35,086 nucleotides of DNA, taken from a virus. Shown one piece after another: positions 1 to 35,086 of the stretch. The stretch lies in the IMG/VR virus record IMGVR_UViG_3300032286_000535, positions 1-35,086 of that record; one strand, 5' to 3'. The notes beneath the pieces were generated by a model that was given only the letters and a program-made list of their open reading frames with translations, ran no database searches and had not been told where the DNA came from. Numbering within the stretch: position 1 is the stretch's first letter; the number at the start of each line of letters is the position of its first letter. Position numbers and translations under genes: made by a program.

Positions 1-1
1 C

Positions 2-580
2 GGAGAGATCATCACAGCGGTCAACGCAGCTGCTATGCTGAGCAAGCTGCTGCAAGTGAGTTGCGGCGCTGCGCTCACGGATACCAAAGAGGTGGTGGAG
101 TTCGACGCTGGCCCCCGGCTTGGCGTGCTGGAAGAAATTTTGGAAGAGACGCAGCGCAAGGTCATCATCTTCGCGTTGTTCCGCGCCAGCATCGAGACCA
201 TCCAGAAGCATCTGACATCCAAGGGCATCACCAACGAGTGCATCCATGGCGGTGTGTCTGCAACCAAGCGCGGGGACATCATTCACCGCTTCCAGACCGA
301 CCCCGACCCGAGGGTGCTGGTCATGCAGCCACAAGCCACAGCCCACGGTATTACGTTGACTGCCGCTGACACCGTGGTGTTCTACGGTCCCTTGATGAGC
401 GTTGAGCAGTACATCCAGTGTATTGCCCGTGCCGACCGCAAGGGGCAGGACTCCGACAAGGTGACAGTGTTCCACATCCAGAGCTCCCCGGTGGAGGCCA
501 AGATGTTCAAAGCCCTCGCAGCGAAAGTAAGCGATAGCAGTTTGTTGACCGAGATGTTTACGCTGGAAATTCAGGGCTAA
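2..580 (+). CDS. SNF2-family DNA helicase, C-terminal part (5' end outside window)
   Basis: The frame is open to the left window edge, so this is the last 192 residues of a longer ATP-dependent helicase/translocase. It matches the second RecA-like domain of superfamily 2 SNF2-type enzymes. A strand reading VIIFALFR is followed by the helicase IV region CIHGGVSATKRGDIIHRF. Motif V-like TAHGITLTAAD and motif VI-like YIQCIARADRKGQ, with an arginine-finger-type arginine, come next. The N-terminal half with Walker A/B is missing only because of the cut. Phages use such enzymes in replication, recombination or branch processing; which role applies here cannot be seen. It heads the replication arm. 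A stem-loop follows the stop codon. The first internal ATG at base 35 is unlikely to be the true start, because the helical sequence before it (GEIITAVNAAA) continues the domain. Confidence 0.88.
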   Translation, partial: GEIITAVNAAAMLSKLLQVSCGAALTDTKEVVEFDAGPRLGVLEEILEETQRKVIIFALFRASIETIQKHLTSKGITNECIHGGVSATKRGDIIHRFQTDPDPRVLVMQPQATAHGITLTAADTVVFYGPLMSVEQYIQCIARADRKGQDSDKVTVFHIQSSPVEAKMFKALAAKVSDSSLLTEMFTLEIQG

Positions 581-587
581 AATGGCA

Positions 588-619
588 AAGCCCTGCGCCA
601 CGGGAATGGAGCAGGGCTT
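588..619 (+). terminator. Stem-loop after the helicase gene (possible terminator)
   Basis: A perfect 9-bp stem, AAGCCCTGC (588-596) with GCAGGGCTT (611-619), encloses a 14-base loop just downstream of the helicase stop. No T-run follows, so intrinsic termination would be weak. It could instead be an mRNA-stabilising or processing hairpin. Confidence 0.35.
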
Positions 620-644
620 CTAATCAACACGAAAGACACTTCGT

Positions 645-1151
645 ATGACTCGCAAAATTATACCGCTGCCTCCGCAGAAAGTGCTGCACGCACTGTTGGA
701 CTACTCGCCTACCACGGGCGTATTCACTTGGCGAAAAAGCAACGGCACTGCTGCCGCAGGACGTGAGGCAGGTTGGCTACACAAAACCGGTTACGTCTAT
801 ATCGGTCTCGGCGGGCGAAACTACAAAGCGCATCGGCTTGCGTGGATGTATGTTTACGGCGTAGACCCCGCAAGTCTCTTGGACCACAGAGATCGCAATA
901 AAACCAACAACCGTATCGCCAATCTGCGTGAGGTAACGGACGGGCAAAACAACCAGAACAAGCAGGTGTACCGCAATAACGCCAGCGGGCACAAAGGCAT
1001 CGGCTGGTACACGCGAAGAAACGCGTGGCGCGTGCGCATACAACACGAAGGCGCAGTCCACCTGATAGGGTTTTTCAAAGACATCCCCAGCGCCATAGCC
1101 GCACGCAAAGTTGCGGAGCAGGCGCTGCATACACACGCCACTATTTTTTAA
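645..1151 (+). CDS. Free-standing HNH endonuclease with C-terminal AP2-type DNA-binding domain
   Basis: A 168-residue protein with two domains. Residues ~60-105 carry an HNH_3-type nuclease core: HRLAW with H63, then LLDHRDRNKTNN with D80/H81 and N88/N89, NLREVT, and QNNQN. Residues ~113-160 carry an AP2/ERF-like DNA-binding fold with the hallmark SGHKGIGWYTRRNAWRVRI and the following GFF strand. This arrangement is typical of phage homing-type endonucleases that cut a related allele and spread by repair. It is a separate gene, not inside an intron or intein as far as can be seen, between the helicase and Gp157-like genes. The ribosome site is poor: a small hairpin, ACGAA (629-633) with TTCGT (640-644), abuts the ATG. 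That fits an inserted, weakly translated element. The nuclease residues look intact. Confidence 0.9.
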   Translation: MTRKIIPLPPQKVLHALLDYSPTTGVFTWRKSNGTAAAGREAGWLHKTGYVYIGLGGRNYKAHRLAWMYVYGVDPASLLDHRDRNKTNNRIANLREVTDGQNNQNKQVYRNNASGHKGIGWYTRRNAWRVRIQHEGAVHLIGFFKDIPSAIAARKVAEQALHTHATIF

Positions 1152-1220
1152 AAAGGAGTTGCAACAAGAAAAAATCCATGTAAACTGTCCAACTCTTGAC
1201 AAAAACATTAGGAGAAAGCA

Positions 1221-1637
1221 ATGACTCAAGACCTCGAAGACGCACCGGAAGTCGAAGCAATTCCGCTCGACAAGCTGGTCGCCATCCACGCCAAGATCAA
1301 GGCCAAGCAAGCCCAGCTCGACAAAGCGCTGGCTGACCTTGAAGAACAGCGCGAAGCAATTCGCCTAGCCATCAAAGACCAGATGAAGGCCCTCGGCCTG
1401 ACATCGGTCAAGACTTCCTCTGGAACCGTGTCGTTGATGAAATCGACGCGCTACAACACGCAGGACTGGGACTCGTTCAAAGCATTCGTGCTTGAGCATC
1501 AAGTCGTGGACCTGTTGGAGAAGCGCATCGCCCAGTCCAACATGGCGCAGTTCTTGGAAGAAAACCCCGGCGTACTGCCGCCGGGTTTGAACTCAGTCAC
1601 TGGGTTCGACATTCGTGTAACACCAATCCGAAAGTAA
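1221..1637 (+). CDS. Gp157-like coiled-coil phage protein
   Basis: A 138-residue protein with a strong site (AGGAGAAAGCA before ATG). Residues ~16-58 form a charged coiled coil (KLVAIHAKIKAKQ onward). A compact C-terminal domain follows, with KSTRYNTQDWDSFKAFVLEH and a PPGL turn near the end. This arrangement resembles the siphovirus Gp157 group of phage proteins, which commonly sit directly before single-stranded-DNA-binding or recombination genes, as here. Its biochemical role is not established; a replication or recombination accessory function is inferred from position only. The next gene starts 9 bases after the stop, so they are probably co-transcribed and translated in sequence. Confidence 0.6.
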   Translation: MTQDLEDAPEVEAIPLDKLVAIHAKIKAKQAQLDKALADLEEQREAIRLAIKDQMKALGLTSVKTSSGTVSLMKSTRYNTQDWDSFKAFVLEHQVVDLLEKRIAQSNMAQFLEENPGVLPPGLNSVTGFDIRVTPIRK

Positions 1638-1646
1638 CGCAATATC

Positions 1647-2636
1647 ATGAGCAACATTACGCTTTTTAGTTCAGCCAACGTCCCCGCATTTGCTCGTAAC
1701 AACGAGTTGTCTGACACAGCACGCGCCCTGACGGGCGGCGACGGAGTGATGACCAAGCGCATCTCCATCAAAGGCGGCGTGTTCCGTCTGGTGGCAGGTG
1801 GCAAGGAAGTCACCAGCATCGAAGACCGTCACCTTGACGTCATCATCGTCCGTGCTGCCCCTAAGGTCAGCCGCATCTTCTACGCTGGCGCTTACGATGC
1901 CGACAAGATTGTGCGTCCTGACTGCTGGAGCAATGACGGCGAGAAGCCTGACGCAACCCTCAAGGCCCCACAGCACGCAACCTGCATGGGTTGCCCGCAG
2001 AACGAAGCCGGTTCCGGTAACGGTAATAGCCGCGCCTGCCGCTTCCAACAGCGCCTTGCTGTTGTGCTGGCCAACAACCCTGAAGGTGATGTGCTGCAAC
2101 TAACACTCCCAGCGACCAGCATCTTCGGCAAGGAAGATGGCGACAAGCGTCCCCTGCAAGCCTACGCCCGCTACTTGGCAGCGCAGACACCTCCGGTTAA
2201 CCCCGAGCAGATCGTCACGCGCATGAAGTTCGACACCAAGGCCGAGTCTCCCAAGCTGTTCTTCGCGCCTACGCGCTGGTTGACGGACGACGAGTACCCG
2301 ATCGCTGTGGCGCAAGGCGACTCTGACGACGCCAAGAAGGCTGTGACCCTCACCGTGGCGCAAGCTGACGGTGTGAAGGCTGCGCCCATGGCTATCCCCG
2401 GCGCTGCCCCCAAGCCCGTTACCAAGCCCATGGGTGAGATGCTGGACGAGGAAGATGATGCAGCAATTGCCGCTGAGCGAGCCAAGGCCGCTAAACCCAA
2501 GGCCAAGGTCAAGGCTGAGTCCGTGGCCGAAGCTGACGACGAACCGGAAGTGCGCAAGGAGACCGCCAAAGGCGGTGCCGTGCCTGCCAAGAAATCCAAG
2601 CTGGCTGACATCGTGGCCGATTGGGACGACGAGTAA
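1647..2636 (+). CDS. Putative single-stranded DNA-binding protein with zinc-ribbon cysteines and acidic tail
   Basis: A 329-residue protein. The core (~residues 35-230) is beta-rich and holds four cysteines, C93, C113, C116 and C131, spaced like a zinc ribbon. Residues ~245-320 are a low-complexity Ala/Lys/Glu linker (for example KAAKPKAKVKAES). The chain ends in the acidic tail DIVADWDDE. A folded core plus flexible linker plus acidic tip is the general plan of phage and bacterial ssDNA-binding proteins (T7 gp2.5, T4 gp32, SSB), where the tip recruits partner proteins. It lies between a Gp157-like gene and the primase-helicase, where an SSB would be expected. No specific family could be assigned with certainty, so the SSB role is inference from architecture and context. 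Confidence 0.55.
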   Translation: MSNITLFSSANVPAFARNNELSDTARALTGGDGVMTKRISIKGGVFRLVAGGKEVTSIEDRHLDVIIVRAAPKVSRIFYAGAYDADKIVRPDCWSNDGEKPDATLKAPQHATCMGCPQNEAGSGNGNSRACRFQQRLAVVLANNPEGDVLQLTLPATSIFGKEDGDKRPLQAYARYLAAQTPPVNPEQIVTRMKFDTKAESPKLFFAPTRWLTDDEYPIAVAQGDSDDAKKAVTLTVAQADGVKAAPMAIPGAAPKPVTKPMGEMLDEEDDAAIAAERAKAAKPKAKVKAESVAEADDEPEVRKETAKGGAVPAKKSKLADIVADWDDE

Positions 2637-2638
2637 TT

Positions 2639-2732
2639 GAATCGGGGGGAAAGCGGATGCTGTGCGGGCGTCAGGTCGTGGTGCAACTCCACCCCGCTTC
2701 ATGATCACAGACGCAGCGAGTACCCCCACCTA
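2639..2732 (+). other. Structured intergenic element A (G6/C5-closed RNA fold)
   Basis: The segment begins GAATCGGGGGG (2639-2649) and ends ACCCCCACCTA (2722-2732). The G-run can pair with the C-run. Nested inside are AAGCGG (2651-2656) with CCGCTT (2694-2699), and GTGG (2678-2681) with CCAC (2689-2692) around a 7-base loop. Almost the same borders recur at 3291-3371. It lies in the 5' leader of the next gene, whose ribosome site follows at once. Function unknown; a leader or regulatory RNA is inferred. Confidence 0.5.
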
Positions 2733-2745
2733 CAAGGAGAAGCAC

Positions 2746-3009
2746 ATGGCAATTGGAACAATACAGGGCAGCATGTACTACGACGTTAACCGCGACATGT
2801 ACGTGGGCGCTGACCACTATCGCCGCCAAGAGGAAGAGTTTCGCCGCCGACAAGAGGAGGAGTACCGCCGGATGCAAAACTCGTATTACAACCCGGCACA
2901 GCAGCAGGAAAAACTGGTGAACCCGACACCAAAACCTGACCTCAACGACCCGCTGGGTTTTCTCAGCAAAGCAGACAACAAAATTTTACTCACTGGAGAA
3001 GCAACATGA
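2746..3009 (+). CDS. Small Arg/Glu/Tyr-rich phage protein, function unknown
   Basis: An 87-residue protein. The ATG at 2746 is chosen because AAGGAG stands 7 bases before it; an upstream in-frame ATG at 2662 would place the start inside structured element A. Residues ~27-47 are a highly charged helix of RRQEEEFRRRQEEEYRR type, probably a short coiled coil. A Pro/Gln-rich stretch and a tail (DLNDPLGFL) follow. There are no cysteines, no membrane segment and no known catalytic motif. The stop overlaps the next start as ATGA, so the two are translationally coupled. Position suggests a small replication-arm accessory protein; no family is recognised. Confidence 0.7.
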   Translation: MAIGTIQGSMYYDVNRDMYVGADHYRRQEEEFRRRQEEEYRRMQNSYYNPAQQQEKLVNPTPKPDLNDPLGFLSKADNKILLTGEAT

Positions 3010-3290
3010 AACTCAAACCATTCGCAGAAATCATCGCCCTGTCCAAAGAAAAACTGTCAGAGGCACTGGCCCCCATCCGCGCGCGCAAGGTTCGCAGCCA
3101 AGCCGAGCTGGAGATGGCCAAGCTGGACGACGAGCTGATCCGCCTTGAGGCCGACATCCAAGAGCAGTGCTCCAAGGAAGACATCAACTTCCCAAGCCTG
3201 CTGGACAAGCTGGACAAGGTCGCTCTGCTTGAGCGCCGCAAGACCCAGTACGAGTCCGTGCTGTCGCAACTGTTCCCTGCCAAGACATAA
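3006..3290 (+). CDS. Small coiled-coil protein, function unknown
   Basis: A 94-residue, almost wholly helical protein. Heptad-like Leu/Ile spacing runs from residue ~8 to 85 (KEKLSEALAPIRARK; ELEMAKLDDELIRLEADI; LLDKLDKVALLERRK). It overlaps the previous gene by four bases (ATGA), implying coupled translation and perhaps a shared complex. It has one cysteine and no enzyme motif or membrane segment. Structured element B begins immediately after its stop codon. Not recognised as a named family. Confidence 0.7.
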   Translation: MKLKPFAEIIALSKEKLSEALAPIRARKVRSQAELEMAKLDDELIRLEADIQEQCSKEDINFPSLLDKLDKVALLERRKTQYESVLSQLFPAKT

Positions 3291-3371
3291 GAATCGGGGG
3301 GTGCAGTTGAAGTCGCCTCGACCAGTACCCATGCGGTGCCGTCAAAGCTGGTCCGCTGGACCCCCCACCTA
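3291..3371 (+). other. Structured intergenic element B (perfect 7-bp G6T/AC6 closing stem)
   Basis: Begins GAATCGGGGGG (3291-3301), identical to the start of element A, and ends ACCCCCCACCTA (3360-3371). GGGGGGT (3296-3302) pairs perfectly with ACCCCCC (3360-3366). Inside, GACCAG (3320-3325) pairs with CTGGTC (3348-3353). The closed unit is 71 bases, tRNA-sized, but no T-arm or anticodon arm could be drawn. The helix-turn-helix gene starts 7 bases after it, with no visible ribosome site between. Confidence 0.55.
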
Positions 3372-3378
3372 AAACACC

Positions 3379-3657
3379 ATGGCCTACTCACAAAAAATCA
3401 TTGACGACGTGGCCAACACGCCCAAGTCTCTGGGCAACCAGCTTGGGCGTTGGGCCATCCATTTGGAGTTCCCAGTCACCAAGATCGCGTACGCGCTTGG
3501 CGTCACACGGCAGACCGTATATAATTGGTTCACCGGATCAGAAGTCTTTGTCGCGTACCGCCACCGTGTGGAAACCCTTTTAACAATAATGCAGTCCTCA
3601 AACACCGCGGATGAGGCATGGAGAAAAATATGTCACGAGTACAACCTCAAACCCTGA
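3379..3657 (+). CDS. Helix-turn-helix DNA-binding protein
   Basis: A 92-residue protein with a central helix-turn-helix. Residues ~32-50 read FPVTKIAYALGVTRQTVYNW, where the GVTRQTVYNW part is a classic recognition helix of Cro/CI or Xre-like type. Helical flanks (AYRHRVETLLTIM) probably complete the fold. There are no effector or protease domains. Candidate roles are control of the early arm or origin recognition; neither can be told from sequence. It has no Shine-Dalgarno-like sequence and starts 7 bases after structured element B, so the fold may influence its translation. The next small gene starts inside its 3' end in another frame. Confidence 0.75.
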   Translation: MAYSQKIIDDVANTPKSLGNQLGRWAIHLEFPVTKIAYALGVTRQTVYNWFTGSEVFVAYRHRVETLLTIMQSSNTADEAWRKICHEYNLKP

Positions 3658-3779
3658 GTAACGAAGAGCTGTTGACGCACATCTACATGGCCAACTACGT
3701 TGTGCCTGCTGAAGTCGTGAAAGACCTGTACGAGCGCTTTGCTGCGCTGCTGGACACCGCTGAAGACGACCTCAAGTAA
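3630..3779 (+). CDS. Small acidic helical protein, 49 residues
   Basis: Starts inside the end of the helix-turn-helix gene in a different frame and ends 20 bases before the primase-helicase. A GGAG at 3620-3623, six bases before the ATG, favours 3630 over an earlier in-frame ATG at 3618. The sequence MSRVQPQTLSNEELLTHIY leads into two amphipathic helices (VPAEVVKDLYERF, AALLDTAEDDLK). The overlap-plus-ribosome-site layout and high codon quality support a real gene. It is unrecognised and could be a small partner or adaptor of the primase-helicase; that is inference. Confidence 0.6.
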   Translation: MSRVQPQTLSNEELLTHIYMANYVVPAEVVKDLYERFAALLDTAEDDLK

Positions 3780-3799
3780 ACCGTTCCCGAAGGACCCTC

Positions 3800-6763
3800 A
3801 TGACTCCGCTCGATTTGATGGCGGCGGTTTTGCCGTCTCCGGGAAACGGCTATTACTGCGCGGTAGAGCTTACAAAGAAAAAACAACACGTTTACGGACA
3901 AACAATTGAGGAACTCATGCCCACGGTGGAGAAGTGGGCCAAAGCGGGGTATGACACCTATTTTGCGCTGGGCACGTTCGGCACAGACAAGGACCGCACC
4001 AAGGAGAACATGCACGCAAGCCAAGTGCTGGCCGTAGACCTTGACTGCAACCACCCCAAGGACATCCCCAACGAAGAGGGAGTGGTCAAGCCCAAGGCAT
4101 ACCCCAACGCCAAAGCTGCGGTGCAAGCCTTGCAGAAGTTCTGTGAGGACACGGGGCTGGCGGGACTGGGCGACCCGTGGCTGGTGCATTCAGGCGGCGG
4201 CATTCACGCTTACTGGCCGCTGGACGAGATGATGTTCAAAGAAGACTGGTATCCGCTGGCCAAGCGTTTCAAAGAGCTGTGCAACAAGCACGGGCTGGCC
4301 ATCGACGCCGCTGTCACAGGCGATGCTTCCCGAGTCTTACGCGTACCTGACTCGACCAACACAGGCGTGAAGAACGGCAAGGCCGTACGCGAAGCCACTC
4401 GGGTGCGCAGCATGGCCGAGGGCAACAAGTTTGCCGTGGCCGACATCGAGGCCATCCTGATAGCCGAGGGGTTCGGTCCAGACTTCGTGAAGAAGCCTGC
4501 CAGCACAGCGCTGGCGCTGCCGGGACACAGGCCAACGGGTGTCAGCGCGCCGTCCACGTTAACGGCGCTCACGCAAAACAGTGCGACGTTTTTCAAAAAA
4601 ATCCTGCTCAAAACCAAAAACGGATCGGGATGCGCCCAGCTTGAGAACTACGTGGAGAACGCGTCGGACGATGGCATGGAGCCGATCTGGCGTGGGATGC
4701 TCAGTTGGGCCAAGGTCTGCGCAGATGGTGCGAAAGCCTCTACGTGGCTGAGTGACCTGCACCCATATCCCCATGAGCGTATGCACCAGAAGCTGGCTGA
4801 GATCAAAGGCCCGTACTCATGCGCTGCCATGGATGACATGAATCCCGGCGTGTGCCGCAAGTGTCGGCACTGGGGCAAGATCACCAACCCACTGCTGTGG
4901 GGCAGAGAAATGTCAGTAGTCACTAACGAGACTACGGTCGAGGTGCAGGACAGCGCAGCGCCCGATGCCGATACTGTGGAGATCGCCCAGCCTGAGCCCC
5001 CAAGGGGGTATGCGTTTGGGGAGCGGGGGGGTGTTTTTTTGGAACGCGACGAGGAGGACGCTGACGGGCACGCCATCAAAAAGCGCCTGTTGCTTTGCTC
5101 CAACACCATATTCCCGGTGGACATCCTGAACAACAACGGCAGCCACGAGGTGCACTTCTGCGTCATCAAGAATAAGCAGTTGCATGAGGTGCTGGTGCCG
5201 CAAAAGTGCATGGCCAGTAAGGACGAGACAGTCAAGCACTTGGCCAACCAGAACGTCATGGCGGCATTTGGTTCAGGCAACGACAAGAATTTCTACGAGT
5301 ACATCCGCGCCAGTGTTGAGAAGATCAGCGTGGAGAAGTCCCCAATCAAGATGCCGCCCAGCTACGGATGGCAAGACGACGGCACCTTTGTGTTTGCAAG
5401 TCGGGTGTACAGCGCAAACCGCAAGCCTGTCATGGTGCCTATGTCCGAGTTGCAGAACATCGTGGCCAGCACCAAGCCTACCGGCACGCTGGAGAACTGG
5501 CGCAAGGTCATCAACATGATGGTGCGGCGCAAGATGTGGGATCAACTGGCGGTGGTGCTGGCTGGTGCTGCCGCGCCCTTGATGAAGTTCACAGGCTTGC
5601 TAGGTATGACGGTGCACGTAGCGTCCACTGAGTCAGGTACAGGCAAGTCACTGTCACTGGACGCAGCTGCGTCCATCTGGGGCCATCCGATCCACTACCG
5701 CACAGGCTCGGGCACATCACCTGTTGCCATGCAGCAGCGCCTTGGCCACTTGCGCAGCTTGCCGCTCATCACGGACGAGATCACCACCAACAACCGCAAA
5801 GACTTTGAGTGGTTTCCCGCCTTCTTGTTCAGTATGAGCGAAGGGCGCGGCAAAGAGCGTATGGAGTCGGGCACCAACAAAGAGCGCCTGAACCTGTCCA
5901 CATGGGCCACGCTGGCGTTGATGTCCTCCAACCGCCCTGCCGTTGACTACATGACCGGTGAGCGCAAGCACTCCTCCGAGGGTGAGCTGCGCCGCATGAT
6001 CGAGTTCAACATGGATGTGAAGCTGGAGTGGTCGCAAGACGAGATCGAGATCATCAAGTCGTTGCCATCAAACTTTGCCGTAGCAGGTGAGGTTCTGGCG
6101 CAGTTTTTTGTGGACAACGTGGCTTTGCTGCGTGAGCTGGTGCCCGAGTGCACACGCCGCATGTACGACGAGTACAAGGCCCCCAACGACGAGCGGTACT
6201 GGATGGCCGGTGTTGGCGCAATCGTTGCGGCGGGTTTAATCTTGAGCGACAAGCATGCGGGTATCGTCAACATCCCCTTGCAGGAGATCATTGAGTCATA
6301 CCGCCGTCAGATCAACAACCAGCGCCAGTGCATCAAAGGCGGCAAGCGCACGGCAGAAGATGTGCTCAACGCCTACACCCAAGAGTTCCAAGGCAAGTTC
6401 GTCATCGTCAAGTACGGCGAGAAGGCCAGTCCAGCGGCCATGTTTGGGGACGGCACCAGTGTGGGTAAGACAACCACGCGGCAAGAGATCATGGGTCGGG
6501 TCGAGCACGGCGTCAATCCGGGCTACATCGACTACTACATTGAGGAGCGCCTGCTCCGTGCGTTTTGCTCCAACATGAGCTTCAGTTACGCCACGTTCAA
6601 GACGGAGATTGCACAGTCGTTCATCGTGCAGCAGGTTATCAAGAAGGACATGATGGCCAAGACGGACGGCCCTCCGATGCGCGTATCCACACTGCGCCTG
6701 AGCGCGAACATGAGCACACTCGATGACTCGGTACTCCAGAGCATTCCCTTGGGCAAGAGTTGA
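3800..6763 (+). CDS. Primase-helicase fusion (AEP-type primase plus DUF927-like helicase)
   Basis: A 987-residue replication protein. The N-terminal third is an archaeo-eukaryotic-type primase/polymerase. Residues ~77-82 give AVDLDC (the DxD metal pair), ~131-141 give SGGGIHAYWPL, and TGDASRVLRVP is the third conserved element. Four cysteines follow at ~341-357 (CAAMDD...GVCRKCRHW), perhaps a zinc site. The C-terminal half resembles DUF927 helicase-like proteins: GYAFGERGGVFLERD opens it, Walker A is STESGTGKS at ~608-616, Walker B is LPLITDEIT near ~654, and a sensor-like LALMSSNRP follows. It would make primers and unwind DNA ahead of a polymerase encoded elsewhere. All key residues look present. 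An AGGACC stands before the ATG. G7 and T7 runs at 5025-5040 lie at the start of the DUF927 part. Confidence 0.85.
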   Translation: MTPLDLMAAVLPSPGNGYYCAVELTKKKQHVYGQTIEELMPTVEKWAKAGYDTYFALGTFGTDKDRTKENMHASQVLAVDLDCNHPKDIPNEEGVVKPKAYPNAKAAVQALQKFCEDTGLAGLGDPWLVHSGGGIHAYWPLDEMMFKEDWYPLAKRFKELCNKHGLAIDAAVTGDASRVLRVPDSTNTGVKNGKAVREATRVRSMAEGNKFAVADIEAILIAEGFGPDFVKKPASTALALPGHRPTGVSAPSTLTALTQNSATFFKKILLKTKNGSGCAQLENYVENASDDGMEPIWRGMLSWAKVCADGAKASTWLSDLHPYPHERMHQKLAEIKGPYSCAAMDDMNPGVCRKCRHWGKITNPLLWGREMSVVTNETTVEVQDSAAPDADTVEIAQPEPPRGYAFGERGGVFLERDEEDADGHAIKKRLLLCSNTIFPVDILNNNGSHEVHFCVIKNKQLHEVLVPQKCMASKDETVKHLANQNVMAAFGSGNDKNFYEYIRASVEKISVEKSPIKMPPSYGWQDDGTFVFASRVYSANRKPVMVPMSELQNIVASTKPTGTLENWRKVINMMVRRKMWDQLAVVLAGAAAPLMKFTGLLGMTVHVASTESGTGKSLSLDAAASIWGHPIHYRTGSGTSPVAMQQRLGHLRSLPLITDEITTNNRKDFEWFPAFLFSMSEGRGKERMESGTNKERLNLSTWATLALMSSNRPAVDYMTGERKHSSEGELRRMIEFNMDVKLEWSQDEIEIIKSLPSNFAVAGEVLAQFFVDNVALLRELVPECTRRMYDEYKAPNDERYWMAGVGAIVAAGLILSDKHAGIVNIPLQEIIESYRRQINNQRQCIKGGKRTAEDVLNAYTQEFQGKFVIVKYGEKASPAAMFGDGTSVGKTTTRQEIMGRVEHGVNPGYIDYYIEERLLRAFCSNMSFSYATFKTEIAQSFIVQQVIKKDMMAKTDGPPMRVSTLRLSANMSTLDDSVLQSIPLGKS

Positions 6764-6911
6764 GCGGGGGCAGGGGTTTTTCGTCCCCTGCCTCAACACG
6801 GAGCAAGTGCGCAAAGCAGGTCTCAGTGAGGCGCTGCGCTGCCGCATCTTCGACGCCAAAGCCTACCCCGCCGTCCACAAGGGACTCAGCGGGGTGTGGT
6901 TTTACCGCTGA
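6723..6911 (+). CDS. Small conserved phage protein after the primase-helicase
   Basis: A 62-residue protein whose first 41 bases overlap the 3' end of the primase-helicase in another frame. The body reads GQGFFVPCLNTEQVRKAGL and ends SGVWFYR: a compact mixed fold with one cysteine and basic residues. Small proteins of this form are familiar to me behind phage replicative helicases, but no function is established. Its stop codon region overlaps the stop of the giant minus-strand gene by 10 bases, tail to tail. The ribosome site is weak, so translation may depend on coupling to the upstream gene. Confidence 0.65.
   Translation: MTRYSRAFPWARVERGQGFFVPCLNTEQVRKAGLSEALRCRIFDAKAYPAVHKGLSGVWFYR
6769..6792. 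other. Inverted repeat near the convergence point
   Basis: GGCAGGGG (6769-6776) pairs with CCCCTGCC (6785-6792) around an 8-base loop, 6-29 bases past the primase-helicase stop and inside the small gene. A second small inverted repeat, CCGCTGAGCGG, lies at 6905-6915 in the overlapping gene ends. Neither has a T-run. They could slow or end convergent transcripts, but this is uncertain. Confidence 0.3.
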
Positions 6912-9900
6912 GCGGTTATTGAAAGAAACTGCGTTGCTGTTGCCGTCTTGAGTTTGTCGAGTTGCGCCAAACGCACATCTTTTTGCTCGGTGGTCAGGTT
7001 TGGACTGCTCTTGATCTGGCGCTCCAGTTTGGCCAACTCTCCCAGACGCTTTTGCACGCTGCCTGAGACGGATGCTGCGGCCAGCTTGTCGGAATACTCC
7101 TGAGCAAACGCCATTGCTTCAGCACGCTTGCCTTTTTCCACAAGGTCGTTGAACGTGCCCTTGACCTGCTTGATTTCGTTCATACGGTCGTAGGCTTCGT
7201 CCAACGTACCCCGGCCCTCGACAGGCTGGAACAAACCTCCGATGAACGGCTGCTTGCTGATCTTGGTTGTGGGCTCGGCAACTTCTGCCTTTGTGTCCGA
7301 AGCCAGTATTGGGTTGGCCAACTGCACCAACGCAATACCCAGCCCACCTGTGTACCCACGAATCAGATAGTCGATCGTGATGGGACTGAGCCCCACGTTG
7401 CCTGTTACTGCGCCAATTGTCTTGGCCAGCTCTGTGGAGTTGTCGCGGTAGCGCTGCGTAGCCAGCACGTCTTTCTCTCTGACGGACTCAATGTCGCCAC
7501 TGTAGAACGACTTGCCCAATATCGCCTCTGTGAGCGGTTTAACGGCTTGGGGCAGGCTCAAAGGAACAGTCTGCAAAGCCAGTTTGGACAGCCCGCTCAG
7601 CGCAGCATCCGCTTTGCCGTCTTGCATGGCCATGGCGTACACAGCTTCAGGCAACGCCTTGAACAAGAAGCCCATTTCAAACGGGATTGGTACGCGCACA
7701 GGCTCGTCAATACCGGGCACATACACAAACCAGTTGGCAAGGCGCTCTTCAGGCTTGGCGCGTTTGTAGGCTTCGTCGTCCTCCATCATGGCAGCGTAGG
7801 CAATCGTGCCTGCGGCCAGCATCAGACCACGGCGCACCATCTTGCCCCGGATGTCGAGCTGTTGGCTGTACGGCATGTCGCCCTTCATGGCGCGGTAGAT
7901 CACGTCCAGACCTTGCACCTGTGCGTTGAAGAACGGGATGAGCGTAGACAGTGCTTGCATGCTTGGCGACACGCCACGACGGCTGAAGTTCATCGACTCC
8001 AGTGTGCGCAGCAGCGCTTCTTGCTCAGACATACCCTTGGCCAGCGAGTCCTTGTAGATCACAGCGCGTGTAGCGGCATCGCCTTGCAGCGCAAACGTGT
8101 CGAGCATAGTCGTGGCTTTATCCCAGCCGGACTTGCCTGCTGACATGTCTTTCAAGAACTTGGCCATATCCTGCTCATCGCCGCTGTAGACGTTGCTGCT
8201 GATCGCGCCTGTTTCCATGAGCGTGCGCTCGGCGTCACTGCGGCCAGCGACCATTTTGGCCAGCTCTTTCATGGATGAGAGCACAGGCACCGCGTCACTG
8301 CCGGTTGTCAACCAAGCGTTCAGGGGATCACGGATGATCTGACGCACAGCGTAGGCAGGGTTACGCACAACGAACGAGCGCAGGATGTTGGCGGGCATGC
8401 CCAGCAGCTTGACGATGGCGGGCAGCGTGGTCTTGATACCCTCCATGCCGCGCACAATCAGCTCGGCCGGAATACCGTACGCATCGGTGTCGATCAAAGC
8501 GTAGTGCGGTTCGCCCTTCTTGAAGAAACGCACCACGTTGGCTCCTGTCGGACCGTTGCCCGGCGCTACGCGGCTGGCAATGCCCAGCTTTTGCAGCATA
8601 AAGGAGGTCTCCTTAACCGCTTGGTTGCGCAAGCCCATGCCAGTCAGCATGAACGTGTTCTGCGCAGCGCTGGTAAAGATCGGCAAGATGGCCGTGTTGC
8701 CACCAACCAGCTCTTTAAGCTGCGGCTGGTCTTTGATGTTGGCAATCCGCACTGGGCGCTCTTTGTCCACCATCAACTGCACTTCGCCGTTGTTGTTCAC
8801 CCGGTAGAAAGGCACGTAGCTGATTGCTTTGAGCTCGGCTACCTTACTGCCCGACAACGCGCCTGTCTGCGCAAGGAAGTCCAGCAACCCGGCGTTGTAC
8901 TGTTGGTACAGCTTGGCCGCTTCTTCAAACGCTTTCTTGGCGGTATCGTTGTTGTTCAAACGCGCAATGACAGCGTCGTACTCGGCCTTGGCTTGCTTGG
9001 GGCTAGAGAAGTTGAGCTTGTCCCAACCAACTTGCTGTGCACGCTTGCCTGCCATATATAACGTGAACATGTTCTCCTGCTCCACGTCGTTGGACAGCTT
9101 GGCCTTGTTGAGCGCCTGTGCAACGTCCACCATGGACGTACCCTTGGTGCTGCGGTATACCGTCTCAGCACCACCGTTCTTGCGTGTGATCTCAGCCTTG
9201 ACCGGACCATTGGTCAGGAACTGTCCAGCAAACTGGCTGCGCTGCTGGCCAAACCGCAGCAGGTAATTGGCGTTGGTAGCCTCCAGACTGCTGATAACGC
9301 CATCGCTCAAGCCCTTCTTGGTGGCGGCTTCCAAAGCTGCGTACTGGTCGACGAACTGCACGCGGCCTGCAAGGCCGAGCATGTTGCCCAGTATGGTGTC
9401 CACAATGCCCGGTTCACGCGCAACCACAGACGACGAGTTGACCTGCTTGCGGGCAAACGAGAACACACCTTTCTTGTCTTCTTGCACGCCCACATCCTTG
9501 GGAGCAAAGCGGCGCTCTTCCGGGGCTTCGGTAAACTCCGCGCCGTATGGCGGATCGCCCACGCGCTTGGGCGCAATCAATTCGCCTTCTGGGTACGCCA
9601 CTTCCTTACCCGTGGCAGTTTTTATTACCTCCGCCATTTTGTCAAAGGCTTCGCGGGAGTACTTGTTAAGCTCCAACACATCGTTTACGGCGGACTCAAA
9701 TGCCCTTTTGTAATCGTGTGTGTTTCTGTACGCTTGCGCCGTGTCGCTGTTGTTCAGTGCGTGCTCATACGCCTCGTACCCAAAGGTTTTTTCTAGCGCA
9801 TCAAAAAACTTTTTGAGGGCCGGTCTTGCAACCGACTGGTATGTTGCGTTTTTTTCCGGCGTATCTTCGCCACGTCTTGCACGCATCCTAGTGGAAAAAC

Positions 9901-12900
9901 CCATACCCTCCGCTTCCAGCACGTCATCAACAGCCTCCACCGCTTGAGATGCAAAATTCCGGGCTATGCTTTTTGTATCGTTTGCAACGGCGACGTATTT
10001 CGTGTCCGGCAAATCCAAAATCAACTCACCGTTTCCGCGAGCAAGCGTTACAAGATTAACAGTCTGCGGCCCTTCAATAACACCGTTTGCTTTTTCCCCA
10101 TGCCCCCGCACTTCGCCAACACGTGCATCTGGCGGAAGCACGAGCGTGGCACGCTTTCCCCCACCGTACACACTTCGGAAGAACAAAACTTGATTTACTG
10201 ATTTAAGCGCAGGCAATTCCAGTCTGCCTTCAAAAATATCAATGTCTTTAACGCTTTCAAAGTTAGGCAAAACAATTGCTTTAACGCGATCGCGGCTAAG
10301 AGCAGGCGTTGATATTGTTAACTCTTTTGCGGCTCTAAGCGTGTTTACAGTAGCTTTGTATTTTCTGCCAGCAAAATCCACTTCAAAGCCGCGTGTTACC
10401 GAATCAAAACCTACGCGAACATCTGAAAATACAAACTCGTTATTTTCGTAGGCATTGGTTGCCGCGTCAAAGTACTGATCTCCAAAAAACTTAACGACGC
10501 CATCGACAGGGCTTGGGCGGTTGCGGTACCCGTCAATTTTATTAAAGCGCAATAATCTATTTACCGCAGATTTATCTATTTCACCGTCGTTGTTTAGTGG
10601 GCTTTTTTTACCCAGCAAATCACTGACACCCAATTTTGTTTCGCCTTTAGCCAACTTGACCAACGCTTCACGGCGCTCAAACTCGGAAAGGTACTCATCC
10701 GCATCTTTAAACTTGTTTGAGCGTAGAAAGTTTGCAGCAAGTTGTTGCTGTGCAGGGTCAAGCGCTTGGTTAGGGTTGTTGCCGCGAACTTCACCAATCT
10801 GGTCTTGCCCATCCATGCGCACTGCAACTTCAGGACGCCCCTTGTTGTAGTAGACGTAAAAGTCACCGCTTTCAATTTGCCCCCGTGCATACTGCAAGTT
10901 GCCGCTGCCCGTACACCACGGCGTACCGGCACACGCTGCGTTCAATTCAATGGCTGCTTTTTCGAGGTTGTTTGCGCCCCCCTTAAACGGCAAGTACCCG
11001 CTTTCCACCAACGCCTCGATAACGTCATCAATGTTGTTGTGGCCTGCGTCGGGGCCAAATTCTAAGCCGTCGTTTACTGCCCTTGCTTCCGCTTCTGCAA
11101 CTTCTTCGTTGGTGTAAAGCGTAGTAAGCAGTGGGGTGTCATCGGCAGCTTGGTCAAACTTTTTCCAACCGTTCTTGCGCTCGTTGTTCTTGGCGTTGTC
11201 GTCTGCGTTTTTTTGCAGACCGTCCAAGAAGGCTTGCTTGAGGCCCTTGCCTGCACGCAACTGCTCGATGACCGCGTCGGCAGCTTCTTTACCCACCACA
11301 GAAATAGGGTGGCGGTTGTCTTTACCAATCTCGACAAGTTTCAAACGTCCGTTGCTGCCCGAAATAGCGCTGTATTTAGCCGCAGCTTTGAGCACCAACG
11401 CTGTTTCAACCGTTGTGTAGTTTTCGTAGTTCCCCATCAAATAACTTATCAAATTGAGGAAATCAGTTTTACGTTGGGACGCAATTATTTCGGCTTCACG
11501 TTCGCGCAACCTAGGGTCATTCACTGCTTGTAATGCAGCAAACGTAGCGGGGGTTGCCTCAACGTAGTGCAACGGGTTGTTCTCGTCGTACGTTTTGCCG
11601 TCCGACATGGTAATCATGCCCTTGTAATCCAGCGAGTCTGCTGTCGGCAACGCTACAACAGACTTTGCATCGTGCTCTGCTTGGATTCTTACTGCTTCGC
11701 TTTTAGGTCGAGGCGCTCCTATGTTGCGCGGCAGCGGCGACACGCTGCGCAACATCTCGTCGATCACATCGGCACCAATACGCTCAACGTCGTCAGGCGT
11801 GCGGTCCTTTTGTTTGATACGTTGGCCGAACTGGGCAGCAAACTGTTTCATAGAGTTGCTGCCGTCGTCCAGCGCAGCAATGTCCTTGGCCGACAAGCTG
11901 CGGGTAACGCGTGTCTCTTTGCGGCCCTTACCGACCTTGGCGCTTGCGGGGACAAACAACTGGTCGACCGCCACAACGGATGCACCGAACATGGTCTGCA
12001 CATTTTGCATGCCCAACATGCGCATGATGATGGACTTGACGCCTTTCCACGCATCCACCAAGCGCCACTGACGCTGGGCCAGTTGCTTTTGCAAGTTGCG
12101 GTTGGACATCACTTCGGCCACAAACTCCGACAAGCTGCTTTTGGCGTTTTTGCTGGTGATGCCTTTGTCGTTTTTAACGCGGGCGTGCAGCGCCTTCAAC
12201 TCATTGAGGGCCAGCTTCTGCTCTTTGGTAAGCGCATCAGGGTTTGTCTCAGACAACTGCACAACGCGCTCGGCTGCAGCGTGTGTGGCTTCGTGAAGCA
12301 ACGTCTCAACAGACAGACCGCCATTGCGGTTGAGCTCAATCAACTTGCTTGTGGCTGCGCCCAAGACTTCCGTACCGTCGTCAGAGCGCATGTCGTTTTT
12401 AATTTCGACTTTGGTGACATCGAGGAACGGCTCAAGACGTGCAGCAACAGCTTGGCTGAACTTATCTACCGCCGGGTCTTTACTGATCAGCAGCAGTGCG
12501 CCGCGCACATCGCCTTTTTCAAGCAGCGCAACCACGTCGCGGTTCAGCGCAATGCTTTCAGTCTCAACACCACGCAAGAAACGCTCTTCCTCACGGCCTT
12601 CTCTTTCGGAGTCAATACCTTCTTGTATGTCTCTGAGTGAGCCACGACGCAGGCGCACAGCCCTGTCTTCGGCAGCAGACTGCTCTTTACTTTCAGGCGA
12701 AGAGCTACGCAGTCGCTTGGGCGCGGATGATTGCTTGCGGGTAACTTGCCCTGTGCGTTTGGTTGGAATCGTCTGCTTACTCTGGGCCAGAGCGCCTTTG
12801 ACGTATTCAATCTGTTCTTTCAGCGTGGCCTTGTACTCAGGCGTGGTCTTGCCCAGCTCGAGGGCTTTGTCGTTCAGTGCTTCTGCCCTATTGCGCTGAA

Positions 12901-15900
12901 ACTCGGCCACTGCCGGGTCGTAGCGGCCGTACTCTTCTTTGAGCGCGGCGTAACGGTCAGTCTGCGCTTTCTCAAACTCCTTGTACTCAGCTTCTTCCAT
13001 GCCCAAGTCACGCGCCAGATCGCGCATCTTCTGGGAGGTTTCCGCTTCTTTGCGCACATCGCCCTTGGCAATACGCGTGGCAGTGGCCGCAGTGCGCGAC
13101 TTGGCTTTAGGCCCTTTGGCGGCTTCGTCAGACTCAAGAGCGCGCCGCTCCGCAATTGTGCTGGTCTTCTCAAGCGGCGTAGTTTCGTACAAGCTGTTGT
13201 ACAACTTTATGATCTGGTCACGGATAGGGGTAATCTGGCCTTCGGTCAGGCGGTACTTGTTGACCACGCCGTCAATGCGGCGCTGCAGGTCGAACCGCTC
13301 TTTGGCGTCCATCTGGCGCTCGGCCGGAGCTTCACCCTTACCCAGCTTTGCTTGCAGTGCAGCGGTCTTTTCGCGCAGATTGGGCGTAGCAATCCCGGAC
13401 TCCATTTGCGCCACCAACGCTGCGTGCTGCGCAGCCAAGTCTACGAGCTGCTCGTACAGAGACCTCTTGGCGTTACCTTGCTTGGTCGTGACTTTCTTGG
13501 ACAGGTCCTCAACGTCTTGCATGACGCGCTCGTACTCCACTGCAGCTGGACCGCCTTTGTCGTACAGGGCTTGCAGTTCGCGGTCGGGATACGTGCCGTT
13601 CTTGAACAGTGCTTGCTGACGGGCATCGTACAGTTGGGAGAACAGATCAGCGCGTTCGCGCTTGACGCTTTTGAGCCTTTCGCCGGGCTCACCGGTACGA
13701 GGGTCGATGGCTTTTTCATCACCGCCAACACCGGCGCGGTTCTCCAGCACATTGATCAGCTTCTCGCGCTCGCTAAGGTTCTGGTTGAGCGCTGCGCGCA
13801 ACGCCGTAGTGTTTGAGTGTGTGGCTAAGTCATTGAGGAGCTTGGTATCACCGTTCTGAATGGCCGTATTCATGATGTTGGCGGGGCTGAACAAGTCCAG
13901 CACAACTGGGCGGAACATACCGCGGCCCACTTCATCTTGCGCACGGGAGCCTTCGCTTTGCGCTTGATTGAGCGCATCTGCGGCAGCGTAAATTGCCTGC
14001 GTGTCTTTGGTTTTTGCCGCGTCTGTCAAAGCAGTTTGCGCAGCCGCTACCTTTTCGTTGGCAGCCTCGACCAGTTCCAGTTGTTTTGGCTTTATGCCTG
14101 TTTGTGCTTTAGGCTCAGGCATAGGCGTAATGGGCTCTAGCTGACCACGAGGACCAATTTCCGCCTCACCAAACGCTTGCTCGGCGGATGCCTTCTTTGC
14201 CTCTGGACCGTACAAAGCGCGTTGCTTTTCTTCTTCCAGTGTTTGCTGCTTGAGTTGTGCGTCTGTTTCAGTCGCAGCAGGGGCTGGAGCTTCTGCAAAC
14301 AAGTCACGGTTCTGGCCAGACTTGGTGCGGAAGTCATTAAGCTCTTGCAGGTACGGCGCACGGGCTTGCAACCCACGCACAACTTGGGCTTGCTTTGCCG
14401 CCGCATCAAAGTCACCGATTTCCAACAGTCGTAGGCGTTCTTTTTCAGCAGCGGCCAGCTTCTTGGCAAACTCCTGCTCAGTGTCCGTAACCCCACCGCG
14501 CTGCTCGATGATCGGAGCCATCTCCCCCATACGCGCCATGATCTGGCCGCGCTGCTGCGTCAACTGTGTCTGGGTATCGAGGTCTGGACCTGCTGCCAAC
14601 TGTTGCTCAACAGTGCGCACTTGGTTGCGCAGATTGTCGTACTCGTTCATCAGCCGTGAGGTGTCAGACAACTGGAACGGTTGTGCGCCGGGGATATCCG
14701 AAGGTAGCGGTAACTTAGCTGCGGGCTGGCCTTGCGCTGCTGCGGTCTCCAGCGCCGTCTGCTCGGCCATCTGCATCTCGTCAATCGCACCCTTGCGCTG
14801 CATGAACTCCTGCCGCAAAGGTTTGTATGTTGTCAGCAAAGCATCGCGCTGGGCTTTGAGCTTGTCGTACGCTTGCTTTTGCTCGTCCGTGGCCCCCTTC
14901 TTAAGCTTGGCCGCGTTGAGCTGCGCGTTCAAGGCTTTAAGCTGCTGATCCGCTGTGCGGAAGTCCGTGTCAAGCTGACGCAGGGCTTCAGGCGAATTCT
15001 TTGCAGCTTCGGCTGCGGCCGCAGCATCAGCTTGCTCTTTTTGCTGGCGCTCTTTTTCTGCAATCTCGGCACGACGGTCGGGTGACAAAAACCCGATTGG
15101 ACCTGCGCCCAGTGCGCCTGTCAGTGCTTCTTGCGTGGCTTGCCCTGCTACGCCGGTAAACGCATCTATGTCACGGCCCGTGCGCTGCAGTGCAAGGTTG
15201 GCCGCCAGTCTTTCTTGACCGCCCTGCAGACCTTCAAGCGGCATCTCGGCTGCGGCTGTTGCAATACCCGAAGCTGTGCGTGCGCCCAGCCGTTTGGCCA
15301 GTGCTTCTTGCACCTTGCTTGCAGCGCCGCGTGCTCCGCCGGGCAAAATACGTTCGACGCCGGTAGTACCTGCAGCAACACCAAGACCGGTGCCCAAAAG
15401 AATCTGGTCTGCGTTTTCGCTGATGTATGCCTGTGCACGTGCGGCTGCGGCGTTTGCCTGCTCGTCGGATTTGCCATCGGCTTTTTCAGCTTCCAGCACT
15501 GTGTCGTATATGTTTTGCTTGACTGCACCGGCACCCTGCGCTCCACCAATTGCGCCGCGAACGCCCATGATTGCGCGTGCACCAAGACCCAAAGCCGCCA
15601 GTGGCTTGGCCAAGAACAGCGTGGGGATGAGTGGGGCAAAAGAGCCGACAGCCTGCGCAGCGGACTGCAACGGAGCCTCAAACACGTTGCGGGCACCTGC
15701 TTTGATCTCTTCAAGGGTGGAGCCGGACGCCTCGGCTTTCTTCATGCGCTCGGCTTGTGCCTGCAACTCGGCTTTGCGGCTTGCGCTGAAGCCTTCTTGC
15801 AAGCTTTCACCGGCTCTACCAAGAGCGCGGGCAACTTCGTTATCGGCTCCGGCCGCACTGGCAAGTGCGCCAGTCGCCCCCAAAGCACCCAGACCGAACG

Positions 15901-16066
15901 AGCGAGCAATGTCGCCCAACCCAGAGCCCTTTTTTTCCGGCATAGGGGCCGGAGTCAGCAAGAACTGACGGCGTACCGCGCCCAGAATCTGTTCTTCAGA
16001 AGCGCCAACAGGACCCTCCACATCATAAATACGTCCATCTGGACCCTGTACGCTGTAAATGGGCAT
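6902..16066 (-). CDS. Giant polyvalent virion/ejection protein with HExxH metallopeptidase motif
   Basis: A 3054-residue protein. The ATG at 16066 has AGGA upstream; an extra 11 residues are possible from 16099 but lack a site. Order: a short SVQGPDGRIYDVEGP domain (~1-35); Gly/Ala-rich hydrophobic stretches (~40-260), as in membrane-penetrating ejection proteins; a very long charged coiled-coil region (~300-1200); a zinc-peptidase motif LHEATHAA (H1258, E1259, H1262) of polyvalent-metallopeptidase type; an AT-rich block (~1505-2155) with a conserved-looking WCTG (W1717) and solenoid-like strands (~1870-2020); and a C-terminal LPD38-like region (~2240-2930, with IPFFNAQVQG). Such proteins are thought to be packaged and injected with the DNA, acting in passage through the envelope or on host proteins. 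That role is inferred from family and from the neighbouring Gln/Ala-rich genes. It is the last gene of the late arm. Confidence 0.8.
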   Translation of the reverse strand: MPIYSVQGPDGRIYDVEGPVGASEEQILGAVRRQFLLTPAPMPEKKGSGLGDIARSFGLGALGATGALASAAGADNEVARALGRAGESLQEGFSASRKAELQAQAERMKKAEASGSTLEEIKAGARNVFEAPLQSAAQAVGSFAPLIPTLFLAKPLAALGLGARAIMGVRGAIGGAQGAGAVKQNIYDTVLEAEKADGKSDEQANAAAARAQAYISENADQILLGTGLGVAAGTTGVERILPGGARGAASKVQEALAKRLGARTASGIATAAAEMPLEGLQGGQERLAANLALQRTGRDIDAFTGVAGQATQEALTGALGAGPIGFLSPDRRAEIAEKERQQKEQADAAAAAEAAKNSPEALRQLDTDFRTADQQLKALNAQLNAAKLKKGATDEQKQAYDKLKAQRDALLTTYKPLRQEFMQRKGAIDEMQMAEQTALETAAAQGQPAAKLPLPSDIPGAQPFQLSDTSRLMNEYDNLRNQVRTVEQQLAAGPDLDTQTQLTQQRGQIMARMGEMAPIIEQRGGVTDTEQEFAKKLAAAEKERLRLLEIGDFDAAAKQAQVVRGLQARAPYLQELNDFRTKSGQNRDLFAEAPAPAATETDAQLKQQTLEEEKQRALYGPEAKKASAEQAFGEAEIGPRGQLEPITPMPEPKAQTGIKPKQLELVEAANEKVAAAQTALTDAAKTKDTQAIYAAADALNQAQSEGSRAQDEVGRGMFRPVVLDLFSPANIMNTAIQNGDTKLLNDLATHSNTTALRAALNQNLSEREKLINVLENRAGVGGDEKAIDPRTGEPGERLKSVKRERADLFSQLYDARQQALFKNGTYPDRELQALYDKGGPAAVEYERVMQDVEDLSKKVTTKQGNAKRSLYEQLVDLAAQHAALVAQMESGIATPNLREKTAALQAKLGKGEAPAERQMDAKERFDLQRRIDGVVNKYRLTEGQITPIRDQIIKLYNSLYETTPLEKTSTIAERRALESDEAAKGPKAKSRTAATATRIAKGDVRKEAETSQKMRDLARDLGMEEAEYKEFEKAQTDRYAALKEEYGRYDPAVAEFQRNRAEALNDKALELGKTTPEYKATLKEQIEYVKGALAQSKQTIPTKRTGQVTRKQSSAPKRLRSSSPESKEQSAAEDRAVRLRRGSLRDIQEGIDSEREGREEERFLRGVETESIALNRDVVALLEKGDVRGALLLISKDPAVDKFSQAVAARLEPFLDVTKVEIKNDMRSDDGTEVLGAATSKLIELNRNGGLSVETLLHEATHAAAERVVQLSETNPDALTKEQKLALNELKALHARVKNDKGITSKNAKSSLSEFVAEVMSNRNLQKQLAQRQWRLVDAWKGVKSIIMRMLGMQNVQTMFGASVVAVDQLFVPASAKVGKGRKETRVTRSLSAKDIAALDDGSNSMKQFAAQFGQRIKQKDRTPDDVERIGADVIDEMLRSVSPLPRNIGAPRPKSEAVRIQAEHDAKSVVALPTADSLDYKGMITMSDGKTYDENNPLHYVEATPATFAALQAVNDPRLREREAEIIASQRKTDFLNLISYLMGNYENYTTVETALVLKAAAKYSAISGSNGRLKLVEIGKDNRHPISVVGKEAADAVIEQLRAGKGLKQAFLDGLQKNADDNAKNNERKNGWKKFDQAADDTPLLTTLYTNEEVAEAEARAVNDGLEFGPDAGHNNIDDVIEALVESGYLPFKGGANNLEKAAIELNAACAGTPWCTGSGNLQYARGQIESGDFYVYYNKGRPEVAVRMDGQDQIGEVRGNNPNQALDPAQQQLAANFLRSNKFKDADEYLSEFERREALVKLAKGETKLGVSDLLGKKSPLNNDGEIDKSAVNRLLRFNKIDGYRNRPSPVDGVVKFFGDQYFDAATNAYENNEFVFSDVRVGFDSVTRGFEVDFAGRKYKATVNTLRAAKELTISTPALSRDRVKAIVLPNFESVKDIDIFEGRLELPALKSVNQVLFFRSVYGGGKRATLVLPPDARVGEVRGHGEKANGVIEGPQTVNLVTLARGNGELILDLPDTKYVAVANDTKSIARNFASQAVEAVDDVLEAEGMGFSTRMRARRGEDTPEKNATYQSVARPALKKFFDALEKTFGYEAYEHALNNSDTAQAYRNTHDYKRAFESAVNDVLELNKYSREAFDKMAEVIKTATGKEVAYPEGELIAPKRVGDPPYGAEFTEAPEERRFAPKDVGVQEDKKGVFSFARKQVNSSSVVAREPGIVDTILGNMLGLAGRVQFVDQYAALEAATKKGLSDGVISSLEATNANYLLRFGQQRSQFAGQFLTNGPVKAEITRKNGGAETVYRSTKGTSMVDVAQALNKAKLSNDVEQENMFTLYMAGKRAQQVGWDKLNFSSPKQAKAEYDAVIARLNNNDTAKKAFEEAAKLYQQYNAGLLDFLAQTGALSGSKVAELKAISYVPFYRVNNNGEVQLMVDKERPVRIANIKDQPQLKELVGGNTAILPIFTSAAQNTFMLTGMGLRNQAVKETSFMLQKLGIASRVAPGNGPTGANVVRFFKKGEPHYALIDTDAYGIPAELIVRGMEGIKTTLPAIVKLLGMPANILRSFVVRNPAYAVRQIIRDPLNAWLTTGSDAVPVLSSMKELAKMVAGRSDAERTLMETGAISSNVYSGDEQDMAKFLKDMSAGKSGWDKATTMLDTFALQGDAATRAVIYKDSLAKGMSEQEALLRTLESMNFSRRGVSPSMQALSTLIPFFNAQVQGLDVIYRAMKGDMPYSQQLDIRGKMVRRGLMLAAGTIAYAAMMEDDEAYKRAKPEERLANWFVYVPGIDEPVRVPIPFEMGFLFKALPEAVYAMAMQDGKADAALSGLSKLALQTVPLSLPQAVKPLTEAILGKSFYSGDIESVREKDVLATQRYRDNSTELAKTIGAVTGNVGLSPITIDYLIRGYTGGLGIALVQLANPILASDTKAEVAEPTTKISKQPFIGGLFQPVEGRGTLDEAYDRMNEIKQVKGTFNDLVEKGKRAEAMAFAQEYSDKLAAASVSGSVQKRLGELAKLERQIKSSPNLTTEQKDVRLAQLDKLKTATATQFLSITAQR

Positions 16067-16089
16067 GGCTAATTTCCTGAATTGTGAGT

Positions 16090-16110
16090 ACGCCAGCATG
16101 GCGCTGGCGT
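16090..16110 (-). promoter_or_regulatory. Hairpin in the leader of the giant gene
   Basis: ACGCCAGC (16090-16097) and GCTGGCGT (16103-16110) form a perfect 8-bp stem with a 5-base loop. It lies in the 57-base gap upstream of the giant gene start and clear of its ribosome site. On the plus strand it is followed by TATTTT, so it may act as a terminator against antisense transcripts. On the minus strand it could be an attenuator or a processing/stability signal. Confidence 0.4.
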
Positions 16111-16123
16111 TATTTTACGGAGT

Positions 16124-17872
16124 CTACCGTACGCCGACAACCCGTAAGCCGTCGCTCCCTGCGCCTGCACCCCCTACACCGCCACCAAAGACCGTCACGT
16201 AATCTTCAAAAGTCTTGATGTTGGGGTAGTCCGCTTGAATCTGCATTCTTTTAGCCATATCCAACCAGTCTCCGCGCAACTTTTCGGTTGATACAGGCTC
16301 GCGCTTCATTGCAACAATGCGTTGGTATGCGGCAGCAGGGTCCCCTTGCGGGTTTTCCTTGGTTTTTGTTTTTTCCAGCTCCGCCATAAAAGCCATACGC
16401 GTAGGATCGTTGATTGTTGCTTTAAGCCGTTCAGTAGAACGCGCATTTTCGCCGCGCTCTCGGATAAGGGTGTTATCACGCTCTGCCGCAATCTTCTCGC
16501 GGTTGACACCAACGTCCACAGTAGCTTTGAACATCTCAGCTGCCGTTCTGCGGTTTACGTCAGCGGCCATACGAAGTCCTTCAATACCGCGCTTCTCTGC
16601 ATCTACACCAACGCTGCGGATGTCTTTCTCCGCAGCGCGGATTTCCTTGGCAGACATTTCAGCACGGTTGAGCTTCAAGTCTTCCATCTTGTCACGGGCG
16701 TCATCCAAACGCTCTTGTGCAGAGCGAATCTTGTCCAGACCGGCAGCAAACTGCTCCGTGCCGACACGCGCACCTTTGCCCACAGCTGCAGCCAACCCGC
16801 CCGGTGTGGACATGATGGCCAGCCCAGCGTTCAAGAACGCCAGCCCTGTGTTGATGTCTTTCTGCTTGCCAATGTCCGTCTCACGGTCAGACAGGCGTTT
16901 CTCTCGGCCCTTGTAGGCGTCGTCAAACTTAGCCTGATCGCGTAAAAGCGCAGCTTTGGCTTCTTCGGCGGCAGCCAGCTCTTTTGCTTCCAGCGATTTC
17001 AGCTTGTCTTCGGCGGGGTCTTTGAAGTCCTGCTTTTTCAAAATGTCCGCATACATTGCGGACAAGTCCCCAAGCCCTGCCTGTGTGGGTTGTTTTGGAC
17101 CTGCGGCCGCAGCGCCAAGTACTGCGTTGGCAGCACCGGCACCGGGGATAACACGGGGCGTAGTATCGACAGGGGGCGCGGCGGGGACCGGAGCGCCGTA
17201 AACTGCCGGGTTTACTCGTGCAGGCTGTTCAGCCCGATTAAGCATGGCCCTACTTTCTTCAGGGCTGAAAGTAGGCGCAGCTTTTGGTGCCGCTGCGGGA
17301 GCTCTGATGGGCGTAGTAGCTAACTGGGCAAGCTCCGCCTTACCTTCTGCTTCGCGCTCAGGGCTTCCAAACAGGTAGTTGGCAAAACTTGTTTTTTGGC
17401 GAGCGGCAAGTTCGTCTTGACGGCGCTGCGCCATTTCTCTTTCGCGCTCCGCCTTGATCCTGTCGGACTCCCGAATACGTTGTTGATACTCGGTGTACTG
17501 CTGCGGAAGGTTTATAAGGTCCCGCACAAACTGGGACTGCGAACCGTTGAAGCGTTCCACGTCACCACCGTCAGCAAACGCAATGATGCCGCCATCGGCA
17601 AAGTCCATATTGCCTGCGGGAAGCTGGCCGATGCCCTGATCTTCCGGCATCTGCTGGGGGACCATCTGGGCAATTTCGCTATCAACAACCTTTGGCTGTG
17701 GCTGCATACCGGCCTGACCCTGCTGGGCGATCATGGCCTGCTTCTTTTGGTTGGCGATCGACAACGCCATGGTGACCACATACGGGTCGTTGCGGTGCAG
17801 CTGCGCGTACTGCTGCAGCTGGTTCAGGGGCATGGCAGACAGCGTCTGCGTCAAGGCTTGCACATTGAGCAT
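16124..17872 (-). CDS. Putative internal virion / DNA-ejection protein (coiled coil, ADGG motifs)
   Basis: A 582-residue protein. The N-terminal ~60 residues are helical and Gln-rich (LNQLQQYAQLHRNDPYVV). Two copies of FADGG stand at 91-95 and 99-103. Charged helices follow (QRIRESDRIKAEREREMAQR), then an Ala/Pro-rich linker (~185-270), then a long region with strong coiled-coil character (~275-500). No enzyme motif is visible. It lies one base after the stop of the upstream structural gene and directly before the giant ejection protein, both on the late strand. Helical, Ala/Gln-rich proteins before a giant C-terminal gene are common in podovirus ejection modules, so an internal core or ejection role is inferred. 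Confidence 0.65.
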   Translation of the reverse strand: MLNVQALTQTLSAMPLNQLQQYAQLHRNDPYVVTMALSIANQKKQAMIAQQGQAGMQPQPKVVDSEIAQMVPQQMPEDQGIGQLPAGNMDFADGGIIAFADGGDVERFNGSQSQFVRDLINLPQQYTEYQQRIRESDRIKAEREREMAQRRQDELAARQKTSFANYLFGSPEREAEGKAELAQLATTPIRAPAAAPKAAPTFSPEESRAMLNRAEQPARVNPAVYGAPVPAAPPVDTTPRVIPGAGAANAVLGAAAAGPKQPTQAGLGDLSAMYADILKKQDFKDPAEDKLKSLEAKELAAAEEAKAALLRDQAKFDDAYKGREKRLSDRETDIGKQKDINTGLAFLNAGLAIMSTPGGLAAAVGKGARVGTEQFAAGLDKIRSAQERLDDARDKMEDLKLNRAEMSAKEIRAAEKDIRSVGVDAEKRGIEGLRMAADVNRRTAAEMFKATVDVGVNREKIAAERDNTLIRERGENARSTERLKATINDPTRMAFMAELEKTKTKENPQGDPAAAYQRIVAMKREPVSTEKLRGDWLDMAKRMQIQADYPNIKTFEDYVTVFGGGVGGAGAGSDGLRVVGVR

Positions 17873-17873
17873 C

Positions 17874-19010
17874 TTAGGCTCCCATCTTGTCGAGGGCCAA
17901 GTCCATCAGGCCACCCGGTTTCTTGTTGCGGTTGTCGGGCGCTTTGATCGCGCCGCCCTTTTTTGCGCCAAACATTTTGTTTGCGCCGTACGCAGCCGTG
18001 CCCAGTCCGGCCACTTGAGACAGCATGCTGGGTGCCGCTTGGTACTGCGTTGTCGTAGTGTTGGTCAGCGGCAGCCCGCGCAACTGGGAGTTCATGAACG
18101 CCAGCTGCTGTTGCGGGTAGTTCTGCGTGTTGGCGTAGTTCTGGATCGCTTGGTTGAGCACGTTTTGTTGCTGACCTTGCTGTTGCGCGCCAAACTGGTT
18201 TTGCAGGCCCAAGATGCTTTGTTGAGCGCCCAGCTCTTGCCCGCCAATGTTGGCCAGCTGGCCCGCGCCTTGAATGGCTTGGCCGTAACCCTGCAAGCCG
18301 AGGTTGGCCCCGAACTGCTGCGCCTGCTGGGCATTCTGGAACGCGCTTTGCAAGCCTTGCGCTTGGATGCCGCCGAGCGCTGTGTTGCGGTTGCGCTCAT
18401 TTTCAGCGGCCATGATGGCCCCACGTGAGCCGCCAAACGCTCCCGACTGAACCGCTTTCGATGCCTGCTGCGTGCCGGAAATGTCGAAGTTCCGATTGGC
18501 CTCTTGCATCTGCGAGTTGACCACGTTCTGCATGTACGGCGACATGAACCCCTGCATGGCATACGGGTTGGTGGCCATCTGGTTGTACTGGTTGCCTGCG
18601 TTCAGGCTACCCATAGCGCTGAGCCCGGCAAGGCCCGAAGCCATCCCAAACTGGCCGGGCATCTGCATACCTGCAGCGCCTTGGTAGGACTGGTTTTGCA
18701 AAGCGGACGGCCCAGCAACGGCAGACTGCGCCGCTTGTATTTCTCCTTGGCCAATACCAGCGCCTGCTTGACCAAAGGCCTGATATGGTTTGATGGTGGT
18801 GGGCTCGTACTGCCCTGTTTCCGGGTTCTGCGCGTAATTGAACAGCTGGTTCTGCGTTGCCCCCAGCATTGTTTCCACATACGGGCGTGCGTAGTCCGGG
18901 ATGCCCGACTGCATACTGGATGTGGCGCTGGGAGACGAGCCCCCGCCTCTACTCCGACCTCCGCCCAAGAGGCCCATGACCCCGACACCTGCTGAAATCC
19001 ATGCTGGCAT
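17874..19010 (-). CDS. Gln/Ala/Gly-rich putative DNA-injection protein
   Basis: A 378-residue protein. The ATG at 19010 is preferred because AAGGAG lies 7 bases upstream, and the sequence from there (PAWISAGVGVMGLLGGG) looks like a native hydrophobic N-terminus. A Ser/Gly linker, PYVETMLGATQNQLFNYAQ, long helices rich in Gln/Ala, and the conserved-looking AVQSGAFGGSRGAIMAAENE follow; the C-terminus is basic (KMFGAKKGG). The SGAFGGSR signature with Gln/Ala helices recurs in proteins of marine and freshwater podoviruses that are annotated as structural or DNA-injection proteins. Position beside the giant protein agrees. Its detailed role is inferred. Confidence 0.65.
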   Translation of the reverse strand: MPAWISAGVGVMGLLGGGRSRGGGSSPSATSSMQSGIPDYARPYVETMLGATQNQLFNYAQNPETGQYEPTTIKPYQAFGQAGAGIGQGEIQAAQSAVAGPSALQNQSYQGAAGMQMPGQFGMASGLAGLSAMGSLNAGNQYNQMATNPYAMQGFMSPYMQNVVNSQMQEANRNFDISGTQQASKAVQSGAFGGSRGAIMAAENERNRNTALGGIQAQGLQSAFQNAQQAQQFGANLGLQGYGQAIQGAGQLANIGGQELGAQQSILGLQNQFGAQQQGQQQNVLNQAIQNYANTQNYPQQQLAFMNSQLRGLPLTNTTTTQYQAAPSMLSQVAGLGTAAYGANKMFGAKKGGAIKAPDNRNKKPGGLMDLALDKMGA

Positions 19011-19020
19011 GCTCTGCTCC

Positions 19021-19749
19021 TTATGCTGGAAGATGCTTCGCAGCGTTTGTGTTTTTGGCCACGGCATTTTTTCCCGTGGTTTTAGCGCGTGTTTTTTGTA
19101 TGCGTGCCATCATGTCGTACAGCTTGCGGGCACCTGCCTCGGTCGAGCCGTTGCCGATCTCAGAGACGATACGTGCAGGGATCACAAACTCCCCGTCGGC
19201 AAGTCGTGCTGGCTGCTTGCCGCCAATCACCGCAGGGATGCTGTCCGACACGCCATCACCGGGGCCGCGCAGGAGCTGCCCACCGTCAGAGTATCCGCCA
19301 AGGCTGGCGATGCCCGCTGAGCCGCCATCCGCCATACCGCCAGCAGCATAAGGTTTGTACGTGTACGGCTGGTATGTGCTTGGGTTGAAACCATACTTGG
19401 ACAGCGGGCCGTCGTACGTTTGTGCTTGCGGCGCACCGTACATCCGGCGCTCTCGTTGCATCAGCCCCAGCAAACCAAGCCCGCCGCCGAGCATCATTTT
19501 TTGTTTGTCGGTCAGCTTGTCCAGCCCGAAAGACTTCCACAAGCTGTCAGACCCTTGATCTTGCCCCTGCATTGCGGACAACTGCAGTTGTGCCAGACCT
19601 GTGGGGTCGGCGTACATCGCTTCGGGAGACCCTACATACGCGGGGGTGCCAAACGCATCAAACGAAGTGGGTTGCTGCTCTTCAAACATCATCTCCGCTG
19701 GGTTGGTGAAATTCTCCCCTGCGTCGTAGAACATGTATTCTTCAGCCAT
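19021..19749 (-). CDS. Conserved virion-associated protein with Gly-rich centre
   Basis: A 242-residue protein. The start at 19749 has AAGGAG 7 bases before it; longer in-frame starts would run deep into the preceding acetyltransferase. The N-terminus is acidic and disordered (EEYMFYDAGENF), with a helical LTDKQKMMLGGGLGLLGLM near residue 105. Then comes a Tyr/Pro-rich part, a Gly-rich stretch with YAAGG, MADGG and YSDGG, and a compact C-terminal domain: GPGDGVSDSIPAVIGG, LADGEFVIPARIVSEIGNGS, ARKLYDMMARI. That last module is widespread among phages of this type, next to ejection or tail genes; its function is not known. It overlaps the acetyltransferase gene end by 8 bases. Confidence 0.65.
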   Translation of the reverse strand: MAEEYMFYDAGENFTNPAEMMFEEQQPTSFDAFGTPAYVGSPEAMYADPTGLAQLQLSAMQGQDQGSDSLWKSFGLDKLTDKQKMMLGGGLGLLGLMQRERRMYGAPQAQTYDGPLSKYGFNPSTYQPYTYKPYAAGGMADGGSAGIASLGGYSDGGQLLRGPGDGVSDSIPAVIGGKQPARLADGEFVIPARIVSEIGNGSTEAGARKLYDMMARIQKTRAKTTGKNAVAKNTNAAKHLPA

Positions 19750-20206
19750 TTCCGAGCTCCTTTGCCACGCACACGTGCGTTGGGGCGTACCCCTGTTGTT
19801 CGTAAAACGCGCCAAGCGGCTGCTTCAGGTTGAAGCTGGCCTCGATTTTTGCGCACCCCATATCTTTTGCCGTCTGCTCGAGACAAGCAAACATCTGTCG
19901 CCCTACACCCGCGCCTCGATGTGCTTTACTCAGGTAGTACATACCGACACAGCACATCTTCTCGTCATAAAACGGGTTGTCAAACACAAAAAACAAGAGG
20001 TATCCTACGGCCGTACCTTCCTTGCGTGCAACTATGGCCTCGGCCACCCCCAGCACGTTTTGGTTGAACTGCGGCAGCCGGTCATGAAAGTCAGCCCAGT
20101 GCTCGGCAGACAGCGCAGCAAAGTTCTCAATGTCCGCTACTTTTTCAAGTCGTACGTCCACAGGCACCACCTCGCGTGCAGTCTTTTGAGTATCCGACTT
20201 TATCAT
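19742..20206 (-). CDS. GNAT-family N-acetyltransferase
   Basis: A 154-residue protein matching the GNAT fold in length and order. An N-terminal helix pair is followed by VLGVAEAIVARKEGTAVGYLLFFV (strands 2-3), shown here only to mark the beta-hairpin. Then comes motif A, YYLSKAHRGAGVGRQMF, with the acetyl-CoA pyrophosphate loop R97-G-A-G100-V-G102, and a C-terminal NLKQPLGAFYEQQGY, the usual motif B. It would transfer an acetyl group from acetyl-CoA to an unknown amine, perhaps a protein N-terminus or lysine. Phages often carry such genes among structural genes. The start overlaps the upstream gene by four bases (ATGA), so it is co-translated with virion genes. Confidence 0.85.
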   Translation of the reverse strand: MIKSDTQKTAREVVPVDVRLEKVADIENFAALSAEHWADFHDRLPQFNQNVLGVAEAIVARKEGTAVGYLLFFVFDNPFYDEKMCCVGMYYLSKAHRGAGVGRQMFACLEQTAKDMGCAKIEASFNLKQPLGAFYEQQGYAPTHVCVAKELGNG

Positions 20207-20526
20207 GCCTTGATCCTCAGAGGGTAGCTTGACGCGGCCCCGCCGGACGTGTCCATGTAGATGTCACCAGAGCGCAAGTTGGCAAAGTCTGCCTGCGTTG
20301 GCATACTGATCACGACCGCCCCGGATGTTGGGCTGGGCTGGGCGCAGCTGATTGCTGCCACGATTTCTGTCGCGCTTCTGCGTTGCGTGGCCACCGTGAT
20401 AGGGCCAGCGCTGTCCAGCTGGTTGAAGTACTGCCGAAGGATGTTCAGCATCGAATCCATGAACTGTGCGCTGTACGTTACAGGCGCGGCGGGAAGTCGT
20501 GGGACCGTTACATTTTTTGTTGACAT
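20203..20526 (-). CDS. Small conserved phage structural-region protein
   Basis: A 107-residue protein with a clear AAGGAAA ribosome site. The N-terminal half has a helix, YSAQFMDSMLNILRQYFNQL. The C-terminal half is beta-rich, ending ADFANLRSGDIYMDTSGGA and a basic LRIKA tail. Proteins with this FNQLD...LRSGDIY layout are frequent beside tail genes in related phages, but no function is known to me. It sits between the large head-closure/tail protein and the acetyltransferase, overlapping the latter by four bases. No membrane segment or catalytic motif is visible. Confidence 0.6.
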   Translation of the reverse strand: MSTKNVTVPRLPAAPVTYSAQFMDSMLNILRQYFNQLDSAGPITVATQRRSATEIVAAISCAQPSPTSGAVVISMPTQADFANLRSGDIYMDTSGGAASSYPLRIKA

Positions 20527-20560
20527 TACATTTCCTTTTTATTTTAATTTAATACATAAG

Positions 20561-22690
20561 TCAACGTCTGCCATCTGGTCGAACATCAATTCGCGAGACG
20601 CCCAACTGCCACTGCACACCAAGCCCCTCTGTCGGTGAGTTGAGCACCCCTGAGCTGACTTTGAACGCCATCTGTCGACCACGAATGCGGACGTAGACCT
20701 GCTCGGTGAACTGCTGGACGGCATAGGTTCGCTGGCCTGCATAGTTCTGGGTGCTGGTCACACTGGGGTTGTTGGATGCCCCGTAGTTGGCACCGGGGAA
20801 GGTGCGCGGGCGCACAGTGAAGTTTGCACTGGGGTTGTTGACGAACGAGCCGTCAAAGGTCAAGTCAGGAATCAACCGCCAGACAAATCCGAAATTGTGG
20901 CCATCGCCAATGTCGAAGTCGGAAGACTGCACGTAGGCCACGATCGGCGTTGTGGTGGCGTTGGCCCCGTCATCTGTGCCGTTCTCATGGTAGACCAGCG
21001 TGGTGCTGCCTTGGGTACGCGAGGACGTGGTTGTCGGTGCCCCGTAGGTGGACGCCAAAGGATAGCTGCGCAAAGAGCTGTCCAGCCATGCAGTGCGCCC
21101 TTGAGGGATGCCGGTGTAGTTGTTCCATGTACCGTAGTACCAGACGTTGTCCAAGTAATCAAAAATCACGTACCGGTCGGTGACGTTTGAGTTGGAAGAA
21201 CAGTATGTCCACCAGACTTCGCTGTAGCCCTCGTTGGTTCCAGAGTTGACTTGGAAGCCCTGCTGCAAGTTGATGTCCGTGAAAACGTACTCGCGCAGTG
21301 TGGACGGCAAGGATTGGACCCGACCCGTGTAAACATAGAACTTGTCCATGCCCATCCAATACACCACGTTGGATGCGACCGTCACTGCGTTGGGTCCGAT
21401 GATGGAGATGTTGTCCTCCAGCAATTGGAAACCCCAGACATACGGAGCCCCAAGGTACTGCATCGAGTACACGGCGCTGTCGGTGAACACCACAATTTCT
21501 TGCCGAGACTGGATGGCCGTATAGATGGCCGAGCCGTGGCTCAACCGGTAGTCGCCCGCTTGGTTGGTGATTGCAGGCGTCCAAGTGGCAAAGCTCTCTT
21601 GGTCGGACCAGCGAATCTGCATAGGGTCTACCGCAGATGTGGCGTATACCCCTGTTGGGTCGTTGGTGCCAAAGGCAATGATGAAGCGCGAGGCGTCCGA
21701 CACGATGACGTAGTTGGCAGCAGACGGGCATGTGGCGTCAATTGACACGGTTGTGGAGCCTGACCCCGCGCCGTTCTTCACAGTCACGGAACCACTCGCC
21801 ACAAGCAGCTGTGCTCGGTCGTAGATCGTTGGGGTTACGTTGGCCGCCCACAAATAAATGCCGCCACCGCACGGGTTAAAGATCAGGTTTTCACCAAAGT
21901 TGGACTCGCTCCAAAACCGCAAGTTGACCCCCACTCCGGTGGCAGCTGCTTGACCCCAGCCAGTGGACGGGAACCCTGTAGTCACACCGCCCCAGCCGCC
22001 CGCGCCCCAGCCAGAAGCTACCGCGTAAATGTCGTTGCCAGAGCTGAGCTCGTAGTTAAACGTCGCCGTGGCGGCAGACGTACCCGAAGAAGTGGCGGCG
22101 GTGGCCACAGTGATGGTGTACGTGTTGGCGTCAATGACGGTAACCTGATACATCACAGGCGCAGCTGTAGTGCCCATCGTCGCCGCAGGGATACCGTTGA
22201 CAGCGCCAGAGGTGGCTGTGACTGTGACGAAGTCGCCAGTCTGTGCGCCGTGCGCCGGGTCGTTTACCGTCACAACGCGGGAAAGGTTGACGGTGGTAAA
22301 CGCATTGGCCACAGTAGTGCGGGTCAAGCGAATGGGCGTCACATCGTAGTACGAACCGTTGACGCCGTCCTGAATGTAGAACTTCAGGTTGGTGCCAAAG
22401 GACAGCAGGTTGCTGCCCGTCAACGTGACCCAGTTCCACATCGAACGGCAAATGCCCCACAACGTGCCAGACGGAGGGGTCGGCATTGTGGTGGCGTACG
22501 CAGTGCCGTAGGTAGCCACCGTGGCCACGTTAGGCGACACAGCGCCAGAATCCTTTACCCAGCCACCGAGCTTCTCTGGTTGCCCCGAACGAAAACGAAT
22601 TTTGTCCGACTCATACCACCCACCTTCGTTGGCGTACGACGTGTTTTCACGGTTTACCCCGGGACGAAGGAGGAGCTTTTGGAGCGGCAT
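20561..22690 (-). CDS. Large beta-rich head-closure/tail protein (packaged-DNA stabilisation-like)
   Basis: A 709-residue protein almost entirely of beta strands, with many Thr/Gly/Trp residues and few charged helices. It opens LLLRPGVNRENTSYANEGGW and continues with KIRFRSGQPEKLGGW, a start seen in many uncultured podovirus-like phages. Repeated Trp/Tyr-containing strands (for example WGAGGWGGVTTGF, VVYWMGMDKFYVYTG, SEVWWTYC) suggest a beta-propeller or barrel. In P22-like phages a beta-propeller protein (gp10) closes the head and stabilises packaged DNA; a similar role is plausible here but rests on architecture and position, not residue identity. It lies between the lysis cassette and the ejection module. 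A tail-spike-like role is the alternative. Confidence 0.5.
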   Translation of the reverse strand: MPLQKLLLRPGVNRENTSYANEGGWYESDKIRFRSGQPEKLGGWVKDSGAVSPNVATVATYGTAYATTMPTPPSGTLWGICRSMWNWVTLTGSNLLSFGTNLKFYIQDGVNGSYYDVTPIRLTRTTVANAFTTVNLSRVVTVNDPAHGAQTGDFVTVTATSGAVNGIPAATMGTTAAPVMYQVTVIDANTYTITVATAATSSGTSAATATFNYELSSGNDIYAVASGWGAGGWGGVTTGFPSTGWGQAAATGVGVNLRFWSESNFGENLIFNPCGGGIYLWAANVTPTIYDRAQLLVASGSVTVKNGAGSGSTTVSIDATCPSAANYVIVSDASRFIIAFGTNDPTGVYATSAVDPMQIRWSDQESFATWTPAITNQAGDYRLSHGSAIYTAIQSRQEIVVFTDSAVYSMQYLGAPYVWGFQLLEDNISIIGPNAVTVASNVVYWMGMDKFYVYTGRVQSLPSTLREYVFTDINLQQGFQVNSGTNEGYSEVWWTYCSSNSNVTDRYVIFDYLDNVWYYGTWNNYTGIPQGRTAWLDSSLRSYPLASTYGAPTTTSSRTQGSTTLVYHENGTDDGANATTTPIVAYVQSSDFDIGDGHNFGFVWRLIPDLTFDGSFVNNPSANFTVRPRTFPGANYGASNNPSVTSTQNYAGQRTYAVQQFTEQVYVRIRGRQMAFKVSSGVLNSPTEGLGVQWQLGVSRIDVRPDGRR

Positions 22691-22697
22691 GGATGTC

Positions 22698-23210
22698 TCA
22701 AGCAGTCATAGTGGTGGCGTTGGATTGAACGTCCGCCACGCGGCGGCTCCAGCCTTTACCAAATGTAGCCCAATGCGGCAAGTCCATCAAGAAAGACAGG
22801 CGGCGCTTGGCGTAATCCTCGACGAGCTCGGCAGGGTCTCGGGCGTTTACAGCAGCCAGCGTCTTGGGGCCGATGCCACCATCCTGCTCAACACCAACGC
22901 ACGCTTGCAACCACTTGGCTGCTCGGCCCGGGCCGCTGTTTACCGCAGCGTCGAACACGGTGTAATCCACACCTGTCGGTAAATCGTCACCTCTAACTTT
23001 GTCCCAGTATTTGGCTCTGTACATGGGGGCCACCTGCACGGGGGTCAGATCGCGCATTGTCTTTTCATCGACAGGATGGCCAACCCACTCTTCCCAAACT
23101 CGCTTGGTCACGCCGAGGTTGGTCATGCCGCCGGGATCAGCTGGATGGTTGACGTAGCCGCCTTCGTGGTGCAGAACTTTTTGCAGTGCTTCAGCGAAAT
23201 TTTCTTTCAT
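22698..23210 (-). CDS. Endolysin, GH108 family with peptidoglycan-binding domain
   Basis: A 170-residue glycoside hydrolase family 108 muramidase. Residues 14-35 hold the family signature HHEGGYVNHPADPGGMTNLG, in which E16 of EGGY is the expected catalytic acid. A helical middle follows, with LTPVQVAPMYRAKYWDKV and FDAAVNSGPGRAAKWLQ. The C-terminal domain (~90-165) has the DGGIGPKTLAAV repeat motif of peptidoglycan-binding type 3. There is no signal peptide, so release through a holin is expected, and the holin-like gene directly upstream overlaps it by four bases (ATGA). It degrades the peptidoglycan glycan backbone at the end of infection. Length is normal for the family. Confidence 0.92.
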   Translation of the reverse strand: MKENFAEALQKVLHHEGGYVNHPADPGGMTNLGVTKRVWEEWVGHPVDEKTMRDLTPVQVAPMYRAKYWDKVRGDDLPTGVDYTVFDAAVNSGPGRAAKWLQACVGVEQDGGIGPKTLAAVNARDPAELVEDYAKRRLSFLMDLPHWATFGKGWSRRVADVQSNATTMTA

Positions 23211-23671
23211 TTTGCATCCTTGAGTTTCTGGATTTCACTTGCCTTGTCCTTGGAGCCTTGCGAGCTGCCACGGTGGAAGTTCAGTACGGTACCGCACATA
23301 GTGATGAGCGACCCGAGCGCCATGTAAACGAGCTCCTTGTTTGCCTCTGGCACGCCTTTGATGAACGCAAACCATGCGAGAAAGATGGTGGCCGAGACGA
23401 TGCCGATGTCGAGCGCGTAGGCCGTGTTCTTGGCCAGCCAAGAGGCGTTGGTGGACTCTTGCACCTTGGCGTTCATGTCGCGGGCGCTGTCGGTGTTGGC
23501 GTTGGCAATCTCCAGCACCTTGGTGTCGTTGGCCATCTGGGCCAGTTCCCCGTTTTGCTGCATCTGGGCCAACTCTAACTTTGCGGCAGCGGCAGCGGCT
23601 GGATCAGGCAGGAAGCGATCAATCAGCTTGCCACCAATGGCCGCCAGTGGGTTCAGGTCGCTCAGCGTCAT
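23207..23671 (-). CDS. Holin of the 3TM / gene-transfer-agent type
   Basis: A 154-residue membrane protein. The N-terminal ~80 residues are helical and polar, beginning LNPLAAIGGKLIDRFLPDP, a usual opening for this family. Two hydrophobic spans are clear: ~84-105 (ALDIGIVSATIFLAWFAFI) and ~113-132 (LVYMALGSLITMCGTVL). The end is NFHRGSSQGSKDK, close to the FGSSxGS tail of 3TM holins. The N-terminal amphipathic part may supply the third membrane contact. It would form the membrane lesion that lets the adjoining GH108 endolysin reach the cell wall. It lies one base after the preceding membrane-protein gene and overlaps the endolysin gene. Confidence 0.75.
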   Translation of the reverse strand: MTLSDLNPLAAIGGKLIDRFLPDPAAAAAAKLELAQMQQNGELAQMANDTKVLEIANANTDSARDMNAKVQESTNASWLAKNTAYALDIGIVSATIFLAWFAFIKGVPEANKELVYMALGSLITMCGTVLNFHRGSSQGSKDKASEIQKLKDAK

Positions 23672-23672
23672 A

Positions 23673-24083
23673 TCATTTCCCCGTGGTAATGGTGTCGTCG
23701 CCCTTGCTGACCGTGACCTTCTCGCCTTCGACCGTGACCCTCATGGGCTGCTCCTTGCGATCCAGTTTGTCCAGCTTGTCAATCAGGCTCTTGATGACTT
23801 CAAACTCAGGCTTCTCTTGCTTGGGGTTGGCCCCGGCGATGCCGTTGAGCATGGCGATCAAAGCAGTCAAGGCCGCAGACACCAGACCAATCACGGCGGC
23901 AATCTTGGACTCCTCAAGCACAAGGCTGGAGGCTACGCCCACCACAACAATGGCGGTGATGTACGCCAGACCGTGCTTGCCGATGGCTTTGCCTGCGACT
24001 TCTTTTGCGGTGCTTTGCGCTTCAAGCCGGTCGAGTTCCTGCCGGGCCTGCGCTTTGATTGCTTGCAGCTCTTGGGGGTCCAT
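23673..24083 (-). CDS. Two-helix membrane protein of the lysis cassette
   Basis: A 136-residue protein with a charged N-terminal helix (~1-32, QELQAIKAQARQELDRLEAQ). Two hydrophobic spans follow at ~38-56 (LAYITAIVVVGVASSLVL) and ~60-84 (AAVIGLVSAALTALIAML). The C-terminal domain is polar (KSLIDKLDKLDRKEQ, then a beta-like MRVTVEGEKVTVSKGDD). Next to the holin and endolysin it could be a second holin, an antiholin or an inner-membrane spanin-like partner. The lack of a Cys lipobox or an Rz-type periplasmic coil argues against a typical spanin. It is the first gene of the lysis set and ends one base before the holin start. Confidence 0.6.
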   Translation of the reverse strand: MDPQELQAIKAQARQELDRLEAQSTAKEVAGKAIGKHGLAYITAIVVVGVASSLVLEESKIAAVIGLVSAALTALIAMLNGIAGANPKQEKPEFEVIKSLIDKLDKLDRKEQPMRVTVEGEKVTVSKGDDTITTGK

Positions 24084-24095
24084 ACATTACTCCGT

Positions 24096-24563
24096 TTACA
24101 AAGTTGGCGGTGTTGGCCAGTTGATGTGCTCTGGAAAACCTGCTTGCGCAGTGATATCTCGCAATGCTTGACGGTACACGGCCCAAGCAGCGCGTTGCGT
24201 TTCATCTATCGGAGAGTCCGCAAGCTGCGTCCAATCGGATGTGCGCAACATGCTGTTTCGTTGCCGACGGCTTGCAGTTTCTGCGCTTTCAGCGGGGGCG
24301 GGAGGAGCCGGTTCTGGCACCACCTCAGCAAAAACAACACCTGCCATGTCCTGCCCTAGCAAATCCGCAACAACAGCGTTTTCCCCTTTAAGCCACTTCT
24401 TAATTGGAGCCGCTGCCTCGACGGCGGCAACGATTTCTTCACTGGTTGCCGTCTCAGGAACATACACCCAGCCGCCCAGCGGCTCATGTCCTTCTGCTTG
24501 ATACACCACAAACACGCGGTCTTCGAGTGGGTAGTAGTTTTCAATCTTGTATATAAAGTTCAT
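24096..24563 (-). CDS. Tail-assembly chaperone-like protein
   Basis: A 155-residue protein. Residues ~100-155 match the phage tail-assembly chaperone family (PF16778-like): RNSMLRTSDWTQLADSPID, AAWAVYRQALRDITAQ and a final INWPTPP. The N-terminal ~80 residues form a small alpha/beta domain (IENYYPLEDRVFVVYQAE, LGGWVYVPETATSEEIV). A Pro/Ala-rich linker joins the two. Proteins with this C-terminal signature usually lie next to tail-fibre genes and are believed to help their assembly, which agrees with the repeat-rich fibre genes just upstream. It has a GGAG ribosome site. No catalytic motif is present, and the chaperone function is inferred from the family. Confidence 0.75.
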   Translation of the reverse strand: MNFIYKIENYYPLEDRVFVVYQAEGHEPLGGWVYVPETATSEEIVAAVEAAAPIKKWLKGENAVVADLLGQDMAGVVFAEVVPEPAPPAPAESAETASRRQRNSMLRTSDWTQLADSPIDETQRAAWAVYRQALRDITAQAGFPEHINWPTPPTL

Positions 24564-24602
24564 GTTTTCTCCAAAAGGTGTTTAACAGTTTTGCGGGGGG
24601 CA

Positions 24603-25196
24603 TCATGCCGTATCCTCGGCATAAATTGTGTATGCGCGAGTTATAGTTGTGCCCGAGGAAATATTGCGAACGCGCACTGTGCCTGTTGAGGTGATGGACA
24701 CGGTGCCCGTAACAGCAGACGCCTGCGCTTCCACCAAGCGATTGCTTGATAGAGCAAACCAAGGCGTTGTGGCAGCTCCGCTGTAACCCGTGCCAAAAGC
24801 AGTAAACGATTTTCCCAACCCGCCCGATGTGCTCACGGTGGCAATATCCAAACTGACCTCATACAAGGAACCCACCCCTGTGGTTAAAGGGCTGCCCCAA
24901 GCTGTTGGGCCAGCAGTGGTGCCCGCTGTTAGTGTGATTCCACCAGTTGTGAGAAAATTTATTGTTGAAAGTGCGGTGCTGCTCGATGTTGCCGTGCTTA
25001 AATTGAAAGCATTTGCGTTGTTGAATGCAAGTGTAAACGCTGTTTTCCCTCGTAAATCGTTCATGCTTATGGCCCCACTGGCCACGCCAGCAAGAGTCCG
25101 TACATCCGTTTGATTCAGGCTTATCAGCGTTGTTGCGGCATACCCCAATTCGGTGTTTACCTGCGACATTGAAATTGTTCCGGTAGGCAAAGTCAT
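24603..25196 (-). CDS. Phage structural protein, tail-fibre-like
   Basis: A 197-residue, beta-rich Thr/Ser/Ala protein. The N-terminus, PTGTISMSQVNTELGY, is followed by ISLNQTDVRTLAGV and SGAISMNDLRGKTAF. This conserved N-terminal segment is common in phage tail or adhesin-associated proteins. The remainder (LAFNNANAFNLSTAT through TYRIY-type strands) looks like an immunoglobulin-like or jelly-roll domain, with no charge clusters and no cysteine. It has a good AAGGAG site. Neighbours on both sides are fibre-like genes, so a minor tail or fibre role is likely, but its substrate is unknown. Confidence 0.6.
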   Translation of the reverse strand: MTLPTGTISMSQVNTELGYAATTLISLNQTDVRTLAGVASGAISMNDLRGKTAFTLAFNNANAFNLSTATSSSTALSTINFLTTGGITLTAGTTAGPTAWGSPLTTGVGSLYEVSLDIATVSTSGGLGKSFTAFGTGYSGAATTPWFALSSNRLVEAQASAVTGTVSITSTGTVRVRNISSGTTITRAYTIYAEDTA

Positions 25197-25207
25197 GCTT
25201 CGACTCC

Positions 25208-25834
25208 TTATGGTGTGCCGTAGGCGGTCACGTTGCCAGTGACAATCATGTTGCCCGACGAGTCAATTGAATATTTTGCAACACCGCTATAACTAAAAAC
25301 CAGTTTGCCGCCCGATTCGGCGACCGTCCAGTTTGTGGTGGCAAGCGATCCTGCTGTACCTGACGTATTGCCTGTGACGTTGCCAGTCACGTTGCCAGTC
25401 ACGTTGCCAACCAAGGTCCCGACCAAATGATTTTCAGCTACAAAGATGTCTGTGCCGTTGCTGACCAGTACCATCTTCTTGCCGTTGGGGACCGAGATGC
25501 CGGTCAGGCCGCTGACTTTCACCGTGACTGCAAAACCGCCAGTCGTGTTGTTGAAGATGAAGTACAGCTTTCTGTTGGCAGGAACCACCAAGTTTCGAGC
25601 GGCGGTCAATGCGCCGGTGCATTCAATAAACATGTTCCGGGCAACGCCTGTGGCACCGTTGGGGATTGTGATCGTCGTGTCCGCGCCATCCGTGATGGCT
25701 TGGGTGACGTACCCGGAGATGGCCTGCTCGATCAGCGTGCCAAGGTTGGTGTTTGTCGAAGAGCCCCAAGAGCCTGCTTGGTCACCTGTGCCGATCAGTT
25801 CGATCGCAAGGTTGGTTGAATAGGTACTAGGCAT
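25208..25834 (-). CDS. Tail-fibre-like protein with GNVT repeat
   Basis: A 208-residue protein. The N-terminus reads STYSTNLAIELIGTGDQAGS and WGSSTNTNLGTLIEQAISGY, a domain that recurs at the start of many phage fibre proteins. Beta strands continue to residue ~135. Next come tandem GNVT units (VGNVTGNVTGNVTGN), encoded by a 12-bp DNA repeat at 25374-25409, as in trimeric fibre shafts. A short C-terminal part (KLVFSYSGVAKYSIDSSGNM) closes with another GNVT. It probably builds part of a receptor-binding fibre; this is inferred from repeat style and location. No chaperone or peptidase domain is visible. Confidence 0.65.
   Translation of the reverse strand: MPSTYSTNLAIELIGTGDQAGSWGSSTNTNLGTLIEQAISGYVTQAITDGADTTITIPNGATGVARNMFIECTGALTAARNLVVPANRKLYFIFNNTTGGFAVTVKVSGLTGISVPNGKKMVLVSNGTDIFVAENHLVGTLVGNVTGNVTGNVTGNTSGTAGSLATTNWTVAESGGKLVFSYSGVAKYSIDSSGNMIVTGNVTAYGTP
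25374..25409 (-). repeat. 12-bp tandem repeat coding for GNVT
   Basis: Three adjacent 12-bp units: GTGACGTTGCCA once, then GTCACGTTGCCA twice. A further copy of GTCACGTTGCCA lies at 25227-25238 in the same gene. On the minus strand the unit codes for the four-residue GNVT shaft motif. Copy-number change would keep the frame. Confidence 0.85.
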
Positions 25835-25856
25835 TGTCGTTCCTTGGTTGTATGTC

Positions 25857-27380
25857 TTACGTCGTGTTTACTAAAACCCAATCGGTGGGTTCATCCGTGT
25901 CGGCAGCACTCCAGCCCGGTGCTTGCTGTGATGGGACATTTTGCCAGCCCGGTGTTTGCGTATCGTTAATTGGGGTCCAGCCCGGGGGCTGGTTGGTTCC
26001 CACTGGTTGCCACCCGGCACTCTGCGCATTTTGAATTACAGCCCATGCAGCAGCCTGAGCGTCGTCAACAGAGGTCCAGCCCGCAGCCTGTGGATTGCTC
26101 ACATTTTGCCATCCGGGAGTCTGACTGTCCACAATGGCGGTCCAGCCTGCGGATTGAGAACCGTCGACCACAGTCCAGTTTGCCGTCTGAGTGTCGGTGA
26201 TGTTTTGCCAGTTGGCATCTTCAAAGTCGTCAATCAGCGTCCAGATATTGATCGAAGCCAACAAGGACCGGACAAATCCAGTGGCCGTGACACCAGAGAT
26301 TGCTAACGTGACAGGGACAGCTCGCGACACCGAGCCAACAGAGCCAGTGGCCGTGACACCGGACAACCCAACAGTTCGGCTTGTGCTGATGCTGCCTACA
26401 GAGCCCGTTGCAGAAACGCCAGAAATACCGACGGCGCGGCTTGAATTTACTGACCCAGCCGATCCTGACCCGGTAACGCCGGTAATTGAAAGACTGACAG
26501 AAACTGCGACTGTGCCAACAGGAGACACGCCGCCCCAAGGACTTGCACCCCAGCCCAACCCGCCCCAGCCCGTACCAGAGGACACCCCGGTAAGAGCTTG
26601 TGTAAACACCCCTGAAACGCCGACCGTACCTGCACTCCCGGTAGCTGTGTTGCCATTTTCAGAAACTTCGAGCGAAGGTGTTAAAGAGCCAGTCGATCCT
26701 GTGGCTTGGACGCCAGAAAGCGTTCGAGGATATGAAGCAATGACCGTACCCGCAGCGCCAGTAGCCGCGACGCCCGTCAGACCCACTGTGCGACTTGAGC
26801 CAACACTGCCTACGCTACCCGTGGCAATGACGCCATTTTCCTGATTGGATACGGCTGCCAGCATTGAACCAGCAGAGCCGGTGGCCGTGACACCTGACAG
26901 CGCAACCAAACGCGCTCCAACAGCAACCGTGCCCACGGAGCCTGTAGCGGTAACACCGGAAATCCCAACTGCACGACTTGGGCTCACGGAGCCCACGGAC
27001 CCGGTGCCAGCAACCCCAGAGATGCCGACAACAGCCGAAGGCGTAACAATGCCAACTGGAGACGTGCCACCCCAGCCCCCACCACCCCATCCCGGGAAGC
27101 CCCAGCCATAGCCTGCGATAACACCTGTCAGTGCCTGCGAAAACGCACCAGAAGCTGAAACGGTGCCAGCTGAGCCTGTGGCTGCAACTCCAGACAGCCC
27201 CACGGTGCGACTAGAGCCGACAGAGCCTACAGAGCCAGTACCGTTTACACCGGTGAGTGCAGCACTTTTTGAGAAAGACGCCGTAACATTGCCGACAGGC
27301 GACGTGCCGCTCCAGCCCTCAAGGCCCCAGCCAAGAGAGCCCCAACCTGTTCCAGAGGAGACGCCAGAAATTTCAGGCAT
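25857..27380 (-). CDS. Repeat-built Gly/Ser/Thr-rich fibre-like protein with Trp-repeat tail
   Basis: A 507-residue protein made almost wholly of repeats. Residues 1-379 carry ~20-residue units of the form GVxATGSVGSVxxSRxVGLS, interrupted three times by a Trp/Gly module (GTGWGSLGWGLEGW; GYGWGFPGWGGGGW; GTGWGGLGWGASPW), each leading to SPVG. Residues 380-507 are eleven exact-length 11-residue units, each beginning with Trp, plus a partial twelfth. No known enzyme motif occurs, and charged residues are rare in the first part. Such proteins usually build elongated beta structures on tails or act as surface-binding appendages. It lies between tail-type structural genes. The two repeat classes in one chain suggest a shaft plus a separate terminal domain; that is inference. 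Confidence 0.65.
   Translation of the reverse strand: MPEISGVSSGTGWGSLGWGLEGWSGTSPVGNVTASFSKSAALTGVNGTGSVGSVGSSRTVGLSGVAATGSAGTVSASGAFSQALTGVIAGYGWGFPGWGGGGWGGTSPVGIVTPSAVVGISGVAGTGSVGSVSPSRAVGISGVTATGSVGTVAVGARLVALSGVTATGSAGSMLAAVSNQENGVIATGSVGSVGSSRTVGLTGVAATGAAGTVIASYPRTLSGVQATGSTGSLTPSLEVSENGNTATGSAGTVGVSGVFTQALTGVSSGTGWGGLGWGASPWGGVSPVGTVAVSVSLSITGVTGSGSAGSVNSSRAVGISGVSATGSVGSISTSRTVGLSGVTATGSVGSVSRAVPVTLAISGVTATGFVRSLLASINIWTLIDDFEDANWQNITDTQTANWTVVDGSQSAGWTAIVDSQTPGWQNVSNPQAAGWTSVDDAQAAAWAVIQNAQSAGWQPVGTNQPPGWTPINDTQTPGWQNVPSQQAPGWSAADTDEPTDWVLVNTT
25860..26243 (-). repeat. 33-bp coding repeat: eleven Trp-initiated 11-residue units
   Basis: Read on the minus strand, the units are WTLIDDFEDAN, WQNITDTQTAN, WTVVDGSQSAG, WTAIVDSQTPG, WQNVSNPQAAG, WTSVDDAQAAA, WAVIQNAQSAG, WQPVGTNQPPG, WTPINDTQTPG, WQNVPSQQAPG and WSAADTDEPTD, then a partial WVLVNTT. 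Trp is invariant, Gln at position 8 is nearly so, and period length never varies. DNA copies are diverged, so the array is old or selected. Confidence 0.9.
26244..27377 (-). repeat. Coding repeat region: GVxATGSVGSV units with three GWG modules
   Basis: About 60-bp units code for a ~20-residue motif GVxATGSVGSVxxSRxVGLS. Three GWG-rich modules stand near 27299-27358, 27058-27117 and 26517-26580. Units differ at synonymous and some amino-acid positions. The array fills the first three quarters of the gene. Confidence 0.8.
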
Positions 27381-27406
27381 GGTCCTCCCCTAGGCCGGTG
27401 AAAAAG

Positions 27407-27862
27407 TTAAGCGATGTTAATCAGCGCAGTGCCCGGAGCATTGCTGGGCATGGTCAGTGTAAACGTACCAGCAGTCACGGTCTGAGAGCCGAAAGTATGA
27501 ACGCTGACGGCTTTGTTACCTTGTGTGCTGTTGTAGATCAGCACAGCGTCAAACGCAGTGGATAAGGTCACGGTGGTGTAAACCAAGCTCGCTGACGGCG
27601 TCCAGTAGCCTGTGGTGCCCCCGGTAGCTGGCGCGGTTCCGTTGGTGACGTTGATGCCACCTGCGGTGTAGTTTGTGCCGGTCACTTCACCCGTGGTGCT
27701 GTAGACGGTAGTGGTAGCGTTGACGGTGGCCGAAGCCAAGTACAAAGCTGCTTTAAACGTGTCCGCAGTCGCTGCGGCACGGATTGGGGCTGCGCCAAAG
27801 TTGTGCGTCCCCGTCAGGATTTCACCCTTGAACGAAGTACACATTGCTTGTGTGTTTGCCAT
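27407..27862 (-). CDS. Phage structural protein (paralogue of the 28065-28490 product)
   Basis: A 151-residue beta-rich protein. It starts ANTQAMCTSFKGEILTGTHN and has FKAALYLASATVNATTTVYS followed by TTGEV and YTAGG. The closing strand set is SVHTFGSQTVTAGTFTLTMP and ALINIA. It aligns along its whole length with the gene at 28065-28490 (shared FK.ALY, TT.Y.TTGEV, Y.AGG, a C-terminal F.L..P and I.IA). It has a good AAGGAAA site. Probably a minor virion or tail component; no known catalytic residue. Whether the two copies occur in one structure is not known. Confidence 0.65.
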   Translation of the reverse strand: MANTQAMCTSFKGEILTGTHNFGAAPIRAAATADTFKAALYLASATVNATTTVYSTTGEVTGTNYTAGGINVTNGTAPATGGTTGYWTPSASLVYTTVTLSTAFDAVLIYNSTQGNKAVSVHTFGSQTVTAGTFTLTMPSNAPGTALINIA

Positions 27863-27873
27863 GATTTTTTCCT

Positions 27874-28065
27874 TTACGCGATGGCTGCGGCAACGCCGTC
27901 AGCAAATACGTTCTTCTTCAAGTGAACGTGAACAGAGCGGTGGACCAATTCGCCTTCGAGCCAGTACTCCACCCACTTCGTGATCTCATGGTCATTATCG
28001 ACTGCGCCCTCGCGCTTTTCAAGCAGGGCTTCGTCCATTTCGCCTTTGGTAGTGGTTACAAGCAT
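27874..28065 (-). CDS. Small conserved acidic/aromatic protein
   Basis: A 63-residue protein: VTTTKGEMDEALLEKREGAV, then EITKWVEYWLEGELVHRSVH and a C-terminal KKNVFADGVAAAIA. It is a short beta-sheet-like domain with paired Trp/Glu and His residues. It starts within the last base of the upstream gene stop (TAATG) and precedes the paralogous structural gene by 11 bases, so it is embedded between the two copies. No family is recognised. The close linkage suggests an assembly partner of these structural proteins, which is inference. Confidence 0.6.
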   Translation of the reverse strand: MLVTTTKGEMDEALLEKREGAVDNDHEITKWVEYWLEGELVHRSVHVHLKKNVFADGVAAAIA

Positions 28066-28490
28066 TACGCAATCCTTATGATGGCCGAGGTGTTTGAGAC
28101 GGCTGGGAACTGCACGGTGAACGTGGTGGAGGAGGACTTGTCAGACCCGAAGTCCAAGACGCACACAGCCGGGTTACCCCCGCCGCTTTGGTAGATCAGA
28201 GCACCACGCGCCGTGATTGCACCGGTCCAAAAGGCATTGCCAAACGAGACATACACCGTGGTGCCCGAGCCGCCCGTTGTGGGGACCTGCGTGACGGTCA
28301 AAGCCAGCCCACCTGCCGCGTAGCCTGCTGCCACGACCTCGCCAGTGGTGGTGTATGCCGTGGTGGCTGCGTCAAGCGATGCAGCGTTCGTGTAAAGGGC
28401 AATCTTAAACGCGCCGGACGTGAAGTTGAACGTCCCGTTCATCATGCCCGTTTTGAACGAATTGCACGAAAAGTTTCCTGTGAAAGCCAT
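28065..28490 (-). CDS. Phage structural protein (paralogue of the 27407-27862 product)
   Basis: A 141-residue protein. The ATG at 28490 is used, because a preceding TTG is less likely and the stop of the upstream gene shares a base with this ATG (TGATG). It has NFSCNSFKTGMMNGTFNF, AFKIALYTNAASLDAATTAY, TTGEV and YAAGG, with a C-terminal CVLDFGSDKSSSTTFTVQFP. The layout is the same as the neighbouring copy but shorter in the middle. The upstream connector-like gene and the downstream copy both point to a virion role. No enzyme motif is seen. Confidence 0.65.
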   Translation of the reverse strand: MAFTGNFSCNSFKTGMMNGTFNFTSGAFKIALYTNAASLDAATTAYTTTGEVVAAGYAAGGLALTVTQVPTTGGSGTTVYVSFGNAFWTGAITARGALIYQSGGGNPAVCVLDFGSDKSSSTTFTVQFPAVSNTSAIIRIA

Positions 28491-29188
28491 CAAGTCACCG
28501 CCTGTCTGTATTGGCCAGACCGGTAACTGTCCTGTCTCTCAAGGCCGTCGGCCAGACGTTTGGCCAGAGCAAGCGCCTCTTTGTACTTGCCATCGTAGAC
28601 AGCAAGCAGGTCAGTCTCACCTTTCATAAATGTGTAAGCCTCAACCAAGGAGCCATACAACAGCACGGTGTCAAAGTTGTCGCCCAGCCAAGTCGTACCT
28701 GCTGTCACGATGGACTCAGGGTAGTAGTAATAGTGCAGCTCCACGACGTAGTTTGCATCTGGCTTTGGGCCAAGAATGAACGACAGCTCTGTCGTGATCA
28801 CGCCACCTGCTGTGGTTGTCGGGCCAAACAGTGCGTAATATTTAGGCAGTCCAACGCTGGAGGGGTTGGGGTACGCCTCGCGGATGAAGTTCACATCCTT
28901 ATTCAGCAAGTAGTTGTAGTTGCCCGAAGCGTCTATGGCCGCCAAGGAATACACCGACAAAAAGTCGTTTGGCGACGACAGGTACGGCGTCGTTGTCGAG
29001 ACCAAGCCCGTCACGTTCTTGCGCACCGACGGGAACTGCATCGAGTTGTAGATGCGCTGTTCTGCTTGCTTGATGAAGGTGTTGATCTGCGTCGCTGCGG
29101 ACACAGTTGAGCCATCAGCCAAGTACACCACCGGGAACTGGTTCTCGGTGTAGGTCTGGATCGAGTTAAACAACTCGGTGTAGTTCAT
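28490..29188 (-). CDS. Head-tail adaptor/connector-like protein (copy 1)
   Basis: A 232-residue protein. The N-terminal helices read NYTELFNSIQTYTENQFP and FIKQAEQRIYNSMQFPSVRK. A beta-rich middle follows (GLVSTTTPYLSSPNDFLSVY; ELSFILGPKPDANYVVELHY). A C-terminal helical bundle, LLYGSLVEAYTFMKGETDLL, leads to YKEALALAKRLADG and SYRSGQYRQ. This order matches SU10-like or T7 gp11-like adaptor proteins that join the portal to the tail. The same order is found, weakly, in the gene at 30023-30724. It overlaps the upstream gene by four bases (ATGA) and shares one base with the downstream start. The function is inferred from fold-level resemblance. Confidence 0.65.
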   Translation of the reverse strand: MNYTELFNSIQTYTENQFPVVYLADGSTVSAATQINTFIKQAEQRIYNSMQFPSVRKNVTGLVSTTTPYLSSPNDFLSVYSLAAIDASGNYNYLLNKDVNFIREAYPNPSSVGLPKYYALFGPTTTAGGVITTELSFILGPKPDANYVVELHYYYYPESIVTAGTTWLGDNFDTVLLYGSLVEAYTFMKGETDLLAVYDGKYKEALALAKRLADGLERQDSYRSGQYRQAVT

Positions 29189-29433
29189 GCCATCGGGCCT
29201 CGAGACATTACACCTTTGGTGGCCGCACCGGTGCCGCGCATCTTGATGCCAGAGGTTTTGGCTGCAGGAGCTGCGTCTGTGCGCATTGCACCAACGGTCA
29301 TGCGCGGCGCGGCCGGGGCAATGCCGGGGTTTGCTTCAGCCTTGACGACTTTGCCGCTCATCGTGTGAGGCTCCGCATACACGCTGGCTTGGCCGACTTC
29401 TTTGCCGCCTATTTTTTGACTGTATTTGGCCAT
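29185..29433 (-). CDS. Small basic Ala/Gly/Met-rich protein
   Basis: An 82-residue protein. The ATG at 29433 is chosen; longer in-frame starts run through the neighbouring small gene. It opens AKYSQKIGGKEVGQASVYAE and continues as an Ala/Pro/Thr-rich low-complexity chain with several Met and Lys residues, ending GVMSRGPMA. It is likely disordered. It overlaps the connector-like gene by four bases (ATGA). No homology is recognised. Similar small basic proteins follow upstream, so it probably belongs to the same set of virion or assembly accessory proteins. Confidence 0.5.
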   Translation of the reverse strand: MAKYSQKIGGKEVGQASVYAEPHTMSGKVVKAEANPGIAPAAPRMTVGAMRTDAAPAAKTSGIKMRGTGAATKGVMSRGPMA

Positions 29434-29440
29434 GATGTTC

Positions 29441-29623
29441 TCACTTTTGGTTGTTGGCCCGCGCCATGTTACGGCCGACAGCGCGCATTTGCTGCCCGGT
29501 AGGACCGCCCTTGCCGCCCTTGCCGCCACGAGGGTTGGCCGCTGTAGGGCCGTCGCTGGCCATGACCTTGGCGTGAGTTTTGCCTTTGGAGGCGACACCG
29601 TCTGCTGCTGATTTGTAAGCCAT
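29441..29623 (-). CDS. Small Lys/Gly-rich basic protein
   Basis: A 60-residue protein: AYKSAADGVASKGKTHAKV, then a Gly/Lys-rich stretch (NPRGGKGGKGGP) and GQQMRAVGRNMARANNQK. It is strongly basic, with no hydrophobic core, so probably disordered and able to bind nucleic acid or an acidic partner. An AAGGAGG-type site precedes it. Seven bases separate its stop from the next start. No family assigned. Confidence 0.55.
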   Translation of the reverse strand: MAYKSAADGVASKGKTHAKVMASDGPTAANPRGGKGGKGGPTGQQMRAVGRNMARANNQK

Positions 29624-29633
29624 GATGGCCTCC

Positions 29634-30023
29634 TTATGTCGTCACAATCGTGACTGTACCAATTTGCACACCCATTGCCAAGCTGTTCGGCGTCAGAGCG
29701 GCATCGAAACCACTGGACCCACCAACCGGGTTCCAGCCCCATTGAAAGATTCGGCTACCACCGCCAGACTGGCCATCAGCCAAAAGTCCAGAGATGACGT
29801 AGCTGCGGTCCGGCCGCGGGTTGCGCACGCCTTGCGGGTCATCCACCGGGAACATGCCCAACTGCAGCTGTGGCTGATCAGGGTCCCAGCAAGACGCGCA
29901 TACCAGCAGGTTGTACGTCTTGGTCTTGATGACCTCTTTGCGCAGCTCTGTGAGCTTGTAGCGCGCGCCGCACCGATCGCACTCGGCAATCGAGTTTTTA
30001 CCGGACGAAAAGCGGTTGCTCAT
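29634..30023 (-). CDS. Zinc-ribbon phage protein
   Basis: A 129-residue protein. Four cysteines in two CxxC pairs, C15/C18 (ECDRCGARYKLTEL) and C42/C45 (CASCWDPDQPQ), form a likely zinc ribbon. LGMFPVDDPQGVRNPRPDRS follows, a sequence style I associate with a small conserved protein of related phages. The C-terminal half is Gly-rich and less ordered (GGGSRIFQWGWNPVGG). It begins within the stop codon of the connector-like gene (TAATG). It may be a structural or assembly factor; no catalytic residues are apparent. Confidence 0.65.
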   Translation of the reverse strand: MSNRFSSGKNSIAECDRCGARYKLTELRKEVIKTKTYNLLVCASCWDPDQPQLQLGMFPVDDPQGVRNPRPDRSYVISGLLADGQSGGGSRIFQWGWNPVGGSSGFDAALTPNSLAMGVQIGTVTIVTT

Positions 30024-30724
30024 TACATCCCACCACCAATAAACTGTCGACGCGGAACAAAGCGCACAGCGGCCTTCTCGCGGTCCTCAGAGCTGGCCAA
30101 GTCCCATGCCTCGTCATACTGCTGCTTCAGAATGCCCAAGCGCTCTGTGCCGCCGGGAATCTTCAAGGCCAAATAGTACGACAGACCCGCAACCATGCAG
30201 GGGATGAACCGGAACGGCACGTCCATGGTGTTCACGCCCCCGCCTGCGTCTTGGATGCGCTTGAGCCGCCAGTACACGAAGGTGTATGTCTGGGAGTTGT
30301 CTGGCACTGGCCAGACGGTGATGCGCGGAGCGTTCTGCAAACGCTCAATCCAGACCTGAATGGGCCGGGCCTGCTGGAGCTTGTTGGGCAGCGTGGCGTA
30401 AGTTGACACGCTGATGCGCGTGATTGTCAAATCTGCCTGCGTAGCCGCGTTACCGGCACCGGTGCGAATGACGTGCTCCAGCAGGTCGACCGTGTCGGCG
30501 GGCAAGTTGTAGGTGGCTGTCCCGGGGACCAGTGTGATCGAGCCTTGCTCGAAGGTCCACATGTTGACGCCCCGGTTGGCCCAGTCCGCAAAAAGCAGGT
30601 TCAAAGACCGGCGTGCGGTCCTCAAATCGTAACCTGAGCGCATCTCAGAACCGGCGCGTTCAAACGCCTCCTCGACGAGTTCCGTCAAGTCAAGGTTGAA
30701 GGCGGCAGTTCCAGAGGTTGCCAT
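30023..30724 (-). CDS. Head-tail adaptor/connector-like protein (copy 2)
   Basis: A 233-residue protein. The N-terminal helices, LDLTELVEEAFERAGSEMRS and YDLRTARRSLNLLFADWANR, are the hallmark of a widespread phage connector family. A beta-rich part with ITLVPGTATYNLPADTVDLL and VWIERLQNAPRITVWPVPD follows. The C-terminal helices are PFRFIPCMVAGLSYYLALKI and LGILKQQYDEAWDLASSED. It probably sits in the neck between portal and tail. The overall order is as in the gene at 28490-29188, suggesting two distantly related adaptor proteins. It ends in TAATG coupling with the zinc-ribbon gene. Confidence 0.7.
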   Translation of the reverse strand: MATSGTAAFNLDLTELVEEAFERAGSEMRSGYDLRTARRSLNLLFADWANRGVNMWTFEQGSITLVPGTATYNLPADTVDLLEHVIRTGAGNAATQADLTITRISVSTYATLPNKLQQARPIQVWIERLQNAPRITVWPVPDNSQTYTFVYWRLKRIQDAGGGVNTMDVPFRFIPCMVAGLSYYLALKIPGGTERLGILKQQYDEAWDLASSEDREKAAVRFVPRRQFIGGGM

Positions 30725-30727
30725 ACG

Positions 30728-31129
30728 TTACTCCGCAGCAGGTACTTCGACGGGTGTCTCAACCGGGGCTGCTTCAACCACTGGAGTTTCGACTGGAGTT
30801 TCGACTGGAGTTTCGACTGGAGTTTCGACCGGAGTTTCGACTGGAGTTTCGACCGGAGTTTCGACTGGAGTTTCGACCGGAGTTTCGACTGGAGTTTCGA
30901 CCGGAGTTTCGACCGGAGTTTCGACTGGAGTTTCGACCGGGGCTTCTTCAACCACTGGCGCAGCAGGGGCCTTGGGCTTGCGCGTGCTGACCTTGATTGT
31001 GAAGTCGCCATCGGGGGCAGTGGCCAGCTCGTCAAGCAGTTGTTGCACGTCTTCGCCTACGTGGCCAAGAGCGCTGAGCTGGTGGCGTGCTGTCATTTCA
31101 GCGCACATGCGCATGGTTTCTGTCTTCAT
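30728..31129 (-). CDS. Small protein with a VETP tandem-repeat tail
   Basis: A 133-residue protein. The ATG at 31129 has AGGAG before it. Residues 1-48 form a compact helical and strand domain ([11 protein letters not shown]-like helix, then [16 protein letters not shown] and [10 protein letters not shown]). From ~65 onward the chain is thirteen VETP units, then [17 protein letters not shown]. The repeat is acidic and Pro-rich, so an extended, stiff, TonB-like spacer is expected. No membrane segment or catalytic motif is present. It lies one step upstream of the connector-like gene. The head domain is not recognised; a spacer or decoration role is inferred. Confidence 0.65.
30783..30938 (-). 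repeat. 12-bp tandem repeat, 13 copies, coding for VETP
   Basis: Thirteen GGAGTTTCGACY units (plus-strand reading) follow each other. The base before each GG is T or C, giving Pro codons CCA or CCG. The order T,T,T,T,C,T,C,T,C,T,C,C,T shows partial 24-bp alternation, as expected from slippage copying two units at a time. All copies keep the VETP frame. Confidence 0.95.
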
Positions 31130-31140
31130 CTTTGCTCCTG

Positions 31141-31374
31141 TTAACGGTACTTTGCGGTTTTGGCGGCTATTTTCGCAGGTTGCGCCACGAACTGTTTTCC
31201 GGCCGCCTTGCCTGCACGCTTGGCTTTGGTGGTGGCTGCGTACTCGGCAGGTGACATGGCCTTGATGGCCGCTGCAGGCAAGTATCGCTCCCCCGTCTTG
31301 GAAGACGGTTTGCCGGACTTGGTGGTCCAAGATTGATTGGTCCAGTCCTTGAGCGATTGTTGTGGAGCCTTCAT
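31141..31374 (-). CDS. DUF5872-like small basic phage protein
   Basis: A 77-residue protein: [20 protein letters not shown], then [20 protein letters not shown] and a basic tail of [13 protein letters not shown] type. The pattern SLKxWTxQxWxTKSGKxS, TGERYLP and EYAxTTxxKRxG is that of DUF5872, a small family in phages and some giant viruses with no assigned function. The start at 31374 lies one base after the previous stop. The strong positive charge suggests nucleic-acid contact, but this is inference. Confidence 0.75.
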
Positions 31375-31375
31375 G

Positions 31376-31651
31376 TCAGTCCCTGTACCCGCCGCCAGCG
31401 GCCTTGTATTTCTTGGCCACGAGCTGTGCTTTGCGGGCCGACCATTGGCCTGCTCCGGTGCCATGCGTTGCCGCAGCTTTGACTTGGCTCACAATCCGCT
31501 TGCGCAGACTGGGCTTGGTGTAATTGCCCGCCGCATTGACTTTGCCACCCTCGGCGTATTGCGTGAAGTCCGCGCTGTCGCGACGAGCAGTCTTCTTGCC
31601 CTTGGACATCTTGCTGGGGTTGACGGCACCCATGCCGCGGCTGGCCATCAT
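31376..31651 (-). CDS. Conserved small basic phage protein
   Basis: A 91-residue protein: SRGMGAVNPSKMSKGKKTAR, then DFTQYAEGGKVNAAGNYTKP and SLRKRIVSQVKAAATHGTGA. The C-terminus is GQWSARKAQLVAKKYKAAGG. The set RGMGAxNPSKM, AGNYTKPSLRKRI and WSARKAQ is familiar from many uncultured phages, always as a short gene among head or neck genes. The function is unknown. Two ATGs are possible (31651 or 31648) with no clear ribosome site to decide. It is highly basic, with a Y-A-x-G-G motif at ~32-36. Confidence 0.7.
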   Translation of the reverse strand: MMASRGMGAVNPSKMSKGKKTARRDSADFTQYAEGGKVNAAGNYTKPSLRKRIVSQVKAAATHGTGAGQWSARKAQLVAKKYKAAGGGYRD

Positions 31652-31652
31652 G

Positions 31653-31868
31653 TCAGCAAATCTTGCAGTTTGTTTTGCCGCGCTGGGCTATGCCGTCGGC
31701 GCGCGCAGACACCGAACCGCCTTTGGCAAACCTCTTAGGCGCAGACGCATCTGGCTTGGGTGCGGGGGCAGGCGGGGTTTTGTCCGCAGCGTCGTATGCT
31801 TTGGTGGCAGCGGCGCGGGCCTTTTTGTCCGCAATCATCTCGCGGGCTTCTTTTTCAGCTGGACTCAT
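31653..31868 (-). CDS. Conserved small basic protein with C-terminal RGKT motif
   Basis: A 71-residue protein. The N-terminal helix is charged (SPAEKEAREMIADKKARAAA), the middle Pro/Ala-rich, and the tail reads KRFAKGGSVSARADGIAQRG with KTNCKIC at the end. The ARADGIAQRGKT tail is one I recognise from several small phage proteins, sometimes fused to other domains. Two cysteines stand in the last four residues. It has an AAGGAG site and lies one base from the next gene. No function is known. Confidence 0.65.
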   Translation of the reverse strand: MSPAEKEAREMIADKKARAAATKAYDAADKTPPAPAPKPDASAPKRFAKGGSVSARADGIAQRGKTNCKIC

Positions 31869-31878
31869 GTTTTGCTCC

Positions 31879-32319
31879 TTAGCAGGCTTTGCCGCCGCGT
31901 TTCATCATGACCGTAGCGCCCTTGGTTTTGCCAGCAGAAGCAGCACCACCCTTGGACAGCTTGGTCATTTCTGCGCCCTTGTGCAAGCGGCCTTCGTGCT
32001 TATTCACAGCCTTTTGCATCATGCCCTTGTCCTGCTTCAGGTCGTCCTTGGCCATGCCGCCTTTGGCCATTTTGCCTTTGTTGTCTGCTGCAAAACTCGG
32101 GACCATTTTGCCGCCCTTTTTGACCATGGCCATGCCACCTTTTGCGTAACCTGTTTTCATCATGCTGTTCATATCGCCACCTTTTGAAAATGTGCGGCCC
32201 TTGTCCGCGTTGGAAAAATCTTGCCCCACCGACTGAGGGACGCCTGTCTTCTTGGCAAACGCGGGGTTATTGGCCACCGCTGCCATGAACCGTTTTTGTT
32301 TGGGGCTAGTTGACGGCAT
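31879..32319 (-). CDS. Conserved Lys/Gly/Met-rich phage protein with KGG repeats
   Basis: A 146-residue protein. The N-terminal ~45 residues are a conserved head, SPKQKRFMAAVANNPAFAKK and GVPQSVGQDFSNADKG. The rest is low complexity with repeated KGG (FSKGG, YAKGG, VKKGG, MAKGG, LSKGG), many Met and Lys residues, and a terminal RGGKAC. The head, with PKQxRxMAAxANNPxFAKKxGxPQSVGxxF, is common in uncultured phages. The disordered basic tail suggests binding to nucleic acid or packaging with DNA; this is inferred. Its first 14 bases overlap the upstream gene. Confidence 0.65.
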   Translation of the reverse strand: MPSTSPKQKRFMAAVANNPAFAKKTGVPQSVGQDFSNADKGRTFSKGGDMNSMMKTGYAKGGMAMVKKGGKMVPSFAADNKGKMAKGGMAKDDLKQDKGMMQKAVNKHEGRLHKGAEMTKLSKGGAASAGKTKGATVMMKRGGKAC

Positions 32320-32548
32320 TGCTGTTCCTCAGATTGTCAATCTTTCGCTCAAGCCGGTCAAATCTGTCAAGCAGCTGCGCCATGTCGGCGCGGAACTCCT
32401 GCCGGGTGATGTGGTCGCGTGCCACCTCTTCCCGGGTCCTGTTGAGCAAAATGCTCAGGCGGTCGAGCTCGTCAAATCTGCCCTTAAGGAAGAACCCCAT
32501 GATGGCAACAATTACGCTGAGCCCCGCGTTCCAAAGCATCATGTCCAT
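32306..32548 (-). CDS. Small membrane-anchored coiled-coil protein
   Basis: An 80-residue protein with one hydrophobic span at residues ~4-20 (MLWNAGLSVIVAIMGFFLKG) and a charged coiled coil after it (~24-75: RFDELDRLSILLNRTREE, FRADMAQLLDRFDRLERKID). This is a plain type of phage inner-membrane protein. A spanin-like or membrane-scaffold role is possible, but it lies about 8 kb from the lysis genes, so an assembly or entry role is as likely. It overlaps the next gene start by 14 bases. Confidence 0.6.
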   Translation of the reverse strand: MDMMLWNAGLSVIVAIMGFFLKGRFDELDRLSILLNRTREEVARDHITRQEFRADMAQLLDRFDRLERKIDNLRNSNAVN

Positions 32549-32549
32549 A

Positions 32550-32819
32550 TCAGCATTTCCATCGTTTCAGCGCCGCAGCTTTGCGGGTGGGTTGACCCTT
32601 CTCATCTTTCATCGGACCGGGCATACCCGACATCCGTGCGCAAAATGAGTCCTTGCGCGGGCCACCTTGCGGCTGTGGTGCCTTGAGGTTACTGCCCGTT
32701 GCTGCATTGTACTTTTTGCGGCCCTTTTCTGTAAGCCCAGCACCTTTGGAGACTGGCAATTTCTCACCACGACCCACGGCAAGCGACGGGCCTTTTTTCT
32801 TTGGAGATGCTTTGGCCAT
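32550..32819 (-). CDS. DUF6321-like small basic phage protein
   Basis: An 89-residue protein. The ATG at 32819 stands 2 bases after the previous stop with a GAGG-type site; an in-frame TTG two codons earlier is less likely. AVGRGEKLPVSKGAGLTEKG is followed by RKKYNAATGSNLKAPQPQGG, FCARMSGMPGPMKDEKGQPT and a final ALKRWKC. This is the DUF6321 pattern (GRGEKLPxSKGAGLTxKGRxKYN, SNLKAPQPxGG, SFCARM), a family found in phages and marine metagenomes with no known role. It is strongly basic with two cysteines. Confidence 0.75.
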   Translation of the reverse strand: MAKASPKKKGPSLAVGRGEKLPVSKGAGLTEKGRKKYNAATGSNLKAPQPQGGPRKDSFCARMSGMPGPMKDEKGQPTRKAAALKRWKC

Positions 32820-32821
32820 GA

Positions 32822-33100
32822 TCAAACCTCTTCGACGATTGGTTCAGGGTACACGAGCATCAAGCCTGCTTTTTGCAAGCCTGTTTCGAGCGAGCCAAAG
32901 TACACCTTTCTCGGCCAGAGCACATCGTTGCAGATGGTATCCAGCTCGTCATCGGCAAAGTACCCGTTTGTCAGGTAGTTCGTGATTGGCGGCTGGCCAT
33001 CCGGGCTGGCCGGGGCGTTGAAATAAGCAGGGAAGTCGGCTTGTGCGGCTGCCTGATCTGCGGCCAGCACGACAACGGTTGCAAGTGTGGAGTCACCCAT
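32822..33100 (-). CDS. Small acidic protein, function unknown
   Basis: A 92-residue protein. The ATG at 33100 has GGAGG upstream and lies 2 bases after the preceding stop. GDSTLATVVVLAADQAAAQA gives a helix, then PAYFNAPASPDGQPPITNYL and DELDTICNDVLWPRKVYFGS. It is mildly acidic, with no membrane span and no known catalytic residue. The layout resembles small head-tail or neck proteins of uncultured phages, but no family is assigned. The junctions on both sides share the same TTGATCATG text, hinting at related gene borders. Confidence 0.55.
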   Translation of the reverse strand: MGDSTLATVVVLAADQAAAQADFPAYFNAPASPDGQPPITNYLTNGYFADDELDTICNDVLWPRKVYFGSLETGLQKAGLMLVYPEPIVEEV

Positions 33101-33102
33101 GA

Positions 33103-33318
33103 TCAAGCCTCCAATGGATCGGGCTCTTGTGGCTCTTGTGGCGCTGGCAGGCTTGCGTTGTACGCTGCGCGTGCTGCTGTGATGCCTTCGTCAGTGGTGG
33201 CTGTGCTGTACTGCGCTTGGTAGCTCAGAGCAGCGTTGCTCATCACAAACTGGCAATAAGCCTCGTCAGTGTCAAATGGGCCGGGTGCTGGCAGATTGGT
33301 GTCGATGGTGATGATCAT
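33103..33318 (-). CDS. Small acidic Ala-rich protein
   Basis: A 71-residue protein: IITIDTNLPAPGPFDTDEAY, then CQFVMSNAALSYQAQYSTAT and a helix (EGITAARAAYNASLP). The tail is acidic and Pro-rich (QEPQEPDPLEA). It has an AAGGA site and overlaps the upstream gene by four bases (ATGA). No homologue is recognised. It is embedded in the run of small genes between the fibre-like and connector-like genes. Confidence 0.5.
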   Translation of the reverse strand: MIITIDTNLPAPGPFDTDEAYCQFVMSNAALSYQAQYSTATTDEGITAARAAYNASLPAPQEPQEPDPLEA

Positions 33319-33461
33319 TTTGGTTCCTTGTCAAGTTCAGTTTGCACTTTTACTGCGATGGGCAGCGCTATTTGGGCAGCTTGAAGGCCACCGGATTTGG
33401 TTGCAAGGTCCAGCAGACCAATGAGTTGCTGGGCTTCTTGTGGGGTGAGTTCGATTTGCAT
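33315..33461 (-). CDS. Very small helical protein, 48 residues
   Basis: The ATG at 33461 shares a base with the stop of the upstream fibre-like gene (TAATG) and the stop overlaps the next start as ATGA, so the gene is held by coupling on both sides. QIELTPQEAQQLIGLLDLAT and KSGGLQAAQIALPIAVKVQT form two helices. Small proteins with ELTPxExQxLxxLLDLAxKSGGL are common in phages; their role is unknown to me. Confidence 0.65.
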   Translation of the reverse strand: MQIELTPQEAQQLIGLLDLATKSGGLQAAQIALPIAVKVQTELDKEPK

Positions 33462-34672
33462 TATGTTCCTACGTTTACGACGCCGAGGTTGTTCCAAAGA
33501 ATGCCGGGGCCGGGGTTGCTGGTTGGCAGCCCAGAGATGTGCAGCACGTTGCCAGATGCGCCAGTGCCTGCGCCCTCCGGTCTAATTGCGGCCACACCGC
33601 CTGTGCTCATGGTTTTGGTCAGGCGACGGTAGTTGCTGGCATCGGTGTAAGTTCCATAGAGGCGGTGTGTTTGCGCGTTAACGCCGTCGCGCTGGGCTAG
33701 GGTGGATGCTGCGTCACGGAAAAGCAAGAGGTCGGCACCAGTAATATCTGGGAAACCACCAGACCAAGAAAAAGACATAGTTGAAGCAACAGTAAAACCG
33801 GGTGTTTGGGCAGAAATAAAGGTGTTGGTCCCGTTGCTTGCTTCAAACATAGTGGCCGTGCGGAAAAATATTCCGCTATTCGTGCCAACGGCACCCAGAG
33901 ACACGTTAGTGCTTGTTCCCGCAGACAGGCGCACTTCACCGCCCTTGCTTGCTCTAAACTTACTGCTCCCACCCACCTGCAAGTCCATCAGGTTGGACGC
34001 TGCTGCCGAGGCTGTGTCGGTTGCATTAAAAAGAACTCCTGTAAATGTAATTGCAGCGTTGTTCCACGTCTGTGTAATGCTCAACGGTGTTGATGCCGTG
34101 ACTGTGCCCAAAGGAAACTGTAGTTGGCGCTGTGTTCCAGTACCCGCAGCCTCCGCACCAATCTCCAGAATGTTGCTGTTCCACCGCATGAACCCACGCT
34201 CGTAGTTGCTGCCGTCTGTGAAGGTGTTGTACAGCCGGAAGGTTTGAGCGTTGACGCCGTTGCGCTGGGCTAGGGTGTTGGCTGCGTCACGGAAAAGGCG
34301 AAGGTCAAGCCCAGAAGCAGCGCCCCCACTTTCCCATCCAAGCTCCATTTGTTGCCTTAAGGAAAAAATACCGGTTTGGAAGGAGCCTTGGTAACTACCT
34401 GTAACAGTAAAATAAATTAAGCCATTTGCACCGCTGAAATATAAACCAGATGAGCCTCGCGCAAGAGAGGGAGCAGCTGCCGATCCGTTACTGCCAAGAG
34501 AAACCTCGCCCCCCTTGCCAACGCTAAACTTGCTGCTCCCACCCACCTGCAAGTCCATCAGCAGCGATGCCGCAGCCGAGGCTGTGTCGGTGACGTTGAG
34601 CTTGATGCCCGTAAACGTGGTGGATACGTTGTTCCACGTTGTCGTCAGGTTTGAAATTGGTACGTTTGCCAT
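33461..34672 (-). CDS. Internally duplicated tail-fibre-like protein
   Basis: A 403-residue beta-rich protein made of two ~190-residue copies. Each copy has WNN...TFTG, TDTASAAAS.LMDLQVGGSS, a K.GGEV strand, LFRDAA.TLAQR.GVNAQT, RLY.T.TD.SNY and R. Copy 1 begins near residue 11, copy 2 near 200. The last ~40 residues are Gly-rich (LPTSNPGPGILWNNLGVVNVG). The motif LFRDAANTLAQRNGVNAQTF recurs in phage fibre or appendage proteins of uncultured viruses. It has an AAGGAG site. The two halves share exact DNA stretches 570-573 bases apart, so the duplication is fairly recent. It probably forms part of a host-contact structure; the receptor is unknown. Confidence 0.7.
   Translation of the reverse strand: MANVPISNLTTTWNNVSTTFTGIKLNVTDTASAAASLLMDLQVGGSSKFSVGKGGEVSLGSNGSAAAPSLARGSSGLYFSGANGLIYFTVTGSYQGSFQTGIFSLRQQMELGWESGGAASGLDLRLFRDAANTLAQRNGVNAQTFRLYNTFTDGSNYERGFMRWNSNILEIGAEAAGTGTQRQLQFPLGTVTASTPLSITQTWNNAAITFTGVLFNATDTASAAASNLMDLQVGGSSKFRASKGGEVRLSAGTSTNVSLGAVGTNSGIFFRTATMFEASNGTNTFISAQTPGFTVASTMSFSWSGGFPDITGADLLLFRDAASTLAQRDGVNAQTHRLYGTYTDASNYRRLTKTMSTGGVAAIRPEGAGTGASGNVLHISGLPTSNPGPGILWNNLGVVNVGT
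33480..34660 (-). repeat. Two ~570-bp tandem copies within the fibre-like gene
   Basis: Identical text such as ACCCACCTGCAAGTCCATCA (33971-33990 and 34541-34560) and GCCGAGGCTGTGTCGGT (34005-34021 and 34575-34591) recurs 570 bases apart. A further pair near 33681 and 34254 lies 573 bases apart. The copies differ at scattered sites. Confidence 0.85.
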
Positions 34673-34681
34673 GAGGGCTCC

Positions 34682-35086
34682 TTATATGTAAAAAATGTCT
34701 GTGATTACAGAGTCACCAGCGTCAGTGACAATCTGGTCGCCTGCGTCCGTGGTGATGAAATCAAAGGTTTCGACAAGCAGCGTCACTCCCGTCTTGGCTG
34801 CCATGTACGTCTCACCACCTGTGATCTGCGCTGCGGTGGATGCTGCGCCTCGGGCGATTGAGCCGTAGTCGTTGCCGCTGAAGTACAGACTGGTTCCTGC
34901 TCTGGCGTAGAAGTATGCGGGGTAAGTGCCGTAATTTCCGGTGCCCTGTGACGATGTAACCGTTGTTGCAGCCCCGCCGTTAACTTTAACGCTATTGATT
35001 GATCCAGAAATATCGCCAATCCCAACTAACACGTTGGTAATTGGGGAGGTGTAAGTGGTAACGATGTTGTCAACCTGAGTTGTTCC
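34682..35086 (-). CDS. Phage structural protein, C-terminal part (5' end outside window)
   Basis: The frame is open to the right window edge (GTTQVDNIVTTYTSP is the first readable stretch), so only the last 134 residues of a longer protein are present. The part seen is beta-rich and neutral: VGIGDISGSINSVKVNGG, TYPAYFYARAGTSLYFSG, GETYMAAKTGVTLLVETF. It ends with a doubled acidic motif, ITTDAGDQIVTDAGDSVITD. The style and the downstream fibre-like gene point to a virion structural protein. A GTG at 35032 could be read as a start, but continuity before it makes that unlikely. Confidence 0.6.
   Translation of the reverse strand, partial: GTTQVDNIVTTYTSPITNVLVGIGDISGSINSVKVNGGAATTVTSSQGTGNYGTYPAYFYARAGTSLYFSGNDYGSIARGAASTAAQITGGETYMAAKTGVTLLVETFDFITTDAGDQIVTDAGDSVITDIFYI

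Follow-up and report, generated by a model that had tools for sequence, protein, structure and literature searches.

Tryptophan repeat arrays beside phage tail-fibre genes occur in counts that divide twelve: a candidate fibre-docking strap

Introduction

A protein encoded in an IMG/VR virus record (the window, meaning the whole stretch of DNA that was analysed, 35,086 bases) ends in an array of tryptophans spaced exactly eleven residues apart. What is such an array for, and what sets its number of units? Although many environmental short-tailed phages carry the repeat, it has no family name. The question bears on the way in which trimeric fibres are joined to six- and twelve-fold tails, and it offers a case of a protein repeat number that is seemingly locked by symmetry instead of drifting.

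The array and its gene neighbourhood

The array gene lies on the minus strand of the window (25857-27380) and encodes an uninterrupted protein of 507 residues. The tryptophans stand at residues 380, 391, 402, 413, 424, 435, 446, 457, 468, 479, 490 and 501, the final one six residues from the C-terminus. All 12 tryptophans of this 128-residue stretch fall in one phase of 11, which was matched by none of 20,000 shuffles of the window protein. A preliminary description of this DNA had counted eleven periodic 11-residue units plus a partial one. This count is correct, with the full units running from 26243 down to 25881 and the partial unit, WVLVNTT, at 25880-25857 up to the stop; counted by Trp the array has twelve, and twelve is the number that proved to matter. 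The same description placed Gln near position 8 and often Gly at the end of the unit, and indeed Gln occupies position 8 in 9 of the 11 units (Glu in the other two) and Gly occupies position 11 in seven, while position 4 is Ile or Val in 10 of the 11 units. The DNA copies have a mean identity of 0.48 (best pair, 0.67), and TRF detected no DNA repeat of the 11-residue period at the window array. Agreement among the copies is 0.60 at second codon positions versus 0.38 at third positions; second positions agreeing far more than third fits purifying selection on the protein and bears out the earlier claim of a selected protein pattern on diverged DNA.

Three Trp triplets with a spacing of 5 (W13/18/23, W93/98/103 and W272/277/282) lie in scaffold residues 13-282 (window 26535-27344). 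Several relatives of the array protein start with a motif resembling these triplets, in which Phe or Tyr sometimes replaces Trp.

Table 1. Features of the window around the array gene.
Feature	Position	Strand	Remarks
Probable nozzle-like virion protein	20561..22690	-	phrog_3287; nozzle role inferred
Tail-fibre protein, N-terminal motif STYSTNLAIELIGTGDQAGSWG	25208..25834	-	directly downstream of array gene; near-obligate neighbour
C-terminal array, 12 Trp at exact 11-residue steps	25857..26243	-	residues 380-507, to stop
N-terminal scaffold of array protein	26244..27380	-	~20-residue 'GVxATGSVG' repeats and three Trp clusters
phrog_644 protein	27407..27862	-	PHROGs; AlphaFold2 fold weakly like 8jou_a
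Second phrog_644 paralogue	28065..28493	-	PHROGs
SU10-type adaptor protein	28490..29188	-	PF24175, E 1.3e-20
Second SU10-type adaptor-family protein	30023..30724	-	PF24175, E 9e-12

The array gene is located between SU10-type tail adaptors and a fibre gene (Table 1), and a tail-fibre assembly protein is also encoded near it in the window. Among the relatives, adaptor homologues are found upstream in 150 of the 162 loci with room for them, and phrog_644 in 196 of 212. These neighbours (adaptors, phrog_644 and a fibre gene) place the protein in a phage tail or fibre module. The AlphaFold2 model of the phrog_644 protein (pLDDT 87.7) has 8jou_a as its closest PDB fold, a weak match (prob 0.95, E 0.068, TM about 0.5), and the window adaptor matches the SU10 adaptor in the PDB weakly (7z47, E 0.37). 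Elsewhere on the minus strand, thirteen copies of a 12-base repeat with 94% matches (30780-30937) encode an (ETPV)n tract towards the C-terminal end of a small protein, whose gene lies immediately upstream of that for the second adaptor. Positions 6902-16099 encode a 3065-residue protein with an LPD38 domain.

Database searches and relatives

The window array is not covered by any family in Pfam, PHROGs or NCBIfam, and neither the window protein nor its array gave a match above the cut-off, in line with the initial view that this is no named repeat. The sole Pfam model matched widely by the arrays was the Spt5 C-terminal nonapeptide repeat (PF12815), so no described family of the same period was found. 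PF12815 matched 27 of 47 array fragments with E <= 1 (best, 1e-8) and gave no match to the window's own array. A T-P-x-W composition is common to both, but the Spt5 repeat is eukaryotic and has a nine-residue period, whereas the period is 11 in the window and its relatives; the reading of the arrays as Spt5 repeats was rejected as a compositional look-alike. Searches of the PDB with the array (including a profile) and with the scaffold found no homologue, only chance matches such as xylanases and antibodies. PDB searches with the fibre and the phrog_644 protein found no homologue either, and no PDB entry shows the array together with the fibre.

Relatives were collected by pattern scans of IMG/VR viral contigs, and loci were counted among the matches listed. 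At least several hundred phage proteins in IMG/VR contain the repeat W..[IV]...Q, and it almost always forms their C-terminal end; in closed frames, 4-8 residues follow the last Trp as a rule. The consensus of 589 units from relatives reads W, variable, variable, I/V, D/N, D, S/T/A, Q (86%), T/S, P/A, N/G, and these units are very polar except for Trp and Ile/Val. The array is joined to varied scaffolds ('GVxATG' repeats, 'SExxTAxD' repeats and others) of 1 to about 1650 residues. The gene of locus L467 is almost pure array and the scaffolds of L384 and L062 are tiny, which suggests that the array has a task of its own.

A genome collection gave 113 pattern matches, mostly chance or low complexity; the true arrays there (L408, L412, L415, L431, L433, L467 and L502) are probably phage sequence within genome assemblies. 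A tblastn search against cultured phages found a recognisable array in one phage only. The cultured relatives comprise DSL-LC04, Pelagibacter phage HTVC023P (gp68) and 023Pt_psg01, with repeat numbers, k, of 4, 3 and 2, respectively. In all three the array protein lies directly upstream of the same fibre type as in the window and is annotated as hypothetical only; in HTVC023P, which carries phrog_644, array and fibre genes, the Gln is replaced. Phages of the HTVC023P type have been described as Podoviridae (PMC9599517). Structural work on the array proteins of the cultured relatives was not found in the literature searched.

The repeat number is limited to divisors of twelve

Strict counting, in which a Trp is required every 11 residues, covered 166 arrays among the matches listed and gave k = 3 (35), 4 (70), 5 (1), 6 (56), 10 (1) and 12 (3), so that k was 3, 4, 6 or 12 in 164 of the 166. 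In the single "5" (L177), a sixth Trp is displaced by one residue from the regular spacing, and in the single "10" (L015) two further Trp lie beyond an insert, for a total of 12. Such an insert (LLLENGNRIQLENSSGDITLE...) follows unit 10 in both L015 and L553, where the total is still 12. Arrays with k = 2 were added by a sample that was anchored on the final two Trp, and a scan for at least seven Trp returned a dozen 12s and no 7, 8, 9 or 11 among the matches listed. In the corrected tally of 281 loci among the matches listed, k is 4 (105), 6 (76), 3 (46), 2 (38) or 12 (14), which places 279 loci in {2,3,4,6,12}; the remaining two have ten units (L268) and five or six (L467).

Some 20 of these loci were corrected by eye, a subjective step, for slipped units, weak scores or Trp replaced by Tyr, Phe or Glu, and the uncorrected strict count already shows the rule without these corrections. 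One or two of the sixes (L068, L173) reach the contig end and may be longer, and L156 has k = 2 by script and six units by eye. Loci in which Tyr or Phe stands for Trp (L323, L667-L669, L672) likewise have 4 or 6 units. Locus L315 has two adjacent genes, each with a terminal two-unit array. Only L268 (57-983) clearly departs from the count rule; it consists of ten units in alternating near-identical 66-base DNA repeats, which points to recent expansion or mis-assembly.

A second sample was keyed to the fibre: 79 loci were picked solely by the fibre N-terminal motif, with no selection on Trp, and about eight contigs were shared with the earlier set. The array gene lies upstream of the fibre in 76 of the 79, usually about 11 bases off, and is thus tied to the fibre gene. 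The repeat number in these arrays is 4 (36), 2 (18), 3 (14) or 6 (8), and none of the 76 has k = 1 or 5. A smooth curve from 4 to 6 would predict about 39 fives in the pattern-scan sample, where none was found among the matches listed, and about 17 in the fibre-keyed sample, where none was seen. The repeat number is limited to divisors of 12, and k = 1 was never seen, though 1 divides 12. No comparable count rule turned up in the literature searched (open-licence papers).

These counts bear on the earlier suggestion that the tryptophans form a ladder binding sugars or cell-wall polymer. Tryptophan often binds sugars, and the protein does belong to a tail module. However, a ladder predicts nothing about repeat number and leaves the quantised counts unexplained, the array is tied to a fibre gene, and its units stay conserved between phages with fibres that diverge beyond the N-terminal domain. 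The ladder is therefore not supported and appears very improbable, and the preliminary reading as a whole is partly supported.

Rapid switching with constant partners

On a FastTree phylogeny of 205 adaptor proteins, k changes at least 82 times, a number inflated by tree error and gene exchange. Among adaptor pairs at least 90% identical, k differs in 19 of 36, mostly as 4 versus 6. Between L018 (k = 6) and L117 (k = 4), for example, identity is 98% for the adaptors, 97% for the phrog_644 proteins and 100% over 82 residues for the fibre N-termini. The repeat number therefore switches rapidly while the partner proteins remain alike. Differences of one unit between relatives were also observed (2-3 and 3-4), and those of 3 versus 4 imply that five is reachable by mutation.

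Could the allowed numbers reflect mutation history only, through doubling or growth in fixed blocks of 2, 3 or 6, with no selection on the total? Internal two-unit and six-unit similarities in L187, L268 and L022 would agree with such growth. Against it stand the one-unit differences between relatives, the fives, eights, nines and tens that block growth alone would also yield, and the changes on the adaptor tree, at least 82 of which land on allowed k. This explanation is considered highly unlikely. Within k = 6 arrays, unit similarity peaks at lag 2 and is lowest at lag 3; the idea that this period-2 likeness marks alternating sites was set aside, since duplication in allowed steps explains it equally.

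A possible fibre-docking strap

The array is strictly periodic, sits at the C-terminus, and is tied to both fibre and adaptor genes. From these observations and the counts, a fibre-docking strap of short-tailed phages is proposed, in which chains of k units must tile a twelve-fold ring without remainder, a proposal to which we give an even chance. Each 11-residue unit, W..[IV]...Q..., would form one docking position on an extended chain end that may be unfolded on its own. The fibre made from the adjacent gene would use its N-terminal domain to grip the array Trp, akin to the way SU10 fibre chains bind the dock loop of the nozzle, and the docking positions would be arranged around a twelve-fold part of the tail, such as the portal or adaptor ring. 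The twelve positions would then be occupied by 12/k copies (1x12, 2x6, 3x4, 4x3 or 6x2), while chains of 5 or 7-11 units would leave gaps and be selected against. Twelve is the simplest total for these positions, because the least common multiple of 2, 3, 4, 6 and 12 is 12 and because 8 and 9 are absent; a total of 12 matches the portal and adaptor rings. We infer the Trp-fibre contact, the twelve-fold ring and the product of copy number and k partly by analogy with SU10. The more general claim, that repeat copy number is set by symmetry, so that relatives switch among 2, 3, 4, 6 and 12 repeats (six, four, three, two and one chains) while the total stays twelve, is one towards which we lean slightly.

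The number twelve might instead be inherent to the array and not to a partner ring. Twelve array units could close into a ring or barrel, whether they come from a single 12-unit chain, two 6-unit chains, three 4-unit chains, four 3-unit chains or six 2-unit chains. Such a closed ring would give the same rule of divisors of 12, would account for long arrays ending at exactly 12 (among the matches listed), and, as a packed structure, would make the strict 11-residue spacing easier to understand. However, AlphaFold2 modelling of a natural 12-unit chain as a monomer with 46 relatives gave no strands and no confident fold (pLDDT 65, pTM 0.24), and the polar character of the units, Trp and Ile/Val aside, also argues against a packed ring, which is judged unlikely. 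The same model lends no support to the beta-solenoid or fibre tip suggested at first, and is a weak negative since the chain was modelled alone, without oligomer or partner.

Several points also count against the fibre-docking strap. With a trimeric fibre and one Trp per chain, twelve Trp would correspond to four fibres, which is awkward on a six- or twelve-fold tail. It would also be unusual for close relatives to differ in chain number over a range of 1 to 6, the absence of k = 1 goes against a plain divisor rule, and the ten Trp of L268 and the five or six of L467 are contrary cases. If the strap is correct, it would represent a new way of handling the symmetry mismatch between tail and fibre, and the count rule would provide a sequence-only readout of virion stoichiometry, with k giving 12/k chains per virion.

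Comparison with SU10 and GP4

The closest precedent comes from phage SU10, in which the portal and adaptor are dodecamers, the nozzle is a hexamer and the fibres are trimers (PMC9509320). A nozzle loop carries Trp839, Trp847 and Trp857, each of which binds Ile24 in one fibre chain, and residues neighbouring these Trp clamp the fibre chain before each Trp (PMC9509320). Like the array, the dock loop of SU10 gp17 presents several Trp spaced along a single extended chain, and SU10 is likewise short-tailed and has an adaptor of the same family. In contrast, the dock loop (WSDFQEITWDDPSIKELVW) has only three Trp, with spacings of 8 and 10, and lies inside a nozzle loop instead of at a C-terminus; it has neither a tandem 11-residue unit nor a quantised count, and no evident homology to the array. 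The array forms the C-terminus of a separate protein, with the nozzle-like protein of the window encoded by its own gene, and has 12 Trp per chain in the window and 2, 3, 4, 6 or 12 in relatives. Compared by eye, the fibre N-termini of SU10 and the window have no evident likeness.

This precedent admits a further reading, in which every set of three Trp would hold a single trimeric fibre, on the SU10 pattern, and the Trp number would set the fibre number. One SU10 loop does dock a trimer with three Trp (PMC9509320), and the array and fibre genes are near-obligate neighbours. However, the commonest repeat numbers in the fibre-keyed sample are 4 and 2, k = 9 is absent among the matches listed, and units of k = 6 arrays resemble each other most at lag 2 and least at lag 3, a pattern that duplication history could also cause. 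Docking in threes is rated quite improbable.

A second comparison is with Ralstonia podophage GP4, where a chain of the fibre I and fibre-tail adaptor entry (8jou) is the best, weak fold match of the window phrog_644 protein (E 0.068). An 8jou chain has been described as a dimeric fibril linking an adhesin to the tail collar (PMC13243795). No GP4 chain in the PDB was matched by the array profile or the scaffold. GP4 reportedly has two dodecameric adaptors, as well as fibres in which a rope protein threads bead proteins together; the window, too, has two PF24175 adaptor genes. The fibre collar of GP4, in contrast, is reportedly 15-fold. By analogy, the array protein could be a rope for beads of the phrog_644 type, but the almost pure array of L467 argues for a task of the array's own.
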